Source of the DNA: Pleurocapsa minor HA4230-MV1
GTDB taxonomy: Bacteria > Cyanobacteriota > Cyanobacteriia > Cyanobacteriales > Xenococcaceae
Direction: 5' to 3'
Length of the DNA: 64,000 nt
NCBI GenBank assembly: GCA_019359095.1
Contig: JAHHHZ010000036.1
Span: forward strand, 124,001-188,000
In this document: one piece after another, positions 1-64,000 of the stretch
How the letters are laid out: each line of letters starts with the position of its first letter
How positions within the stretch are numbered: position 1 is the stretch's first letter
The notes under the pieces: generated by a model
Database searches by the model: none
Seen by the model: the letters and a program-made list of their open reading frames with translations, nothing else
Told to the model about the DNA's origin: nothing
Translations under genes and position numbers: made by a program

Positions 1-989
1 AAATAATCATCGAACATGATAAAACAATTCAGAATTTTAACGGTAATTTGGCAGATGTTCCCGTCGCTATTAAAACTAAACTAGAACAGTTAACCGAAAC
101 CAATAGCGATCGACCGCAAAAATCGTCTTCGCCAATCTTACTTTGGTTGCTAATTTTTGTTTTGGGTTTAATTTTTATTCCTTGGGGTATAAATAGCTAT
201 CGTGCCAGAATTGCCCGTCGCCTTGAGCAATTTACAGCAGTTCAACTAGATGCTGCACCAGAACTATCGGTATATCGTTTAGAGCCGACGGTAAAGCAGG
301 GTAAATTGATTGTGCGGGGGAGAGTACCCGATGACTATCTACGCGATCGCGCCCAAACTATCCTGCAAGAAATTGCTAACCAAAATAAGCTGGAACTCGA
401 TAATCAAATCGTGGCGGTTCAAGTTCCTGTTTATCCCAGTTTAATAGCAGGTGAAATCCAAAGATTGACAAATTTATTTAATCAACAGCCAAAAGTAGCG
501 ATTAAGGCTTTATATCAGCCAAAGACTCTAACTATCAACGGATTTGTGCTGGATGAATCTACTCGCCAAACCATCGGTCAAGCATTTAAGCAGATACCAG
601 GAATTGAACAGGTGGTGTTTGATATAGATCGGCAGTTACCCATCGTCAAACAGCGAATTTATTTCAATTCAGGTTCGAGTAAACTAGATGTGGCTGACAA
701 TTTTGCCAAAATTAATGCTGTTACAGAACTTCTACAACAATATCCACAACTACATTTACAGTTAATTGCCTCGAATGACGCGATCGGTTCTTCGGTAATT
801 AACCAAAAGCTCAGACAAAAGCGTTGTCAAAGTGTTAAAACTGCTTTAGTAGCTAGAGGAATTCAATCTAGTAGACTAGTGAATAACTGCAATTCTTTAC
901 TTCAGGCTAACTATAACCAGCGTAATCAAGCAGAGTGGTTTAGGCGATATGTTAGCTTTGAACCATTAATTCCCCCGAACTCGCAATAA
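1..989 (+). CDS. OmpA/BON-domain membrane-anchored protein (5' end outside window)
   Basis: The reading frame is open from base 3, so the gene begins before the window; a TTG at 48 is only an internal codon. After a hydrophilic stretch there is one hydrophobic segment (encoded about 135-200), then two BON-like modules and a C-terminal OmpA-like peptidoglycan-binding domain. That domain is recognisable from IYFNSGSSKLD followed about 45 residues later by the NQKLRQKRCQSVKTAL helix. Such proteins anchor in the inner membrane and may bind cell wall. It lies 13 bp upstream of a Ras-like GTPase gene on the same strand, so the two are probably co-transcribed. The cellular role is not known; the domain call is firm, the function is not. 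Confidence 0.75.
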   Translation, partial: IIIEHDKTIQNFNGNLADVPVAIKTKLEQLTETNSDRPQKSSSPILLWLLIFVLGLIFIPWGINSYRARIARRLEQFTAVQLDAAPELSVYRLEPTVKQGKLIVRGRVPDDYLRDRAQTILQEIANQNKLELDNQIVAVQVPVYPSLIAGEIQRLTNLFNQQPKVAIKALYQPKTLTINGFVLDESTRQTIGQAFKQIPGIEQVVFDIDRQLPIVKQRIYFNSGSSKLDVADNFAKINAVTELLQQYPQLHLQLIASNDAIGSSVINQKLRQKRCQSVKTALVARGIQSSRLVNNCNSLLQANYNQRNQAEWFRRYVSFEPLIPPNSQ

Positions 990-1002
990 ACATACTGTAT
1001 TC

Positions 1003-1536
1003 ATGTCCACCATTACCCAAAAAATTTGTTTGCTAGGAGATTTTAATGTTGGTAAAACTAGTTTAGTACGTCGTTTTATCGAAGATAAATTTAGCGATCG
1101 CTATCTTTCAACAGTAGGAGTTAAGGTATCTCGTAAATCCCTCAACGTTACAACTGAGACGCAAAGACACCAGCTCAATCTCCTGATTTGGGATCTCGAA
1201 GGAAATACTAAATTCAAATCTATTACACCCAACTATCTTAAAGGGGCTAGCGGTTCAATCATTGTTGCCGATCTGAGTCGATCTGATACCTTAGATAACC
1301 TCACTCAGCACTTGCAACTATTTTTTGAAGTTAATCCCCAAGGACAAGTCGCAGTAGCTTTAAATAAAGCCGATTTAATTCTCCCAGAAAAGCTAGCCAA
1401 GTTAGTGGAAAATTGCCAGTTGCCCGATTTTCCTAGAGTTTTGGGGATTTATACAACTTCTGCCAAGACAGGCGATCGCATTGAGCAGATGTTCCAAGAA
1501 CTAGCTACTGTACTTGTTCCCCCTGAGAAACCATAG
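1003..1536 (+). CDS. Rab/Ras-like small GTPase
   Basis: This 177-residue protein shows the full set of small-GTPase motifs: P-loop GDFNVGKTS (residues 12-20), a switch I threonine in YLSTVGVKV, WDLEG in place of WDTAG (about 63-67), NKAD (about 121-124) and TSAK (about 151-154). It has no C-terminal prenylation cysteines, as expected in bacteria. The DLEG form of switch II lacks the catalytic Gln position seen in eukaryotic Ras, so hydrolysis may need a partner. The gene follows the OmpA/BON gene by 13 bp, and the pair may be a membrane-linked switch module (inference). Its last 32 bp overlap the 3' end of the convergent aldolase gene. Confidence 0.85.
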   Translation: MSTITQKICLLGDFNVGKTSLVRRFIEDKFSDRYLSTVGVKVSRKSLNVTTETQRHQLNLLIWDLEGNTKFKSITPNYLKGASGSIIVADLSRSDTLDNLTQHLQLFFEVNPQGQVAVALNKADLILPEKLAKLVENCQLPDFPRVLGIYTTSAKTGDRIEQMFQELATVLVPPEKP

Positions 1537-2164
1537 AAATTCCCCTTCCTCGATCGGTAAACTCGGCTACAGTTTGAATCGATAGCTCATGAGTCGTCAT
1601 TGCTCGTAGAATATCTAGGGGGAGAGTAAGATGATGCGCTCCTGCTTGTAGGGTTGCGGCTGCTTCCTGGGGGGATTTAATGCTGGCTGCTAAAATTTCT
1701 GTTGGGCTGTTTTTCAATACCTGAGCCATAGACTGTACTAGTTCCAGACCATTTCCTAATAATCTAGTGGCGCGATTAACATAGGCGATCGCATATTTTG
1801 CCCCTGCTTCTGAGGCGATCGCTGCTTGGGCGGGACTATAGATCGCCGTCACCGAACAGGCAATTTTGGTAGCTAAATGGGCCGTTACGCGAAAACCCAA
1901 CTCAGTAGCGGGAATTTTCAAGACCAAGCGATCGCCGACGATCTCAGCAGCTCGATATCCTTCTTGGATCATACTGGCAAAATCGCCAGCGCAGAGTTGG
2001 TAGTATAGTTCCCCAGGACAGATGGCTGAAAGTTGTTCCAGGCAATCTTCGGGAAGCAGAGTACTTTTCTTTAACAAAGTGGGGTTAGTGGTAATTCCCT
2101 TCACCCAGCCCATCGCCACTGCTGTTTGGGCTTCTTCTAAAATAGCCGAATCTAAATAAATCAT
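1505..2164 (-). CDS. fsa: Transaldolase-type fructose-6-phosphate aldolase
   Basis: The 219-residue product has the length and motifs of the small transaldolase/FSA family: YLDSA at the start, GITTNPTLL (residues 23-31) and the Schiff-base lysine in VLKIPAT (K83). Family members cleave fructose 6-phosphate or run transaldolase chemistry with C3 donors; full-length cyanobacterial transaldolases (TalB type, over 330 residues) are much longer, so this is the short class. It is cytosolic with no signal peptide. The 3' end overlaps the upstream GTPase gene on the other strand by 32 bp. Whether it acts as an FSA or a true transaldolase cannot be told from sequence alone. Confidence 0.85.
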   Translation of the reverse strand: MIYLDSAILEEAQTAVAMGWVKGITTNPTLLKKSTLLPEDCLEQLSAICPGELYYQLCAGDFASMIQEGYRAAEIVGDRLVLKIPATELGFRVTAHLATKIACSVTAIYSPAQAAIASEAGAKYAIAYVNRATRLLGNGLELVQSMAQVLKNSPTEILAASIKSPQEAAATLQAGAHHLTLPLDILRAMTTHELSIQTVAEFTDRGRGISMVSQGEQVQ

Positions 2165-2368
2165 AATTTTTGCTTGATGTAGATTATTTCGTCCTAAAGA
2201 ACAAAGTTAGTCTTTTAGGGGTCTTGACTCCTAACTCTCAGCCTCTATATTTATTAAAGTAAACTAGAGAGAATTAGAAAGCTTATGTATGGTGTTAAGC
2301 TGCCAAAGCGAATTAAAACCACGTAATATATATATTTTGGGGAACGATTCTAGGAGACTATTATAGAT

Positions 2369-4732
2369 ATGGGCAAAGTAGTCGGCATCGATTTGGGAAC
2401 AACTAACTCCGTAGTGGCGGTAATGGAGGGGGGAAAACCTACGGTAATTGCCAATTCAGAAGGAATGCGAACTACCCCCTCTGTAGTTGGCTTTAATAAA
2501 GATGGAGAATTAGTTGTAGGGCAGCTAGCCAGACGACAGAGTGTCTTGAATCCAGAAAATACTTTCTATGGCGTTAAACGATTTGTTGGTCGTCAATATG
2601 CTGAACTACAGCCAGAATCGAAGCGAGTTCCCTACACCATCAAGCGGGATGAGTTGGGTAACATCAAAATTCGCTGTCCTAAGCTGAAAAAAGAGTTTGC
2701 CCCTGAAGAAGTCTCAGCCATGATTTTACGCAAGCTAGCCGAAGAAGCTGAGCGTTATTTGGGCGAAACAATCACTGGTGCAGTAATTACCGTACCTGCC
2801 TACTTTAATGATTCTCAACGTCAGGCGACTAGGGATGCGGGGCGAATTGCTGGATTAGATGTACTGCGGATTATCAACGAACCTACCGCAGCAGCGTTAG
2901 CCTATGGACTCGACCAGCGCCGTCCTCAAACGATCATGGTATTTGATTTAGGTGGTGGGACATTTGATGTCTCAATTCTCGATATTGGCGATGGCGTATT
3001 TGAAGTCAGATCCACCAGTGGCGATACTCAACTAGGGGGGAATGATTTTGACCGTCGGATTGTGGACTGGTTGGCCGAAGAATTTCTCAAACAAGAAGGA
3101 GTTGACTTAAGAAAAAGCGATCGCCAAGCACTGCAAAGACTAACCGAAGCAGCGGAAAAAGCCAAAATTGAGCTATCTAAGCTCTCGGTTACGGAAATCA
3201 ATTTACCCTTTATCACCGCCACCGAAGATGGGCCCAAACATATTGAAATTAAGCTCAATCGCGCTAAATTTGAAGAACTGTGTGGCGATCTAGTCAGTCG
3301 TCTGCGTCGTCCCCTCAAGCGGGCTATTGCTGATGCAGGTTTGAGTCCGATGGATATTGATGAGGTGGTGCTGGTGGGTGGCTCAACTCGGATGCCGATG
3401 GTACAGGATCTTGTCCGTAGTTATATTGACCTCGAACCCAATCAAAACGTCAATCCCGATGAAGTCGTGGCAATTGGCGCAGCGATTCAGTCAGGCATTA
3501 TGACCAACGAGGTCAAAGATATTTTACTGTTGGATGTGACTCCCCTATCTTTAGGACTGGAAACTATCGGTGGGGTGATGAAAAAACTGCTACCGCGTAA
3601 TACGACTATTCCCGTGCGTCGTTCAGATGTCTTCTCTACAGGAGAAAATAACCAAACCGTCGTGGAAATTCATGCTCTTCAGGGTGAACGGGAAATGGCA
3701 AATGGCAATAAATCTTTGGGTCGGTTTAAACTGACGGGTATTCCGCCTGCACCAAGAGGTGTTCCCCAGATTCAGGTATCTTTTGACATTGATGCTAACG
3801 GGATCTTGCAGGTAACCGCCAGAGATAAAACCACTGGGAGAGAACAGGGGATTACTGTTTCGGGTGCTTCAACCTTGAGTGATGCTGAAATTAATCGCAT
3901 GATTAGTGAAGCGGATAAATTTGCCGAAGAAGATCGCGCCAGAAGAGAGCGAATTGAAAAACGCAATCGGGCTAAAGCTTTAACCGATCAAGCCCAACGC
4001 AAGCTCAAAGAAGTCACCCTCGATTTTGGGAGTCAGTTTGCCAGCTATTATCGCAGTCGCATCGATGTTCTGTGTGAAGAAATTCTTAAAAGCCTAGAAC
4101 AGGATGATGAAAGAAGTTTAGATCGGGCTGAAGGAGATTTACAGGATACTTTGTATGAGCTGAATCGTGAAATTCGACTGCAATATGACGATGAGGAAGA
4201 TGATAACTTCTTCGGGGCAATTAAGAAGACCTTCTTGGGAGATGACGACGATAAGTACATGGACGACTATTCCTACAATCCACGCCAAACTGACTATTAT
4301 GGCGATTATGGGGCTAGTCAAGGCAATGGCTATGGTTATCCTCCTAGCCGTGATGTAGGTCGTCCTGCTGCGGGATACGGCAATGATAGCTATGGAGATG
4401 GCTACAATGATAATCTGAATGATGGTTATGATGATTACGGTAGTCAATCCCGTCGCCCTGCTGGAGGATATGACGATCGCAGTAATAGAGGCTACGACAG
4501 CCCACCTCGTCGGGGTTATAGCGCCGATCCTTATGACCCTTATAGTAGTAGTCCTAGCAATCGCGATCCTTCTCCACCCCGAAGAGAGACACCTCCATCC
4601 CGTCGCGCTGATTATCCCAAGGGTAATCGCCGTGACAACTATCCTCCTCAAGACCCGTACAATAGTCGTAATCCTGCGCGCAACGATCCTTATAGCAACG
4701 ACTGGGATGATGAGGACGATGAGTGGTTCTAA
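2369..4732 (+). CDS. dnaK3: Hsp70 chaperone DnaK, DnaK3 type with long C-terminal tail
   Basis: The 787-residue protein carries all DnaK signatures: [17 protein letters not shown] at the N-terminus, [27 protein letters not shown], and a substrate-binding domain starting at [17 protein letters not shown]. Beyond about residue 600 comes an unusual tail: an acidic patch, [17 protein letters not shown], then about 170 residues rich in Tyr, Asp, Gly, Pro and Arg ending in DDEDDEWF. This lacks the EEVD-like DnaK2 end and matches cyanobacterial DnaK3, an essential form linked to thylakoid membranes. A dnaJ gene follows by 58 bp, the arrangement seen for dnaK3-dnaJ3. AGGAG lies about 12 nt before the ATG, a slightly long spacing. 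No CIRCE element was seen upstream. Confidence 0.9.
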
Positions 4733-4790
4733 TGGTTTTACAATTTGCTAACCAATAACCCATAATCAACAATCAACCAATAACTGAGAT

Positions 4791-5684
4791 ATGCAGGCAG
4801 TGGGTAATTATTATGAAATGTTGGGCGTGACCAAAAACGCCTCAAGTGCTGAAATTAAGAAAGCTTATCGTACCTTAGCCATTAAATATCATCCAGACCG
4901 CAATCTGGGTAATAAAGTAGCTGAAGAGAAGTTTAAGGACATTAATGAAGCCTACGAAGTCTTGTCTGACCAAACTAGGCGTGTCCAGTACGACCAGTCT
5001 ATCAATCGTAAAAACTTTATCAATAAAACTGGCTTGGGTAATTTTGGGCGTAACAACACTGCGGAAAGGGCCAATACAGAGAACCGTTCCCGCAGTCGAG
5101 TAGAAAATGAAGACTATCGCCCAGGTACAACTAAAAGAACCAGGGTGGTTAATTCCCGTCCTGTACGCCGTGATATTGAAGCAAAACTGACCTTGGGGTT
5201 AGATGAAGCCTATCGGGGAGGCAAAAGAAAAATTCGTTTAGAAGATGGCAGATCCCTAGAGGTTGATATGCCCGCCAAAATGATCGATGGGCAACGGATT
5301 CGCCTGAAGGGACAAGGTATTGAATCAGGCGATCTGTACCTCAAAATTACGGTAGCGCGCCATCCTTTTTTTGAAATTCAGGGAGAAAATATCTATTGCC
5401 AAGTTCCTGTCACACCTACGGAAGCAATCTTAGGCAGTGCCATTGAAGTCCCGACAATTGATGGTTTAGTTAAGGTGAGCGTGCCGAATGGAGTACGCTC
5501 AGGTCAAAGGTTGCGGTTGGCTAATAAAGGCTATTTTGACAAGTCAGGAAATAGAGGCGATCAGCTAGTAGAAATTCAGATTTTTACCCCTAAAGAAATT
5601 AGTGAGCAAGAAAAAGAACTATATGAAAAGTTAAGAGCATTAGAAGAGTTTAATCCTCGTAAAAATATTCTTAAAAGTCTCTAG
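4791..5684 (+). CDS. dnaJ3: DnaJ-type co-chaperone without zinc finger (partner of DnaK3)
   Basis: This 297-residue protein has an N-terminal J domain with the DnaK-activating HPD triad (residues 34-36, in KYHPDRN). A polar linker with many Arg and Asn residues (about 78-120) follows, and then the two beta-rich C-terminal substrate-binding domains (about 125-285). The CxxCxGxG zinc-finger repeats and the Gly/Phe stretch of type I DnaJ are missing, so this is a type II/CbpA-like protein. It is expected to recruit clients and stimulate ATP hydrolysis by the adjacent DnaK3. The two genes are on the same strand with 58 bp between them and are likely one transcript. Confidence 0.88.
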
Positions 5685-5709
5685 CGATCGCGCATTTTTA
5701 GAGTTACAA

Positions 5710-5794
5710 TTCATGGAAAATGTTTCAAAAGCTAATAGCTAATAGCTAAAAACCGATTGACCCTATGCGTAGTCTTTTAACTTATCACGAATGG
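5710..5794 (+). repeat. Dispersed 85-bp repeat, copy 1
   Basis: This spacer segment begins TTCAT, contains a short AGCTAAT heptamer run, and ends CACGAATGG. It matches 10254-10352 along its length apart from scattered substitutions and two extra heptamers in the other copy. It lies between the convergent dnaJ and DUF2993 genes. Confidence 0.7.
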
Positions 5795-6529
5795 TTATTG
5801 AGAATCAGGAAAATCGCTAATTACAGCCTTAGCTGCCATAATCATTTTTCCCTGACCAACATCAAGTTTATCGATCTTGAAGGAGACGGCATTTAATTCA
5901 AAATTACGCAGATCGAGTAATTCCTTGACGCTATCGAGTAAAGCTTGAGCAAATGCGGCATTGTCAGCAGCATGATATTCCACATCGGCGATCGCAATTT
6001 TATTACCGTCAGCATCCAAAGTCGGTTTAGCCGACAAAGCAATATGTTTTGTGGTTTGTGATTCGGCTATCTCGATATCTGCTTCGAGGTTGATTTTGCC
6101 CTCTCCAGGCAGCGCCAATTTGACATTATGCGCGTTAACTGTAACTGTTTCACCATTAAGATCTAGCTTCTGGTTTTTGAGCTTACCTTTAATATATTCA
6201 GAATTCAAAGCTTGCTGTAGATCTGTTTCCAAGAGAACTATTTTGGCTTCAGCATTGGTATCTTGAGTCAATTCAATATTACCCAAGGCAGCTTTAACTG
6301 CATCGATCGCGATCTCGTCAGTCTGAAGAATTAATCTTTCCGCCCTTAATTCTTTTTTCATCACCATGCCTTTACCGTCAATGGTGACAGACTCTAATTT
6401 GCCGCCAACTAGATCCAGGGGATTAGCTCTAACATCAACCTGGAGATCTTCTACCTCATCTAGCTGACTTTCGATCCCAACTTCTGCTGCTTTACTAATT
6501 GCTTGTTCGCCAAGATCAGGCTGGTTCAT
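5795..6529 (-). CDS. DUF2993 (LmeA-like) lipid-binding-type protein
   Basis: The protein resembles the cyanobacterial DUF2993 family: repeated beta-strand segments such as VDVRANPLDLVGGKLESV and LRAERLILQTDEIAIDAV, in the style of tubular lipid-binding proteins. The start is placed at 6529 (MNQPDLGEQ) because AGAGGA sits about 8 nt upstream of this ATG. A longer frame up to 6577 adds 16 residues without a good ribosome-binding site. With this start the protein has 244 residues and no obvious signal peptide, so it is probably cytoplasmic or peripheral to a membrane. The function in cyanobacteria is not established; lipid binding is inferred from the family. Confidence 0.72.
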   Translation of the reverse strand: MNQPDLGEQAISKAAEVGIESQLDEVEDLQVDVRANPLDLVGGKLESVTIDGKGMVMKKELRAERLILQTDEIAIDAVKAALGNIELTQDTNAEAKIVLLETDLQQALNSEYIKGKLKNQKLDLNGETVTVNAHNVKLALPGEGKINLEADIEIAESQTTKHIALSAKPTLDADGNKIAIADVEYHAADNAAFAQALLDSVKELLDLRNFELNAVSFKIDKLDVGQGKMIMAAKAVISDFPDSQ

Positions 6530-6638
6530 TCGATCATTCCTCTTTAACTGATTAACTATGCAAAATAATGAGGACAAAAAATAAGCTAGACTCTTTTTGA
6601 GTTCTTTCTCTTATTCTTCATCCTCTGTTTCTAATCTT

Positions 6639-8117
6639 TTAAACCGTTGCTGGTTTTGGTTGGGGTTTTGGGGGTTCGGTGGTAGCGATCGCTTTTTGTA
6701 CTTGCTCGGCTAACATTGGGGATACCTTAGTAAATAGCTCCATTTGGTCTTTAATTACTTCTGGGGTTGCTTTACCAAGACTACCCGCGATATTGCTATA
6801 GAGACGCTCTTTTTCACCGTCATCAAGCATGTCATAATACATCCGTGCTTGATCGTAATGATCGTCTTCGTCTAACTCAATCCGCGCTGCCATTCCCGAA
6901 ACATGATATGGGGGTTCTTCTGCCCGTTTGTCTGGTTGAGGATAGCTTTCATGAGTGGGGTTATAGTTAATGCGTGAACCATTGTTATCATCAACACGCA
7001 TTAAGCCATCACGATAGGGCGTATTGGCTTTCGTGGCACGGGGTTGGTTAACGGGAATAGTATCGTAGTTAACACTTAAACGATGGCGGTGAGCATCAGC
7101 ATAGGACATAATCCGCGCTTGTAACATCCGATCTGGCGACCAAGAAATCCCAGGGACGACATTACCAGGGGAAAATGCAGCCTGTTCTACTTCAGCATGG
7201 TAATTTTCAGGATTGCGATTTAGTTCAAATTTACCTACTGTCTGTAACGGAAAATCAGCATGGGGCCAGATTTTAGTCAGATCGAAAGGATTCCACTGGA
7301 AGTTTTGCGCCTGTTCATCGGTCATTACTTGGATCTTCATCGTCCAAGAGGGATAATTGCCTTGTTCAATCGCTTGATAGAGATCTTTAGTTGCCCAACG
7401 AGGTTCTACTCCCTCCATATCGCGCCACTGTTGATCGGTAAAGAATTTATTACCCTGGTCAGTGATAAAGTGGAACTTAACCCAAATTCGCTCATTCTGC
7501 TCGTTGATCAGACTAAAGGTATGACTACCATAACCGTTCATGTGTCGCCATCCCATAGGCGCACCGCGATCGCCCATCAACCATAATACTTGATGAATAC
7601 TTTCAGGAACTAAAGACCAGAAATCCCACCACATTTGATCGTGTCGCCAATGTTCTTTAGGATGTTCTTTTTGCGAACGAATAAAGTCCATAAACTTCAT
7701 TGGATCCCGCACAAAAAAGATGGGTGTATTGTTCCCCACCATGTCCCAGTTACCGTCTTCGGTATAGAATTTGAGTGAAAATCCGCGCAGATCGCGATAA
7801 ATATCGGAACCACCTTTAGATTTAGCTACGGTAGAAAAACGCGCAAACAGCTCAGTTTGCTTACCTACCTCAGAAAACATTTTGGCTTTGGTATATCTGG
7901 TGATATCTTCGGTGACGGTAAAAGTACCATAAGCACCTGAACCGATCGCATGAACTACTCGCTCAGGAATACGCTCACGGTTGAAATGCGCCATCTTCTC
8001 TAAAAGAGTATAGTCTTCTAGTAATAAAGGCCCTTGCTTACCAACAGTTTTGGAGACAGTATTGCTAGCTAACGGAATACCCGCAGCATTAGTCAAAGTT
8101 TGTTCATTATCTATCAC
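6639..8117 (-). CDS. Monofunctional haem catalase
   Basis: The 492-residue protein is a small-subunit haem catalase that converts hydrogen peroxide to water and oxygen. The distal histidine lies in ERVVHA (H56), the distal asparagine in MVGNNTP (N129) and the proximal haem-ligand tyrosine in SYADAHRHR (Y339). The usual HAKGAGAFG stretch reads HAIGSGAYG here. It starts with a hydrophilic N-terminus, so it is cytosolic. A second, unrelated catalase (manganese type) is encoded at 59744-60598, so the organism has two peroxide-dismutating systems within 52 kb. The gene stands alone, with repeat-rich spacers on its 5' side. Confidence 0.95.
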   Translation of the reverse strand: MIDNEQTLTNAAGIPLASNTVSKTVGKQGPLLLEDYTLLEKMAHFNRERIPERVVHAIGSGAYGTFTVTEDITRYTKAKMFSEVGKQTELFARFSTVAKSKGGSDIYRDLRGFSLKFYTEDGNWDMVGNNTPIFFVRDPMKFMDFIRSQKEHPKEHWRHDQMWWDFWSLVPESIHQVLWLMGDRGAPMGWRHMNGYGSHTFSLINEQNERIWVKFHFITDQGNKFFTDQQWRDMEGVEPRWATKDLYQAIEQGNYPSWTMKIQVMTDEQAQNFQWNPFDLTKIWPHADFPLQTVGKFELNRNPENYHAEVEQAAFSPGNVVPGISWSPDRMLQARIMSYADAHRHRLSVNYDTIPVNQPRATKANTPYRDGLMRVDDNNGSRINYNPTHESYPQPDKRAEEPPYHVSGMAARIELDEDDHYDQARMYYDMLDDGEKERLYSNIAGSLGKATPEVIKDQMELFTKVSPMLAEQVQKAIATTEPPKPQPKPATV

Positions 8118-8435
8118 AAAAAATTCCTCTCCAGTTATAAGGCGATTGCCTACTACTTTTGTACTTATCTGTACCTAAATGCTAATGGTCTAGAGCAGGT
8201 GAATACGTCTTGCTTGAGATATATATAGCCGTACAAAATTAGATTAGGACATTAATAGTAATCGGCTCGGAAATAGGTAGTAGGTAGGGGCGAACGGCGA
8301 CGCGAAGCTAATCCTTTAGGACGTTCGCCCGTACAGGTAGTAGGTAGTAGAAAGCAGTATTTTAAAGATGTTTTAACGTTTTTACTTAGGGCTAAAAAAG
8401 CGTTTTAGGAGTTAACTATTTTTTATTTATGACAA
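8118..8435. other. Intergenic region upstream of catalase, repeat-rich
   Basis: No gene is visible. It must hold the catalase promoter near 8120-8220. The rest is mostly repeats: GTAGTAG heptamers near 8275-8286 and 8335-8350 flanking a palindromic 51-bp element at 8286-8336. Confidence 0.6.
8286..8336 (+). repeat. Dispersed 51-bp palindromic repeat (GGGGCGAACG family), copy 1
   Basis: The element starts TAGGGGCGAACGGCGACGCG and ends in CGTTCGCCCGTACA, so its two ends pair. Its centre holds the smaller palindrome TCCTTTAGGA. An inverted copy lies at 62653-62704, at the acyl-CoA dehydrogenase/PIG-L junction. It is flanked by GTAGTAG heptamers. Confidence 0.8.
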
Positions 8436-10157
8436 CTAATTATGACAACGATAAAGCTCGTAATTATGTTGTCCTAATACACCCTCATACTCAGAATCGG
8501 CAGCACAATTTTGGGTTGCCAGTTCAACTTCAGCCCGAAAATTAATGAGCCATAAATCAAAAGGTCGCTCTATTTTGCTTAGTTCTTGAGTCAGTATGGC
8601 AGCAGAGTTTTGAGCATTAGGGTATTCAGTTTCATCTTTAGCTAGCAAAAATAAGGGAGAAGCAATGTTAGGTAGACTTCTTAAACCCCAAGCCAGCCCA
8701 ATCATTCTGCCTGTCTGTCCGTGATGTTTATAAGTTGTGGCGATCGCAATTGGGCCTGTCGAACCCGCGATGATTTTATTGCTCATTAAATCGGGACGAT
8801 GGTTTTGTAAATAGCCTAGATTTAAGTTAGCGATCGCTCCACTAAATAGTCCAATCGCTATAAAAATAATTACTATTCTTTTGCTACTTTTAATTGAGTT
8901 TGAGGCAAACTTGGCTGACTTTTGTGAGAAGATAAGTTCAGCTGAGGTTTCTGACCAAAAAGGACTTAATCCAGCTGCTACTAGAGCAATAACCACAGGA
9001 AAATAAACAAACTGAAACCTGCCTGCCAGGGTTAAATCCATGCCCAAAATATAGGTAAAACCACAAAAAAGTGCGATCGCCGCTAGCAAATATTTTTCTA
9101 AGGCTAAAATTGCGTCTTTTTGCTGCATATTTTGACGCTGGAATCTTAATCCACGGATTAAATAAGCTAGGTTTCGCCACCAAAAAATCAGTGTTAATAA
9201 TCCTGAAAAAATAACTATAGCCAATGAGAAATTGTATAGGGAGGAAGGAAGTAGGATCACTATACTCATCAACCATAAAAGAAATCTGCCTATCGGTTCT
9301 AGCCATTTTTCCGCAGCATTACTAGCATAAATCCATTCAGTAGGCGAACTATTACGAACCGCCAATAAAGGAGATAGCCAGACTAAACAGCCAGCTAGGG
9401 AACCCAATGCACCCAGATAGACTTGTCGCCACTGGGGTTGAGTAAGTACGGCTTTATCTTGTCGCCATTGCTGCCACATAAGTTGGGTAAAAGCGATCGC
9501 CATTGCCATTAAGCTCAAAACGAAAAAGTAGTGAGTGGCGATGCCCAGACAGTTAATGACAATCCAAATTCCTACCAGTTTGGTAGAGATAGCTTTTTGC
9601 TGATTAATTGCTCGAACAGCGCAGACATAACATGCTAAAGAAGCGATAATAATTAAAATTACTAAGGTGTAATGACGCGCCTGGGCTGCTAAAAAAATGC
9701 CGAAGGGTGAAATTGCCATCACAGCAGCAGCTAGTTGCGAGACGATTAAAGAGCGAAAAGCAAGTCGGCAAAAGTAAAAAATTGCGGGAATGCCCAGAAC
9801 TCCCAGTAAGGCAGAAAGGGATCTGGCTGCCCAAACAGAAACTAGCCCATCTACTGGCGGAAACAGTTTTAACCACAGATGAGTTAAGACAAAATACAAA
9901 GGGGGATGAGTGCTTTCTGTTTGCAAAAGATGGATGACATCGCCTATTCCCGCCTGAGAATTGAGCTGAAGTGGCTCTAAGAGAGTTTCTAGCCCAATAA
10001 ATTGATTTAAAGGCACATTATAAAAACTATTACCGAGACTAAAAACAAGCGTGGCACTTTCATCAGTCCAAGGTGGTAATATTCCTAAATTGATCAAACG
10101 CAGACAGGTTCCCAGGATAATCCATAAGAGCAATAGCCAATAATGTTGATAGGGCAT
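8436..10157 (-). CDS. GT39-like multi-pass membrane glycosyltransferase
   Basis: The 573-residue protein has an N-terminal hydrophobic segment, then DESATLVFSL in the first loop, the acidic motif typical of GT-C fold mannosyl/arabinosyl-type transferases. About ten further hydrophobic segments and a soluble C-terminal tail with several Cys follow. THPPLYFVLTHLWLKLF matches the conserved first-loop region of the family. Such enzymes move sugars from polyprenyl-phosphate donors on the outer face of the plasma membrane; donor and acceptor are unknown. The first 26 bp of the gene belong to the 75-bp segment repeated at 21850-21924. This implies that it once followed the D-lactate dehydrogenase gene by 4 bp. 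Confidence 0.75.
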   Translation of the reverse strand: MPYQHYWLLLLWIILGTCLRLINLGILPPWTDESATLVFSLGNSFYNVPLNQFIGLETLLEPLQLNSQAGIGDVIHLLQTESTHPPLYFVLTHLWLKLFPPVDGLVSVWAARSLSALLGVLGIPAIFYFCRLAFRSLIVSQLAAAVMAISPFGIFLAAQARHYTLVILIIIASLACYVCAVRAINQQKAISTKLVGIWIVINCLGIATHYFFVLSLMAMAIAFTQLMWQQWRQDKAVLTQPQWRQVYLGALGSLAGCLVWLSPLLAVRNSSPTEWIYASNAAEKWLEPIGRFLLWLMSIVILLPSSLYNFSLAIVIFSGLLTLIFWWRNLAYLIRGLRFQRQNMQQKDAILALEKYLLAAIALFCGFTYILGMDLTLAGRFQFVYFPVVIALVAAGLSPFWSETSAELIFSQKSAKFASNSIKSSKRIVIIFIAIGLFSGAIANLNLGYLQNHRPDLMSNKIIAGSTGPIAIATTYKHHGQTGRMIGLAWGLRSLPNIASPLFLLAKDETEYPNAQNSAAILTQELSKIERPFDLWLINFRAEVELATQNCAADSEYEGVLGQHNYELYRCHN

Positions 10158-10206
10158 TTATTCAAGCATCAGGTAATCTAACGAAATTATCACAAGGTTA
10201 GTTTAA
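10132..10206 (+). repeat. 75-bp direct repeat, left copy, bracketing the organosulfur block
   Basis: This segment aligns without gaps to 21850-21924, with 68 of 75 bases identical by hand count. It holds the first 26 bp of the GT39 gene, a 4-bp spacer and a broken copy of the D-lactate dehydrogenase 3' end. Read on the minus strand, the last part encodes PCDNFVRLPDA and a stop, matching the dehydrogenase C-terminus [11 protein letters not shown]. The true dehydrogenase gene is 11.7 kb away. Confidence 0.9.
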
Positions 10207-10466
10207 TAGGAAGTAGGAAATAGGAAATAGGCATCGCTTCAAGGTAACTAAAGTTCATCAAAAATATCTCAAAAGCTAACAGCTAATAGCTAATAGCTAA
10301 CAGCTAAAAAGCGATTGACAAACATCGTAGTCCCTTAACTTGTCACCAATGGGAAATAGGAAGTAGGGCGAAATTACTGTGCATCTTAATTTAAATTGAA
10401 TACAATTGAAAATGAATTGTAAGTCAAAAAAAATAACAATCAGTTTGATTCAGCGTCTGTACAGCT
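10158..10466. other. Intergenic region between GT39 and the CDO-flavoprotein fusion
   Basis: This divergent spacer holds promoters for both flanking genes, the dehydrogenase remnant (to 10206), GGAAATA-type heptamers (10207-10230 and 10352-10368) and a dispersed repeat (10254-10352). Just upstream of the fusion gene, ACAATT and AATTGT (10401-10420) form a short inverted repeat that could be an operator; this is only a suggestion. Confidence 0.55.
10254..10352 (+). repeat. Dispersed repeat, copy 2 (two heptamers longer)
   Basis: The same element as 5710-5794, in the same orientation. The flanks align base for base with a few substitutions. The internal AGCTAAT/AGCTAAC run has two more 7-bp units, which accounts for the 14-bp length difference. 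Confidence 0.75.
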
Positions 10467-12461
10467 ATGAAAATTCTTGAAACCAGATTGACTTTAGACG
10501 ATTTCATCCTCGAAATGAACAAAGTGCCTAGTCATGAACTTAAGCTTGCTCAACTTCAAGACTGGGTAGCAAGATTAGATTTAGAAGATCTGGCGATCGC
10601 CAAGCATATTTACTTTAGTCCTGAAGATTATCAACGCCGAATCATTTACCGCGACTCAAGCTGTGAAATAATTCTCGTCTGCTGGCAACCAGGACAATTT
10701 AGTTCCATTCACGATCATGGTGATTCTTTGAATGTAACTCACGTTTACCAAGGCGTACTTACTTCTAGAACTTTTGCTCGAACTGATTCTACAACTAAAA
10801 TTGCACCTCTGCTTTTGGAAGAAAAATATTTACAGCCAGGGGAATTAATCGGAGTCGATCGCGCTCAAATTCATCAAATTGCCAATACTTCAGAGGAAAA
10901 TTTAATTACTCTCAACTTTTATGCCAAACCACTACAACAGATGCAAGTTTATAACTCCACGAGAGAACAAACGCAATTTCCATCAATTCGAGCTAATTTT
11001 CACAAATTTGAGTCGCAGATAACAAGTATAGCGATCGTTGGTGGTGGTTTTAGTGGTTCGATGGTGGCGGTACATCTACTCAAAAATGCAGTTTCTCCGC
11101 TACGTATTAAGCTAATCGAAAGTCGTCCTGTTGTCGGTGAAGGAATTGCTTACAGCACTAATTGGGATTGTCATTTGCTTAACGTGCCTGCTGGTAAAAT
11201 GAGTGCTTTTCCAGACCATCCCGACCATTTTTGGCAATGGTTACAGACGCAAGAATCAGAAATAGGTAAAAAATTTAGTCCAGATGATTTTGTTCCACGA
11301 AAGCTTTACGGTGAATACGTTAAATCAATTTTAGCCGAAGCAGAAGCCGAGGCAAATACAGGTGTGAGTTTGGAAAAATTAACTGATGAAGCGATCGCTT
11401 TAGAAACGAATACAGAACGCGCTACTATTGATCTTAGTAGTGGTAAAAGCCTGGAAGCCGATCGCGTCGTACTAGCTTTAGGTAATTTTCCACCTGCCGA
11501 TCCTCCTGTTGCCGATCCTGCTTTTTATCAGAGTCAACGTTATTTTCGCTTTTGGTCTGCACCATCTTTGTTATCCTCTGTAGCTACTGACGAAGCGATT
11601 TTAATCATTGGTTCTGGCTTAACTGCTATAGATGCGATCTTGGCACTTGAGCGACAAGGACATCAAGGCAAAATTTATGTTGTTTCCCGTCGTGGTTTAT
11701 TTCCTCAAATCCATCAGCCAAGCAATTCTTATCCACCCTTGTTCGAGTTTGAACCAATACCAACCACAATTCGTTCTTTAGTACGTAGAATTAGACAGGA
11801 GCTAAAAATAGCTGAGGCTAGAGGTGATAACTGGCAATCGATCATAAATTCCCTTCGTCCCCAGATTCAATTAATTTGGCAATCCCTGGCGATCGCTGAA
11901 AAACAAAGATTTTTACGCCATGTTAAACCCTACTGGGAAAGTCATCGTCATCGAGTCCACAGTGCGATCGCTCGGCAAATTGAGCAAAAAGTTGCAGCAG
12001 GACAATTACATCTCTTGGCAGGACGTATTCAAGCCTACAATGAAGATGCCGAAGGAGTAAATGTATCGATTCGCGAGCGATGTAGCAACTATATAAAGAA
12101 CTTACGAGTAGGTGCAGTGATTAACTGTACGGGGTCGGAATGCAACTATCACCGATTGCAACATCCTCTAATTAAAAATTTACTCAGTTCTGGTCTGATT
12201 AAACCAGATCCCCTCAATCTTGGTTTAGATGTAGCTGACGACGGCACACTGATTGATGCAGCAGGGGCAAGATCTACTTTTCTTTTTACTCTCGGTTCGC
12301 CTCAAAAAGGCTGTCTTTGGGAAACAACTGCGGTATCTGAAATTCGTCAGCAAGCTCAGACATTAGCACAGCAATTACTTGCTCTAGAGATGAAAAATGA
12401 TTCTTTAAACAGATCTTTTATCATTCCAGAACAACAGCCTGTTTGGTATTACGAAATTTAA
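10467..12461 (+). CDS. Cysteine dioxygenase-like cupin fused to FAD/NAD(P)-binding protein
   Basis: This 664-residue protein joins two enzymes. Residues 1-165 form a cysteine-dioxygenase-type cupin: SSIHDHGDSLNV supplies two iron-ligand histidines (H82, H84) and DRAQIHQIAN the third (H136). From residue 186 a Rossmann FAD-binding motif, SIAIVGGGFSGSMVAV, opens a domain like the COG4529/YdhS flavoproteins, with a second dinucleotide site at ILIIGSGLTAIDAILAL. Known cysteine dioxygenases make cysteine sulfinate; what the flavin half does is unknown, and oxidation or reduction of a sulfur intermediate is inference. It opens an organosulfur gene block (methanethiol oxidase, ssu genes) and is convergent to the ferredoxin gene. 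The N-terminal Cys of the eukaryotic Cys-Tyr cofactor is absent, as usual in bacteria. Confidence 0.85.
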   Translation: MKILETRLTLDDFILEMNKVPSHELKLAQLQDWVARLDLEDLAIAKHIYFSPEDYQRRIIYRDSSCEIILVCWQPGQFSSIHDHGDSLNVTHVYQGVLTSRTFARTDSTTKIAPLLLEEKYLQPGELIGVDRAQIHQIANTSEENLITLNFYAKPLQQMQVYNSTREQTQFPSIRANFHKFESQITSIAIVGGGFSGSMVAVHLLKNAVSPLRIKLIESRPVVGEGIAYSTNWDCHLLNVPAGKMSAFPDHPDHFWQWLQTQESEIGKKFSPDDFVPRKLYGEYVKSILAEAEAEANTGVSLEKLTDEAIALETNTERATIDLSSGKSLEADRVVLALGNFPPADPPVADPAFYQSQRYFRFWSAPSLLSSVATDEAILIIGSGLTAIDAILALERQGHQGKIYVVSRRGLFPQIHQPSNSYPPLFEFEPIPTTIRSLVRRIRQELKIAEARGDNWQSIINSLRPQIQLIWQSLAIAEKQRFLRHVKPYWESHRHRVHSAIARQIEQKVAAGQLHLLAGRIQAYNEDAEGVNVSIRERCSNYIKNLRVGAVINCTGSECNYHRLQHPLIKNLLSSGLIKPDPLNLGLDVADDGTLIDAAGARSTFLFTLGSPQKGCLWETTAVSEIRQQAQTLAQQLLALEMKNDSLNRSFIIPEQQPVWYYEI

Positions 12462-12529
12462 TTTTACCAATGGATAATAAACAGTTATAGCAGTCGAAGT
12501 AAAGGTTAGGACAAGAAAAATTTTATCTC

Positions 12530-12556
12530 GCGCAAAGGCGCAAAGACGCAAAGGGT
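12530..12556 (+). repeat. CGCAAAG-type 8-bp tandem repeat
   Basis: Three units of CGCAAAGG/CGCAAAGA lie in the convergent spacer between the fusion gene and the ferredoxin gene. This simple repeat is common in cyanobacterial intergenic DNA. Confidence 0.6.
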
Positions 12557-12619
12557 CTAGGAGATGACTTAATCTATTGTTCGATGGCTATAATTAATAA
12601 TTGTCCATTGAATTATCAA

Positions 12620-12931
12620 TTATTTAAAAGGATTAAGATACAAATCTTTCTGAGACTCCAAACCAACTTCAAACTGACAATGCGATCGCGCACGGGCAAT
12701 ACAAAGCAATACGTATCCAGCTTTTATTTGTTCTGGTTTAAGACAAATGGCTTGAGATTGGTCTACTTTGCCACTAATTAATTTGGCAGCGCAGGTAATA
12801 CAAGCTCCATAGCGACAACCGACAGGTAAGGGCAATCCAGCTTGCTCCACTGCCTCTAAAATATATTTATCTTCAGATATTTCCAAGGTAAAGTTATCTC
12901 GATTGAGCAATTCGATGCGATACGTTTTCAT
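12620..12931 (-). CDS. 2Fe-2S plant-type ferredoxin coupled to methanethiol oxidase
   Basis: The 103-residue protein has the plant-type iron-sulfur motif: C39, C44 and C47 in [10 protein letters not shown], and C77 in YVLLCIA. The start is set at 12931 (MKTYRIELL) because this ATG shares ATGA with the stop of the upstream SBP56 gene. A frame seven codons longer would overlap that gene further. The 1- to 4-bp overlap implies translational coupling, so this ferredoxin is likely a dedicated electron carrier or maturation partner for the methanethiol oxidase (inference). It differs from photosynthetic PetF by its [19 protein letters not shown] loop with an extra Cys (C63). Confidence 0.9.
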
Positions 12932-14277
12932 AGCCAAATATCGGAAGTACAATCGCCTCCTGGATAACGCATTTCATGGGCGCGGGCTGCCCCGTTTGGT
13001 TCTTTACCAAAGTCTAGATAAAAATCTTGATTGAGAGACAGTCCTCCCTTATCTTGATCGCAATCGATTTGTAGCAAGTAAGAACCTTTTTTGGCTAAAT
13101 CTGGATAAAATTGGTTATCCCAAGTGCTAAATAGCGAACTAGTAACGTATAAGCGTTTGCCATCTAGACTCAGTTGCAACATTTGTGGCCCGCCGTGCAG
13201 TTTTTGTCCTTTAACTTCAATATTTTTACCCAACAATCCTCCACACCAAACTTGTCCTGTTAGCTTAGGTTTGGCAGGATCGCTGATATCATACTGACGA
13301 ATATCGCCATGTAACCAGTTAGAAAAATAGAGATAGCGATCGTCGAGAGAAATTAAGATATCTGTAATTAAGGAAGGGACGGGAAAAGACCAGCCTTCTA
13401 GTTCAACAGCAGGAACATCGATGACTTTTTCGACTTGCCAATAATCATTTTCTTTATACCAATGCCAAATATTACTAGCTAAAGCAGCACCTACATAACC
13501 GTGAATACTATCGGGATTATGATGAAAGCGCACTTCTAGGGGAATTAAACCTTCTTCTCCCAAATCGACGCTTTGGATAATTTCGTGTTTCTGCCAATCC
13601 CAAAAATGTAGTTGCTGACCGTAATTTCCAGCCGTAACATCGTTAAGATCGAAACCAGGATAGAAGGTTTTGGGTGCAGCCCATTCGCTGCTCACCATGA
13701 CGTTATGGCGAGGCTGATACCAGAAATCGTAGTTAAATTTCATGCCATTGCTTTGTTCCCAACGACCGATAATTTCAAAGCTCTCATCTAATAGTAAAAA
13801 GCCACCTGGAGCATTACCTTGGCTATCTCCTAACATAGAAATCATTAACTGACCGTTAGCCAAACAGTGAACGGTATGAGGTGCGCTAAGATTAGTCTTG
13901 TCTTTAATCTCTTCTGGTTCAATGATCTTATGAATTTTGGGTGCTTTGGCATCGGCAGTATCTACAATATAAATGCGACTGGAACGAATTCCTGGTATGA
14001 CCAAAAATCGACGGGATTTGTTGCTATCCCCATGACAAGAACTACAGGCATTCCAGCCAAAGTGATGCAATTCATCGCCAATATAAGGCATAGTCAGCCG
14101 ATGAATTATTTGAGAATAGCTAGGAGAATCTGGATCGACATCTATTGTCGCGAGATAATCAGGTTGTTCAATTCCCGTGCCAGTATAAAGAGCGATCGCA
14201 TATAACAGCTTTTCTGGTTCGGCTTTCATTGCTGCTTGGGGAGAAGCATAGCCAGGGCCACAACATACATCTGCCAT
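12928..14277 (-). CDS. Selenium-binding protein SBP56 / methanethiol oxidase
   Basis: The 449-residue product is a full-length SBP56 family protein. It opens [20 protein letters not shown], then has APDYLATVDVD-like [11 protein letters not shown], and the metal/active-site segment [15 protein letters not shown]. Human SELENBP1 and bacterial MtoX oxidise methanethiol to formaldehyde, hydrogen sulfide and hydrogen peroxide, using copper. The family call is certain; methanethiol as substrate is inferred from the family and supported by neighbouring sulfur genes. No signal peptide is seen, whereas many proteobacterial MtoX are periplasmic. The gene heads a two-gene operon with the ferredoxin at 12620-12931. 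Its promoter must lie in the repeat-containing region 14278-14652. Confidence 0.92.
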
Positions 14278-14652
14278 TTTTTTACCTCCTCTAAAAAATT
14301 CGGTCGAGATTCTGACAATCTACAATCGATAAATCTAAAATCTCAAATAACTCAGTCAACCTTCTCTAATTTATTTTGATTTAAAACAGTTTTAAATGCA
14401 ATTAAAATTTATTTCAAAAACAAATACAATCTAAAAAATCTAAATGACTCTCTAAGACCACTCTAGCTAATAACTAACAATCAACGATCCTGATTATCTT
14501 TACTTCCTACTTAACCCAAATGTTAAATTAATTTTGCATAGTTACTTAGGACTGCTATAGCAACCCCAAATGAGATGAGAAATTTCTACTACCTACTACC
14601 TACTACCTAAAAACTAATCAATGTCGTTTCATGAATCAAATAGGACTACTAT
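14278..14652. other. Divergent promoter region between SBP56 and amidotransferase genes
   Basis: No gene is visible in these 375 bp. The 5' half is very AT-rich and should hold the minus-strand promoter. A run of three CTACTAC heptamers (about 14587-14611) lies close to the amidotransferase start. No riboswitch-like structure was recognised. Confidence 0.5.
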
Positions 14653-15429
14653 ATGTGCCAACTACTAGGTATGAACTGTAACATTCCCACCGATATTTGC
14701 TTTTCCTTCGAGGGTTTTTCAACCAGGGGTGGCAAAACTGACGATCATCGTGATGGATGGGGGATTGCTTTTTTTGAAGGCAAAGGCTGTCAGCTTTTTA
14801 TAGATTCTAAACCTTCTAGTACTTCTGCTGTAGCCGAATTGGTACGACGGTATCCGATCCATTCTACCCATGTCATCGCCCATATCCGTAAAGCGACTCA
14901 AGGAGAGATTCTTCTCGAAAACTGCCATCCTTTTAGTCGAGAATTGTGGGGACGTTATTGGGTATTTGCTCACAATGGCGATTTAGCTGATTTTGAACTT
15001 GAATCAGGGCAATTTTATCAGCCTGTGGGAGATACTGACAGCGAAAAGGCTTTTTGTCTGATTTTAGAAACCTTACGTGCAAACTTTCCCCAAAGTAAGC
15101 CCCCACTGCCAAAATTGTACTCAGTGCTGAATCAGATTACTAAAAAATTAGCAGCAAAAGGCATATTTAATTATCTGCTTGCCGATGGAGAAAATTTCTT
15201 TGCCCATTGTTCTACCCAACTTTGTTACATTGTGCGTCAAGCACCTTTTGCAGCAGCCCATTTAATCGATCGAGATGTTACGGTAGATTTTAACGAATTG
15301 ACCAACAAGAGCGATCGCGTTGCTGTTATCGCCACTACTCCCTTAACCGACAACGAAATCTGGACTCCCATTTGTTCAGGGGAATTATTGGCTTTTCAGG
15401 ACGGTTTACCGATTCAATTCAACTTTTAA
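14653..15429 (+). CDS. Class II glutamine amidotransferase (YafJ/EgtC-like)
   Basis: The 258-residue protein starts MCQLLGMNCN, so Cys2 becomes the N-terminal nucleophile of a class II amidotransferase after Met removal. DGWGIAFFEGKG, HIRKATQG, NCHPF and FAHNGDLADF are the typical Ntn-hydrolase glutaminase motifs. It is a stand-alone domain of the YafJ/EgtC type: EgtC hydrolyses gamma-glutamyl bonds in ergothioneine synthesis. No egtB or egtD lies nearby, so an ergothioneine role is not supported here. Given the sulfur genes around it, cleavage of a gamma-glutamyl-thiol compound is one possible job, stated only as inference. The gene is divergent from the SBP56 operon. Confidence 0.82.
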   Translation: MCQLLGMNCNIPTDICFSFEGFSTRGGKTDDHRDGWGIAFFEGKGCQLFIDSKPSSTSAVAELVRRYPIHSTHVIAHIRKATQGEILLENCHPFSRELWGRYWVFAHNGDLADFELESGQFYQPVGDTDSEKAFCLILETLRANFPQSKPPLPKLYSVLNQITKKLAAKGIFNYLLADGENFFAHCSTQLCYIVRQAPFAAAHLIDRDVTVDFNELTNKSDRVAVIATTPLTDNEIWTPICSGELLAFQDGLPIQFNF

Positions 15430-15548
15430 AGCTTACAGCAGTTTTCAATTGACTAGACTTAAATTAAAGCAAAGAGATAATTTATCTCCATCCTTATATA
15501 ATCTAGCTTTGATCAGAAAGAGATCGCTTTTTTAGCGAAGAATTAGAA

Positions 15549-15893
15549 ATGGAATTTCAAGACATCAGTTCGATTGAAAAATATCACGCCCACGTTTATT
15601 TTGATGAAGTCACCGTCGAACAAGCAAAAATATTGTGTGAAGAAGCAGGAAAAAGGTTTTCAGTAATCGTGGGACGGATGCACCATAGACCTATTGGGCC
15701 TCATCCGAGTTGGAGTTGTCAATTAGCTTTCGATCGCAGCAATCATACAGATTTGCTAACCTGGTTAGCCTTAAACAGAAATGATCTGACAATATTGATT
15801 CATCCACTTACAGGTAATGATCTAAAAGACCACACTGATTATGCTTCTTGGATGGGAGTACCTCAAGAATTAAATTTAGATGTGTTTAAATAA
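15549..15893 (+). CDS. DOPA 4,5-dioxygenase-like small protein
   Basis: The 114-residue protein matches the DOPA 4,5-dioxygenase family of small fungal and cyanobacterial proteins. YHAHVYFDE near the start, GRMHHRPIGPHPSWSCQLAF in the middle and LIHPLTGNDLKDHTDYASWMG at the end carry the conserved histidines for non-haem iron. Family members open catechol rings outside the diol (extradiol), but the substrate in cyanobacteria is not known. It follows the amidotransferase gene by 119 bp on the same strand and faces the aldo/keto reductase gene. The spacer at 15433-15452 holds the 20-mer TTACAGCAGTTTTCAATTGA, repeated in inverted form at 55512-55531. Confidence 0.82.
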   Translation: MEFQDISSIEKYHAHVYFDEVTVEQAKILCEEAGKRFSVIVGRMHHRPIGPHPSWSCQLAFDRSNHTDLLTWLALNRNDLTILIHPLTGNDLKDHTDYASWMGVPQELNLDVFK

Positions 15894-15938
15894 ACAAAAT
15901 AGCAGGCATTAAGTAAGTCAGCATGACTGTCTGGTATT

Positions 15939-16904
15939 TTAAGTCCACTGACGAAAGAATGCGCCATTTTCTCCAGCGTTAGTAGTTAATTGTTCTATTT
16001 GGGTCATTTGTGCTGTGTTCAAAGGAGTATAATTGCGCGCTACGGTCACGTTGGATTCTAGTTGTTCGGGATTTTCGGCAGCTATGATGCAACAATGTAC
16101 TCCAGGTAAAGAGAGGCTATACCCCATAGCCTGTTCCATACTAGATAAAAGACCAGGTTGTAATAATTTACCGTAGGCAGGGACTTTCATAGCGATTACA
16201 CCGACATTTTTTTCTCTTGCTACTGGCAATACGGTACGGGAAAATGGACGGGGATGATGAACATCGGCAGCGTTGAGAGAAATTAAAGTCGTATCAAAAT
16301 CGTAGCGACGCAACCCCTCGGCAATAACTTCTGGTTCGTGATGTCCTGTAATTCCCGAAAATTTAATTAATCCTTGCTCTTTGGCTTCTTCAACAGCTTT
16401 GATTGCGCCTCGATCGCTAAAAATAGTATCTAATTCATCAGTAAAGGAAACGTGGTGTAATTGCCAAGAATCAAGATAATCTGTCTGAAGACGTTTTAAT
16501 GAACGCTCTAATTCTCGCCAAGCACCATCATAATCTCTGGCTGCGGTTTTACTGTTGAGATAAATGCGATCGCGATAGGTCGGTAAAACTTTACCAAAGC
16601 GTTCCTCTGAAGGCCCATAGCTGGCTGCGGTATCGTAATATTTGATCCCTAATTCTAAAGCTTTCTCAATTAAAGCGATCGCTTCAACTTCTAAATCTTC
16701 ATAGGAAATTGGAGTTTGCCCTGCTCCACCCAAGCCCAAGATTGGTAGACTAATCTGAGTCTCGCCTAATATTCTTTCTGGCATGGATTTGGTTGTTGAT
16801 GAAGAGGCGTGAGCTGTTTTTTTGATTAAAGCTTGGCTGCCAATAACTGTTGCTGCTGCTACGCTACTTACCAGAAAGTTTCGTCGATTGGTTTTTTGGC
16901 TCAT
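15939..16904 (-). CDS. Tat-exported aldo/keto reductase
   Basis: The 321-residue protein starts with a twin-arginine signal: NRRNFLVSS followed by a hydrophobic alanine-rich segment and AHASS, a likely cleavage site near residue 33. The mature part is an aldo/keto reductase barrel with YYDTAASYGPSEERFGK, NSKTA and QLHHVSF carrying the Asp/Tyr/Lys/His catalytic set. NADPH-dependent reduction of a carbonyl is the family reaction; the substrate is unknown. Export of an NADPH enzyme is unusual but recurs in the Tat-linked AKR subgroup. It sits between the DOPA-dioxygenase-like gene (convergent) and two small minus-strand genes. Confidence 0.85.
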   Translation of the reverse strand: MSQKTNRRNFLVSSVAAATVIGSQALIKKTAHASSSTTKSMPERILGETQISLPILGLGGAGQTPISYEDLEVEAIALIEKALELGIKYYDTAASYGPSEERFGKVLPTYRDRIYLNSKTAARDYDGAWRELERSLKRLQTDYLDSWQLHHVSFTDELDTIFSDRGAIKAVEEAKEQGLIKFSGITGHHEPEVIAEGLRRYDFDTTLISLNAADVHHPRPFSRTVLPVAREKNVGVIAMKVPAYGKLLQPGLLSSMEQAMGYSLSLPGVHCCIIAAENPEQLESNVTVARNYTPLNTAQMTQIEQLTTNAGENGAFFRQWT

Positions 16905-16974
16905 AATTTTTGATTTTAGCTTTCAGAAGTATTCTAGCGAGAATATTTCTTGGGTAAAAAATTAACTTTAGCCT

Positions 16975-17205
16975 TTAATCATTAGCTTTTTCCCAGGATG
17001 GTGCAAAAGGTGGTAAAGCCAAACGACAAGAACGCCAGTGACCATAAACTGAAACTCCAAGTTTGCAGCAAGAACCTCTACCTTGACCTCCATCAAACTT
17101 GTAAAACCGACAGAAACGGCAATTGGAAGGGGATGGATTAGCTTTTTTAATCTGAGTTTTGTCTCGTTCCAGGGATTCAGTCAGTTTCTGTTTGGTTAGT
17201 GTCAT
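16975..17205 (-). CDS. Cys-rich cyanobacterial mini-protein
   Basis: This 76-residue protein has a charged N-terminal half and a compact second half containing five cysteines: NCRFCRFYKF, GRGSCCKLG and HWRSCRLALPPF. The spacing (CxxC, CC, C) suggests metal or iron-sulfur binding, but no described family was recognised. It lies between the aldo/keto reductase and NIL-domain genes on the same strand, 45 bp downstream of the latter, so it may be co-transcribed with it. No clear Shine-Dalgarno sequence precedes its ATG, which fits translation coupled to the upstream gene. The function is unknown. Confidence 0.6.
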   Translation of the reverse strand: MTLTKQKLTESLERDKTQIKKANPSPSNCRFCRFYKFDGGQGRGSCCKLGVSVYGHWRSCRLALPPFAPSWEKAND

Positions 17206-17250
17206 GGGTTAAAGAAGCTTTTTCTGTTGATATTTTTTTTATTTGTGATT

Positions 17251-17565
17251 TTAGTAATACCAACTATCGCGAGGGGGGTTGGCTTTACCAGTAATTTTGA
17301 GATCAAGGGATTCTAAATAAGCTAGTCCACAACGAATCTGGGGAATCGTACCTCGCAGTTCGAGATCGAGTTGTCCTTTCAATTCGTAATCTTTGCCTAA
17401 TTTCGCTCCAGTAATGTTGAAAGCTAAGGCACAATCAGTAGCTAACCGCGACAGTATGGGTTCTTGTTGGTAGCGATCGCAAAATAAAATTTGTAATCGT
17501 ACTTGAGTAAAGTCATTTCGGTCATCAGAAGTGCTGGAAATGTTGCCTAGTTCGGTTTGGCTCAT
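17251..17565 (-). CDS. NIL-domain protein
   Basis: The 104-residue protein contains a NIL domain, the ferredoxin-like fold first seen at the end of the methionine ABC ATPase MetN. The motif VRLQILFCDRYQQEPILSRL followed by FNITGAKLG and then GQLDLELRG fits the family. Stand-alone NIL proteins occur in cyanobacteria and are thought to bind small ligands, possibly sulfur amino acids; that is family-level knowledge, not shown here. Its ATG overlaps the stop codon of a 6-codon leader frame (17562-17582) that carries the good Shine-Dalgarno site. It is divergent from ssuA, so the 17583-17757 spacer regulates both. Confidence 0.75.
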   Translation of the reverse strand: MSQTELGNISSTSDDRNDFTQVRLQILFCDRYQQEPILSRLATDCALAFNITGAKLGKDYELKGQLDLELRGTIPQIRCGLAYLESLDLKITGKANPPRDSWYY

Positions 17566-17582
17566 GGCTTGATACCCATCAT
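17562..17582 (-). promoter_or_regulatory. Leader mini-ORF overlapping NIL gene start
   Basis: AGAGGAG is followed at once by ATG ATG and four more codons (peptide MMGIKP). Its TGA overlaps the ATG of the NIL-domain gene as ATGA. The main ATG lies 18 nt from the Shine-Dalgarno site, too far for direct loading, so coupling through the leader is likely. Confidence 0.45.
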
Positions 17583-17757
17583 GCTCCTCTAGAGAGAAAT
17601 TAAATCTGCTTTTATTTTCCTTTTTTGAATTGTAATCGCAATCTAAATAAATTTCAAATTAAATAAGATACATTTTCAATTTATTTGTGGTTTACTAGAG
17701 ACATACGCATTGTTTTAGATAATCTATTTCCACTCTCAAACAAAAGAGGGTTCAATT

Positions 17758-18873
17758 GTGGTTTTTTGCTCAAAATCATTTCTAATTGGTATTTTCAGCT
17801 ATCCTACTAAAGGTAGCTACAAGACTTGTCGGCGTGCCTTCTACCTGCGACCTACTTCGCTTCTGTTTGCCTTGAGTTTAGGATTGAGTACAACTTTATC
17901 AGGCTGTCTTCCTAATGATTCTGCTAACTCGACTGATACAATTTCCCCCGTTACTTCCTCTGTTGATACAGTTAATTCCAATAGCAACGTTGAAAGTCAG
18001 GTAATTCGGATTGGCTATCAAAAGTTTGGCACGCTTTCAATTCTCAAAGCACGGGAGAATTTAGAGCAACGTTTGGCAAATCAGGGAATTTCGGTACAGT
18101 GGGTTTTGTTTCCCGCAGGGCCTCAACTACTAGAAGCCTTGAATGCAGGTAGTATTGATTTTGGACATACTGGAGAAGCACCGCCTATCTTCGCTCAAGC
18201 TGCTGGTGCGCCTTTGGAGTACGTTGCCAATCAAACACCAAACCCTAAAGGCGAAGGAATTCTGGTACATCAAGACTCAGACATTAAAACAGTAGCGGAT
18301 CTTAAAGGCAAAAAAATTGCTTTAAATAAAGGGTCTAACGTGCATTTTCTGCTCGTCAAAGCTTTAAAAGCAGGAGGTGTTAAATATGAAGATATTGAAA
18401 CTGTCTTTTTGCCTCCTGCCGATGCGAGGGCAGCTTTTGAGCAAGGTAGTGTTGATGCCTGGGCGATTTGGGATCCTTTTTATACAGCAGCTAAACAAGC
18501 GACAAATGCCCGTGTTCTGGAAGACGGAGAAGGATTAGTAGCAAATCGGGAGTTTTATTTAGCAGCTAAATCTTTTGTCGATCGCTATCCCGAAAGAATT
18601 AAGACAATTCTGGAAGAAGCTGAAAAAGCCGATGTTTGGGCAAAGACAAATATTACTGAAGCAGCAAAGCTGTTGTCGCCCCAGTTAGGTATTGACGTGC
18701 CAGTACTGGAAGAAGTATTGGAACGTCGTCCTAGTGGGATTGAACCTATTCAACCAGACGTAGTGGCCGATCAGCAGCAGGTAGCAGATACCTTTTACCA
18801 ACTAAAACTATTACCCAAAACAGTTCGAGTGCAAGAAGTTGCTCGCACAACTAAGCAAAATATAGAGAGATAA
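17758..18873 (+). CDS. ssuA: Alkanesulfonate ABC transporter substrate-binding lipoprotein
   Basis: The 371-residue protein binds aliphatic sulfonates for import by the SsuBC transporter. It starts at GTG, preceded by AGAGGG with 7 nt spacing, and has a signal peptide ending in the lipobox LSGC (Cys50). It is therefore a membrane-anchored lipoprotein. A Ser/Thr-rich linker of about 30 residues is followed by the SsuA/TauA domain: [40 protein letters not shown] and AWAIWDPFY are diagnostic. ssuD begins 5 bp downstream, so the gene heads the ssuADCB operon. Expression is probably raised under sulfate limitation, as for ssu genes elsewhere, but no CysB/CysR-like site was identified with confidence. 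Confidence 0.93.
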
Positions 18874-18878
18874 TTACT

Positions 18879-20042
18879 ATGCAAGTTCTCTGGTTTATTC
18901 CCACTCATGGAGATGGTCGTTATTTAGGTACTGGAATCGGCGGACGCTCGACCGATATTACCTATCTAACTCAAATTGCTCAAGCTGTCGATCGCCTGGG
19001 CTATACTGGCGCATTATTACCCACAGGGCGTTCTTGCGAAGATGCCTGGATCGTTGCTTCAACTCTAATGGCGCAGACACAACAGATGCGTTTTCTGGTG
19101 GCGGTGCGTCCAGGTTTGGTCTCTCCAGGAGTTGCTGCACGGATGGCTGCTACCTTCGATCGCTTGTCTGGGGGACGTTTACTTATCAACGTCGTGACGG
19201 GTGGCGATCCAGTTGAATTAGCAGGAGATGGGTTGCACCTGAGTCATCCAGAACGTTACCGACTGACAGATGAATTTCTTACTGCTTGGCGAGAAATTAT
19301 TAGTGGAGATGAAGCCAATTTTGAAGGGGATTATCTCAATATTCGCGGTGGCAAATTGCTGTTTTCTCCCGTGCAGAAACCCTATCCGCCTTTGTGGTTT
19401 GGTGGTTCTTCGGCGATCGCCCAACAGATTGCAGCTAAACACGTAGATGTCTATTTAACCTGGGGAGAAACTCCCAAACAAGTAGCGCAAAAGATTGCTG
19501 AAGTACGTCGTTTGGCAGAAGCAGAGGGACGAAAGATCCGCTTCGGGATTCGTTTACACGTTATCGTGCGAGAAACAGAAAGCGAAGCCTGGGATGCAGC
19601 TAATCGGTTAATTAAATATGTCGATGAAGAGGCGATCGCTACTGCTCAACAAGCCTATGCCCGTATGGATTCGGAAGGACAAAAGCGGATGAGTCAATTA
19701 CACACAGGCAAGCGTGAAACCTTAGAAATTAGCCCTAATCTGTGGGCTGGTATTGGTTTGGTTAGAGGTGGGGCTGGAACAGCACTAGTAGGCGATCCAG
19801 ATACGGTAGCAGCCAGAATGTCCGAGTATGCAGATTTGGGAATTGAGACTTTTATCTTATCGGGCTATCCCCATTTGGAAGAAGCATATCGTGTAGCGGA
19901 ATTGTTATTCCCGCTTTTACCCCTAGACAATCCGCCAGCAGTTCAGCAGCAAGTAATGTTTAGTCCGTTTGGTGAAATTGTAGCGAATAATAATTTTCCC
20001 CAGCAGGAGATTAAGAATCAAGTAGTGACTACTGTTGATTAA
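18879..20042 (+). CDS. ssuD: FMNH2-dependent alkanesulfonate monooxygenase
   Basis: The 387-residue product is a bacterial-luciferase-fold flavin monooxygenase that releases sulfite from C2-C10 alkanesulfonates, giving the aldehyde. The N-terminus [16 protein letters not shown], the strand [25 protein letters not shown] and [20 protein letters not shown] are characteristic of SsuD. It is cytosolic and needs reduced FMN from a reductase (SsuE), and no ssuE gene is visible in this window. It lies 5 bp after ssuA and 57 bp before ssuC; that downstream gap contains a heptamer repeat. The C-terminal 30 residues ([11 protein letters not shown] onward) go a little beyond the shortest family members. 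Confidence 0.95.
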
Positions 20043-20076
20043 AGTAGGGCTTGCTGAATGATCTTAGGGGGAAAAG

Positions 20077-20108
20077 TAATGAGTAATGGGTAATGGGTAA
20101 TGGGTAAT
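20077..20108 (+). repeat. TAATGGG heptamer repeat containing the ssuC start codon
   Basis: Units TAATGAG, TAATGGG (three times) and a partial TAAT follow AGGGGG at 20065-20070. Each unit carries both TAA and ATG. ATG codons at 20079, 20086 and 20093 open 4-codon frames that stop within the array; only the ATG at 20100 opens ssuC. Confidence 0.85.
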
Positions 20109-20882
20109 AAGATTTTAAACAAGAAACAAATAAATTTACTTGCTCCTTGGATAGTTCCAATTCTCCTGATTCTGATTTGGCAAGTATTGGCGCAGATCGG
20201 TTGGATTTCTACTAGGGTATTACCTGCACCTGTAGCTGTAGTCAAGGCAGGTATTAATTTAGCTAGTACAGGTGAATTGTACAAACATATTTATGTCAGT
20301 GCAGTGCGGGCAATGTGGGGATTTATTATCGGGGGTTTGATTGGCTTTGTCTTAGGTTTGATCAACGGTGTCTTTCGTTGGTCGGAACTTTTATTAGATA
20401 CCTCGGTACAGATGTTACGCAACATTCCCCATTTAGCGATGATCCCGTTAGTAATTCTCTGGTTTGGCATTGGTGATGTTGGCAGAGTTTTTTTAGTGGC
20501 GATCGGAGTTTTATTTCCTATTTATATCAATACCTATCTGGGAATTCGTACTGTCGATCGCGGTTTGTTAGAAATGGGCAAAGTATACGGACTTTCTTTT
20601 TGGGAGCTATTTTGGCAGATCATGCTTCCTGGGGCGTTACCGTCAATTTTGGTGGGTGTGCGTTTTGCTTTGGGGATTATGTGGCTGACATTGATTGTGG
20701 CAGAGACGATCGCTGCTAACTCTGGCATTGGCTATCTGGCAATGAACGCCCGTGAGTTTATGCAAACAGATGTCGTGGTATTCGCGATTTTATTGTATGC
20801 CCTGCTAGGAAAATTAGCAGATGCGATCGCTCGTCTATTAGAAACGAAATTGCTGCAATGGCATCCCAGTTATCAATTTTAA
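20100..20882 (+). CDS. ssuC: Alkanesulfonate ABC transporter permease
   Basis: The 260-residue protein is the membrane-spanning subunit of the sulfonate importer. It has six hydrophobic segments and the permease loop region GLSFWELFWQIMLPGALPSI, which docks to the ATPase. The likely start (20100) is the last ATG of a heptamer array and codes for MGNKILNKK before the first membrane segment. No other ATG, GTG or TTG lies in frame between the array and that segment. The best Shine-Dalgarno site is 29 nt upstream, so translation may depend on re-initiation through the array. ssuB follows by 24 bp. Confidence 0.92.
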   Translation: MGNKILNKKQINLLAPWIVPILLILIWQVLAQIGWISTRVLPAPVAVVKAGINLASTGELYKHIYVSAVRAMWGFIIGGLIGFVLGLINGVFRWSELLLDTSVQMLRNIPHLAMIPLVILWFGIGDVGRVFLVAIGVLFPIYINTYLGIRTVDRGLLEMGKVYGLSFWELFWQIMLPGALPSILVGVRFALGIMWLTLIVAETIAANSGIGYLAMNAREFMQTDVVVFAILLYALLGKLADAIARLLETKLLQWHPSYQF

Positions 20883-20906
20883 GTAATTTGAGTAATAAGT
20901 ATATAT

Positions 20907-21692
20907 ATGACTATGACTGATAAGGGAGTAGACCTGAAAATTTTAGAGTTAAGTAAAGCCTTTGGTGACAAAAAGATTTTGCAACAACTAGATTTAGAAC
21001 TTGCCCCTGGAGAATTTGTGGTGATCGTCGGACGTAGTGGGTGCGGTAAAAGTACCCTGCTAAGACTAATTGCTGGGCTGGAAACTCCCACCAGTGGAGG
21101 CGTATTAATTGACGGAGAACCTTTTAAAAAATTAAACCAGTCCGCACGCATGATGTTTCAGGATGAGCGACTATTGCTGTGGAAACGAGTTTTAGAAAAT
21201 GTCGGCTTGGGACTACGGGGTAATTGGCAACCTCAAGCTATGTGGGCTTTAGAGCAAGTTGGTTTAGGCGATCGCGCTCATGACTGGATTGCTCAACTTT
21301 CTGGCGGACAACGTCAACGAGTTGCCTTAGCACGAGCCTTAGTTAGCCAACCGCGCTTACTGCTGTTAGATGAGCCTTTAGGTGCGCTAGATGCCTTGAC
21401 CCGTATCGAAATGCAGCATTTAATCGAACATTTATGGCAGTCACAACAATTTACGACCTTACTAATTACTCACGATGTGGAAGAAGCAGTCACACTAGCC
21501 GATCGCGTCGTCTTATTAGAAGCAGGTCGAGTGGAGTTGGATATACCCGTTCCTCTGCCTCGTCCCCGTCACCGTGGTGATGCTATGTTTGCTGCTTTAG
21601 TAGAACGTATTTTAGAGCGTGTACTGAACAGTAAAACCGTTTCTAGAAAACAAACTGCCGACAGACAATTCGTAATTCATAATAGCAACTGA
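20907..21692 (+). CDS. ssuB: Alkanesulfonate ABC transporter ATPase
   Basis: The 261-residue protein is the ATP-hydrolysing subunit that drives sulfonate import. It has Walker [10 protein letters not shown] (residues 42-50), signature [17 protein letters not shown], Walker [13 protein letters not shown] and the switch histidine in [27 protein letters not shown] is the Q-loop region typical of the SsuB/TauB subgroup. The C-terminal 20 residues are polar and variable. It is the last gene of ssuADCB; its final codons touch a 149-bp terminal-inverted-repeat element starting at 21689. Confidence 0.94.
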
Positions 21693-21837
21693 TGTTACGC
21701 AGAGAAAAGTTAGTAATTACAAGATGTAGGGAGACTGGGAGATGGGGAGATAGGGAGATAATTATTGCCCCAAGTCCCCAAGTCCCCAAGTCCCTACGTC
21801 AAAACTATAGAGTAAATTAGCAGATGCGTAATATCAG
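21689..21837 (+). mobile_element. MITE-like 149-bp element with 13-bp terminal inverted repeats
   Basis: The left end CTGATGTTACGCA (21689-21701) and the right end TGCGTAATATCAG (21825-21837) are inverted repeats with one mismatch. The interior holds GGGAGAT and TCCCCAAG simple repeats and no coding frame. Related pieces occur at 22969-22981 (an end only), 25296-25360 (left half) and 46800-46880 (right half inverted). Confidence 0.7.
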
Positions 21838-21849
21838 ATAGTAATAAGT

Positions 21850-21924
21850 AATAGCTAATAATGTCGATCGGGCATTTATTCAAGCATCAGGTAATTTAAC
21901 GAAATTGTCACAGGGTTGGTTTAA
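21850..21924 (+). repeat. 75-bp direct repeat, right copy
   Basis: This matches 10132-10206 without gaps (68/75). Here the D-lactate dehydrogenase end is intact. What follows it on the minus strand is a remnant of the GT39 start (MPDRHY then a stop), the mirror image of the left copy. Confidence 0.9.
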
Positions 21925-22881
21925 GGCGATCGCCGTAATATTAGACAAAGTGGTTTCGGCAATACTATTCAAAGCCTCTACCGTAAAGAAAGCCTGGTGT
22001 CCTGTAATAATTACGTTGGGAAAAGTAAGCAACCGTTCAAAGTCATCATCTTGGATAATTTCGCCAGATAAATCTTCAAAAAACAGTTTCCCCTCGTGTT
22101 CGTAAACGTCTAGTCCTAAATAACCAATTTGTTGGGATTTTAAACCTCGAATTACCGCTTTTGTATCGATCAACCCCCCACGACTAGTATTAATTAACAT
22201 CACTTCTGGCTTCATCAGGCTAATTGCTGTGGTGTCGATTAAATGGTGGGTATCGTCCGTAAGGGGACAATGCAGACTAATAATATCTGATTGAGCAAGC
22301 AAATCCTCTAAGCTCATATATTCCCCAAATTGCTCGGCAAACTCCTGATGGGGAGACAAATCATAAGCCAGTATCCGACAGCCAAAACCATGCAGAATTT
22401 GACCTGTGAGACGACCAATTTTTCCCGTACCAATAATGCCCACCGTACGACCATGCAAATCGAAACCCAGTAGTCCATTTAGGGCAAAGTTACCTTCACG
22501 GACACGATAATAAGCCCGATGTATTTTGCGATTGAGAGTTAAAATTAAGGCGATCGCATGTTCGGCTACGGCATAAGGAGAATAGGCTGGTACTCGGACG
22601 ACGGCAAGTCCAAATTCTTCAGCAGCATTAAGATCGACGTTGTTATACCCCGCACATCTCAGGGCAATTAATTTAACCTCTTGGTTACTCAAGATTTCAA
22701 TTGTCTGACGATCCAGGCGATCGTTGACAAAAACACATACAGCCTCAAACCCAGAGGCTAAACTTGCCGTCTGCGCATCTAAACCAGCATCTAAAAACTT
22801 GAGTTCATGACCATATTTTTGATTAACTTGAGCCAAAAATTGGCGATCGTAAGGTTTAGCACTAAATACCGCAACTTTCAT
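21880..22881 (-). CDS. D-lactate dehydrogenase (2-hydroxyacid dehydrogenase family)
   Basis: The 333-residue protein is an NAD-dependent D-isomer hydroxyacid dehydrogenase of the fermentative D-LDH type, reducing pyruvate to D-lactate. The substrate-binding arginine is in [13 protein letters not shown], the Rossmann motif is [13 protein letters not shown], the acid-base pair is the Glu in [13 protein letters not shown] and the His in [13 protein letters not shown]. It ends [14 protein letters not shown]39 gene probably once followed after 4 bp; what remains is a 6-codon stub. It is now the first complete gene on the far side of the organosulfur block, and lies downstream of ppk on the same strand. 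Confidence 0.92.
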
Positions 22882-22996
22882 TCATTTACCCAAAAATTAA
22901 CAGCTAAAGAAAATTAACCCACTACATACTACATACTACCTACTACCTACTCTTAGCAGATTGATTAGTGCGTAACATCAGTTAATTAGCAGCCAT

Positions 22997-25141
22997 TCAT
23001 GTAGATTGTTTCGCCATTTCCATAAAGATATCGTGAGTACTATGGGCATCTTCTCCTTTATGCGGTTTTCTTTGAATATAACTTCCATCTGATTGTAATT
23101 CCCACGCCTTACGATTATCCGCCAACATGACCCCCAAAATTTCCTGGAGATCGCGAAAAATTTCGGGACTTTCGATCGGCGTAACCGCTTCGACGCGACG
23201 ACTCAAATTACGGGTCATCCAGTCGGCGCTACCAATATAAATTTCTTCTTCACCGTTGTTATGAAAGTAGAAAATGCGCGAATGTTCTAAGAAACGTCCA
23301 ATAATACTAATTACGCGAATATTATCACTAATTTTGGGCAATCCTGGGCGCAGACAGCAAATTCCGCGAATAATTAAATCAATTTCAACTCCAGCCTGAG
23401 AAGCTTCATACAGCGCCTGAATTACTGGCTGATCGACTAGGGAGTTCATTTTGGCGACAATCCGTCCTGTTTTACCCTGACGGCAATTCTCCGCCTCGCG
23501 ATCGATCATCTCGATCATGCGCTCTCGTAGATTAACTGGAGCAACCAGCAGCTTACGATAGGATTTCTGTCGCGAATAGCCAGTTAAAAAATTAAATAAA
23601 TCCGTTAAATCTGCGCCCAAGTCCTCTCGACAGCTAAATAGACTCAAATCCGTGTAGAGCTTTGCCGTTTTAGGATTATAGTTGCCTGTACCAATATGAA
23701 CATAACGGTGAATTTTTTCTTTTTCTTGCCGAACTACTAAAGTAATTTTAGTGTGGGTTTTCAGTCCTGCAACACCATAAACAACATGAACCCCAGAGTT
23801 CTCTAGTTTTTTCGCCCAAAGAATATTATTTTCTTCATCAAAACGAGCCTTAAGCTCTACTAATGCCACTACCTGCTTATCATTCTGGGCTGCGGCAATC
23901 AAAGCTTTGACAATAGGTGAATCTCCCGAGGTACGATAGAGAGTTATTTTGATCGCTAGGACATTAGGATCGTAGGCAGCTTCGGTGACAAACCGCAGCA
24001 CAGTGTTGCTAAATGAATGATAGGGATGATGTACTAGCAGATCTCCATTACGAATCACGCTAAAAAAGTTCTCTCCGTCGCCTGTAGATTCATCTTCTTC
24101 TTGCTGTAACCGACTCAAGCGACCAGGTAGTACCGAGTTCCAGGGTTCGTCTTTAAGATCGCGAAGAGGTAGAGATAAGAAAGAGATTAAATCGCCCAAG
24201 CTGAGTAAGCCATCAACGTCATAAACATCGTTTTCTTCTAAACTAAGTTCTTGCATAATCATCGAGCGCAATTCAGCAGGAATCGAGGCTTCTACTTCTA
24301 ACCGTACCGACGAACCCCCAATGCGTCTTTTTTGTAGCTCTTTTTCAATTGCCAGTAATAAATCATCTGCCTCATCTTCTTCGACGGAAAGATCGGCATT
24401 ACGAGTTAGTCGAAAAGCATAGGACTCCAAGATATTCATTCCAGGGAATAAATACTCTAAATTATGAGTCACAATCTGTTCTATCGGCACTCCTGTCCAA
24501 ACTCCAGCATTACCTCGATATTTTTGTCTTAATTCTTCTGGCAAAGCAATGAAGCGAGGTAGTACTTTAGGAACTTTCACTCTGGCAAATAATTCATGCT
24601 CGATTTGAGGATCTTTTAAAATCACTGCCAGATTCAAGCTGAGATTAGAGATATAGGGAAAAGGATGAGAGGGATCTACAGCCAGAGGAGTTAAAACAGG
24701 AAAAATATAGTCCTCAAAATAACTATTGATATAGGATCGTTGTTCTTGATTGAGATCGACATAATTTAACAAATGAATCCCTGATTTAACCAAGGATTTT
24801 TTCAGTACTTTTTCAAAATGCCGATGTTGCTCTTGAAACATCGGTGTCAAAACTTTGGTGATCGCCTCTAGCTGCTGTTGGGCTGTACGACCATCCATTG
24901 ATAGTTTACTCACTCCCGCTGCCACCTGTTTTTTTAAAGCAGCAATTCTGACCATGAAAAATTCATCTAGGTTCGAGCTAAAAATCGACAGAAATTTAAG
25001 ACGTTCTAGTAACGGCGTTCTTTCATCTAGTGCTTCAGCTAAAACTCGTCGATTAAATTCTAGCCAACTCAATTCTCGATTGAAATAGTATTGAGGATCG
25101 TTGAGATTGATGGCACTATTGACGGATTTGGTACTAGTCAT
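22997..25141 (-). CDS. ppk1: Polyphosphate kinase
   Basis: The 714-residue protein has the usual PPK1 length and layout: N-terminal helical domain (YYFNRELSWLEFNRRVL), head domain (FPYISNLSLNLAV), and two C-terminal phospholipase-D-like catalytic domains. The autophosphorylated histidine lies in RYVHIGTGNYN; LKARFDEENNILWAKKLE and IRGICCLRPG are further family motifs. It polymerises the gamma-phosphate of ATP into polyphosphate, reversibly, storing phosphate and energy. It is a single gene; its spacer to the D-lactate dehydrogenase gene contains CTACTAC heptamers and one end of the terminal-inverted-repeat family (22969-22981). Confidence 0.96.
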   Translation of the reverse strand: MTSTKSVNSAINLNDPQYYFNRELSWLEFNRRVLAEALDERTPLLERLKFLSIFSSNLDEFFMVRIAALKKQVAAGVSKLSMDGRTAQQQLEAITKVLTPMFQEQHRHFEKVLKKSLVKSGIHLLNYVDLNQEQRSYINSYFEDYIFPVLTPLAVDPSHPFPYISNLSLNLAVILKDPQIEHELFARVKVPKVLPRFIALPEELRQKYRGNAGVWTGVPIEQIVTHNLEYLFPGMNILESYAFRLTRNADLSVEEDEADDLLLAIEKELQKRRIGGSSVRLEVEASIPAELRSMIMQELSLEENDVYDVDGLLSLGDLISFLSLPLRDLKDEPWNSVLPGRLSRLQQEEDESTGDGENFFSVIRNGDLLVHHPYHSFSNTVLRFVTEAAYDPNVLAIKITLYRTSGDSPIVKALIAAAQNDKQVVALVELKARFDEENNILWAKKLENSGVHVVYGVAGLKTHTKITLVVRQEKEKIHRYVHIGTGNYNPKTAKLYTDLSLFSCREDLGADLTDLFNFLTGYSRQKSYRKLLVAPVNLRERMIEMIDREAENCRQGKTGRIVAKMNSLVDQPVIQALYEASQAGVEIDLIIRGICCLRPGLPKISDNIRVISIIGRFLEHSRIFYFHNNGEEEIYIGSADWMTRNLSRRVEAVTPIESPEIFRDLQEILGVMLADNRKAWELQSDGSYIQRKPHKGEDAHSTHDIFMEMAKQST

Positions 25142-25295
25142 TGTTTGCGGGATTACCGAATTAATATGCAGAGAGCTTTAGATATTTTAGGCAATAAACC
25201 TGGTTCTTAGAATCTTATCTTCAATGGATGTAGCCATTTCATCTGCCTATGGTTGTAAATATGGTAATAAATGCTCTCTAAGGATTGATTAAGAA

Positions 25296-25360
25296 CTGAC
25301 GTTACCCACAGAAGAGTTAGTAATTACAACTATGTAGGGAGATTGGGAGATGGGGAGATA
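25296..25360 (+). repeat. Fragment of the MITE-like family (left half)
   Basis: CTGACGTTACCCA, then AGTTAGTAATTACAA and GGGAGATGGGGAGATA closely match 21689-21752. The right half is not present. It lies in the 290-bp spacer upstream of ppk1, in which nothing else was recognised. Confidence 0.65.
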
Positions 25361-25431
25361 GTTTATTTTCCAAGGTCATAATACACAATTTAAATGCGTA
25401 CAAGCTTATCTAAATATGAAAGCCAAAAATC

Positions 25432-26751
25432 TTAGGAAAACTCAATGATTAGAGGTTGATCTGGCACATCTAGAGGAATTTGTGTTGGATTCATCAATTG
25501 TTTTTTCGGTTTAGTATAATCCTCCAAAGTGTATATTTTTGCTTGGGCAAATGTTTGTGCTAAAACCAGTTGTACCTTCTGATTAGGCACTTCAATTGCT
25601 TTCTTGGTGTTGAGGTCAAATCCTGATGTTTCTTGCCATAAAACTAAATAAAACTTGCCGTCGCTTTTTTGTAGCAGAAGGTGATGTAGATTGCTAGTGT
25701 TACCGCTTAAACTGTAATTTAAAGTACCAGTCGTAAATTTGCTGCCACCTGGATCTTGTAAGAGCTGAATCAAAGCCTTAAGACTGACAAAACTGGGCTT
25801 GACTTCACCATTATTACGTAACAAACCAAACTCCAAACCGCTAATATCCCGTTTGGGATTGTAATGAAGATCCATCAGCTCATAGCCAAAAGTTTGCTTA
25901 ATTCCCTGCTTAAATTGCTCTAAAAACATTCGCGGAATATACTTTTGTGCAATGTTTTCGGGGACTGCCAGGTGTCCTTCTTGTGTATTGATGGCATTGT
26001 GATAGCCAGTCTCTGTCGTCATAACAGGTTTTCCTGGTGCATATTTATGAGAAAGGCCGATCCCATAGGGAATACTGCCGTATCCATTTGCGCCCCAGCC
26101 CGCAGTTCCAGGATAATGACCAGAAAAATAGTTGTGTAAAACACCATAGTCCACAAAATTGCTCATATTCCCTACGGCAATATATGCTTCTTCTGAAGTC
26201 AAAGATGGCCCTAAAACAGGTAAAGCACTAGTTTGAGCATCGCTTTTCATCAATTGGTAAAGTTGCTCCGTATATTGACGTAAAGTTTGCACCCAGTTAC
26301 TGTCACCGCTGAGATCGTACTCATTTGGGCCTTCTACTGCCTCAACCACATCGCCAAGTTCTTTAACCAGAGCAAGTCCTTGTTGTGGAGTGCCACCACG
26401 GGGATCAAAAATCAGAGTGGTACTAATGCCATTGCTTTTTAATTCTCGAAGGCGATCAAGGTAACCATTAAGATTGCGAACTCCACCATCTCGAATGTGA
26501 TGGACTCCCAATTCTAATAATTTGGGTTTAACAATTTCTTGGTACTTTTGATAGTAATTAGTATCGTTATAATATAAATGAGTATTGATTCCAATCGAGT
26601 CAACAAAAGAGTAGGCAGTGCGAGCTTTTTCTGAGGTTGCATTGACGGATGGAGAAATAAGTAGACTACAAGCAATTATGACAGGGCAAAACAAACTCAA
26701 TACATAATACCTGTAATAACGTTTCCAGTGTTTAAATAATATATTCATCAC
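25432..26751 (-). CDS. Secreted glycoside-hydrolase-like TIM-barrel protein
   Basis: The 439-residue protein has an N-terminal signal (basic start, hydrophobic YVLSLFCPVIIACSLLI, cleavage near VNATS). The following barrel resembles clan-A glycosidases. The probable acid/base glutamate is in EGPNEYDL and the nucleophile in MTTETGYHNA, with HNYF between them. A small beta domain (from about residue 345, LNYSLSGNTSNLHHLLL) closes the protein. Its place next to polysaccharide genes suggests trimming or release of the exopolysaccharide made by this locus, which is inference. The exact GH family could not be assigned by eye. Confidence 0.75.
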   Translation of the reverse strand: MMNILFKHWKRYYRYYVLSLFCPVIIACSLLISPSVNATSEKARTAYSFVDSIGINTHLYYNDTNYYQKYQEIVKPKLLELGVHHIRDGGVRNLNGYLDRLRELKSNGISTTLIFDPRGGTPQQGLALVKELGDVVEAVEGPNEYDLSGDSNWVQTLRQYTEQLYQLMKSDAQTSALPVLGPSLTSEEAYIAVGNMSNFVDYGVLHNYFSGHYPGTAGWGANGYGSIPYGIGLSHKYAPGKPVMTTETGYHNAINTQEGHLAVPENIAQKYIPRMFLEQFKQGIKQTFGYELMDLHYNPKRDISGLEFGLLRNNGEVKPSFVSLKALIQLLQDPGGSKFTTGTLNYSLSGNTSNLHHLLLQKSDGKFYLVLWQETSGFDLNTKKAIEVPNQKVQLVLAQTFAQAKIYTLEDYTKPKKQLMNPTQIPLDVPDQPLIIEFS

Positions 26752-26801
26752 GACTGATACTAAATCCGATTCTCAAAAATAACTTGGTGGTAAGCAGTTT
26801 A

Positions 26802-26884
26802 ATTACCCATTACCCATTACCCATTACCCATTACCCATTACCCATTACCCATTACCCATTACCCATTACCTATTACCCATTACC
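26802..26884 (+). repeat. ATTACCC heptamer array, 11 full units
   Basis: Ten perfect ATTACCC units and one ATTACCT unit run without interruption, plus 6 bp of a twelfth. The array reaches into the end of the O-antigen ligase-like gene and provides its stop codon (TTA at 26873-26875 read as TAA) and the codons for its last two residues. Confidence 0.95.
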
Positions 26885-28270
26885 TTCTTCATAGAGATTG
26901 TATTTACAAGCAGCTATACCCAGTCCTAAAAAACCCCAAAGAATAATACCAGGCGCTCCAATTTGTTGACGACCAAAGATTAAACCGACCAGGGAACAAA
27001 AACTAATGGCACGGCAGATACTCACAAATGGATTCAGATTAAACATCGCATCTTGAAACAGCCTCATAATAAGTAGAAGTATTCCCCCTAGATAAAAACT
27101 ACCTCCAAACCAGCCTAAAGATAAAAGTATATCCAGAACGCCACTATCGAGAATTTCCTGCTTTTCCATTCCATTCCCCATAACATTCATCAAAGCCTTG
27201 TCTATTTCTTGACTATACAAAGCTTTTCTGTCGTTAGAACTTTGGTCAGCCTCAAGATTAAATAGAGTTTCCAGGCGAGGGGTGATTCTCTCAGCAAATG
27301 GGTCTATGGTAGTTAAGGGAATTACACCTAATATAAGCACCATCAGAATAATAGCTATCCGAATCCGCAGCTTGGACTTAATAAAGCTTAGATGAGTTAG
27401 TAATCCCACAAACCACATGATCCAAGCACCGCGCACTAGGGTGAGTAAAAATGCTAAATAGCCAATGACAGAAATAGCCCGAGCAAAAGCTCCTTGTTGA
27501 TTTAGTAGCATTAGTAAACCTACCATCATAAAAACGGCAAAGACTCCAGGGGAATGCATTGTACTCCAGACGCGAATCTGCAAAGGTTCAGCAGATCCAG
27601 CACTAATCATATTGGTATTTGTCAACCATACCCCGTCCCAATCAGGCGCGACTAAATATTGGATTATTCCATAAATTCCCATGACTAAAACACCCCAAGT
27701 AAAAATGCGTTCAAGATTTTGACGATAACTTGGGTAGTTGCGCCAATTGGCAAATAAGTGGAAGCCAAATAGAACTGGAACTAGCCACTCCAATAGAGCT
27801 ATAGTCACTGGTATCGGTGAGCTTTGAATTAGGCCAACAAGATAAGCGTAAGCAAGACCGATAAAACTTAGAATAAAAGGAAGTCCACCTTGACGATTGA
27901 TCTTGGGCAAATGTTTCCCCAGAGTAACGAGCGTGATCAACAGCACTAGATAAGGAGCGAGCAAGATAGGACTAGGATCTGTAAAACTACCGCGATAATC
28001 GGCAAGACGACGAACCAGGGGAGTCAGAAACCACATCCACCAGCTAAACCCGATGTAAAGAATAGGATAGCGAAAATAGAGGAAGACGCCTATTATAAAA
28101 GCTCCTCCAGGAAAAGCTAAATTGAGAATCTTGCCCGCACCAGCTACAATCAACAGAGTTGAAAGCAGTAACAATCCTAAGATTGCCATCCAAGCAGACG
28201 CAGGTTGCAACCTAATCGAAAAACCTTTTTTAACAGAAGGAGTAGTTAAAGATATCTGCTTGGGAACCAT
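26873..28270 (-). CDS. O-antigen ligase/polymerase (Wzy/WaaL) family membrane protein
   Basis: The 465-residue protein has about 11-12 hydrophobic segments and a periplasmic loop (AERITPRLETLFNLEADQSSN) in the position of the catalytic loop of O-antigen ligases. It ends with a short cytosolic tail whose last residues come from a heptamer array. Family members polymerise or ligate lipid-linked polysaccharide repeat units at the outer face of the plasma membrane, and here it is the best Wzy polymerase candidate for the neighbouring exopolysaccharide genes. Polymerase and ligase cannot be told apart by eye. It is downstream of the GT2/methyltransferase genes on the same strand. Confidence 0.8.
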   Translation of the reverse strand: MVPKQISLTTPSVKKGFSIRLQPASAWMAILGLLLLSTLLIVAGAGKILNLAFPGGAFIIGVFLYFRYPILYIGFSWWMWFLTPLVRRLADYRGSFTDPSPILLAPYLVLLITLVTLGKHLPKINRQGGLPFILSFIGLAYAYLVGLIQSSPIPVTIALLEWLVPVLFGFHLFANWRNYPSYRQNLERIFTWGVLVMGIYGIIQYLVAPDWDGVWLTNTNMISAGSAEPLQIRVWSTMHSPGVFAVFMMVGLLMLLNQQGAFARAISVIGYLAFLLTLVRGAWIMWFVGLLTHLSFIKSKLRIRIAIILMVLILGVIPLTTIDPFAERITPRLETLFNLEADQSSNDRKALYSQEIDKALMNVMGNGMEKQEILDSGVLDILLSLGWFGGSFYLGGILLLIMRLFQDAMFNLNPFVSICRAISFCSLVGLIFGRQQIGAPGIILWGFLGLGIAACKYNLYEEGNG

Positions 28271-28332
28271 TATTTTTGTTCTTAATCTCCTGATGCACTA
28301 AATAGTTTGATTTTGCGATTCGGCGATCGCAT

Positions 28333-29277
28333 TTAACTTTTATTTTGCCAACTCTGCCAACCCAACCAATGTCCATCAAGAGAAGCACGCCATTTCTGGG
28401 TAGCCACTTTGCCCTGACTGGGTAAAAATCGCCACCACTGGATTAAACCAAAAGCTTGTCGCGTACCTACCAGGATCGACCACAATACATAGATAAATCT
28501 TTGCAGGAAATTTAGATGTTCTAGCAAGATGAATGTTTGATTATGGATGGCATTTGCCAGAGCTGTGGCATTAAACTTAAATACTCTTTGATCCTCGTCA
28601 AAACGCTTTCCTAGATAGTGATCGACTGCTACTGCTGGATCGTAGATTAGCTTCCAACCTGCCTCCTTACACTGGAGACCTAAAGATAGTTCCCAATGCA
28701 CTTGAGCGCCTGAGCCTCGTAATCGTTCATCAAAACGGATTTTTTTGAGGAGAATGCGTCGATAACTACAATTGACTCCCTTAAGCACGTCCACCTCGCG
28801 GGGTTCTCCCTCTCCTAGATGATGATTACCAATTAAGTTGCCAAACCACCGAAGTCGTCCTACAACATCAGAAGCACCAGGATGGGAAGTAGCATCTTGT
28901 AGTTCTGTGCCTAGATAAAGCCAGTCTCGACCCCCTACCCCTCCTACTTGTTCGTCGGCGATAAAGTGAGCCTCAATCCGTTCTAACCAATCATGGTGAG
29001 GTGCAGCATCATCATCAGTTATGGCAATGATATCGCCTCGTGCTACATCAAGTCCTGCATTCATCGCCAGCACGACCCCTGGAACATTGACTACAACTTT
29101 GCGTAGTGGTAATACTTCAGAGTTGAAACTGTCTAGAAATTCCCAAGTTTCAGTATCAGTATCTCTTACTACTACTAAAACTTCGTCTGCTAATCGAGTT
29201 TGCTTTTGCAATGCTGCTAAACATCTGGCTAAATCTTGGGAACGACGATAAGTAGGAATGAGAACGGTGATCGACAT
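28333..29277 (-). CDS. Family 2 glycosyltransferase
   Basis: The 314-residue protein has the GT-A fold: ITVLIPTYRRSQDLARCLAA, ITDDDAAPHHDWLERIEAHF with the DxD motif, and GVNCSYRR. The start at 29277 (MSITVLIPT) lies 7 bp after the stop of the upstream methyltransferase gene. The frame is open 23 codons further, but that would overlap the methyltransferase gene. The C-terminal part has a hydrophobic segment (FIYVLWSILVGTRQAFGLI), so it is membrane associated. It probably adds one sugar of the polysaccharide repeat unit on the cytosolic side; donor and acceptor are unknown. It looks co-transcribed with the methyltransferase and O-antigen ligase genes. Confidence 0.87.
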   Translation of the reverse strand: MSITVLIPTYRRSQDLARCLAALQKQTRLADEVLVVVRDTDTETWEFLDSFNSEVLPLRKVVVNVPGVVLAMNAGLDVARGDIIAITDDDAAPHHDWLERIEAHFIADEQVGGVGGRDWLYLGTELQDATSHPGASDVVGRLRWFGNLIGNHHLGEGEPREVDVLKGVNCSYRRILLKKIRFDERLRGSGAQVHWELSLGLQCKEAGWKLIYDPAVAVDHYLGKRFDEDQRVFKFNATALANAIHNQTFILLEHLNFLQRFIYVLWSILVGTRQAFGLIQWWRFLPSQGKVATQKWRASLDGHWLGWQSWQNKS

Positions 29278-29284
29278 AGTAATA

Positions 29285-30067
29285 CTAAATCTTTTTCCTA
29301 GCAACAATACATAATTTGCCTGCGAATCCAGGTAACAGATAAGCAACTATCTTGGCTACCAGAGAAGTTCCTTGCTTTTGAAACAGACAGATTTCACAAC
29401 CTTCAGCTTTCAAGAAACGACGAATTTCAGATGCATTTGTCCAGTAAACTGCATCGGCATCATTGCCAACCATGACTGTTGCTAAATCTATTTCACGAGC
29501 TTGGAAGGCATTTACGCCTAACTCAGCTTTAAGACAACGCCATATATTGACAAAGACTAAAGCGATCGCCTCGCGCCAGCTAGTTATCCCCATATAGGGA
29601 GTACGATTTCTGAGCAGATCTAAAGTTATCCGCATCGCTACCAACGGAGAGGTTAAATTGGGAGCCATCAGAATAATATGCCCTCCTGGTTTTACGACTC
29701 GAACCATTTCCTGGAGAAACTTCTGGGGAAACTGCACATGTTCGATCGCATTCATTGAACCCACCGCAGCATAATGATCGCTGGGGATATTCTGAGCATT
29801 TTGGAAGTCGGCAATACAAAATATGTCTGATTCATCGTTAGTAGACAAAAATTTCTCGGAAACGTCACTTCCTTGAGCAGCAAATCCTGCTTGCCTGAGT
29901 AAGAGGGTACTTGTCCCCACTCCACAACCCACATCTATGACGGGATCGTCGATCTTGACAAATCTCTTAAACAGATTGACATAGGGCGTAAACATCGCTG
30001 TTGGTTGATTTCGGAGTACCTCTGCATAAGAGTCCGAACCGCGATAGTAATCTAACATTTGGCTCAT
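29285..30067 (-). CDS. Class I SAM-dependent methyltransferase
   Basis: The 260-residue protein has the class I SAM fold: VIDVGCGVGTSTLLLRQAGF (motif I), then AVGSMNAIEHVQFPQKFLQ and VVKPGGHIILMAPNL. It is cytosolic, with a hydrophobic C-terminal stretch (LVAKIVAYLLPGFAGK) that may contact the membrane. Placed 7 bp before a GT2 gene in the polysaccharide locus, it may methylate a sugar or a lipid-linked intermediate (inference). The substrate is not predictable from sequence. Confidence 0.82.
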   Translation of the reverse strand: MSQMLDYYRGSDSYAEVLRNQPTAMFTPYVNLFKRFVKIDDPVIDVGCGVGTSTLLLRQAGFAAQGSDVSEKFLSTNDESDIFCIADFQNAQNIPSDHYAAVGSMNAIEHVQFPQKFLQEMVRVVKPGGHIILMAPNLTSPLVAMRITLDLLRNRTPYMGITSWREAIALVFVNIWRCLKAELGVNAFQAREIDLATVMVGNDADAVYWTNASEIRRFLKAEGCEICLFQKQGTSLVAKIVAYLLPGFAGKLCIVARKKI

Positions 30068-30328
30068 AATGGCATGTCCTGTTGATTATTTGATTTGTAT
30101 GGCAGAGTTTACAAGTAGGTGGGTGTAATTAAATTGGAAATGAGGTTAGGGAGTAACAAGTAACGAGTAACGAGTAACGAGTAACGAGTAATATGCGGAG
30201 CGGTATCTCCCCGTCGGCTTTTGGGTGGGAATCTTCCTACCCAAAACGCGACGGAAACTATGCGAGACAAGTCCTTTAGGACGAGTAACAAATAGCTCTA
30301 AGGGTAGGGGTTTGATCAATTATTTTGC
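30068..30328. repeat. Spacer with AGTAACG heptamers and a long hairpin
   Basis: Six GAGTAAC-type heptamers fill 30151-30192. A hairpin follows: 30211-30229 pairs with 30236-30254 (16 of 19 positions, 6-base loop). It ends with the palindrome TCCTTTAGGA (about 30270-30280), also found in the repeats at 8286-8336 and 53284-53395. No gene is visible. Confidence 0.65.
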
Positions 30329-31000
30329 CTACCTACTTAATTCGATCAAAAGTCCTTGATTGGTTACTAATTGACAAGGAGCAAAATCAGTAAAATATTT
30401 AACTCTTCCTTTTCTTTCTTGGGCGATATCTAATAGCAGTTGTTCCCCAGGTTTCATAATGCCGTCTTCCACAAAATGTTTATCACAATTATCTAAGTAA
30501 ACAAAACCTGGATGTTTTAGTTTGGATAAAGAGGATTTAACACAATCACTTCTTTGTAAACCATCAATTAAAACAAAATCGAAATAATCATCTGCTAAAG
30601 CTGATAAATCGGTGTAGTTACTACGTTCTCGATATTCGTAGGTAATATTATTCACATTTTTTTGCTTGATAATTTCGCAGACTTTCTCGTACCAAGCTCG
30701 ATTGTGTTCGATACTATAAACATGCTCACATTGTTGAGCTAACCACACAGTAGACATTCCAGAACCAAATTCTAAAATTTTCCAGTCTGGTTGAATTAAA
30801 TTTTCTAGTTCATTAATCGCTCGATAAGCAATCCAAGGTTTAAGTGGTCGATAACCTACAGTTTTGCGTAACAAAGTGCCAATCAAAGCTTTGGGCATAG
30901 ATGTTGTCAAGCCAGTAAAATCTACCAGATTACCTCTAGCATCATGAAACCTAGTTTTTTTGTCTTCTTCGCCCCGAATTATCCATTCAATTACGTTCAT
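30329..31000 (-). CDS. Class I SAM-dependent methyltransferase-like protein
   Basis: The 223-residue protein contains a SAM-type core: ILEFGSGMSTVWLAQQC (motif I), the acidic end of strand 2 in VYSIEHNRAWYEKV, and FDFVLIDGLQRSDCV. DNCDKHFVEDGIMKPGEQLL shows a variant C-terminal half. It resembles methyltransferases found in surface-polysaccharide loci that act on sugars. The catalytic substrate cannot be predicted. The gene is separated by repeat-rich spacer from the methyltransferase at 29285 and by 67 bp from the GT2 gene upstream of it. Confidence 0.75.
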   Translation of the reverse strand: MNVIEWIIRGEEDKKTRFHDARGNLVDFTGLTTSMPKALIGTLLRKTVGYRPLKPWIAYRAINELENLIQPDWKILEFGSGMSTVWLAQQCEHVYSIEHNRAWYEKVCEIIKQKNVNNITYEYRERSNYTDLSALADDYFDFVLIDGLQRSDCVKSSLSKLKHPGFVYLDNCDKHFVEDGIMKPGEQLLLDIAQERKGRVKYFTDFAPCQLVTNQGLLIELSR

Positions 31001-31067
31001 TTATAGTTACCTCAATTTGATGTAAGTAGATTTATCAACGCTTAGATATATGCCCTAAAGCTGATAA

Positions 31068-31895
31068 TTAATTTTGACTAGCTGTTTCTTCTGTCGGTGA
31101 GAAGGAATAGATCTTTTTGGCAGGATGAATTACTGAAGTGATATTCTGCATCTCCCAAAGCTTGGCATAGCGAACATATTCACGGGTTGCCCCTAGCATG
31201 GCGTGGATCAGTCCCCTGGTACCCAGCAGGAAATTATATCTGGCAATATAAATCCAGAGAAACCTCAGAATAGGTCGCAGAAAAACGATTAAACCATTAA
31301 CGCGATAACCTTGTTCATGAAGTGTTTCCGCTTCCAGAATAGAGTAGCGATTAAGGGCTGCTATATATTCATTCATCATATTGCCACCCCAATGAATCAA
31401 AACACCTTCTAGAGGAATGGCCTTGCCTGGAAATTTAACTTCCTCATGGACTTTCATGGTGGGATCATAGTAACTAGAACATCTATTAAACAAGCGGACA
31501 AAATTACTTCTTTTACTAGGACGGGAAATATTAGGCAGTAAAATACCTAAGAAATCTCCTCGTCGATCTAACGAATAACCATCACGTTCATCCATCGGGC
31601 TATTTAAAACCTTTCTAATCGAGATTTCTAACTCAGATGTGACAATTTCATCGGCATCCAGGAAAAATACCCAATCATGAATAGCCAAGGATAGAGCCTT
31701 ATTTCGTTGGATTGCATACCCTAGCCATTCCTGCTCATAGACAATAGCCCCTAAAGAGGCAGCGATTTTTTTAGTCTGGTCAGTACTACCTGAATCTAAT
31801 ATGAGTACCTCATCAGCCCAAAGAACACTTTGAATACATCGCTTGATGAACTGTTCCTCATTCTTGGTCAATATAATTACTGAAAGGGCTATCAT
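31068..31895 (-). CDS. Family 2 glycosyltransferase (WaaE/KdtX-like)
   Basis: The 275-residue protein begins LSVIILTKNEEQFIKRCIQS and contains VLILDSGSTDQT and VFFLDADEIVT, a GT-A fold with a DAD metal site. SGSTDQT and WLGYAIQRNKAL follow the WaaE/KdtX subgroup, which transfers glucose to lipopolysaccharide core heptose. It is cytosolic or peripheral. It is the first gene of the minus-strand block of the polysaccharide locus; the plus-strand block starts 595 bp away, so both are probably controlled from 31896-32490. Confidence 0.87.
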   Translation of the reverse strand: MIALSVIILTKNEEQFIKRCIQSVLWADEVLILDSGSTDQTKKIAASLGAIVYEQEWLGYAIQRNKALSLAIHDWVFFLDADEIVTSELEISIRKVLNSPMDERDGYSLDRRGDFLGILLPNISRPSKRSNFVRLFNRCSSYYDPTMKVHEEVKFPGKAIPLEGVLIHWGGNMMNEYIAALNRYSILEAETLHEQGYRVNGLIVFLRPILRFLWIYIARYNFLLGTRGLIHAMLGATREYVRYAKLWEMQNITSVIHPAKKIYSFSPTEETASQN

Positions 31896-32490
31896 AAATA
31901 ACTCTGTGATGGTTTTTTATAATTTTGCAGATATTATGAATTACTTTTGTAGGGTTTGGTGGTGAGAAAAAAGTAACTATTAAGTGAGATATTAAAAACA
32001 AGTGTCATCTTACGAACAGAATTTAAAATTACACAGCTTTAAAGTTAAAAGCTAACTGTTTTAATTGTCTAGCTAGAAAAAACTGTCAAAACCCTTCAAA
32101 TTACACTAAAAATAGTTTAGCTTTATCGCACAAACAGCTTGTCAGTCATTGTCTCCAGGAATTAGCTTAAAAGCCAATACTTCTTCTTAATCATTAATTA
32201 ATCATTTTTCGCCAGCTTACTTTTTATATTACTTTTGGCTTACTAAACAAGGGTTTCTAATTAGTCTATTTAATCTACACTGAGAGTCAATTCTGGATTA
32301 GTTGCCTACCAAGGGAAACATTGATTGCTCAAGAAAATTAGTTTGTTTTTGAGGAAAACAAGCGTTGTAGTATATGACCACTGCTCATCGCACATTAACT
32401 TCTCGCTAATTATTTTGATTGTGTTTTATTTACTGAGAAAAAAAGGACTAAATTCAGTCAAATCTAGTCAAAAATCAAAAAAGTAAAATA
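31896..32490. promoter_or_regulatory. Divergent control region of the polysaccharide locus
   Basis: These 595 bp contain no gene. They separate the minus-strand genes (25432-31895) from the plus-strand genes (32491-46046), so promoters in both directions are expected. The sequence is strongly AT-rich, with no heptamer arrays or HIP1 sites, unlike other large spacers. No defined operator was recognised. Confidence 0.5.
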
Positions 32491-33645
32491 ATGAAAATAG
32501 CTTTAGTACATGATTATTTAACGCAACTCGGTGGAGCAGAAAGAGTTTTTGAATTATTATGTCAATTTTTTACTCAGGCGGATGTCTTCTCATCTGTTTA
32601 CGATCCTGAGAACACGATCGATCTTCAAGGACACTCTGTTAAAACAACTTTTCTCCAAAAACTACCAGGAGCCAAAAAGAATTTTCGTCTTTTAGCGCCT
32701 GTATATTACTTAGCTTTTCGTCAACTCGATCTACAAGACTACGATCTGATCATTAGCAGCACTTCCAGCTTTGCCAAAGGAGTAAGAAAAAGACCTGGAG
32801 CAATGCACATTTGTTTCTGTCATAATGTGACTCGTTTTCTCTGGGATACGAAAACTTATCTAGAAGAATATAGTAGTTTTAAGCGACTTTCTTCCTTAAT
32901 TAATCCCGTAATTAAATCCTTACGCGAACAAGACTTACGGTATGCTCAAGAACCAGACTTATATATCGCCAACTCTAGTACTGTCGCCAAAAGAATCAAA
33001 CAGATATACAACAGAAAATCTTTGGTAATAAATTATCCGATTAATACCAATAAGTTTATTTTTTCGGCCGAAAAAGAAGATTATTACTTAATCTCATCGC
33101 GCATAATTAGTTATAAAAGATTAGATATTGCGATCGAAACGTTTAACTGGTTAGGATTACCGCTGATTATTATTGGAGATGGCCCAGAGCGTAAACGTTT
33201 GGAAGCGAAGTCTTCAGACAATATCAAGTTTTTGGGTTATGTAGATGACGAGTGGCGTACTCATCTAATGGCCAAAGCCAAGGCTTTAGTTGTCATTGCG
33301 CTTGAAGATTATGGTTTAGTGCCGATAGAAGCCAATGCCAGCGGTACTCCTGTTATTGCCTATGGCGCGGGAGGAGTTTTAGATACTCAAATTTCTGAGG
33401 AAACTGGGGTGCTGTTTAATCCCCAGTCTCCTGATGCTTTGCAAGCAGCAATCAAACAAGTAGAAAGCCAAGAGTGGAATTATGCCAAAATTCGCGAACA
33501 TGCAGTCAATAATTTTTCTGAGTCAGTATTTTTTGAACAAATAATCAAAGTTATTGAAGAGTTTTGTGGTCAGTCTACTGTAGATGATTTAAACATTAAT
33601 TTCGAGTGTTTGGCTGACACAGTTGCAGCAGGAGCTAAACAATGA
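32491..33645 (+). CDS. Family 4 glycosyltransferase
   Basis: The 384-residue protein has the GT-B fold with retaining GT4 motifs: MKIALVHDYLTQLGGAERVF for the acceptor half and VVIALEDYGLVPIEANASGT with the EDYG..E donor-site pattern. It is cytosolic. It is the first gene of the plus-strand polysaccharide operon and overlaps the Wzc-like gene by ATGA, so the two are translated together. It probably builds the repeat unit; its donor sugar is unknown. Confidence 0.9.
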   Translation: MKIALVHDYLTQLGGAERVFELLCQFFTQADVFSSVYDPENTIDLQGHSVKTTFLQKLPGAKKNFRLLAPVYYLAFRQLDLQDYDLIISSTSSFAKGVRKRPGAMHICFCHNVTRFLWDTKTYLEEYSSFKRLSSLINPVIKSLREQDLRYAQEPDLYIANSSTVAKRIKQIYNRKSLVINYPINTNKFIFSAEKEDYYLISSRIISYKRLDIAIETFNWLGLPLIIIGDGPERKRLEAKSSDNIKFLGYVDDEWRTHLMAKAKALVVIALEDYGLVPIEANASGTPVIAYGAGGVLDTQISEETGVLFNPQSPDALQAAIKQVESQEWNYAKIREHAVNNFSESVFFEQIIKVIEEFCGQSTVDDLNINFECLADTVAAGAKQ

Positions 33646-35861
33646 GTCGTCAGAATATCAGAGACTTAGAAACAGAAAGTGACTTAGGTTATGGACAGCT
33701 ATTTGCCAAGCTTTGGCAGGAACGTTTCTTGTTTGCTGGGGTTTTTGGCGGTGTATTGGCTCTTGCTATTCCTCTAATTTTGATTAAAAAGCCTGTTTAT
33801 CAAAGTACGATGCAAGTATTAGTAGAATCCAACTATCAAGCAAAAGAACTCCAAAGTGATGTCGAAAGTGAATTTGCTGATGCGACTGTGGAGATCGATT
33901 ATGCTACTCACTTAAAAGTATTAAAGAGTTCGGAAATCTTAAAAAGAGCAATTAAAAAGTTGGGGCTAAAAGATTCGGAGCATACAGTTCCCGAAATTAT
34001 ACAAGAATTGCGAGAATCCCTAACCGTATATCGACTTGTGGAAGAAGAATCAACATCGGAGAGTGGAACTGAAACTAATATTATCCAAACTATCTATACT
34101 GGTGGCGATCCTCAAGAAACCAAGCGAGTTTTACAAGCAATCCAAGAAGTTTATCTCAATTACAATCTCGAACAACAAGAAAAGCGCCTTCAAGATGGAT
34201 TAACTTTTATCAACAATCAAATTCCCCACGCACGGAATGATCTGGTTGAAGCAGAAGCAGCTTTAACCCAATTAAGCAAAAAGCATAGTTTAGTTTCTCC
34301 AGAATCAGAAGCGATCGCTTTGGAAGAAAATATTCGGGATGTTGCTAAACAAAGAGCCGCCTTGAAAGCCCAACAGCGTGAATTTATCGGCGACTACAAT
34401 AGCTTACAAAAGCAATTGGGATTATCAGCAGAAGATACTCGCGTTCTATCTAGTTTAAATCAATCCCGCCGTTATCAAGATTTACAAAAAAGATTACAAG
34501 AAACTGAAATTCGCCTGGCTAATGAGTCCAAAAAATATACCAATAATAATCCTCTAATTCAAAGTCTTAAGGATGAACGGGATGTCCAACGAGATTTGAT
34601 CATCCAGCAAACCCAGCGGATTTTAGGTAAAAGAGCTAGTAATTCTGACTTGGTAATCGCATCTGTGCAAAAACAAGGACAATTTTTGGGCAGCAATAAT
34701 TCCCAGAAAATTACGGAAATACAAGTTAAGTTACAAGGCATCCATGAACGAGACATCAGCTTAGCAAGGACTCAAGCCACACTAAAGCAACAGTTAGTCA
34801 ATTTTCCTGAATTGATTGCTGGCTATAGAAATCTTGCTCAAGAAGCGCAAGTCAAAAGAGATGCCATACAAAGACTATTAAAAGCTAAGCAAGAGCTAGA
34901 AATTGAATTAAATCGCGGTGGTTTTAATTGGCAGGTTATCGAACCACCACTGTTGGGCGAGAAAATTGCCCCTAGTTTACCAAAGGATCTGTTTTTGAGT
35001 TTTATAGTTGCTTCTTTTCTGGGGGGATTGTCGGTATTCTTTAAAAGTGCGGTTGATGAACGAATTACCAATCCTCTGGAAATTAAACGTCAAACTGCTT
35101 TACCTATTTTAGGGACTACCCCTGGATTGCATCTATCTTATTCTGAACGTCTTTTCGCACAAGTTTCTTTTCTATCTACCCCTCACCCGACTAACACCAT
35201 TAAGGAAATAATTCAGTGGAATCCGTTTCGCGAGGCGATAGATTTAATTTACGAAAACTTTAGATTAACCCGTACCAGTCCACCGATTAAATCTTTGGCG
35301 GTAACCAGCGCCATCTCTGGAGAAGGTAAATCTACTTTTGTCTTGGGTTTAGCTTTAAGTGCAGCTCGTCATCAGCAAAGAGTGTTGGTAATTGATGCCG
35401 ATCTTCGTTCTGCTAGTCTCCATGCGCCTTTTAATTTGAATAATGACTGTGGTTTAGCCAATTTTTTGGCAGGGGAAACCAATCATCTTGTGATTGAACA
35501 GGTTTCTTTGTTAGGAGAAACCATTGACCTAATTCCTGCTGGCTCTAGACCAACAGATCCAGTTAAGTTACTAAGTTCTTCGAGATTACAAATCCTGATT
35601 GACCAATACAAGCAACACTATGACCTAATTTTAGTCGATACTCCTCCAGTAATTGGCATGGCCGATGCGATTACTATTGCCGCTAACTGTGATAGCGCGG
35701 TAATGATGATGCGCTTAGATAAGGTCAAATCGGCTCAACTGTTAGACGCTACCGCTTTAATTAGCAAATTAAATGTTTTAGGCATAGTGGCTAATGGTTC
35801 TAAAGAAATAGCTCAAGAATACAACAAACAGCCCCAATATTCCTTACCACCCCTAGTTTAA
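33642..35861 (+). CDS. Wzz/Wzc-like polysaccharide co-polymerase with BY-kinase domain
   Basis: The 739-residue protein combines a Wzz chain-length domain (first membrane segment about residues 30-50, long coiled coil about 170-420, second segment about 450-470) with a tyrosine-kinase-type ATPase at the C-terminus. That ATPase has Walker A SGEGKSTF (about 558-566), Walker A' VLVIDADLRSAS and Walker B LILVDTPPVIGMADA. It controls length and export of exopolysaccharide. The usual tyrosine cluster at the end is reduced to two tyrosines in EYNKQPQYSLPPLV, so regulation by autophosphorylation may be limited. No separate Wza outer-membrane gene was found in the window. Confidence 0.92.
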   Translation: MSRQNIRDLETESDLGYGQLFAKLWQERFLFAGVFGGVLALAIPLILIKKPVYQSTMQVLVESNYQAKELQSDVESEFADATVEIDYATHLKVLKSSEILKRAIKKLGLKDSEHTVPEIIQELRESLTVYRLVEEESTSESGTETNIIQTIYTGGDPQETKRVLQAIQEVYLNYNLEQQEKRLQDGLTFINNQIPHARNDLVEAEAALTQLSKKHSLVSPESEAIALEENIRDVAKQRAALKAQQREFIGDYNSLQKQLGLSAEDTRVLSSLNQSRRYQDLQKRLQETEIRLANESKKYTNNNPLIQSLKDERDVQRDLIIQQTQRILGKRASNSDLVIASVQKQGQFLGSNNSQKITEIQVKLQGIHERDISLARTQATLKQQLVNFPELIAGYRNLAQEAQVKRDAIQRLLKAKQELEIELNRGGFNWQVIEPPLLGEKIAPSLPKDLFLSFIVASFLGGLSVFFKSAVDERITNPLEIKRQTALPILGTTPGLHLSYSERLFAQVSFLSTPHPTNTIKEIIQWNPFREAIDLIYENFRLTRTSPPIKSLAVTSAISGEGKSTFVLGLALSAARHQQRVLVIDADLRSASLHAPFNLNNDCGLANFLAGETNHLVIEQVSLLGETIDLIPAGSRPTDPVKLLSSSRLQILIDQYKQHYDLILVDTPPVIGMADAITIAANCDSAVMMMRLDKVKSAQLLDATALISKLNVLGIVANGSKEIAQEYNKQPQYSLPPLV

Positions 35862-35883
35862 TTACCTACTTGGCAAGACAATT

Positions 35884-36813
35884 ATGACTAACATCTTACT
35901 CCAAACGTCTAAAATACTTACCTTAGCCATAGATTCGTCTAAAGCTAAAAGCTATTTACCAGTCTGCGATTTAAAATGGCGACAAAAAAATCTTTGGGTA
36001 AAAAAGATTTCTCCTGATGCCGAACATAATTTTCCTGCTCTTACTAGACAGCAATGGTTGGAAAATTGTTTACGTAATTCTTGGGTCAAACGAATTTGTG
36101 TCGATCGCGCTATAGGAGAACAAGGAATTAAACTTTGGGCAGATACTTGCTACCAAGTCAATAAGCCTATTTTTCTGCGCATCCTTTCTCATCGGGAGTT
36201 ACCTAATTGTCGTCAGAGTATCTACTGGCAGGTCAAAAGACTTTTCGATTGCCTAGCAGCTTTAACTTTACTCGTAATCGTTAGTCCCTTAATGCTGGCG
36301 ATCGCTTTACTAATTAAAATTTTTGCTCCAGGGCCAATTTTCTTTGCTCAGTGGCGAGTGGGAGAGAGGGGGAAATTATTTAAGATCTATAAATTTCGGA
36401 CGATGAAGGTGGATGCCGAAGCTCAACATCATCAATTGATGGGCAACCAAAAAGGTCTACACAAATTATTAGTCGATCCGCGCATTACTCCTCTGGGTAA
36501 ATGGCTGCGCAAATATAGTCTGGATGAGTTACCTCAGCTATTTAATGTTCTCCGAGGAGAAATGAGTTTAGTTGGGCCTCGTCCCTGGGCTTTGTATGAT
36601 GCTTTGCGTCTGGATCGCTCTGATGTCAAGAGGTTAAATGCTCTGCCTGGAATTACTGGAGCTTGGCAAGTGAAAAATCGTTCTCGCTTGTTGGATCTAC
36701 ATGCGGTCAGTAAATGCGATTTGGAGTATTTGCATAGCTGGTCTTTAATTCTGGATTTAAAAATCCTCCTCCTAACTGTACCGAAAATTATTTCTGGTTC
36801 TGATGCTTATTAA
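35884..36813 (+). CDS. Initiating sugar-phosphate transferase (polyprenyl-phosphate type)
   Basis: The C-terminal 200 residues of this 309-residue protein are a bacterial sugar transferase: KRLFDCLAALTLLVIVSPLM (membrane helix), FFAQWRVGERGKLFKIYKFR, SLDELPQLFNVLRGEMSLVG and LPGITGAWQV. These enzymes start a repeat unit by moving a sugar phosphate to undecaprenyl phosphate. The first 110 residues are not the multi-pass WbaP domain but a soluble region of unknown fold. This fits cyanobacterial exopolysaccharide initiators. It overlaps the ABC transporter frame by 11 bp. Confidence 0.9.
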   Translation: MTNILLQTSKILTLAIDSSKAKSYLPVCDLKWRQKNLWVKKISPDAEHNFPALTRQQWLENCLRNSWVKRICVDRAIGEQGIKLWADTCYQVNKPIFLRILSHRELPNCRQSIYWQVKRLFDCLAALTLLVIVSPLMLAIALLIKIFAPGPIFFAQWRVGERGKLFKIYKFRTMKVDAEAQHHQLMGNQKGLHKLLVDPRITPLGKWLRKYSLDELPQLFNVLRGEMSLVGPRPWALYDALRLDRSDVKRLNALPGITGAWQVKNRSRLLDLHAVSKCDLEYLHSWSLILDLKILLLTVPKIISGSDAY

Positions 36814-38677
36814 GATACAAATTCCCCTTAAAGTTCCGCTGAAGATGAGTAAATTAATGAAAACAACGCGGTTTTGGCAGGATAATTCCCTAATTTTACG
36901 CGAATTTAAGCACTTTCGCGCGATCGCCACCATCGCGATTATCTGTACTGTGCTGGCTGCTTTGTTTGAAGGGGGGACGGTAGGCTTGATCGCCTCTTTT
37001 CTCCAGGGACTAACCAACCCCAATGAGCCAGCAATTCGCACAGGGATTGAATGGTTAGATGTCTGGTTTTTAGCCACTAAAGCATCGGCGACGGCAAGAG
37101 TTTATCGAATATCGGCTTTAATTCTGGTGGCTATTTGGCTGCGTTCTGCTTTTAGTTATCTGGGAGACTTTTATGCTCAACTGACTCAATCTCGTTTGTG
37201 CGATCGCATTCGCGCCAGTTTGTTTGAGCAATTGCAGAGTTTGAATCTAAGCTATTACTCTAATAGTCGTTCAGGGGAATTAATCAATAGTCTGACGACT
37301 GAGATCAACCAACTACAGCAAGCTTTTAGCATCTTTTCTGGTCTGATTACGCGGGGGTCTACCTTGCTCGCCTATGTAATTTCCATGTTTTGGATCTCCT
37401 GGCAACTTTCTCTGGCTTCGGTGATGCTTTATAGCCTTCTATCAGTTGGTTTATCTAGACTGATTGGGATGGTACGAGAGGCTAGTTTTGCCGTACCCAC
37501 AACTAATGGTCATCTAGCTTCCGTGGCGATCGAATTTATCAATGGGATTCGGACGGTTACAGCCTCGGCAACGCAAAACTTTGAGCGGGGTAGATTTAAG
37601 GTAGCCAGTCAGGAGGTAATGAAGGCGCAAGATCGAGTGGCAAAAATTGGTTGCTCGATCAAACCTTTAGCCGAAGGGGCAGCTAGTACGATTTTGATCG
37701 TCATGGTGTTGGTGGCGTTTAATTTATTTATTGTGGATGGCAAATTCCGCGCTGCTTCGCTTTTAACTTTTATGTTCGTGTTATTTCGGATGATGCCCCT
37801 AGTACCGCAATTAAACTCAGCCAGGCAGGAGTTAAGCCGTTTCCAAGGTTCTATTGATAATATCAAACAACTTTTAGCCACCCAAGATAAAACTTATTTA
37901 ACCGATGGCGTAATTGAATTTACGCACTTAAACCAAGGCATAGACTTAGTTTCGGTTGATTTTGGCTACAATCCCCAAGAGTTAATTTTACGCAACATCA
38001 CTTTAGCGATCGCCAAGGGCAAAACTACCGCGTTAGTCGGCGCTTCTGGGGCAGGAAAAACCACTTTGGTGGACTTAATTCCCCGATTATACGACCCCAC
38101 CAGAGGGCAAATTCTAGTGGATGGCATCGATCTGCGCGATTTAAAGATTAATTCCCTACGTCAGAAAATGGCTGTAGTTAGCCAAGATACATTTATTTTT
38201 AACAATAGCGTCAGATACAACATTGCCTATGGTCTAGGAAATATAGATGAAGAGAAAATTTGGTCAGTAGCTAAATTAGCCAATGCGATGGAATTTATTG
38301 AGGAAATGCCCGAAAAAATGGACACCTTGTTAGGCGATCGCGGAGTTCGTTTATCGGGAGGTCAAAGACAGAGATTGGCGATCGCGCGGGCTTTATTGCG
38401 CCAACCAGAAATTTTGATTCTTGATGAAGCTACCAGTGCTTTGGATTCTGTAACGGAACGCTTAATTCAAGAGTCTTTAGCCAGACTTTCTTTAGGTCGC
38501 ACTGTCATTGTCATTGCCCATCGATTATCTACCATCGTTAATGCCGATAAAGTAGTGGTACTTGATGGAGGACGCATTGTTGAGCAAGGAAAATACCAAG
38601 ATTTGTTAGAGCAGCGCGGCAAGTTATGGCAATACCATCAAATGCAGTATGGTTCGCCTTCAATTAAGACAAATTAA
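36803..38677 (+). CDS. ABC transporter, fused membrane and ATPase domains (MsbA-like exporter)
   Basis: The 624-residue half-transporter has a six-helix membrane domain (about residues 35-340) and an ATPase with Walker A VGASGAGKTTLVDLI, signature [20 protein letters not shown], Walker B ILILDEATSALD and switch His in IAHRLST. It is expected to work as a homodimer. In this locus it is the only clear exporter, since no Wzx-type gene was seen, and it may flip lipid-linked repeat units or export a glycolipid (inference). The start is uncertain: 36803 overlaps the upstream gene by 11 bp, while an ATG at 36845 (MSKLMKTTRF) is equally plausible. Confidence 0.9.
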   Translation: MLIKIQIPLKVPLKMSKLMKTTRFWQDNSLILREFKHFRAIATIAIICTVLAALFEGGTVGLIASFLQGLTNPNEPAIRTGIEWLDVWFLATKASATARVYRISALILVAIWLRSAFSYLGDFYAQLTQSRLCDRIRASLFEQLQSLNLSYYSNSRSGELINSLTTEINQLQQAFSIFSGLITRGSTLLAYVISMFWISWQLSLASVMLYSLLSVGLSRLIGMVREASFAVPTTNGHLASVAIEFINGIRTVTASATQNFERGRFKVASQEVMKAQDRVAKIGCSIKPLAEGAASTILIVMVLVAFNLFIVDGKFRAASLLTFMFVLFRMMPLVPQLNSARQELSRFQGSIDNIKQLLATQDKTYLTDGVIEFTHLNQGIDLVSVDFGYNPQELILRNITLAIAKGKTTALVGASGAGKTTLVDLIPRLYDPTRGQILVDGIDLRDLKINSLRQKMAVVSQDTFIFNNSVRYNIAYGLGNIDEEKIWSVAKLANAMEFIEEMPEKMDTLLGDRGVRLSGGQRQRLAIARALLRQPEILILDEATSALDSVTERLIQESLARLSLGRTVIVIAHRLSTIVNADKVVVLDGGRIVEQGKYQDLLEQRGKLWQYHQMQYGSPSIKTN

Positions 38678-38748
38678 AGCAAATTCAAGTCTGTTTAAGC
38701 TATTTAATCAATTTATTTAATCCAAACTACTGAACAAAGTCGTAGTTA

Positions 38749-39942
38749 ATGAAAATTTTACTTACCATTCACCACAATCTAGATCCCAATACAGGAGCGC
38801 CTGGCAGCACTCTTAAACTGGGTCAAGAGTACCAAAATCTAGGACACCAGGTAGAATACTACTCCTTTGATAATCTGCCTAGTTGGATTCATGCCAAGGT
38901 CAAGTCCTTAGTATTTGCCTGGTTTGTCGCGGTGCATATAGCTAATCTTTGCCGTCGGCAAGCAGTGGAGATAATTGATGCTTCCACGGGTAATGCCTGG
39001 ATTTGGGCAAAAATGCGTCGCAAGTCTCGTGCCAAACTCCCCCTATTGGTCACGCGCAGTCATGGTTTAGAACATATCGTCCATCTAGAGCAGCTAGAGT
39101 CAGCTAAACAAGGAAAATTGCGTCTGAGTTGGAAATATCCTCTATATCATGGTGGCTATCGCCTGTGGGAAGTCGCTACTTCGATGCGCTATGCCGATTT
39201 AGTTTTTCAACGCAACCATCATGACTTGGAATATGCCACCGAACAATTGGGCATCAAACCAGAACAGTCCCATGTCGTTCCCTATGGTATTCCCGAAACT
39301 TTTATCAATCTTCCCTTTGAGCCATTATTAGACTCTACACCCATAGCGATCGCCCTGGTGGCAACTTATCTTCCCCGCAAAGGCATTGACTATAGCATTC
39401 CCGCCCTCAATACCATCCTGGAGCGTTATCCCCAGATTACGGTGAGTATGTTGGGAACTGGTTGTCCAGCCGAGCAGGTTTATGCCGACTTTAAACCAGA
39501 GCTGCGCGATCGCGTCCACGTCATGCCTCATTATCACCATGACCAATTACCTACTTTACTTCAAGGACACCAAATTAAGCTTTTTCCCTCTCTGGCAGAA
39601 GGATTCGGTATTGTCCTGATCGAAGCCATGGCTTGTGGTCTAGCCCCCATAACTACGGCGATCGATGGTCCCAAAGAAATTGTCACGGATGGACAGGACG
39701 GAATTTTAATTCCCCCTCGCGATCGTCAGGCGATCGAGCAAGCTTTAGAACGGTTAATTAGCGATCGCCCCTATTTAGAACAACTGCGTCGCCAGGCCTA
39801 TGATACCGCTCAAAAATACAGTTGGACAGCCGTTGCCCAACAACAACTCGCTCTCTATGAGAAAGCTTTAGATCGACACCAAGAAAAAGTTAGTAAAGGA
39901 GACTTAAACTGTGATTGCCCATCTCAGCCATCAGTTGAATAA
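38749..39942 (+). CDS. Family 4 glycosyltransferase
   Basis: The 397-residue protein is a GT-B enzyme with MKILLTIHHNLDPNTGAPGS at the N-terminus and the GT4 donor site LFPSLAEGFGIVLIEAMACG. RSHGLEHIVHLEQLES forms part of the acceptor half. It is cytosolic and follows the exporter gene. Its 3' end overlaps the next gene by 32 bp. The sugar is not predictable. Confidence 0.88.
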   Translation: MKILLTIHHNLDPNTGAPGSTLKLGQEYQNLGHQVEYYSFDNLPSWIHAKVKSLVFAWFVAVHIANLCRRQAVEIIDASTGNAWIWAKMRRKSRAKLPLLVTRSHGLEHIVHLEQLESAKQGKLRLSWKYPLYHGGYRLWEVATSMRYADLVFQRNHHDLEYATEQLGIKPEQSHVVPYGIPETFINLPFEPLLDSTPIAIALVATYLPRKGIDYSIPALNTILERYPQITVSMLGTGCPAEQVYADFKPELRDRVHVMPHYHHDQLPTLLQGHQIKLFPSLAEGFGIVLIEAMACGLAPITTAIDGPKEIVTDGQDGILIPPRDRQAIEQALERLISDRPYLEQLRRQAYDTAQKYSWTAVAQQQLALYEKALDRHQEKVSKGDLNCDCPSQPSVE

Positions 39943-40957
39943 CATTGAGCCTTTTGAATCTCTGCTCTCAATCGTCATCCCAGTTTTTAATGAAGAGGAA
40001 AATATTCTCCAGCTTTATGAACGTCTGGTTAGTGCAGCACCCAGTTGGGATTTAGCTTTTGAAGTGATCCTGGTGGATGATGGCAGCAGCGATAAAACTC
40101 TTGGTCTGTTGCGACAACTTCATCAGCAAGATGCTCGATTCAAATATATTAGTTTCTCCCGTAACTTTGGTCATCAAACCGCTGTTAGTGCTGGTCTTCG
40201 CTACACCAAAGGCAATGTCATTGCAGTGATGGATGCCGATTTGCAAGATCCGCCAGAAGAACTTTACCGCTTCCTCCACAAGTGGGAGCAAGGTTATCAA
40301 GTAATTTATGGCATTCGGACTAAGCGTAAAGAAAATATCTTCAAACGTTCTGCCTATCACGTTTTTTACCGCATCCTAGCTTGGTGTTCTTCCATCGATA
40401 TTCCCTTGGATTCAGGCGATTTTTGTGTCATGGATCGATCGGTGGTGGATTGGCTCAATGCTCTGCCTGAACGCAATCGTTTTGTAAGAGGCTTACGCTC
40501 TTGGGTTGGTTATCGGCAAATTGGTATTCCCTATGAGCGACACATGCGTTTAGCTGGAGAAGTTAAATATACTTTCCAAAAACTTTTACGGCTGGCTTTT
40601 GATGGCATCATCAACTTTTCTTACCGACCTTTGCAAATTAGTGGCACTTTCGGTCTGCTAGTCTGCTTGCTCTCCTTTATCGGCATTATCTTTGTGGTGC
40701 TACATCGAATTTTAGATTTTAAAGTCTTTGGTTATTCCCCTCAAGATGTTCCTGGTTTTACTTCCTTGGTCTTAGCAGTGCTATTTATTGGTGGAGTGCA
40801 ACTGTTGACTATGGGCTTATTTGGGGAATATCTCGGGCGAATCTTCGATGAAGTGAAGCAGCGACCTCTTTATATAGTCAAAGAACAAGAAGGTTTTAAA
40901 GTCCATGAAGGATCTTATAGCGCCGCTACTCTATTGCCAGGAGACTTAAAACGTTAA
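39911..40957 (+). CDS. Polyprenyl-phosphate glycosyltransferase (GT2, GtrB/DPM1-like)
   Basis: The 348-residue protein has a DPM1-like GT2 domain: LSIVIPVFNEEENILQLYER, VILVDDGSSDKTL, AVMDADLQDPPEEL and SGDFCVMDRSVVDW. It closes with two C-terminal membrane helices (about 230-260 and 270-300), the layout of GtrB. It should make polyprenyl-phosphate-linked monosaccharide for a GT-C enzyme outside the membrane. The GTG start at 39911 has AAAGGAG with about 9 nt spacing and lies inside the preceding gene. The methyltransferase, flippase-like, FAD and large membrane-protein genes downstream may handle its product. Confidence 0.9.
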   Translation: MIAHLSHQLNNIEPFESLLSIVIPVFNEEENILQLYERLVSAAPSWDLAFEVILVDDGSSDKTLGLLRQLHQQDARFKYISFSRNFGHQTAVSAGLRYTKGNVIAVMDADLQDPPEELYRFLHKWEQGYQVIYGIRTKRKENIFKRSAYHVFYRILAWCSSIDIPLDSGDFCVMDRSVVDWLNALPERNRFVRGLRSWVGYRQIGIPYERHMRLAGEVKYTFQKLLRLAFDGIINFSYRPLQISGTFGLLVCLLSFIGIIFVVLHRILDFKVFGYSPQDVPGFTSLVLAVLFIGGVQLLTMGLFGEYLGRIFDEVKQRPLYIVKEQEGFKVHEGSYSAATLLPGDLKR

Positions 40958-41001
40958 ATTAGCAGTTTTTTTGACACTTATTACCAGACAGGAGTTTAAA
41001 T

Positions 41002-41949
41002 ATGAGTTGTATTATGTGTGGAACTCAAGCGAGTCAGGCGATCGCTCAAGGAACAGATTATGAATATCATACCAAGCCAGACACTTTTAAAATAGTCGAA
41101 TGCTCTGGATGCAAGCATGTATATATTCACCCGATGCCAACGATTGAGGAAATTCCTGCCCTTTATCCATCCACTTATTACACCATAAATCCTCAATCAC
41201 CTAATTATATTAAGGGTTTTATTCTGGAAACTCAAACCTCAATGGGTGTAAAGCGAACCCTCAAGTTTATCAAAGATCGTTCGATCCATTCTGTGGTTGA
41301 TATTGGCTGTGGTAACGCCCATCGGCTGCTTAAACTTGCTGATGTTCTTGGTAATCAGGTCAAACTGATTGGCTTGGATTTGCAGCACGAATCATCCACC
41401 ATCACTGCTGCCCAAGAGAAAGGAGTTGTTCTGGTCGAAGGCAATTTAGAAAGTGATTTGAGTGCCTTACCAGATGGAGAGTGTGATTTTATCATTATGA
41501 ACCAGGTAATAGAACACCTGCGAGATCCCAAATTAGCCTTACAAGCTTTGCACCAAAAACTATCACCAGAAGGTATATTGCTGATTGAAACTCCCAACGT
41601 CGGTGGACTGGATTACCGCCTATTTAAGCAAAGATATTGGGGACATTGGCACATTCCTCGACATCTCAATTTATTTACCCAAAAATCTCTAGCATCCCTA
41701 GCAAATCAGACGGGATACAAAGTCATTCAACAGGGTTCTTTGCCATCTCCAGGCCCGTGGATTCTCAGCTTACGCAATTTTATCGGTCTTAACAGTATCA
41801 AAAAAAGTACTGGTTCAATTAAATCTTGGGCTGAATTTATCTGCTTTAGAAATTTTTTCGTGGTCAGCTTTTTTACTCTCCTAGATTCCCTAACTATTAA
41901 ATTAGGAATTCCCTCTTCTAATCAATTTGTAGTAATCGGCAAAAAATAA
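41002..41949 (+). CDS. Class I SAM methyltransferase with N-terminal zinc-ribbon-like motif
   Basis: The 315-residue protein begins SCIMCGTQ and continues to VECSGCKHVYIHPMP, two CxxC pairs about 30 residues apart that suggest a zinc ribbon. The methyltransferase core is VVDIGCGNAHRLLKLADVLG, FIIMNQVIEHLRDPKLALQA and LLIETPNVGGLDYRLF. The layout matches C-methyltransferases acting on nucleotide or lipid-linked sugars, though these usually also have a C-terminal domain missing here. AGGAG with 7 nt spacing precedes the ATG. It is the second gene of the GT2/flippase/FAD group. Confidence 0.83.
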   Translation: MSCIMCGTQASQAIAQGTDYEYHTKPDTFKIVECSGCKHVYIHPMPTIEEIPALYPSTYYTINPQSPNYIKGFILETQTSMGVKRTLKFIKDRSIHSVVDIGCGNAHRLLKLADVLGNQVKLIGLDLQHESSTITAAQEKGVVLVEGNLESDLSALPDGECDFIIMNQVIEHLRDPKLALQALHQKLSPEGILLIETPNVGGLDYRLFKQRYWGHWHIPRHLNLFTQKSLASLANQTGYKVIQQGSLPSPGPWILSLRNFIGLNSIKKSTGSIKSWAEFICFRNFFVVSFFTLLDSLTIKLGIPSSNQFVVIGKK

Positions 41950-41991
41950 ACATATTTTTTTTTCATTTTTTTCATAGGGAGAGCTTTAGCT

Positions 41992-42948
41992 TTGAAGCGA
42001 AATCAACTTGTTTTACTAGGCTGGATCATCAGTTTTTTATTTTTAGGTCTTGTCCTGCGAGATGTTAATTGGTTCTCAGTCAAAGAAGCCTTAGTCAGAG
42101 TACCTTGGATATTTCCGCTGATGATGATCGTCACAACTTGTTCAGGATTTGTCCTGAGATCCTGGCGGTGGCAATTTCTGCTTCCTCGGGGCATCCCTAT
42201 CCAAGATTCTTTAGGAGCAGTGGTTTTAGGCTATGCTGCCAACAACGTTTTACCAGCCCGCCTGGGTGAAATCGTCCGCGCCCAAGCTATTGGTCAAAAA
42301 TGCCAGATTAGTCGTTCTCTAGCTTTAGCCAGCATCTTTGTAGAACGGGTTTTTGATGGGCTAGTGCTGACTTGTCTCTTATATTTGGGCATTAGAGGAA
42401 GTAATATACCCCCTTGGGCTTCATCCCTAGGAGTTTTAGGATTAAGCCTGTTTGGTAGCGCCCTAACTATAGTCTTACTTTTGGCACTGACTCGCTCTCG
42501 ATGGGAGAAAAAAATTGAGCGGCTGTCTTCGTCAAAGTTGCGTAACATCCTAAAACAGTTTGGTGGCGGACTAACCTTAGTCTGGAGTAGTCCATTTTTG
42601 CCGATCACTATTTTGGGCTTAAGTCTCACTGTTTGGTTAGTTGAGGGCGTTACTTACTACATCGCGATTCAAGCCTTTGAACTACAAGTCCCCACTACGG
42701 CAGCTTTGTTTGTAATGGGACTAATTAACTTAGGTATTTTAATTCCTAGTGCGCCAGGATATTTAGGTGCTTTTCACTATTTCGGTATCTTAGCCTTGAG
42801 TGCCTGGCAAATTCCTAGAGAAGAAGCTTTAGCTTGCGTGATAGTTATTCATGCTTGTCTCTACTTTCCGATTACTATCTGGGGCTTAGGCTATATTCCC
42901 TACTTTGGGTTTTCTTCATTAGGCAAATTGAGCAGTGAAGTTAAGTAA
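41992..42948 (+). CDS. UPF0104 / lysylphosphatidylglycerol-synthase membrane-region protein
   Basis: The 318-residue protein has 7-8 hydrophobic segments. GYAANNVLPARLGEIVRAQA is the hallmark of the LPG synthase membrane region (UPF0104, YbhN), a flippase-like domain without the aminoacyl-transferase part. It may move a lipid-linked sugar made by the GT2 enzyme at 39911-40957 across the plasma membrane (inference). The start is TTG, with AGGGAGAG a short distance upstream; no ATG is available near the first helix (KRNQLVLLGWIISFLF). Confidence 0.85.
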   Translation: MKRNQLVLLGWIISFLFLGLVLRDVNWFSVKEALVRVPWIFPLMMIVTTCSGFVLRSWRWQFLLPRGIPIQDSLGAVVLGYAANNVLPARLGEIVRAQAIGQKCQISRSLALASIFVERVFDGLVLTCLLYLGIRGSNIPPWASSLGVLGLSLFGSALTIVLLLALTRSRWEKKIERLSSSKLRNILKQFGGGLTLVWSSPFLPITILGLSLTVWLVEGVTYYIAIQAFELQVPTTAALFVMGLINLGILIPSAPGYLGAFHYFGILALSAWQIPREEALACVIVIHACLYFPITIWGLGYIPYFGFSSLGKLSSEVK

Positions 42949-43017
42949 ATTGAGTTTAAAATTCTGGCGATCGCACTAAATAAATCAAATAAATTAAGAT
43001 GGAGTATTAATCTAACC

Positions 43018-44310
43018 ATGAGTCTATTGATTGTCGGTGGTGGGGCAACGGGTTTAGCAGCAGCCTATATTGCTGCCAAGCGAGGAGAACAGGTAACTTT
43101 AATCGAGGCTTCTGACAAGCTGGGAGGACTTTTATCTACTTTTGAGGTGGGGGGGACTAGGCTAGAATACTTTTACCATCATTTTTTTACCCACGATCGC
43201 GAAATTAATTGGCTACTAGAAGAAATGCATCTTGCTCAGGATGTTCATTTTGTCGAAACCAACATGGGGATGTATCGCTACAGAAAAATTCATCCTTTTG
43301 CTACTACCAAGGATTTACTCTTGTTTCCCGAATTGAGCATTATTGATAAACTCCGTTTTGGACTAACCAGCATCTTTTTATCCCGTCAACGTAACTGGCA
43401 AAAATATGAAAATATTTCAGCTTTAGACTGGTTCTATAAGTGGGCTGGTAAAAGAGCAACTGACTCAATTTGGCAGCCAATGTTAAAAATTAAATTTGGC
43501 GAATATGCCGATCAAATCCCCCTTTCTTGGATGATCGGACGCATGACTCAAAGATTGAAATCTCGTTCTGGTGGTAAAGAAAAATTGGGCTATCTCAAAG
43601 GTAGTTTGCAAAGATTAGTCGATGTTTTGGAGTTTCGTCTTAAAGAGTTGGACGTAAAAATTGTTAAAAATGCGCCAGTTACCGAACTTCTGTTAAACAA
43701 TCAGCAAGTAATCGGGGTCAATACTACTTTAGGCGAGTTTAAGGCGGACAAAACCTTAGTAACGATCCCCACAATCTATTTAGCCAAACTAATTCCCGAA
43801 GATTTTGCTAATTATCGCCAGCAATTAGAACAAATTGAATATTTTGGAGCGATTTGCGTGGTAGTTATCTCGCAAAAGCCGTTAAGTAATATTTATTGGC
43901 TTAATATTGGCGATCCTGGTTTTGAATTTGGTGGCGTAATTGAACAAACTAACTTTCTACCACCAGCAGAGTATCAAGGATTACACCTTACTTATTTATC
44001 TCGTTATGCCACCTGGAATGAAGCAATACTCCACAAAAGCGATGAGGAAATTGCCACTCTTTTTAAAGACCAATTAACCTCAATCTTTCCCGATTTAGAC
44101 AGTAAAGGAATTAAGGAAATAAAAGTTTTTCGCACTAAGACGGCTGCTACAGTTTGTGACCAAAACTTTTCTCAAAAAATTCCCAATTATAAAACACCAA
44201 TTCCCAATCTTTATGTTGCCAATATGGCTCATGTATATCCTGATGAAAGAAGTGTAAATAATAGTATTAAGGTGGCTTTAAATGTAGATGCTGTTCTAAA
44301 AAGTAATTAA
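43018..44310 (+). CDS. NAD(P)/FAD-dependent oxidoreductase (amine-oxidase/PPOX-like)
   Basis: The 430-residue protein starts MSLLIVGGGATGLAAAYIAA, a Rossmann FAD site, followed by LIEASDKLGGLLSTFEVGG. The C-terminal FAD contact is NLYVANMAHVYPDERSVNNS. The middle (YFYHHFFTHDREINWLLEEM) is typical of a group found with glycosyltransferases and UPF0104 proteins in polysaccharide and glycolipid clusters. It is not a phytoene desaturase or UDP-galactopyranose mutase by motif. Oxidation or epimerisation of a lipid-linked sugar is a guess from context only. Confidence 0.78.
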   Translation: MSLLIVGGGATGLAAAYIAAKRGEQVTLIEASDKLGGLLSTFEVGGTRLEYFYHHFFTHDREINWLLEEMHLAQDVHFVETNMGMYRYRKIHPFATTKDLLLFPELSIIDKLRFGLTSIFLSRQRNWQKYENISALDWFYKWAGKRATDSIWQPMLKIKFGEYADQIPLSWMIGRMTQRLKSRSGGKEKLGYLKGSLQRLVDVLEFRLKELDVKIVKNAPVTELLLNNQQVIGVNTTLGEFKADKTLVTIPTIYLAKLIPEDFANYRQQLEQIEYFGAICVVVISQKPLSNIYWLNIGDPGFEFGGVIEQTNFLPPAEYQGLHLTYLSRYATWNEAILHKSDEEIATLFKDQLTSIFPDLDSKGIKEIKVFRTKTAATVCDQNFSQKIPNYKTPIPNLYVANMAHVYPDERSVNNSIKVALNVDAVLKSN

Positions 44311-44342
44311 CAAATAGATATTAGTAATCAGTAATTATTCAA

Positions 44343-46046
44343 ATGAAATCTAATATAAATAAAAGTTTATTCCAACCATTAGCTAATTTAAAACCAACTC
44401 TAGAAAGATCTTTACTAGAGATAATTATTAAAATCTTTAGTGGGGATTCTAGTCGAAGCTATCAATTATTTTTTCTGTTATTAATCGGCATTGTTGCTAG
44501 CCTCTCAATTATTTTAATTAATATTGGCATACCGCCTATTAATGCTTTACCGACGGATATCAGTATCTTACTTGAGAGTGGTTGGAGAATTATTAATGGT
44601 CAAACTCCCCATCTGGATTACTATTCTCCTCTAGGTATATTTACTAGTTTGCCGATCGCTTTTGGCATGAAAATTAGTTCCCCCTCAGCTTCCTCGATCG
44701 CCTATGGTAATGTGCTGCTGTTGGTTATTTTCACCCCTTGGGCATGGTTAATTGCTCGCGATCGCTTATCTGTCCTCAATGCCTTTTTGTTCGCTCTATT
44801 TATGGCGTTGCTGCTAGTCACCCCCAGACCATTAGGCAGCCCCATGAGCGAGGTTAGCTATGCTATGCTCTACAATCGGCAGGCATTTGTCTTTTTATCG
44901 ATGCTTTGCTTGGAAATATTTATTACGCACCGCACTCCCGAAAAAGCTTCAACTAAAAGCCAATTTCTCGGTGGGTTATCAAGTGGTATTTTATTTACTT
45001 TAATTTTTTATTGTAAGGTTAATTACTTTGCGATCGCCATATTTGCCATCTTGCTTCATCTCATTTTCTTTCCCTTTTCAAAAGCATGGGTTTTAGGTTT
45101 TCTTAGTAGTGTATTCAGTGTGTTTATTGGCATATATATTTTGTTTGATGTCAATTTATTAGCTTATCTTGCCAATATTTCTTTTGCTGCCCAAAGTCAA
45201 GACAAAATTCAAAAGCTGCATAATTTAAAAGGAGTATTATTTGATAACTTTTATTGGCTTTATTTGATATTCACGTTAATAGTTATTAATTCTTTAAATC
45301 AAAATAAAAACACTCCTGAATTATCTGATTTTTGGCATAAAACTAGACCGCAAATCATCGCCACGTTTGTCGCATTATCGGGAATATTAATTTGTGGTAC
45401 TAACTCTCAAGCTACAGATATTCCGCTCTTTTTTGTAGCAGGACTCATTTTGTTAGAACAGCTTCGGCGTGAATTTCAACTTCATAATTATTCAGTCAAT
45501 AGCTTCTCAGGCTTAAAATACTTCTTGACAATTGCGATCGTAACTTTATTTTGTGCTGTAATTCTACTCCAAGATCTCGGCAGTATTACTTCTGCTGTAC
45601 TGTCAAACAAATTAAAACTTACTACTCTGGCTCAGTCTCAGCAATTACATTCAAAAACGATGTCCGACTTATTAGTAGTAGAAAAGTCCGCTGACTATCC
45701 AATCATGATTAATGATGGATTGGATTTAATCAGTCCATACAAATCAAAAGATAGTCGAGTTTTGGCACTGGATTTTGCCAATCCTTTCTCCTTTGCTTTA
45801 GAGTTGCCTCCACCCACAGGTGATGCTCTATGGTGGCATTATCACCATACATTCAGCCAAGAATCTTTTCCTGAAGCGGAAAAAGTTTTTCGAGACGTTA
45901 ATTTAGTAATTATCCCCAAGCAAAGTGATGAAGGTAGTAGTGCTTCTAAGTATATGCAAGAAATATATGGAGACTATTTGCAGCAAAATTTCCAAAAACA
46001 AAATGAATCTAAATTTTGGACGTTATGGACTAGGACATTAAAGTAA
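44343..46046 (+). CDS. Large multi-pass membrane protein, possible GT-C glycosyltransferase
   Basis: The 567-residue protein has about 10-12 hydrophobic segments. The first extracytoplasmic loop, PTDISILLESGWRIINGQTP followed by HLDYYSPLG, resembles the acidic first loop of GT39-type enzymes. The last 130 residues are soluble, with LPPPTGDALWWHYHHTF. As the last gene of the plus-strand block, it could use a polyprenyl-linked sugar from the GT2 enzyme upstream; this is inferred from position and topology. I do not recognise an exact family. Confidence 0.65.
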   Translation: MKSNINKSLFQPLANLKPTLERSLLEIIIKIFSGDSSRSYQLFFLLLIGIVASLSIILINIGIPPINALPTDISILLESGWRIINGQTPHLDYYSPLGIFTSLPIAFGMKISSPSASSIAYGNVLLLVIFTPWAWLIARDRLSVLNAFLFALFMALLLVTPRPLGSPMSEVSYAMLYNRQAFVFLSMLCLEIFITHRTPEKASTKSQFLGGLSSGILFTLIFYCKVNYFAIAIFAILLHLIFFPFSKAWVLGFLSSVFSVFIGIYILFDVNLLAYLANISFAAQSQDKIQKLHNLKGVLFDNFYWLYLIFTLIVINSLNQNKNTPELSDFWHKTRPQIIATFVALSGILICGTNSQATDIPLFFVAGLILLEQLRREFQLHNYSVNSFSGLKYFLTIAIVTLFCAVILLQDLGSITSAVLSNKLKLTTLAQSQQLHSKTMSDLLVVEKSADYPIMINDGLDLISPYKSKDSRVLALDFANPFSFALELPPPTGDALWWHYHHTFSQESFPEAEKVFRDVNLVIIPKQSDEGSSASKYMQEIYGDYLQQNFQKQNESKFWTLWTRTLK

Positions 46047-46086
46047 ATCGTTAAATCTTTTGCAGTCGAAAAAAGATTTGGTAACC

Positions 46087-46121
46087 AGTAATCAATAATT
46101 AGTAATTAGTAATCAGTAATC
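46087..46121 (+). repeat. AGTAATC heptamer array, 5 units
   Basis: Units AGTAATC, AATAATT, AGTAATT, AGTAATC and AGTAATC fill the spacer between the membrane-protein gene and recR, which end toward each other. Confidence 0.75.
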
Positions 46122-46123
46122 AA

Positions 46124-46717
46124 TCAATCCAATTCCCGTCTACCTTCTAAAGCCCTAGCGAGGGTAACTTCATCAGCATATTCTAAATCCCCGCCCATGG
46201 GCAAGCCAAAAGCAATTCTAGTCACTTTAGTGAAAGGTCTAACTAAACCATTGATATACAGCGTCGTGGTTTCCCCTTCAACACTAGGGCTAATCGCCAA
46301 AATCACCTCTTTAATTTGCTCTTTAGTTAAGCGACGTACTAAAGCTTCAATATTAAGCTGTTCAGGGCCAATCCCGTCCATGGGAGAAATTACGCCACCC
46401 AAGACATGATATAAACCACGATATTCTCGGGTTTTTTCCAAGGCAATAGTGTCACGAGAGTCAGCGACGACACAAATGGTAGTGCGATCGCGATTTTGAT
46501 TACTACAAATTGCACAAATCGGTTCAGCAGAAAGATGAAAACAAACCTTGCATAAGCCAACCTGCTGTTTAGCAGTAACTAGAGCCTGAGCTAATGCTCG
46601 AACTTCTTTTTCAGGACGTTTGATGAGGTGTAAAGCCAGTCTTTGGGCGGTTTTCGGCCCGACTCCTGGTAAAAGCTGTAGCTGCTCAATTAAACGAGCT
46701 AAAGGAGGCGTATAAAT
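46124..46717 (-). CDS. recR: Recombination protein RecR with ATT start codon
   Basis: The full 197-residue RecR frame runs from an ATT codon at 46717. Translating upstream of the TTG at 46441 gives uninterrupted RecR sequence: [20 protein letters not shown] (helix-hairpin-helix), then the zinc finger CKVC (residues 56-59) and CAIC (68-71), then the Toprim domain with [20 protein letters not shown] and [19 protein letters not shown]. The frame is closed by a TAA six codons before the ATT, and no ATG, GTG or TTG lies in frame at the N-terminus. GGAG sits 6 nt before the ATT. RecR works with RecO and RecF to load RecA on gapped DNA. The gene is isolated within the polysaccharide region. Confidence 0.93.
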
Positions 46718-46799
46718 GGCGAACTCCGATAATTATCTTGATGTCTAAGAAAATGTATTATATCAAATTAGTACTTACTACCGACAAGAGTTACTTAAC

Positions 46800-46880
46800 T
46801 AATGTTACGCACCTGCTAATTTACTCTATAGTTTTTGCGTGGGGGTTTGGGGAGATACGGAGATCTCCCTATCTCCCCAT
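46800..46880 (-). repeat. MITE-like family fragment upstream of a glycosyltransferase gene
   Basis: From TGTTACGCA through CTGCTAATTTACTCTATAG, this is the reverse complement of the right half of 21689-21837. The following GGGGAGATACGGAGATCTCC run is a related simple repeat. It occupies much of the 250-bp spacer between recR and the GT4 gene. Confidence 0.65.
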
Positions 46881-46967
46881 CAATTTCAATCAACAAATTA
46901 AATACCTGACAGCTTATAGGATATGCTATGAGCTAAAGCTTTTCTCCTATAACTTGACCCAATTTCT

Positions 46968-48098
46968 GTGAAAATACTGCAAATAGGTTTAGAATGGTTT
47001 CCCGAAAGAGCAGGTGGACTGAACCGCTACTACTATGATTGTTGTAATTATTTGCCCCAAGAGGATATTCAACTTGATAGTTTACTTACTGGTTCAAGCA
47101 AGATTAATCAGGATTTACCCAGCCGAGTAATAGCTGTTGCTCCCTCTAAGAGTTTACTTTTACAACGCTGGCGGGCAATGAGAAAAAATTATCGTCAGCT
47201 AGTAGCACAAGAAAAGTACGATCTGATAGTTTCTCATTTTGCTCTATATACATTTGCTCTTCTAGATCTGATCGGCGATCGCCCTCTTGTTACTCATTTT
47301 CATGGCCCTTGGGCATTAGAAAGTGATGTCGAAATTAAACGCCCCATCTCAATTTGGGTTAAAAAACAAATCGAAATAACTGTTTATCGCCGATCATCTC
47401 AATTTATCGTCCTGTCTCAAACTTTCCGCGATATTTTACATCAAGAATATCAAGTCCCTCTAGCAAAAATCCACATTATTCCTGGGGGAGTTGACATCGA
47501 TCGCTTTAACATTGATTTATCCCCCACAGAATCGCGTTGCCAACTCAATTGGCCTCAAGATAGACCAATTATTTTTTGTATTCGTCGTCTAGCTAAACGG
47601 ATGGGAATAGAGAATTTAATTACAGCAATGGCACAGGTACGCGATCGCTATCCCGATATTCTGCTTTATATTGCGGGGAAAGGTGCATTAGCTACTACTC
47701 TACAAACTCAAATTGAAGCATTAGAATTAACCAATCATGTCAAACTGCTAGGATTTATGCCCGATCGACAGCTCCCACTATGTTATCGTGCTGCTAACTT
47801 CTCTATTGTCCCTACTATTGCCCTAGAAGGCTTTGGTTTGATCGTAGTGGAATCTTTAGCTGCTGGTACTCCAGTATTAGGAACTCCCATTGGCGGTATT
47901 CCCGAAATCTTAAATCCCTTTTGCGCCGATTTAGTTTTGGCGGGGTGCAATCCAGATGAACTTGCTAGAGGAATGATCGAAACTTTATCAGGTAAGCGCA
48001 TTTTACCGAGTAATCAAGCATGTCTAGATTACGTTCAAACCAACTATAATTGGCAGGCGATCGCGCAGAAAATTAAACTTGTCTATCAAAGTGCCTAA
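46968..48098 (+). CDS. Family 4 glycosyltransferase
   Basis: The 376-residue protein starts at GTG (MKILQIGLEWFPERAGGLNR) and has the GT-B fold with donor-site motif IVPTIALEGFGLIVVESLAA. HFHGPWALESDVEIKRPIS is typical of GT4 enzymes in exopolysaccharide loci. It is cytosolic. It lies beyond recR but in the same orientation as the polysaccharide block, so it probably belongs to the same pathway. The 3' end faces the GT4 gene at 48117. Confidence 0.88.
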   Translation: MKILQIGLEWFPERAGGLNRYYYDCCNYLPQEDIQLDSLLTGSSKINQDLPSRVIAVAPSKSLLLQRWRAMRKNYRQLVAQEKYDLIVSHFALYTFALLDLIGDRPLVTHFHGPWALESDVEIKRPISIWVKKQIEITVYRRSSQFIVLSQTFRDILHQEYQVPLAKIHIIPGGVDIDRFNIDLSPTESRCQLNWPQDRPIIFCIRRLAKRMGIENLITAMAQVRDRYPDILLYIAGKGALATTLQTQIEALELTNHVKLLGFMPDRQLPLCYRAANFSIVPTIALEGFGLIVVESLAAGTPVLGTPIGGIPEILNPFCADLVLAGCNPDELARGMIETLSGKRILPSNQACLDYVQTNYNWQAIAQKIKLVYQSA

Positions 48099-48116
48099 AG
48101 AAATCTAGTAAACAAG

Positions 48117-49280
48117 CTATACAAATGCTATGGCTTGAGCAAAGCTTTTTAACATCGTGTTTAAGGTAAAGTTAGATTTAGCACTACTGTAACCTTGTTG
48201 AGCAATGGTTTGAGTCAAATGTCGATCCTCAATCAATTTTTGAATTAATTGACGTAAAGCGATCGCATCTTGAGGTGGAAATAAGTAGCCATTGATGCCG
48301 TCTTCAATCAACTCTAAAGCTCCTCCAGCAGCAGTGGCAATTACGGGTTTTTGAGCTAACTGTCCTTCCACAATGACCCGCCCAAAAGGTTCTGGCTCGG
48401 TAGAAGTATGAACTATAATATCGCAAGCTTTCATTAACGTCGGAATATCATCACGAAATCCTAACCAATGAACTCTACCTGTTAATTTGGGCGTGGCAGT
48501 TAAGGTTTTTAGTTGGAAGACATATTCTCCTTCGCCAAATAAGGCTTCTCCTACCAAAATCACCTGGACTTGAGGCAATTCTTTAACTGCCTCCAGCAGA
48601 ATATGTTGCCCTTTCCAGTACGAAAGACGACTAAATAAACCAATCAAAGGTGCATTCCCAATCCCTAAGCCGTCACGTACTTTTTCCCTCTCCTCAATCC
48701 CGACGCGATCAAATTGTTGAGACTCAAATCCGTTATAGACTACATTTAATAATTCTTTTTTCCCTCCCGCAGCCACAAAAGCCTGACCCGTAGCTTGAGA
48801 ATTAACCAAAACTTTGGTGGCAAACCGATTGGCTAAAAACACTACAATCTGACGATTTATCTGGCTAAAATGCTTGGCCGTTAAAATATCATGTAGATAC
48901 CATAAAACTGCTGGGCTTCCTCTTAAAGTTGCTAAGACCGAGGTGATAAAGGCTTTTTGGGAATTAGCTAAAACCAGCTCGTAATCCTTGGCTTCTTTAG
49001 CGATCGCTCCTGCCATGTTCCAAAGTTCGGGGATTGCGGTTAAAGAACTCCATCCTCCATTCGTACGTAAGTTGAGCATCTCTGCCGAAGCTTGAGCAAC
49101 ACTCACCTTGACCCCTGCCTTTTCCAACCGTTCACGCAATACTCCGTCACTAAACAACAAAACTTTGCTTCCTTGAGCATAGGCGCTTGACAAGTCCAAA
49201 AGACTCAGTTCTGCTCCTCCCATGACTGCTGTATGATCGACAAAAAGAATCTTACGCTGCTTTGTCATTAATTTAGGCAA
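48117..49280 (-). CDS. Family 4 glycosyltransferase
   Basis: The 387-residue protein opens KILFVDHTAVMGGAELSLLD, an acceptor-site pattern for GT4, and has VHTSTEPEPFGRVIVEGQLA at the donor site. Basic residues in the LIGLFSRLSYWKGQHILLEA segment complete the family features. It is cytosolic. It is transcribed toward the neighbouring GT4 gene, 18 bp apart, and follows the NB-ARC gene on the same strand. Confidence 0.88.
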   Translation of the reverse strand: MPKLMTKQRKILFVDHTAVMGGAELSLLDLSSAYAQGSKVLLFSDGVLRERLEKAGVKVSVAQASAEMLNLRTNGGWSSLTAIPELWNMAGAIAKEAKDYELVLANSQKAFITSVLATLRGSPAVLWYLHDILTAKHFSQINRQIVVFLANRFATKVLVNSQATGQAFVAAGGKKELLNVVYNGFESQQFDRVGIEEREKVRDGLGIGNAPLIGLFSRLSYWKGQHILLEAVKELPQVQVILVGEALFGEGEYVFQLKTLTATPKLTGRVHWLGFRDDIPTLMKACDIIVHTSTEPEPFGRVIVEGQLAQKPVIATAAGGALELIEDGINGYLFPPQDAIALRQLIQKLIEDRHLTQTIAQQGYSSAKSNFTLNTMLKSFAQAIAFV

Positions 49281-49301
49281 ATTAAATACTAATGATGATT
49301 T

Positions 49302-50666
49302 TTAACCTTGAAGAGCTTGCTTGACTAATTTTTTTCGTACATATGTTCTCATAATAGGCATTAGAGAATAGGTAGAATTATTATTAATTACCAGCGTTCT
49401 TTTAACTAAAGAATCAATACTCTGGGCAAATTTAAGTTTATATTGAGATTTTTCCACACAATAAGTTAACTCTTCCAGCGAAACAGGATAACAAGAAATT
49501 GCTAGCCAGTAAATAATCTCTTTTTGCAAATCAGATAGATAAAATAATTCTTGCTCCAGCAAGTTACTGATTTCATCAATGAGAATTATATCTTGCCAAA
49601 CCTGTTCAATATCTTTTTCGATAAAATATTTAAATTCATCTAAGTGATTTTTAATAATATTAAGTATTTGCGGGTTATTTTGGACACTTTTTGCTAAAAA
49701 CGATAGCTGTTCTGCTTCAAGTAAAATACTACTATGGGAATTAATTATTGCTTCAGTAGTTTGAAAATTAAATCCTTGCAAGTCGAGCATTTTAACTTGA
49801 TTTTCACTATAATATTCCAGCATTTTTGGCTTGATACGGCTGGTAGTAATTAATAAACTTTGATGGTCGATAGATATGAGCGATCGCAAAAATCGACCGT
49901 ATTCTTCAAAATTTTTTTTGTAACAGCTATTTGTTTCATTAGTATCAAAAATACAATGTAAATCATCTAAAACTAATAAAACTTTTTTTTGTTTTAAACA
50001 ACTAATAAACTCAGACATTAAAAAGCTTAATTCTAAAGATTTTAAATTTATCTGAGCTTCGCTTGTCTGCATTATGACTTTTAAGTAACTATGAATAAGT
50101 GTGGTTAAAGTCGGAGTTTGTAGCAAGGAAAACCAAATAACATAATCAAATTTATCTTTATTTCGTTTGGCTAACTCAGTTACTAAAGTAGTTTTTCCAC
50201 TCCCCACCATACCTGAAATGACAATGCAGCGGGTATCAGGATCTTGAGTCCATAATTCCAGCGTATTTAATTCTTTCGTTCTACCTTCAAAAAGTTTTAT
50301 ATCAGGTGCAGTTGTCCAGTGATAATTTTGTTGATTTCCTAGACTATTAAAGGAAGAGTGATCGTGAGGTTCTTCTAACTGTAAAGTATTTTCTTCAATT
50401 AATTGAGCTATTCTTTGTCTCATAAAGGGAACAAAATTACTTTTGCTAATTTGCTTATCAAAAGTACGAGAAAGAATCTGCCACAAATTACAGCCTACAC
50501 CCTTAATATATTCTGAGTCATAATTATGTTGATAAGCGATCTCTGCATATGTTTTACCATTCCAAACTCCTCGCAGCACCATTTCTTGAGTAGGATTAAG
50601 ATAGGAAGGACTAATTGACTGATCGACTAAGCATAAAACTGTTTCAAAATCATGTAAATTTGTCAT
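49302..50666 (-). CDS. NB-ARC (STAND) ATPase with N-terminal HTH, no repeat domain
   Basis: The 454-residue protein has three parts. Residues 1-95 (LNPTQEMVLRGVWNGKTYAE and IKGVGCNLWQILSRTF) match the HTH-like front domain of many cyanobacterial NB-ARC/WD40 proteins. Residues about 125-330 are NB-ARC with P-loop VISGMVGSGKTTLVTEL and Walker B KKVLLVLDDLHCIF. Residues 380-454 are a winged helix (YWLAISCYPVSLEELTYCVE). The protein stops at the end of this helix, where homologues continue into WD40, TPR or other sensor repeats. It may be a complete short regulator or one that has lost its sensor. Function is unknown; STAND proteins act in signalling and in phage defence. Confidence 0.8.
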   Translation of the reverse strand: MTNLHDFETVLCLVDQSISPSYLNPTQEMVLRGVWNGKTYAEIAYQHNYDSEYIKGVGCNLWQILSRTFDKQISKSNFVPFMRQRIAQLIEENTLQLEEPHDHSSFNSLGNQQNYHWTTAPDIKLFEGRTKELNTLELWTQDPDTRCIVISGMVGSGKTTLVTELAKRNKDKFDYVIWFSLLQTPTLTTLIHSYLKVIMQTSEAQINLKSLELSFLMSEFISCLKQKKVLLVLDDLHCIFDTNETNSCYKKNFEEYGRFLRSLISIDHQSLLITTSRIKPKMLEYYSENQVKMLDLQGFNFQTTEAIINSHSSILLEAEQLSFLAKSVQNNPQILNIIKNHLDEFKYFIEKDIEQVWQDIILIDEISNLLEQELFYLSDLQKEIIYWLAISCYPVSLEELTYCVEKSQYKLKFAQSIDSLVKRTLVINNNSTYSLMPIMRTYVRKKLVKQALQG

Positions 50667-51023
50667 TGCTATTACCGTTTAATTAAACTCAACCAGAATT
50701 TCCTGAGGAGTATCGCGCTTTTATACATTCGCGATTTTGATCTTTAGTTAATAGTTAATAGTTAGTAATTTTGGACAGATGTTCTTGAAGATAATTTTGG
50801 AGGTTTCTCGCCTATTTTTGCTTTAATACATCAAAATTCAGCATGAAGCTGATGGATTTTAGTATATTAAATAGTTAAATTTATTGTTGTATCATAAACT
50901 ACAATATAACTTCTCTGCCGATGGTCAACTCGTTGCCGTTATGAGTATGATATATTAATTAAGATTCGTAAATTTGTATAATTTGTCAACTTAACGTTGT
51001 TTGGTAATTAAGAGATCAAAACT
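50667..51023. promoter_or_regulatory. Divergent promoter region of NB-ARC and peroxiredoxin genes
   Basis: These 357 bp are AT-rich, with no gene or long repeat. Promoters for both flanking genes must lie here. No specific peroxide-regulator (PerR) site was identified with confidence. Confidence 0.45.
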
Positions 51024-51626
51024 ATGACTACAGAAGGATGTTTAAGAGTAGGGCAAAAAGCCCCCGAATTTATGGCTACGGCTGTTTTTGATCAAGAATT
51101 TAAAAATGTTAAGCTATCTGACTATCGTGGTCAGTATGTAGTCTTATTTTTCTATCCTTTAGACTTCACCTTTGTTTGTCCGACGGAAATTATTGCATTT
51201 AGCGATCGCTATGCAGATTTTAAATCTCTCAATACTGAAATTCTAGGCGCGTCTGTAGACAGTGAATTTTCTCACCTAGCTTGGATCCAGACTGACCGCA
51301 AAGCAGGCGGAATTGGTGATATTGACTATCCTTTAATCTCCGATCTCAAAAAAGAAATTAGCACTGCCTATAATGTTCTCGATCCTGAAGCAGGAGTAGC
51401 ACTACGGGGACTGTTTATTATCGATAAAGAAGGTATTATTCAACATGCAACGATCAATAACCTTTCATTTGGTCGTAGTGTAGAGGAGACTTTGCGTACA
51501 TTAAAAGCGATCCAGCATGTACAGAATAATCCTGATGAGGTTTGTCCTGCGGGATGGCAAGAAGGAGATCAAACCATGAATCCCGATCCGATCAAATCTA
51601 AAGTTTACTTTTCTTCGGTTGGTTAA
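51024..51626 (+). CDS. 2-Cys peroxiredoxin
   Basis: The 200-residue protein is a typical AhpC/Prx1-type peroxiredoxin that reduces peroxides with thiols from thioredoxin. The peroxidatic cysteine is in FTFVCPTE (about residue 53) and the resolving cysteine in [10 protein letters not shown] (about 174). The C-terminal region after it carries the YF-like tail (VYFSSVG) linked to peroxide sensitivity. Length and motifs match cyanobacterial 2-Cys Prx, a cytosolic enzyme. A strong terminator follows at 51711. Confidence 0.95.
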
Positions 51627-51710
51627 CAATCAATCAGACGATTCAATAGCTTTTAGCCATTAGCTCTTAGCTTTTAGCTAATTGCTGTTTGATAAATCTT
51701 TTTTCAATGA

Positions 51711-51738
51711 AAAAGGGGCAGTTGCCCCTTTTTTTTTT
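51711..51738. terminator. Rho-independent terminator shared by convergent genes
   Basis: AAAAGGGGCA and TGCCCCTTTT form a 10-bp stem around a 2-base loop, followed by more T residues. The A-run before and T-run after the stem make it work for both the peroxiredoxin gene and the convergent SLH gene. Confidence 0.92.
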
Positions 51739-51772
51739 GATTATTTTTTATTTGTGGTTAATGCGAATTATT

Positions 51773-52978
51773 TTATTGAGCTTTAGCTTTTTGAGTCAAA
51801 CAATGGTGAGTTCTCAGGGTAGCAGCAGCAGCATAGTCTCTTGCTGCGGGAGAATCAGGGTTGAATGAATCTCCTACTTCTTGATACGGTGAGGCAACAC
51901 CACAGTAGGCTGACATAGCGGAAATCGTGGCTGCACCCCAGTGATTGGCGGTATCAGCAAATTTAACAGGTTCTTGATTGCTGGCTAACTCTGGGTTTTT
52001 ACCTTGTAGAGTATTGGCGTACTTAGCAAGATTTTGTAAGACAACGACTAATTCTGCTCTAGTGACAGGATTGGCTGGTTTAAATGAGCCATCGGGATAA
52101 CCCTTGACAATATTATTCTCTTTTGCCCATTGAATTTTATTAGCACTCCAGCGAGTAGAATCCACGTCAGGATAAGGTTGAGTCGGCACTACAGGAGCTT
52201 TTAGATCCAAACCATCAATAGTTTCCAACGCACCATAAGCCATTGAAACCAGTTGTTCTCTAGTTAAAGATTCGGTAGGACGAAAAGTTTGATCTTTAAA
52301 GCCAGCAATAAACCCAAGCGCAACAGCATCCTCAATCTCTTTTTTGTAGATATCCTGGGCAATGTCACTAAACTTAGAATCACCGCCAGCAGGACTAGGT
52401 GAGCCTTCTGGAGCATCTCCCGCAGCAGCGATCGCCGTTGAATTGCCACTTAAAAAGTAATGACCTAATGTTTTGCCTTGATAAGCTTTTTTGGTAAACT
52501 TCCAGCCAGGATTAAGATCGATTTTGACATATTCTCCTGGTGCTGGTTTGCCATTGGTTTGACCGACAACTAGATCGGCACCTTCTTGAGTGTTGGTCGC
52601 AATTAGCTGAAGATTGTCGCCTTTAGCAATCACATCCAGCCGATAATCTAAACTAGTATCTTGACCGTCAAGACGTACTGAATAACCATTGCCATCTGTC
52701 GAACGATTACAGCTACCAGTAAAATCGAACTTAGTCCAGAGGGGATCGATAATGGTAGGGTTGTCACCTTTTTCGGCGTAACACTGTTGCTTACCAGGAA
52801 TCTGCTCGATTACGTTTAAATTGTAGCCAATTGCACCAGCAGGAACAGCGATCGCCGCAACATTACTTTCAGCTACGGGTGCTTCAGTAAACTGAGCCAC
52901 GGCTGGTAACAGTGGTGTGGTTAAGATGAGCGTTCCTGTAAAAAATGCCGCTAATTTCAACTTGGTTGATAATTTCAT
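51773..52978 (-). CDS. Secreted DUF3747 and S-layer-homology protein
   Basis: The 401-residue protein has a Sec signal peptide (LKLAAFFTGTLILTTPLLPA then VAQF). A DUF3747 domain follows (about 40-180; YNLNVIEQIPGKQQCYAEKG, FDFTGSCNRSTDGNGYSVRL), and then SLH repeats from about residue 205: FSDIAQDIYKKEIEDAVALG, FRPTESLTREQLVSMAYGAL, and WAKENNIVKGYPDGSFKPAN. SLH domains bind cell-wall polysaccharide, so the protein probably sits on the cell wall or links to the outer membrane. It is a common cyanobacterial surface protein of unknown role. Confidence 0.9.
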   Translation of the reverse strand: MKLSTKLKLAAFFTGTLILTTPLLPAVAQFTEAPVAESNVAAIAVPAGAIGYNLNVIEQIPGKQQCYAEKGDNPTIIDPLWTKFDFTGSCNRSTDGNGYSVRLDGQDTSLDYRLDVIAKGDNLQLIATNTQEGADLVVGQTNGKPAPGEYVKIDLNPGWKFTKKAYQGKTLGHYFLSGNSTAIAAAGDAPEGSPSPAGGDSKFSDIAQDIYKKEIEDAVALGFIAGFKDQTFRPTESLTREQLVSMAYGALETIDGLDLKAPVVPTQPYPDVDSTRWSANKIQWAKENNIVKGYPDGSFKPANPVTRAELVVVLQNLAKYANTLQGKNPELASNQEPVKFADTANHWGAATISAMSAYCGVASPYQEVGDSFNPDSPAARDYAAAATLRTHHCLTQKAKAQ

Positions 52979-53596
52979 AGTATCTTTTGTGTGCTTGTCG
53001 TATCGATATGATTAAAGCTCAAAATTATGGTTTCGTCCTTATTAATTACGACTTATTTGATATTGAAGCAGACAAAACCTAAAAATGAGGGTAATAAAAC
53101 TGGTTTCTAATGGGTAATGGGCATTGCTGACAAGTTAAGCTTAAATACCTTGTGTCAAGAGGGAAAGGGAGATAAATTAAGAGGTGATTTGATTATCCCC
53201 AAGTCTCGATCGACTACTACAAATAGTGTTTTATAAATTTGTAAACAATAAATATGAAATTGAACTCAATAAAAAACAACTAGGCTCCCCTAAAGGATTC
53301 CCCCCAGTCACGAAGCTTATCCTTTAGGACAAGGGTATATCCGAAGGTGTATCCTTTAGGACAATGTGCTTTAGCATGTTATACCCTTGTGGTACTAACT
53401 TCTTGTCGCACCGCATAGTTTGGTGGAAAAGGGGAAAAAGAAAACCAAATGTGTAATTAATTTTAGCTAGGTACTTATTTTTGAGAACCGAATTTAGTAT
53501 TAATACTATTCCGTTAACGATTATTTAAGAATTGAGGTTTTAGGAATATTGAGGCAATAATTATCTCCCTATTTCCTATTTCCTATTTCCTACTCC
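52979..53596. other. Repeat-rich 618-bp intergenic region
   Basis: No gene is visible. From the SLH side it holds that gene's promoter, a degenerate inverted relative of the 5710/10254 repeat (about 53110-53145), the TCCTTTAGGA-containing palindrome block 53284-53395, and TATTTCC heptamers at 53568-53596 next to the crtO stop. Confidence 0.55.
53284..53395. repeat. Palindromic repeat block with three CCTTTAGGA-type cores
   Basis: The block has CCTAAAGGATTC (inverted) near the start and ATCCTTTAGGAC twice. An 11-bp inverted repeat, ACAAGGGTATA (53329-53339) and TATACCCTTGT (53380-53390), encloses the second copy. Confidence 0.65.
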
Positions 53597-55288
53597 CTAT
53601 TCCAAGATCGACTTCACCGTAGATCCAATGCTATCTTTAGCATCTTTAATGATGGTTTTAATAGGCTGTTGTTGCTGTAAAAAGACGCGGGCGCAGTTGC
53701 GGCCTGGCATCCCTGAAATAGAGCCGCCTGGATGAGTTCCTGCTCCAGTTAAATATAGTCCGTCTATAGGTGTGGTGTAGTTGGCTATTTCGGGCAAAGG
53801 ACGGAAAAAAACCATTTGATCGAGGGTCATATCCATATGATAGTAATTGCCTTTGTATGCTCCCAGACGTTCTCCCAATTCGGCAGGGCTTTCTACCCGA
53901 CGGGCAATCATGGCGTCTTTCACATTAGGCGCATAGTCGGCAAGTTTATTAATTACCCGATCTGCAACCTGGTTTTTAAGTTCATCTGTCCAACCAGTAC
54001 CTTTTAGACCTGTTCCCTCTAGCCCGTGAATTTGGTATGGTGCAAAGAATTCAATCCACAAAATATGTTTGCCTTCTGGAGCGAGAGAAGGATCGAGTAC
54101 GGTAGGTACATCGAGGTACATTGAAGGATTTTCATCGGGTATTTTACCCATTGAAGGTAAAGAGTGAGATTCTTCGACATGGTGTACCGAGTCAGCGATT
54201 AAAATTGAACCAATATTAAACTCTTCTCGGTGGTCGTAGCGTTCAAAACGCGGTGCTTCAGATAGAGCGCAGTCTATTTTGAGGATAGTTTCGTTGTTGT
54301 TAACAATGCGTCGATCTAGTCTTTCTCTTAAATTAGGAGCGGCTGCATTACTCGCTTCAACGGGAATCAGGTTTAAAAATAAGCGACGAGCATCAATATT
54401 AGAAATAACCGCAGTTTTAGCGCGATATTCTTCACCGTTTGCGGTTCTTACTCCTTCTGCCTTGCCTTCATTGCTAATTAAGACTGTTTCCACATCGCGA
54501 TCGCATAATACTACTCCACCCTTTTCGGTGACGAGATTGAGTAATGCCTTAGTTAAGGCTCCTGTGCCACCACGAGGTCTTGCCATACCTGGATTGTGAC
54601 GCATTGACATCATCATTGAACCAATGCTAATAGTTTTTTGGGAAGGAGGCGCGCCAAATTCTGAGGCTAACCTAGCCAATGGTGCTTTGAGAAACTCCGA
54701 ATCAAACCAATACTGCAAAGTATCTTCGGGAGATGTCAGCATCGTACGAATCAAATCCAAGGTTTTATCTACACCGCCTAAAGTAGAAAACAATTCTTGA
54801 ATATTTTTTAAGCCGTAGTTACCAGCAATATCGAGTAAAGACTTAGGTGGAGCATTAAAAATAGGTGTAATACCTTTTGTCAGACGTTGCCAAAAATCAA
54901 TAAATTCGCCATATTTTTCCGCATCTCTTTGATTAAAGCGAGCAATTTCAGCACAGGTTTTTTCAACAGATTTATGAGCTAAAAAATATTTACCATCGGG
55001 ATGAGGACAAAAGGTTACGGGATCGCAGTAGAGATATTCCAAACCGTATTTGTTTAACTCTAGTTCTTCAACTACAGGCCCTAAATGAATAAACTCATGG
55101 TCGATCGCACACAAGTTAAATTTAAATCCTGGGGCTTCTTCTGGCATCGCTTCTTCGGTAGTTGCCCCACCACCAGGTATAGACCGCTTTTCTAGTAATG
55201 CCACACTATAACCTGCTTTGAGAAGATAAGCAGCACAAACCAATCCATTGTGACCTGCACCGATAATTACTACGTCGTACGTCGGCAT
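53597..55288 (-). CDS. crtO: Beta-carotene ketolase, CrtO type
   Basis: The 563-residue protein is an FAD-dependent CrtO-type ketolase of the phytoene-desaturase fold, adding keto groups to beta-carotene to give echinenone and related carotenoids. It opens VVIIGAGHNGLVCAAYLLKA; LCAIDHEFIHLGPVVEEL, PEDTLQYWFDSEFLKAPLAR, PRGGTGALTKAL, SPAELGERLGAYKGN and the ending TGAGTHPGGSISGMPGRNCA closely follow the Synechocystis CrtO sequence as I know it. The protein is slightly longer at the C-terminus. It is thylakoid or plasma-membrane associated. Echinenone and its derivatives serve orange carotenoid protein and photoprotection; no OCP gene is in the window. Confidence 0.92.
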   Translation of the reverse strand: MPTYDVVIIGAGHNGLVCAAYLLKAGYSVALLEKRSIPGGGATTEEAMPEEAPGFKFNLCAIDHEFIHLGPVVEELELNKYGLEYLYCDPVTFCPHPDGKYFLAHKSVEKTCAEIARFNQRDAEKYGEFIDFWQRLTKGITPIFNAPPKSLLDIAGNYGLKNIQELFSTLGGVDKTLDLIRTMLTSPEDTLQYWFDSEFLKAPLARLASEFGAPPSQKTISIGSMMMSMRHNPGMARPRGGTGALTKALLNLVTEKGGVVLCDRDVETVLISNEGKAEGVRTANGEEYRAKTAVISNIDARRLFLNLIPVEASNAAAPNLRERLDRRIVNNNETILKIDCALSEAPRFERYDHREEFNIGSILIADSVHHVEESHSLPSMGKIPDENPSMYLDVPTVLDPSLAPEGKHILWIEFFAPYQIHGLEGTGLKGTGWTDELKNQVADRVINKLADYAPNVKDAMIARRVESPAELGERLGAYKGNYYHMDMTLDQMVFFRPLPEIANYTTPIDGLYLTGAGTHPGGSISGMPGRNCARVFLQQQQPIKTIIKDAKDSIGSTVKSILE

Positions 55289-55650
55289 AACTTTAATATT
55301 TAATTAAATAATTGCTTTATAAATATTAAAAATATTTTGTCCCTAGCTCGATCTGTCTAGGGAAAGAGATTACACCAACGCTTTGCTGATCTCAGTTAAT
55401 AAAATTGCGATCGCCTGAGAAGCATCAATTTCTGCCAGCAGCTTAATCTTACAGCGAATTTCAGTTGGATAAAACCCATTACCCATTACCCCGATAAATT
55501 AATGTGTCTGCTCAATTGAAAACTGCTGTAAAACTCTGTCCTTCGGTTGAAGCAAAATTATTCAGATTATCTAAAGATATTTTTATAGCTATTACGGTAT
55601 TCATCAGTTTCGTAAAACTGTAATAGGTTTCTAACCTTGACAAAATTATC
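55289..55650. other. Intergenic region between crtO and the SRPBCC gene
   Basis: This 362-bp divergent promoter region has no gene. It contains two and a half ATTACCC heptamers (about 55478-55497) and, at 55512-55531, the inverse of the 20-mer TTACAGCAGTTTTCAATTGA at 15433-15452. Confidence 0.5.
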
Positions 55651-56316
55651 ATGGAAAATGTCGCTCGCACCAATATTGATAACTTACTTACCAGTCAAGC
55701 AATCATCAATAGTCCCTTAGTAATTAAAAATTTACAGCAGCATTCGTTAAAAGAAGTTTTAGCTGACTATAGTAACCGCCAGCAGCTTACTGAAACTAGT
55801 TTAATCGATCGCGCTACCGAGGCTATAGGTTTAACACCTAATATTCAGGTAGAAAAAACTGTGACGATTGAGCGTCCCGCATCGGAACTATATAGCTACT
55901 GGCGTAACTTGACTAATTTGCCCAATTTTATGGGACATTTAAAGTCAGTCACCAACAAAAATGAAGCAGGTACAGTATCCCATTGGGTAGCCAATGCACC
56001 TTTAGATCTGAGTGTGGAATGGGATGCCGAAATTATCAAAGATGAACCCGATCATTTAATTGCCTGGAACGCTTTAGACAACGCAGATATCGCTAACTGT
56101 GGTTTTGTGCGGTTTCAACCAGCTACGGGAGATCGTGGTACTCAAGTAAAGGTGGTTTTAGAATATCAGCCCCCAGGTGGCGCGTTAACTAATGCGATCG
56201 TCAAATTATTTGGTGAATCACCCCAACAACAAATTGGGGATGAATTAAATCGCTTTAAACAGCTGATGGAAACTGGCGAAATTGCCACCACCAAAGGACA
56301 GCCAAAAGGTTCTTAA
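55651..56316 (+). CDS. SRPBCC-superfamily (cyclase/dehydrase-type) protein
   Basis: The last 150 residues of this 221-residue protein form an SRPBCC helix-grip domain: EKTVTIERPASELYSYWRNL, VEWDAEIIKDEPDHLIAWNA and TQVKVVLEYQPPGGAL. The first 70 residues are a polar extension that may form a small helical domain. SRPBCC proteins bind hydrophobic ligands such as polyketides, quinones or carotenoids. The ligand is unknown, but homologues with the YWRNLTNLPNFM signature are often found next to general-stress and dehydrogenase genes, as here. It is the first gene of a stress cluster up to 61190. Confidence 0.8.
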   Translation: MENVARTNIDNLLTSQAIINSPLVIKNLQQHSLKEVLADYSNRQQLTETSLIDRATEAIGLTPNIQVEKTVTIERPASELYSYWRNLTNLPNFMGHLKSVTNKNEAGTVSHWVANAPLDLSVEWDAEIIKDEPDHLIAWNALDNADIANCGFVRFQPATGDRGTQVKVVLEYQPPGGALTNAIVKLFGESPQQQIGDELNRFKQLMETGEIATTKGQPKGS

Positions 56317-56443
56317 GCAAAAAAAATAATTGGCATGACGATATTTAGCAGCAACGCCCAATATTTAACACTTATAACTTTTGGGTGATGAATAAACAAG
56401 AGATGCGTCAAAGAATATAAGTGTCGTTGATCAATAAAAAACA

Positions 56444-57229
56444 ATGAATCAGTACAAACGTTCAGTAGGTTTATTTTATAGTCGTGATGAAGCAGAAGCA
56501 GCTTTACGCGCTCTCAAAGACGACGGTTTTGATATGAACCGAGTTAATGTTATTGCCAAGGATGCAGATCAGGTAACTCAATCGGCAGGTATGGATACAG
56601 CCGAGGATGAAGGTAACAAGGCCCCCGAAGGTGCTGGTGCTGGTGCGACCTCTGGTGCGGTATTAGGTGGTATTACTGGTCTATTAGTCGGCTTAGGTAC
56701 TCTGGCAATTCCTGGTGTAGGGCCAATTATTGTAGCGGGAGAAGCAGCGACTGCGATCGCCACTACTTTAGCTGGTGCTGGTATCGGTGCAGCAGCGGGT
56801 GGTATTATTGGCGGTTTAATCGGTTTGGGTATTCCTGAAGATGAAGCGAAAATCTATAGCGATCGCGTTGGTCGTGGTAGTTATTTAGTCATGGTCAATG
56901 GTACTAGCGCTGACATCAGCCGTGCTGAAAGCATTTTACACAATCATGGTATTGAAAATTACGGCGTATACGATGCCCATGATATTAATGATGACTCGTA
57001 TCATAGAACCTCTGGGATTAATCGAGTAGATACTGGTGCATCTGTAAACACAATGGGAGATACAGATCTAGATCGTTCTGGAGTAATCGAACCTAACACT
57101 ACAGATAAAGTAATGGGTACTCGTACTGACGCGATCGATCCCACGATTCGTACAAGCGATCGCACAACCACAGGGAATAATGCTGATGTAATTGTGGTCG
57201 AACCACGAGACAACAAAAAAATAAATTAG
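56444..57229 (+). CDS. General stress protein with YflT-like domain and glycine zipper
   Basis: The 261-residue protein begins with a YflT/GsiB-type stress domain (KRSVGLFYSRDEAEAALRAL and MNRVNVIAKDADQVTQS). Two Gly/Ala-rich hydrophobic hairpins follow (about 70-130: GAGAGATSGAVLGGITGLLV and GIGAAAGGIIGGLIGLGIPE), and then a second ferredoxin-like half and a disordered Asp/Thr/Ser-rich tail. The glycine zippers suggest membrane insertion or oligomerisation. Such proteins are induced by salt and drought in other bacteria; induction here is inferred. It follows the SRPBCC gene by 127 bp. Confidence 0.83.
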   Translation: MNQYKRSVGLFYSRDEAEAALRALKDDGFDMNRVNVIAKDADQVTQSAGMDTAEDEGNKAPEGAGAGATSGAVLGGITGLLVGLGTLAIPGVGPIIVAGEAATAIATTLAGAGIGAAAGGIIGGLIGLGIPEDEAKIYSDRVGRGSYLVMVNGTSADISRAESILHNHGIENYGVYDAHDINDDSYHRTSGINRVDTGASVNTMGDTDLDRSGVIEPNTTDKVMGTRTDAIDPTIRTSDRTTTGNNADVIVVEPRDNKKIN

Positions 57230-57605
57230 TCAGTTATCCTGCACTTCGCGTCAATACATTTCTAGTTGGTTGCGTTAGCCGAATTAATAAACGCCAACTA
57301 GAAACCTCAAAACAAATGTAGCAGCGCGTCTAGGCTAAAGTACTGGGTTTATTTAAGTAGGGTGGGGTGTGCCTCGCTCTACTAGAAACCTCAAAATAAA
57401 TCTAGCAGCAGTTCAACTTGAGAAAGCAAAAACCATAATGAACTTTGAGAATTGCTGCTTTCAAAATCCTCAGCGTTTCGATTTGAAAAATTAGCCTGGC
57501 TCTCGCTCAATCAAATAAATTTCCATTACAGAGAAAAAAATAGCTACAAAATTTCTCCGTGATTAATTAGCTACTAACTATCCACAAACTATCAATTAAA
57601 GAATA
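57230..57605. repeat. Spacer with inverted and direct repeats
   Basis: TTTCTAGTTGG (57259-57269) and CCAACTAGAAA (57294-57304) form an 11-bp hairpin stem. A 29-bp segment starting ACTAGAAACCTCAAAA is present at 57297-57325 and again at 57381-57409 (27/29). The rest, up to 57605, should contain the dehydrogenase promoter. Confidence 0.6.
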
Positions 57606-58775
57606 ATGAAAGCTGTATGTTGGCATGGCGCAAAAGATATTAGAGTTGAAACTGTACCAGATCCTAAAATTCTTAATCCCCGCGATGCCATTATCAAGGT
57701 AACCTCTACTGCTATTTGTGGCTCAGATCTGCATCTATACGAAGGCAATATTCCGAGTATGGAGTCTGGGGATATTATGGGACACGAATTTATGGGAGAA
57801 ATTGTCGAAACAGGCAGAGAAGTCAAGAATCTTAAACAAGGCGATCGCGTTGTCGTTCCTTTTACTATTGCCTGTGGTGGCTGTTTCTTCTGTAACAAGG
57901 ATTTATGGTCGCTGTGTGATAACTCTAATCCTAACGCTTGGATGGCAGAGAAACTATACGGTCATTCGCCTTCAGGTATTTATGGCTATTCTCATTTACT
58001 GGGAGGCTATGCAGGGGGACAGGCTGAATATGTGCGTATTCCTTTTGCCGATGTTGGCCCCTTAAAAGTACCTGATGGCTTGGAGGACGATAAAGTTTTA
58101 TTCTTAACTGATATCTTTCCGACTGGCTATATGGCAGCTGAAAATGCTGATATCGAACCAGGAGATACTGTTGCTGTTTGGGGTTGTGGCCCTGTAGGTC
58201 AGTTTGCCATAAAAAGTGCCTATATGCTGGGTGCAGCCAGGGTAATTGCCATCGATCGCTTTGCCGAACGGTTACAAATGGCGAAAGAACAGGGCAATGC
58301 AGAGATTATCAACTACGAAGAAATCGATCCAGGAGAAGCCCTCAAAGAAATGACAGGAGGCAGAGGCCCAGATCGCTGTATTGATGCTGTGGGGATGGAA
58401 GCTCACGGTACAGATGCAATGGCAGCCTACGATAAAGTCAAGCAGGGAGTCAAGCTAGAAACAGGTAGACCTACGGCTTTAAGACAAGCTATAGTTGCTT
58501 GTCGCAAGGGTGGTACGGTTTCTATTCCTGGAGTTTATGGTGGTTTTGTGGATAAAGTACCGCTAGGGGCAGTTGTCAATAAAGCTTTGACTTTGCGATC
58601 GGGACAAACTCATGTGCATAAATATTTGCAACCTTTACTCGAACGTATTCAGCGGGGGGAAATCGATCCTTCTTATGTTATTTCTCATCACCTGAGTATT
58701 GACGATGCACCCAAAGGCTACAAAATGTTTCGCAACAAAGAAGACAATTGTACCAAAGTAGTTCTCAAACCTTAG
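57606..58775 (+). CDS. Zinc-dependent alcohol dehydrogenase (formaldehyde-dehydrogenase-like)
   Basis: The 389-residue protein is a medium-chain dehydrogenase. Catalytic zinc ligands lie in [12 protein letters not shown] and [10 protein letters not shown], the structural zinc in [15 protein letters not shown], and the NAD site in [20 protein letters not shown]. Its length and the long insert ([20 protein letters not shown]) match the glutathione-independent formaldehyde dehydrogenase/FDH-like group rather than short alcohol dehydrogenases. It may detoxify aldehydes arising from oxidative stress (inference). Such genes often accompany general-stress and catalase genes, as in this region. Confidence 0.87.
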
Positions 58776-58930
58776 ATAAATATTGTTCACAGTAATTTTG
58801 GGGAATATATCTCAAAAGACTGAGACGAGATCTAACTCTTAGACGACACATTTATTTAAGCGATTTGCGAAGCTAGAAATAAGAGCAAACAAATTTAAAA
58901 ATTAACCAAAACAATCAAAGGAGGATTGAA

Positions 58931-59293
58931 ATGGGAATCAAGGATATGTTTGATGGAATGCAACGCGATCTCAAACGCAGAGTAGATGGCGATCGCTATC
59001 GTGACGATGACTATGAATCACGCCGTTACCGCGATGACGACGACGATGAAAGACGTAGCTACCGTGAGCGCGACGACGACTATGAGCCACGTCGTTACCG
59101 TGATGACGACGATAATGAGCGACGTAGCTACCGTGAGCGCGACGACGACTATGAACCACGCCGTTACCGTGATGATGACGATAATGAGCGACGTAGCTAC
59201 CGCGATGATGATGACGATGAACCACGCCGCTACCGTGATGACGATGATGAACGACGCAGCTACCGCGATCGCGACGACGATGATGACGATTAA
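58931..59293 (+). CDS. Highly charged repeat protein (23-residue Arg/Asp/Tyr repeats)
   Basis: After MGIKDMFDGMQRDLKRRVDG, the rest of this 120-residue protein is four repeats of about 23 residues (69 bp), each like RRYRDDDDNERRSYRERDD followed by DYEP; the third and fourth are slightly shorter. The composition is almost only Arg, Asp, Glu and Tyr with a little Ser, so it should be disordered and zwitterionic. AAAGGAGG with 6 nt spacing precedes the ATG, a strong Shine-Dalgarno sequence, so the frame is likely real. No family is recognised. It lies in a stress cluster, and a hydrophilin-like protective or condensate-forming role is a guess. Confidence 0.7.
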   Translation: MGIKDMFDGMQRDLKRRVDGDRYRDDDYESRRYRDDDDDERRSYRERDDDYEPRRYRDDDDNERRSYRERDDDYEPRRYRDDDDNERRSYRDDDDDEPRRYRDDDDERRSYRDRDDDDDD

Positions 59294-59743
59294 AAGCTAA
59301 CTGAGTTTACAGTTTGAAGCTTAATTGACTGATAAGAAGGACAGCAGAGATTTGATAGGGTGGGTCAATACTTCTCGGATAAGCCTTTAAGAAGATTAAT
59401 TGTGTTTGAGGTAGTAGGTAGTAGGTTAGGTAGTAGATTATTTTTCTTTAATTTTTTAGGTAATTGCCACAAAAAGTAGATATTAATTACCTACTACCCA
59501 TTACCTGCTAGCTACTACCTGAATAAAAACCCATCAATAACAAAGCCTAAACGAGAAGTATTGCTCCCCAACCTACACATTTCAAAGCTCATCTATCTAG
59601 CTAGTTTTGTTCTATAACTACCTTTTTAGTTTGATCAGAGCAGCATGACAGAAACGTTCTTCTGATCGAACTTGGGAGGATAGGAGTCTGGACAACCACT
59701 ATTTCCTACCCAAGCTAAGACACATAGATCTCCAGCAAATTAT
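59294..59743. other. Spacer upstream of Mn catalase with hairpin element
   Basis: These 450 bp hold no gene. The central part (59357-59575) is a terminal-inverted-repeat element. The catalase promoter and leader probably lie after it, 59576-59743. Confidence 0.5.
59357..59575. mobile_element. MITE-like 219-bp element with inverted ends and nested heptamers
   Basis: CAATACTTCTCG (59366-59377) pairs exactly with CGAGAAGTATTG (59552-59563), and the flanking GGGTGGGT and CCCCAACCT extend the match imperfectly. Inside, GTAGTAG heptamers (about 59409-59440) and CCTACTACC near 59500 are also inverted, so the whole element can fold into a long hairpin. Confidence 0.6.
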
Positions 59744-60598
59744 ATGTTTTATCACAAAAAAAGGCTACAGTATTTTACCAAACCAGAAAGATCCGATCCG
59801 ATCCTGGCTAAAAAAATGCAGGAACTAATTGGTGGCCCTTATGGCGAAATGACTGTAATGATGCAGTATTTCTTCCAAGGCTGGAACTGTCGTGGCCCTT
59901 CTAAATACAAAGATATGATGCTTGATATTGCTACCGAAGAAATCGGGCATATTGAGATGCTGGCAACCACCATGGCTTATTTACTTGACAATGCTCCTCT
60001 TGAGCAAAAAGAATCAGCCGTAAAAGATCCTATTATGCAGGGTATTATGGGTGGCATGAAAGCTGAAGACATCATCATGTCCAGCATGAATCCACAGCAC
60101 GCTACGGTTAGTGGTGGCGGTGCATTACCTGCTGATAGTACAGGATATCCTTGGAATGGCCGCTATGTATCTGCTTCAGGTAATTTGATGGCTGATTTTT
60201 ATTCCAATGTGCAGGCAGAAGCCCAAGGACGCTTACAAGCAGTCAGAATCTATGAAATGGCAACAGATCCTGGGGTCAAAGATACTCTAGCTTATATGAT
60301 TGCCCGCGATACTATGCACCAGAATCAGTGGCTAGCAGCGATTGAAGAATTGAAAGCTGATGGTTTAGAAGATTTACCTATTCCTAGTTCTTTCCCTCAA
60401 TCACAAGAGAAACAGTACACTTCTTATCAATTCTGGAACTTGTCTGAAGGTACAGAAAGTAAAGAAGGTCGTTGGGCAAAAGGGCCAAGCCCCGATGGAA
60501 AAGGTGAGTTTGAATATCTCGAAAATCCTGAAGGCGAGTCAGAAATGCCCGATCCTCCAGCACCCGATCCTCGACTACATAGTACAGGGAAACAGTAG
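59744..60598 (+). CDS. Manganese catalase
   Basis: The 284-residue protein is a non-haem dimanganese catalase. The metal ligands sit in ELIGGPYGEMTVMMQYFFQG (Glu), ATEEIGHIEMLA (Glu, His), VQAEAQGRLQAVRIYEM (Glu) and ARDTMHQNQWL (His). The C-terminal tail after about residue 215 is long and proline-rich. It breaks down hydrogen peroxide in the cytosol and tolerates conditions that damage haem enzymes. It has no sequence relation to the haem catalase at 6639-8117. It is followed by a DUF4383 membrane-protein gene on the same strand. Confidence 0.96.
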   Translation: MFYHKKRLQYFTKPERSDPILAKKMQELIGGPYGEMTVMMQYFFQGWNCRGPSKYKDMMLDIATEEIGHIEMLATTMAYLLDNAPLEQKESAVKDPIMQGIMGGMKAEDIIMSSMNPQHATVSGGGALPADSTGYPWNGRYVSASGNLMADFYSNVQAEAQGRLQAVRIYEMATDPGVKDTLAYMIARDTMHQNQWLAAIEELKADGLEDLPIPSSFPQSQEKQYTSYQFWNLSEGTESKEGRWAKGPSPDGKGEFEYLENPEGESEMPDPPAPDPRLHSTGKQ

Positions 60599-60740
60599 TA
60601 GAGCTTTTAGCTTTTGGCTTCTTGCTTAAAAATTAATTGTTCAAGCGACTAATGGATCTAAACAACAAGTCGCTGAGCAATTTAATCAACATCAAACAAA
60701 CAAACAAACAATCAATCAACACAATCGAGGTAATAAAATT

Positions 60741-61190
60741 ATGCAACGCAACTCTGCTTTAGCTATAGGCATCATTTTTCTTCTCTTAGGCATAGCTGGA
60801 TTTATTCCTAACTTTATCAGCTTACCTAGCTCCACTTTCGATTCAGGTATTCCTTTGGATGCTGACGGTATTTACGCTAAAGGATTTGGATTTCTATTTG
60901 GCGCATTTCCTACCAACTTCATCCATAACTTAGTTCATGTATCAGTTGGACTATTAGGTATTGTGGCAGCTAGCACTGGAAATGCACGCCTTTATAATAG
61001 AGCTTTTGGAGTGAGCTATATTTTAATCGCTGTCATGGGCTTATTACCATTAACTCAAACTACTTTTGGTATTATGCCTATTTTTGGCAACAATGTCTGG
61101 TTAAATGCTTTGTCAGGTGTAATCGCCACCTACTATGGCTTCTTGGGTACAAACCCAGAAGTTAAAACAGACCGAATCAATGCTTCGTAG
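60741..61190 (+). CDS. DUF4383 four-helix membrane protein
   Basis: The 149-residue protein has four hydrophobic segments and the DUF4383 motifs FPTNFIHNLVHVSVGLLG and AFGVSYILIAVMGLLPL. Such proteins occur in cyanobacteria and actinobacteria, often with stress genes; their function is unknown. AATCGAGGTAATAAAATTATG holds only a modest ribosome-binding site (GAGG). It ends the Mn-catalase gene group. A hairpin at 61198-61246 follows its stop. Confidence 0.85.
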   Translation: MQRNSALAIGIIFLLLGIAGFIPNFISLPSSTFDSGIPLDADGIYAKGFGFLFGAFPTNFIHNLVHVSVGLLGIVAASTGNARLYNRAFGVSYILIAVMGLLPLTQTTFGIMPIFGNNVWLNALSGVIATYYGFLGTNPEVKTDRINAS

Positions 61191-61197
61191 TAATTAT

Positions 61198-61246
61198 CTT
61201 TGGTAATTGGTAACTTTGATAAATAACTGTTTACTAATTACCAAAG
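61198..61246 (+). terminator. Possible terminator hairpin after DUF4383 gene
   Basis: CTTTGGTAATT (61198-61208) and AATTACCAAAG (61236-61246) can form an 11-bp stem 8 bp after the stop codon, followed by ACTATTTTAT. The loop is long (27 bases), so this is weaker than the terminator at 51711. Confidence 0.45.
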
Positions 61247-61335
61247 ACTATTTTATAGTTTGGGCGATCGCCTGAACTGGTTTTTAAATCTTTGGATAGA
61301 AGCACTAACATAACCTTAACCGCGACAATTTAATA

Positions 61336-61419
61336 GGTCGTCAAATTTGTTTTAAGTAATGAGTTTTTAACCTACTACCTACTACTTAATCTCAACCCAT
61401 CAATTCAAACTTGACGATC
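61336..61419. repeat. Inverted-repeat element of about 84 bp upstream of the acyl-CoA dehydrogenase gene
   Basis: GTCGTCAAATTTG (61337-61349) and CAAACTTGACGAT (61406-61418) are inverted ends (11/13). Two CTACTAC heptamers lie between them. It occurs in the spacer that should contain the promoter of the last gene cluster. Confidence 0.5.
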
Positions 61420-61458
61420 TACTAACTAAATTACCATTATTAAACAAGGAGAAGGGAC

Positions 61459-62655
61459 ATTACTACCCAACTATTCTCTAAAGTAGCACCAAGTCAAAAC
61501 TTATCTTTAGAGGCGATCGCTAAAGAAACTAAGAAGATTGCCGATTTTGCAGCAGCGAATGCGGATGCACTAGATAAACAAGGCGTTTTCCCAGTCGAAG
61601 AATTCCAACGAATAGCAGCAGCAGGTTTATTAACTGCGCCTTTAAGCCAGCGTTTGGGTGGCTTGGGGTTGGGCTTTGAAACAGGACAGACTGAGGAGTT
61701 GCTGATGCTGCTTCAAGAAATAGGACGTGGCAATTTAGTTGTCGGACGTATTTATGAAGGTCATGTTAATGCTCTGCAATTGATCCAAACCTTTGGTACA
61801 TCAGAGCAAATAAAAGTTTATGCTAACGATGCTAGACAAGATAAGATATTTGGCGTATGGAATGCCGAAGCCCAAGACGGCGTAAAGATTATTCCTCTAG
61901 ATAACGGTAAATATCGACTAGAAGGGAGCAAAACTTTTTGTACTGGCTGTGGTTATGTCGAACGCCCTTTTGTTAACGGCAAGTTACCTGATGGCAGTTG
62001 GCAAATGTGCATTGTACCGATGGATGAGGTTGCCACAGTATTCGATTCTGATTGGTGGCAACCAGCGGGAATGCGAGCAACAGTAAGCTACAAGGTTGAT
62101 TTTACGGGCGTAGAAGTAGAACAGAAATCATTACTTGCTCAACCAGGAGACTATTTTCGTCAGCCTTGGTTAAGTGGTGGCGTAATTCGCTTTGCTGCGG
62201 TACAGCTTGGCGGTGCGTCAGCCTTATTTGATGCTACTCGTCAATATTTACAGAAGCTAGATCGCTGTGGACATCCCCAGCAGCAAGAACGTTTAGGTAA
62301 AATGGCGATCGCGATTGAAAGCGGTAATCTCTGGCTCAAAGGTGCAGCGCAGTTGGTCGATAATTACGCCCCCGTGTTTGGTGGTTATCCAGATGACGAT
62401 CGGGAACAAGCTGCCAAGCTAGTCGCTTATAGCAACATGGTACGAACAGCGATCGAGCAAATTTGTATTGATACGATTCAGTTAAGTCAACGTTCAATTG
62501 GTACTTTGGGCTTACTACCACCCGAACCAATGGAACGCATAATTAGAGATTTGAGTTTATATCTGCGTCAACCTGCTTTTGATGCTGCCTTAACAGATGT
62601 CGGTAAATATGTTCTTACAGAAACGGTGAATGCTAGTGAAATTTGGTCATGGTAG
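61459..62655 (+). CDS. Acyl-CoA dehydrogenase-family flavoprotein with ATT start codon
   Basis: The frame is continuous from an ATT at 61459 (reading MTTQLFSKVAPSQNLSLEAI if ATT is initiator Met) to 62655, giving 398 residues, a normal length for the family. AAGGAG ends 7 nt before the ATT. The only upstream in-frame stop is at 61441, and the first standard start codon in frame is a TTG at 61654, which would cut off the N-terminal helical domain. The body has the two-domain ACAD fold (VWNAEAQDGVKIIPLDNGKY, IRFAAVQLGGASALFDATRQ). The usual Glu of the catalytic loop is not obvious, so a true dehydrogenase activity is uncertain. The stop codon comes from a palindromic repeat at 62653. Confidence 0.85.
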   Translation: MTTQLFSKVAPSQNLSLEAIAKETKKIADFAAANADALDKQGVFPVEEFQRIAAAGLLTAPLSQRLGGLGLGFETGQTEELLMLLQEIGRGNLVVGRIYEGHVNALQLIQTFGTSEQIKVYANDARQDKIFGVWNAEAQDGVKIIPLDNGKYRLEGSKTFCTGCGYVERPFVNGKLPDGSWQMCIVPMDEVATVFDSDWWQPAGMRATVSYKVDFTGVEVEQKSLLAQPGDYFRQPWLSGGVIRFAAVQLGGASALFDATRQYLQKLDRCGHPQQQERLGKMAIAIESGNLWLKGAAQLVDNYAPVFGGYPDDDREQAAKLVAYSNMVRTAIEQICIDTIQLSQRSIGTLGLLPPEPMERIIRDLSLYLRQPAFDAALTDVGKYVLTETVNASEIWSW

Positions 62656-63457
62656 GGGCGAACGCCCTAAAGGATTAGCTAGCGCGTCGCCGTTCGCCCC
62701 TACAGATAATCGATCGCTTTTTAATACCCCAGAGTCTCTACCTATTTTGAATATTAAAACTCTGGTTAATCGATCTAGCGCTCGATCTGATAAATCTATT
62801 TTAATTGTTGCTCCCCATCCCGATGATGAAACCCTTGGCTGTGGGGGCGCGATCGCTTTATTGCGTCAGTTAAATCTCCCAGTATCAGTAGCAGTGGTAA
62901 GTGATGGGACAAAATCTCATCCTAACTCTTTAACCTATCCACCTCTAGCCCTCAAGCAATTACGAGAACAAGAAAGTTTAGCTGCTTTAGCTCTTTTAGG
63001 AGTTGCACCTGAAGCGGTTATTTTTTTAGAAATACCTGATGGTGAGGTACAGATAGCGAGGGAATCAGCAAAAGCGATCGCACTTATCTCTCAATATTTA
63101 AATGAACTAGAACCGTCAATAATTTTTCTACCTTGGCGCAAAGATCCACACCCAGATCATCGTGCCAGTTGGCAATTGTTCACCGCAGCTACTAAGAATT
63201 TAATTAATCCTCCCCGTATCATTGAATATCCAATTTGGGATTGGGATACTGAGCAAAGGGGTGATTTTGCTGACTCCATTAATGCTTGGCGATTAGATAT
63301 TACTAAAGTACTGGAATTAAAACAACAGGCGATCGCTCAATATCGTTCGCAAATTAGCGATTTAATTAAAGACGATCCTCAAGGTTTTCGCCTTACACCC
63401 CAAATGCTACAAAACTTTACCCAACCTTGGGAAATATATTTAGAAGTTAAATCATGA
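62630..63457 (+). CDS. PIG-L family deacetylase with repeat-derived N-terminus
   Basis: The 275-residue frame holds a PIG-L/LmbE-type zinc deacetylase: ILIVAPHPDDETLGCGGAIA with the zinc-binding PHPDDE, and LPWRKDPHPDHRASWQLFTA with the second histidine cluster. Such enzymes remove N-acetyl groups from sugars in GPI, mycothiol, bacillithiol or polysaccharide synthesis. The frame's start at 62630 runs through the dispersed repeat at 62653-62704, so about the first 25 residues are unlikely to be ancestral. The next candidate in frame is a TTG near 62747 (before NIKTLVNR). It overlaps the dehydrogenase gene by 26 bp and the methyltransferase gene by ATGA. Confidence 0.88.
   Translation: MLVKFGHGRGERPKGLASASPFAPTDNRSLFNTPESLPILNIKTLVNRSSARSDKSILIVAPHPDDETLGCGGAIALLRQLNLPVSVAVVSDGTKSHPNSLTYPPLALKQLREQESLAALALLGVAPEAVIFLEIPDGEVQIARESAKAIALISQYLNELEPSIIFLPWRKDPHPDHRASWQLFTAATKNLINPPRIIEYPIWDWDTEQRGDFADSINAWRLDITKVLELKQQAIAQYRSQISDLIKDDPQGFRLTPQMLQNFTQPWEIYLEVKS
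62653..62704 (-). repeat. Dispersed palindromic repeat (GGGGCGAACG family), copy 2
   Basis: This is the inverted copy of 8286-8336: TAGGGGCGAACG at one end, CGTTCGCCCCTA at the other, and the CCTAAAGGATTA centre. Its first three bases are the TAG stop of the acyl-CoA dehydrogenase gene, and it lies inside the open frame of the PIG-L gene. Confidence 0.9.
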
Positions 63458-64000
63458 ACCAGCCAAAAGATTCGCTTCAACCAAGCTATTTTGAAAATCT
63501 GTATCAAGCAAATCCCGATCCTTGGGATTTTGAAACTAGTGACTATGAAGCGCAAAAATATCAGACAACTATTAAGGCTTTACCCAAATCTCGTTACCGC
63601 AATGCTTTAGAAGTAGGTGGTTCGATTGGCGTACTGACAGCTTTACTGGCTCAACGCTGTGACTCTTTACTTTCAATCGATGTTTCCCAATTAGCTCAAC
63701 AAAAAGCGATCGCTCGTTGTCAAGATTTGCCCCAGGTACGCTTTAAAATTGCTCAAGTGCCACAAGATTATCCTGATGAGATGTTCGATCTCACTCTGCT
63801 GTCTGAGGTTGGCTATTATTTGAGTTGGGACGATCTTAAAAAAACTCAACAGTTAATTATCGAACACCTTGATGTAGGGGGACATCTTTTGCTAGTTCAC
63901 TGGACACTATTTGCGAAAGACTACCCCCTTTCAGGTGATGAAGTTCACGATTCTTTTTTACAGCTAGCCGAGTTAAAACATTTAACAGGATTGCGGCAGG
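63454..64000 (+). CDS. NodS-like SAM methyltransferase (3' end outside window)
   Basis: The frame starts ATG at 63454, overlapping the PIG-L stop as ATGA, and is open to the end of the window (182 codons seen). NPDPWDFETSDYEAQKYQTT, then ALEVGGSIGVLTALLAQRCD (SAM motif I), SIDVSQLAQQKAIARC and LTLLSEVGYYLSWDDL match the NodS family, which N-methylates aminosugars in Nod-factor synthesis. An N-deacetylase next to an N-methyltransferase is the NodB/NodS logic, so this pair may make an N-methylated amino sugar (inference). Confidence 0.88.
   Translation, partial: MNQPKDSLQPSYFENLYQANPDPWDFETSDYEAQKYQTTIKALPKSRYRNALEVGGSIGVLTALLAQRCDSLLSIDVSQLAQQKAIARCQDLPQVRFKIAQVPQDYPDEMFDLTLLSEVGYYLSWDDLKKTQQLIIEHLDVGGHLLLVHWTLFAKDYPLSGDEVHDSFLQLAELKHLTGLRQ

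Follow-up and report, generated by a model that had tools for sequence, protein, structure and literature searches.

Repeats around an organosulfur gene cluster in Pleurocapsa minor HA4230-MV1: a probable old duplication scar rather than the trace of a mobile element

Introduction

Genomic islands that occupy protein-coding genes have direct repeats at their borders and keep the host gene whole. The organosulfur block of Pleurocapsa minor HA4230-MV1 described here likewise has direct repeats at its borders next to a whole gene for a D-2-hydroxyacid (D-lactate type) dehydrogenase (LDH). However, no integrase was found in the block, and Pleurocapsa sp. CCALA 161, which lacks the block at this locus, has part of the repeat as well.

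In gene content the block can be compared with the alkanesulfonate cluster ssuADCB. Its SsuA, SsuC and SsuD pass the NCBIfam cut-offs while SsuB stays below the equivalog cut-off, ssuE has no match in window positions 1-40000, and the block adds a CDO-flavoprotein (cysteine-dioxygenase domain fused to an FAD-NAD(P)-binding flavoprotein), a ferredoxin, SBP56 and other genes. In sulfonate clusters of Nostoc (NZ_CP151102.1, NZ_CP054697.1), genes for sulfonate transport lie close to a related FAD-NAD(P) flavoprotein with about 48% identity. The flavoprotein of Nostoc sp. UHCC 0302 is fused to a metallo-beta-lactamase domain and not to cysteine dioxygenase, and both Nostoc clusters are plasmid-borne, unlike the block in HA4230-MV1.

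Cyanobacteria are known to gain and lose duplications, and Synechocystis PCC 6803 GT-W has a 110-kb tandem duplication bordered by identical ISY100 transposase genes (PMC4867675). A duplicated stretch is common to both cases, whereas in HA4230-MV1 only a short stretch was copied, neither extra copy is alive and the genes that separate them have a different history.

The HA4230-MV1 genome (G000) comprises 5,636,891 bases in 36 contigs, and the window is the 64-kb stretch of it that was analysed. CCALA 161 (G005) and the Hyellaceae MAG CSU_1_1 (G002) are named below; other relatives are given by G-number.

Results

The LDH-GT39 junction occurs twice

The junction copies and the features around them are as follows (window positions).

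8436..10157, minus strand: GT39-like gene, family label from the sequence-only reading; 80-81% identical in CCALA 161 and CSU_1_1
10132..10206: left junction copy, live GT39 start and dead LDH tail
10207..10379: left spacer, heptamer repeats and a dispersed intergenic repeat (core about 10249-10367) with further genome copies
21693..21849: right spacer, dispersed repeats (e.g., also at 25294-25361; repeat finder) with further genome copies
21850..21924: right junction copy, live LDH end and dead GT39 stub
21880..22881, minus strand: LDH (Pfam 2-Hacid_dh and 2-Hacid_dh_C)
22997..25141, minus strand: polyphosphate kinase 1 (PPK), adjoining LDH

The two junction copies were first noticed in a sequence-only reading, which described 75-bp direct repeats, each made of an LDH end, 4 bp and a GT39 start with reciprocally broken halves. 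This description holds. Ungapped alignment of 10132-10206 with 21850-21924 gave 68/75 identical positions, and the repeat finder widened the repeat to 78 bp (10129-10206 and 21847-21924, 90%). Among 75-mers with a common 12-mer spaced at least 200 bp apart, this was the only pair in the window reaching at least 64/75, while resampling the window 10 times under a first-order Markov model gave 43/75 at best. The left copy used as a query against the whole genome gave two matches at E <= 0.001, namely the left and the right copy.

On the minus strand each copy reads LDH end, TGA, ATAA (the 4 bp) and the ATG of GT39. GT39 is complete at the left copy, where the LDH tail is broken by TAA; LDH is complete at the right copy, where the GT39 stub ends with TAG after six codons. 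The unused half of each copy has decayed: four of the seven differences between the copies fall in the LDH-tail half of the left copy, and the GT39-stub half of the right copy has three differences from GT39 of HA4230-MV1, CCALA 161 and CSU_1_1 (both counted by eye). The whole gene at the left copy is thus as first described, but its family label found no confirming Pfam or NCBIfam model; a profile built from five homologues of 8436-10157 weakly matched a protein mannosyltransferase structure (E 0.038).

PPK also adjoins LDH in CCALA 161, G012, G011, G001, G010 and G003, and does not in G008. Both block edges are part of repeats dispersed in the HA4230-MV1 genome, and both spacers lie outside the block common to the relatives: homology to G012 begins at 10380, and homology to G012, G011 and G008 stops at 21669-21670. 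No tRNA genes were found in the window.

Genes of the block and their predicted function

Eleven genes lie between the spacers.

10467..12461, plus strand: CDO-flavoprotein (Pfam CDO_I, NAD_binding_9)
12620..12928, minus strand: 2Fe-2S plant-type ferredoxin (Pfam Fer2; TIGR02008 above cut-off); end placed at an internal ATG, the listed reading frame opening at 12952
12928..14277, minus strand: SBP56/methanethiol-oxidase-like protein (Pfam SBP56, 1.7e-221)
14653..15429, plus strand: class II glutamine amidotransferase, GATase_4 (Pfam)
15448..15459: 12-mer ATTGACTAGACT, meeting point of the two pieces of block homology in G012
15549..15893, plus strand: DOPA 4,5-dioxygenase family protein (Pfam)
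15939..16904, minus strand: aldo/keto reductase, AKR (Pfam)
17251..17565, minus strand: NIL-domain protein (Pfam)
17758..18873, plus strand: SsuA, sulfonate-binding protein (NF008588 and TIGR01728 above cut-off)
18879..20042, plus strand: SsuD, FMNH2-dependent alkanesulfonate monooxygenase (TIGR03565, 616.5 bits, cut-off 518.2)
20100..20882, plus strand: SsuC, sulfonate permease (NF008470 above cut-off)
20907..21692, plus strand: SsuB-like ATPase (NF008420 best match, below cut-off)

While SsuA, SsuC and SsuD all exceed curated NCBIfam cut-offs, the SsuB-like ATPase scores 352.5 bits against an equivalog cut-off of 395, and the SBP56 protein 141.8 bits with the methanethiol oxidase MtoX model, for which the equivalog cut-off is 650. 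No tblastn match to the SsuE flavin reductase was found in window positions 1-40000 with a G008 reading frame, SsuE by TIGR03567, as the query. Judging by protein families, SsuABCD most likely serve to take up alkanesulfonates and desulfonate them, with the CDO-flavoprotein and SBP56 acting on small thiols.

The earlier description of the cargo as nearly all sulfur-related was overstated. Six of the 11 genes are clearly so (CDO-flavoprotein, SBP56 and the four ssu genes), but a sulfur role has no support for the ferredoxin, GATase_4, DOPA-dioxygenase, AKR and NIL-domain genes. The same reading saw no integrase or transposase, and our Pfam and NCBIfam scan of the 11 genes agrees, finding no integrase, recombinase or transposase among them. 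A foreign origin of the block is unsupported by composition, its GC content (0.413) being within the 0.40-0.43 of the surroundings.

The cluster in other genomes

Of 26 genomes, five contain SsuD and five contain a CDO-flavoprotein above 45% identity, HA4230-MV1 being among them in both cases. CCALA 161 and CSU_1_1 have no SsuD, and their flavoprotein matches are only weak and partial (29-31%). AKR relatives about 90% identical are located at unrelated places in CCALA 161, CSU_1_1, G004, G006 and G010. In G012 the block homology falls into two gapped pieces, 10380-15459 and 15448-21670. The 12-mer where they meet was considered as a target of site-specific recombination and dropped, as it occurs 0-2 times per genome in eight genomes, compared with 0-3 times for the reversed pattern. 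No plasmid record contained 80% of window positions 10210-18200 (the best covers 13%), and none of the literature matches listed dealt with the cluster in this genus.

Between HA4230-MV1 and G012, four-fold-site divergence is 228/887 = 0.257 in the block and 698/1327 = 0.526 in eight other window genes (Fisher 5e-37). The comparison excluded genes with less than 60% identity or fewer than 90 aligned residues, and seven of the 11 block genes were comparable, as the ferredoxin and NIL genes are missing in G012 and SBP56 and SsuA are fragments there. The block pool includes AKR, whose divergence is equally low (0.175-0.180) between HA4230-MV1 and each of CCALA 161, G012 and CSU_1_1; without AKR the block value is 204/751. 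Since the block genes are far less diverged from G012 than the other window genes, we conclude that the cluster was exchanged between lineages. Part of the gap reflects a slower rate, as in the control pair HA4230-MV1 and G008 the block (0.455) is also below the other genes (0.590). In G011, divergence is at the core level both for the CDO gene (0.626; excluded from the pool at 59% identity) and for GATase_4 (0.564; kept in the pool). The core comparison genes were hand-picked from the window. The comparison of block with flanks, proposed along with the first description, thus bears out a different history: four-fold-site divergence shows that the past of the cluster was separate from that of its flanks. 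The block is an organosulfur cluster belonging to the gene pool of the genus.

Junction remnants in relatives

Among 12 genomes of the same genus, GT39 orthologues (at least 63% identity) are present in four (CSU_1_1, G004, CCALA 161, G006) and LDH orthologues (at least 70%) in nine. Only CCALA 161 has both, 687 bp apart. It carries a complete LDH and, ahead of GT39, a further LDH tail that is a fossil, with no block at the locus and no blastn match there to block genes. An identical fossil tail, 5 bp before GT39, is present in CSU_1_1, which has no LDH orthologue. An LDH tail thus adjoins GT39 in three genomes, and LDH and GT39 were formerly neighbours, as the sequence-only reading had proposed. 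That reading also proposed a search of related genomes for the junction without the block: in CCALA 161 the two genes are close and the block is absent. No intact single junction, and no uninterrupted site in a block-free relative, was found in the 12 genus relatives. The sequence-only reading would have fallen if close relatives had the same gene arrangement without repeats, or if LDH and GT39 were neighbours in none of them; neither applies to CCALA 161, where the genes are adjacent and a shorter repeat (18 bp exact) exists without the block. The exact 17-mer junction core was found among the fetched loci only in HA4230-MV1, CCALA 161 and CSU_1_1.

Upstream of the fossil, CCALA 161 retains 23 bp identical to the KLFFEDL codons of LDH and oriented like them (E 5e-4, whole-genome search), which means that the copied part of LDH exceeded 75 bp. 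CCALA 161 and CSU_1_1 both keep such an extra 22-23 bp of LDH. A copy reaching past the visible repeat, as expected of a decayed duplication, is accordingly present in CCALA 161; in HA4230-MV1 the extra LDH codons were not seen. Homology of these codons to the stretch upstream of its left copy was considered and rejected, as that stretch is part of a dispersed repeat.

The LDH-GT39 gap of CCALA 161 contains a decayed IS1-family transposase, which has a relative at another place in the genome. The tail of the complete LDH of CCALA 161 resembles the right copy over 17 bp; past that point, where IS1 lies, similarity is not significant (P 0.17). An 18-bp IS1 target duplication was considered and dropped, as the IS end (two copies, by eye) lies further on.

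Gene-end copies around other clusters

In G011, ends of the flavoprotein and GATase_4 genes bracket ssuBCDA-CDO (77 bp at 91% and 149 bp at 95%). In G012 the ssuE end brackets ssuBCDA-DOPA (52 bp at 90%; two matches in the genome), and in G008, less clearly, the mgtC end brackets the ssu part (54 bp at 85%). The junction copies themselves had no blastn match (E 1e-4) in the fetched cluster stretches of G008, G011, G012, G034 and G030, searched with window positions 10000-22100.

Discussion

The first description offered two origins for the repeats, crossover of a circular molecule or duplication followed by loss. As a mark of circular entry the repeats did not hold up: the fossil tail of CCALA 161 exists without the block, and the junction was not found in the fetched stretches around the clusters of G008, G011 and G012. 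As no integrase, transposase or tRNA was found either, circle entry by crossover is unsupported. Since the LDH end is duplicated in CCALA 161 although the block is missing there, the repeats in HA4230-MV1 need not record the arrival of the block. Duplication followed by loss fits best because CCALA 161 and CSU_1_1 keep 22-23 bp more of LDH upstream of the fossil, and for the junction repeats an old duplication scar is a better reading than a footprint of a mobile element.

The explanation we favour, with confidence only slightly on the positive side of balance, is that a shared ancestral LDH-GT39 duplication decayed and the organosulfur cluster separately came to lie between the copies. LDH and GT39 were adjacent in an ancestor of HA4230-MV1, CCALA 161 and CSU_1_1, and a local duplication of the LDH-end/GT39-start stretch would have produced the order LDH, GT39 stub, second LDH end, GT39. 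Judging from CCALA 161, the duplicated stretch may have included about 200 bp or more of LDH, of which only 75-78 bp are left in HA4230-MV1 after the surplus copies decayed. Separately, the 11.3-kb cluster (10380-21670), carried and exchanged by related lineages, would have been placed between the junction copies, probably entering this dead space through recombination, either illegitimate or mediated by repeats, in the repeat-rich edge spacers; no donor flank revealing its entry was found. That the two genes were once neighbours, that their junction was duplicated and that the cluster has a history of its own is shown by the comparisons. The block-free duplication of CCALA 161 has the features of a decayed duplication; its identity with the event in HA4230-MV1, and thus one duplication common to the three genomes, is what we infer, along with the order of events and the entry route.

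Alternatively, the block could have entered an intact LDH-GT39 junction in the HA4230-MV1 lineage only, by a single crossover of a junction-bearing circle or by staggered-break repair copying 75 bp of the target, the fossil in CCALA 161 and CSU_1_1 being a separate event at the same weak spot. The copies of HA4230-MV1 are indeed closer to each other than either is to the fossil of CCALA 161 and CSU_1_1 (63/75 and 61/75 for the two copies), and look younger than the species split: they have 7/75 differences, while 13.7 are expected for the age of the split from CCALA 161 at the pooled core rate (P 0.026; P 0.023 at the PPK rate and P 0.003 at the GT39 rate). Because the differences are fewer than expected, the HA4230-MV1 duplication may be younger than and separate from the other one, or the copies may have been homogenised. 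At the LDH rate, however, 8.4 changes are expected and the age argument is gone (P 0.39). Such an entry would also require that duplication happened twice independently and left remnants whose starts differ by only a few bases in LDH, and no junction was found around the G008, G011 and G012 clusters by exact 17-mer or blastn in the fetched stretches. We place this scenario on the unlikely side.

Arrival of the block together with the junction duplication in the ancestor of the three genomes, with later loss from CCALA 161 and CSU_1_1 (e.g., by an IS1-linked deletion), seems quite unlikely to us. There is IS1 debris within the CCALA 161 gap, and the block divergence from G012 (0.257) is near the core divergence between HA4230-MV1 and CCALA 161 (0.32), so the block could predate that split. 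Yet the LDH locus of CCALA 161 has no blastn match to block genes, both genomes lack SsuD and a close CDO fusion, and their fossil is bounded by LDH and not by block sequence. It is very improbable that the block is a genomic island put at the LDH 3' end by a site-specific recombinase (attL/attR) with the integrase since lost. Direct repeats covering a gene 3' end next to a whole LDH would suit such an island, whereas the absence of integrase, recombinase and transposase genes from the block and of tRNA from the window, together with G012 homology that already stops within the spacers, leaving 173 bp and 179 bp to the repeats, speaks against it.

Gene-end direct repeats at cluster borders would be left by collapsed tandem amplification under sulfur limitation, and likewise by excised circles re-entering through a single crossover. 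A recurrent integrase-free route for ssu segments is possible because gene-end copies bracket them in G011, G012 and, less clearly, G008; that the genus cluster actually moves or is amplified in this way, leaving partial gene copies as border direct repeats, with the LDH-GT39 junction of HA4230-MV1 as one case, we consider unlikely.

Overall, flanking direct repeats without an integrase can be the scar of a pre-existing duplication and not the footprint of an integration, and related genomes are needed to tell the two apart. The organosulfur cluster has been exchanged among Pleurocapsa-type lineages, and the related segments bracketed elsewhere by gene-end copies make the route of cluster movement in cyanobacteria testable.

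A duplicated gene junction brackets the organosulfur block

The 75-bp direct repeats are real: two copies are found at E ≤ 0.001 in the whole Pleurocapsa minor HA4230-MV1 genome (G000; 5.64 Mb, cyanobacterial, 36 contigs). The features concerned, in coordinates of the window (G000:C36:124001-188000), are as follows.

8436-10157, minus strand: GT39-like gene (GT39)
10132-10206: left junction copy
~10380-21670: shared part of the 11-gene organosulfur block
21850-21924: right junction copy
21880-22881, minus strand: D-2-hydroxyacid dehydrogenase gene (LDH)
22997-25141, minus strand: polyphosphate kinase 1 gene (PPK)

The sequence-only reading of each copy as a former gene junction is correct. On the minus strand, both consist of the LDH end, TGA, ATAA and the ATG of GT39; the LDH half is dead in the left copy (internal TAA) and the GT39 half in the right one (TAG as codon 7). 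Counted by eye, the copies differ at 7 of 75 positions, four in the LDH half and three in the GT39 half. In the latter the right copy deviates, again by eye, from GT39 of G000 and of its closest relatives among the compared genomes, Pleurocapsa sp. CCALA 161 (G005) and Hyellaceae cyanobacterium CSU_1_1 (G002), alike. Such a spread of differences is what decaying remnants would be expected to show.

Relatives also bear out the former adjacency of LDH and GT39. In the 12 same-genus genomes, some of them incomplete (e.g., G001, 81% and G004, 82%), a GT39 orthologue (≥63% identity) is present in four and an LDH orthologue (≥70% identity) in nine. G005 is the only one with both, 687 bp apart and in the same orientation. 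An LDH-tail fossil lies 5 bp before GT39 in G005 and G002 and is identical in the two. G005 has a complete LDH besides the fossil; no LDH orthologue was found in G002 (best match 37%), and the GT39 relatives of G004 and G006 have no LDH tail before the gene. The PPK-LDH pairing is kept in G005, G012, G011, G001, G010 and G003, but not in G008, and the gene following LDH differs among relatives. A gene 62% identical to G000 GT39 is also present in contig L101, which has a Saprospiraceae MAG label but may be a mis-binned cyanobacterial contig. Further along the window, an array of near-perfect 7-bp ATTACCC units (26788-26898) lies upstream of the gene at 25432-26751.

Ahead of the fossil tail in G005 and G002 stands LDH sequence from further upstream in the gene (in G005, 23 bp are identical to the LDH codons for KLFFEDL, E 5e-4). 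The copied LDH stretch was therefore longer than 75 bp and later suffered a partial deletion. The G005 gap contains a decayed IS1-family transposase (PF03400, E 2.3e-6), and the end of this element matches another copy in that genome. Since this IS has cut the tail of the complete G005 LDH, comparison of the original LDH end stops there: past the first 17 bp, no significant resemblance to the right copy is left (P 0.17). The junction duplication may be older than the block or independent of it.

Origin of the repeat and of the insertion

As the sequence-only reading had it, no integrase or transposase is visible: Pfam and NCBIfam scans identify none among the 11 block genes. No tRNA was found in the window, and the junction was not found in the stretches compared around the G008, G011 and G012 clusters (exact 17-mer search and blastn). 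For these reasons a decayed duplication is the best reading, and the repeat is more plausibly the scar of a duplication than the trace of a circular molecule's entry, a proposal that was not borne out. The LDH-GT39 junction would have been duplicated locally and then decayed, the cluster having come into the defunct stretch in between through illegitimate recombination or recombination between repeats.

Alternatively, the G000 lineage may have acquired the block along with the 75-bp duplication, or the block may have entered in the common ancestor and been lost later. Against the 7 changes observed, the number expected in 75 bp since the G000-G005 split is 13.7 with the pooled rate (P 0.026) and 13.8 with that of PPK (P 0.023); it rises to 16.7 with the GT39 rate (P 0.003) and drops to 8.4 with that of LDH (P 0.39); so few differences would count against one single old duplication. 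SsuD was not found in G005 or G002 in a search of 26 genomes, and the flavoprotein matches there are weak and partial (29-31%). Absence of the remaining block genes from these two genomes is less firm, as judged from one joined query among the matches listed. The aldo/keto reductase is an exception, with ~90% identical relatives at unrelated loci in G005, G002, G004, G006 and G010.

Ten stretches were scanned for direct repeats of at least 35 bp lying more than 1 kb apart. Besides the junction repeat, the window yielded two pairs of dispersed repeats. In G011 copies of gene ends from the flavoprotein and GATase4 bracket the ssuBCDA-cysteine dioxygenase (CDO) unit (repeats of 77 bp, 91%, and 149 bp, 95%); these pieces are scrambled duplicates (L075:7857-8073 and 15993-16417). 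In G012 the ssu-DOPA segment is bracketed by the ssuE end (52 bp at 90%), which has two matches in G012 and none in G000, G011 or G005. A 54-bp repeat of G008 (85%; G008:C1:1421971-1422024 and 1436307-1436360, equal to L073:3972-4025 and 18308-18361) brackets 14.3 kb of the cluster there: one copy sits in the 3' end of mgtC, its partner past the ssu genes. It may be of a different kind, since the second copy matches the MgtC protein weakly (E 0.06) and its stretch is hairpin-rich by eye. The cluster-free LDH locus of G005 also has one direct repeat (71 bp, 84.5%), G030 has a 65-bp pair (77%) within ssuA-type genes, and none was found in G006, G010, G003 or the G012 C28 cluster stretch. A shared cause of the bracketing repeats in G000, G011, G012 and G008 is possible but not likely, as the copied genes are part of the cluster itself in the last three, unlike in G000.

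Collinearity and edges of the block

The block aligns to G012 in two pieces, 10380-15459 (contig C28) and 15448-21670 (contig C11), overlapping by the 12-mer ATTGACTAGACT. Both are gapped: the ferredoxin and NIL genes stay unaligned, as does the greater part of SBP56 and of SsuA. Near the 12-mer, both contigs carry pieces of ssuE (residues 34-140 and 138-179 of the G008 protein, SsuE by TIGR03567; L076:5601-6780 and L077:12381-12900), so a formerly continuous cluster seems to have been broken up and scattered in G012. By eye, one ssuE piece is adjoined by a look-alike of a cystathionine gamma-synthase type gene. G000 is without ssuE, and we infer its loss through recombination between two 12-mers. 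The backbone order ssuBCDA-NIL-SBP56-ferredoxin-CDO is the same in G008, where hexapeptide-repeat and mgtC genes replace GATase4-DOPA-AKR (aldo/keto reductase) of G000.

By blastn, homology starts on the left at 10380 (G012), 10536 (G008) or 10678 (G011) and ends on the right at 21669-21670 in all three, leaving spacers of at least 173 bp (left) and 179 bp (right) between it and the junction copies. These spacers belong to dispersed repeat families: at least 58 matches to the two edges occur in G000, two being the edges themselves (40 of 289 candidates scored). One family, 5705-5809/10249-10367, lies in direct orientation around LmeA-KatE-GT39 and the other, 21687-21753/25294-25361, likewise around LDH-PPK. 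Both are possible rearrangement substrates.

Separate history of the block

Comparison of the block with the other genes of the window shows a separate history. Between G000 and G012, four-fold-site divergence is 228/887 = 0.257 in seven block genes vs 698/1327 = 0.526 in eight others (Fisher 5e-37); between G000 and G011 it is 151/492 = 0.307 vs 720/1341 = 0.537. Exchange with G011 seems confined to the ssu genes, because GATase4 (in the pool) gives 0.564 and CDO (left out of it) 0.626. The G000-G005 value is 497/1552 = 0.320. Block genes are somewhat slow, as the G000-G008 control is also lower (387/850 = 0.455 vs 501/849 = 0.590), but this slower rate is not enough to explain the G012 gap. 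In pairwise comparison of ssuBCD, all pairs among G000, G012 and G011 are about equally close (0.25-0.29); in the other genes G012 lies near G011 (0.283) and G000 stands far from the two (0.53-0.54). Vertical descent alone does not give this pattern; the lineages have exchanged these genes. The G+C content of the block does not differ from its surroundings.

Gene content and distribution

The block encodes a CDO-flavoprotein fusion, ferredoxin, SBP56, GATase_4, a DOPA dioxygenase family protein, aldo/keto reductase, an NIL domain protein, SsuA, SsuD, SsuC and an SsuB-like protein. SsuD is present in five of the 26 genomes searched (G000, G008, G011, G012 and G030). The CDO-flavoprotein has some match in 17 of 26 and one above 45% identity in five (G000, G008, G011, G012 and G034, the last to the flavoprotein part only).

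The NAD_binding_9 flavoprotein (10467-12461) is fused to CDO in G000, G012 and G008; G011 has the two as neighbouring ORFs, and the flavoprotein of Nostoc sp. UHCC 0302 and of G034 is fused to a metallo-beta-lactamase domain (loci compared: 10467-12461; L075:14166-16225; L083:8968-11253; L078:10150-12300). Judging from these arrangements, the domain partner would have been swapped around one sulfur-associated flavoprotein. As a whole, the cargo is a sulfonate cluster of a familiar type that is joined by some unusual genes.
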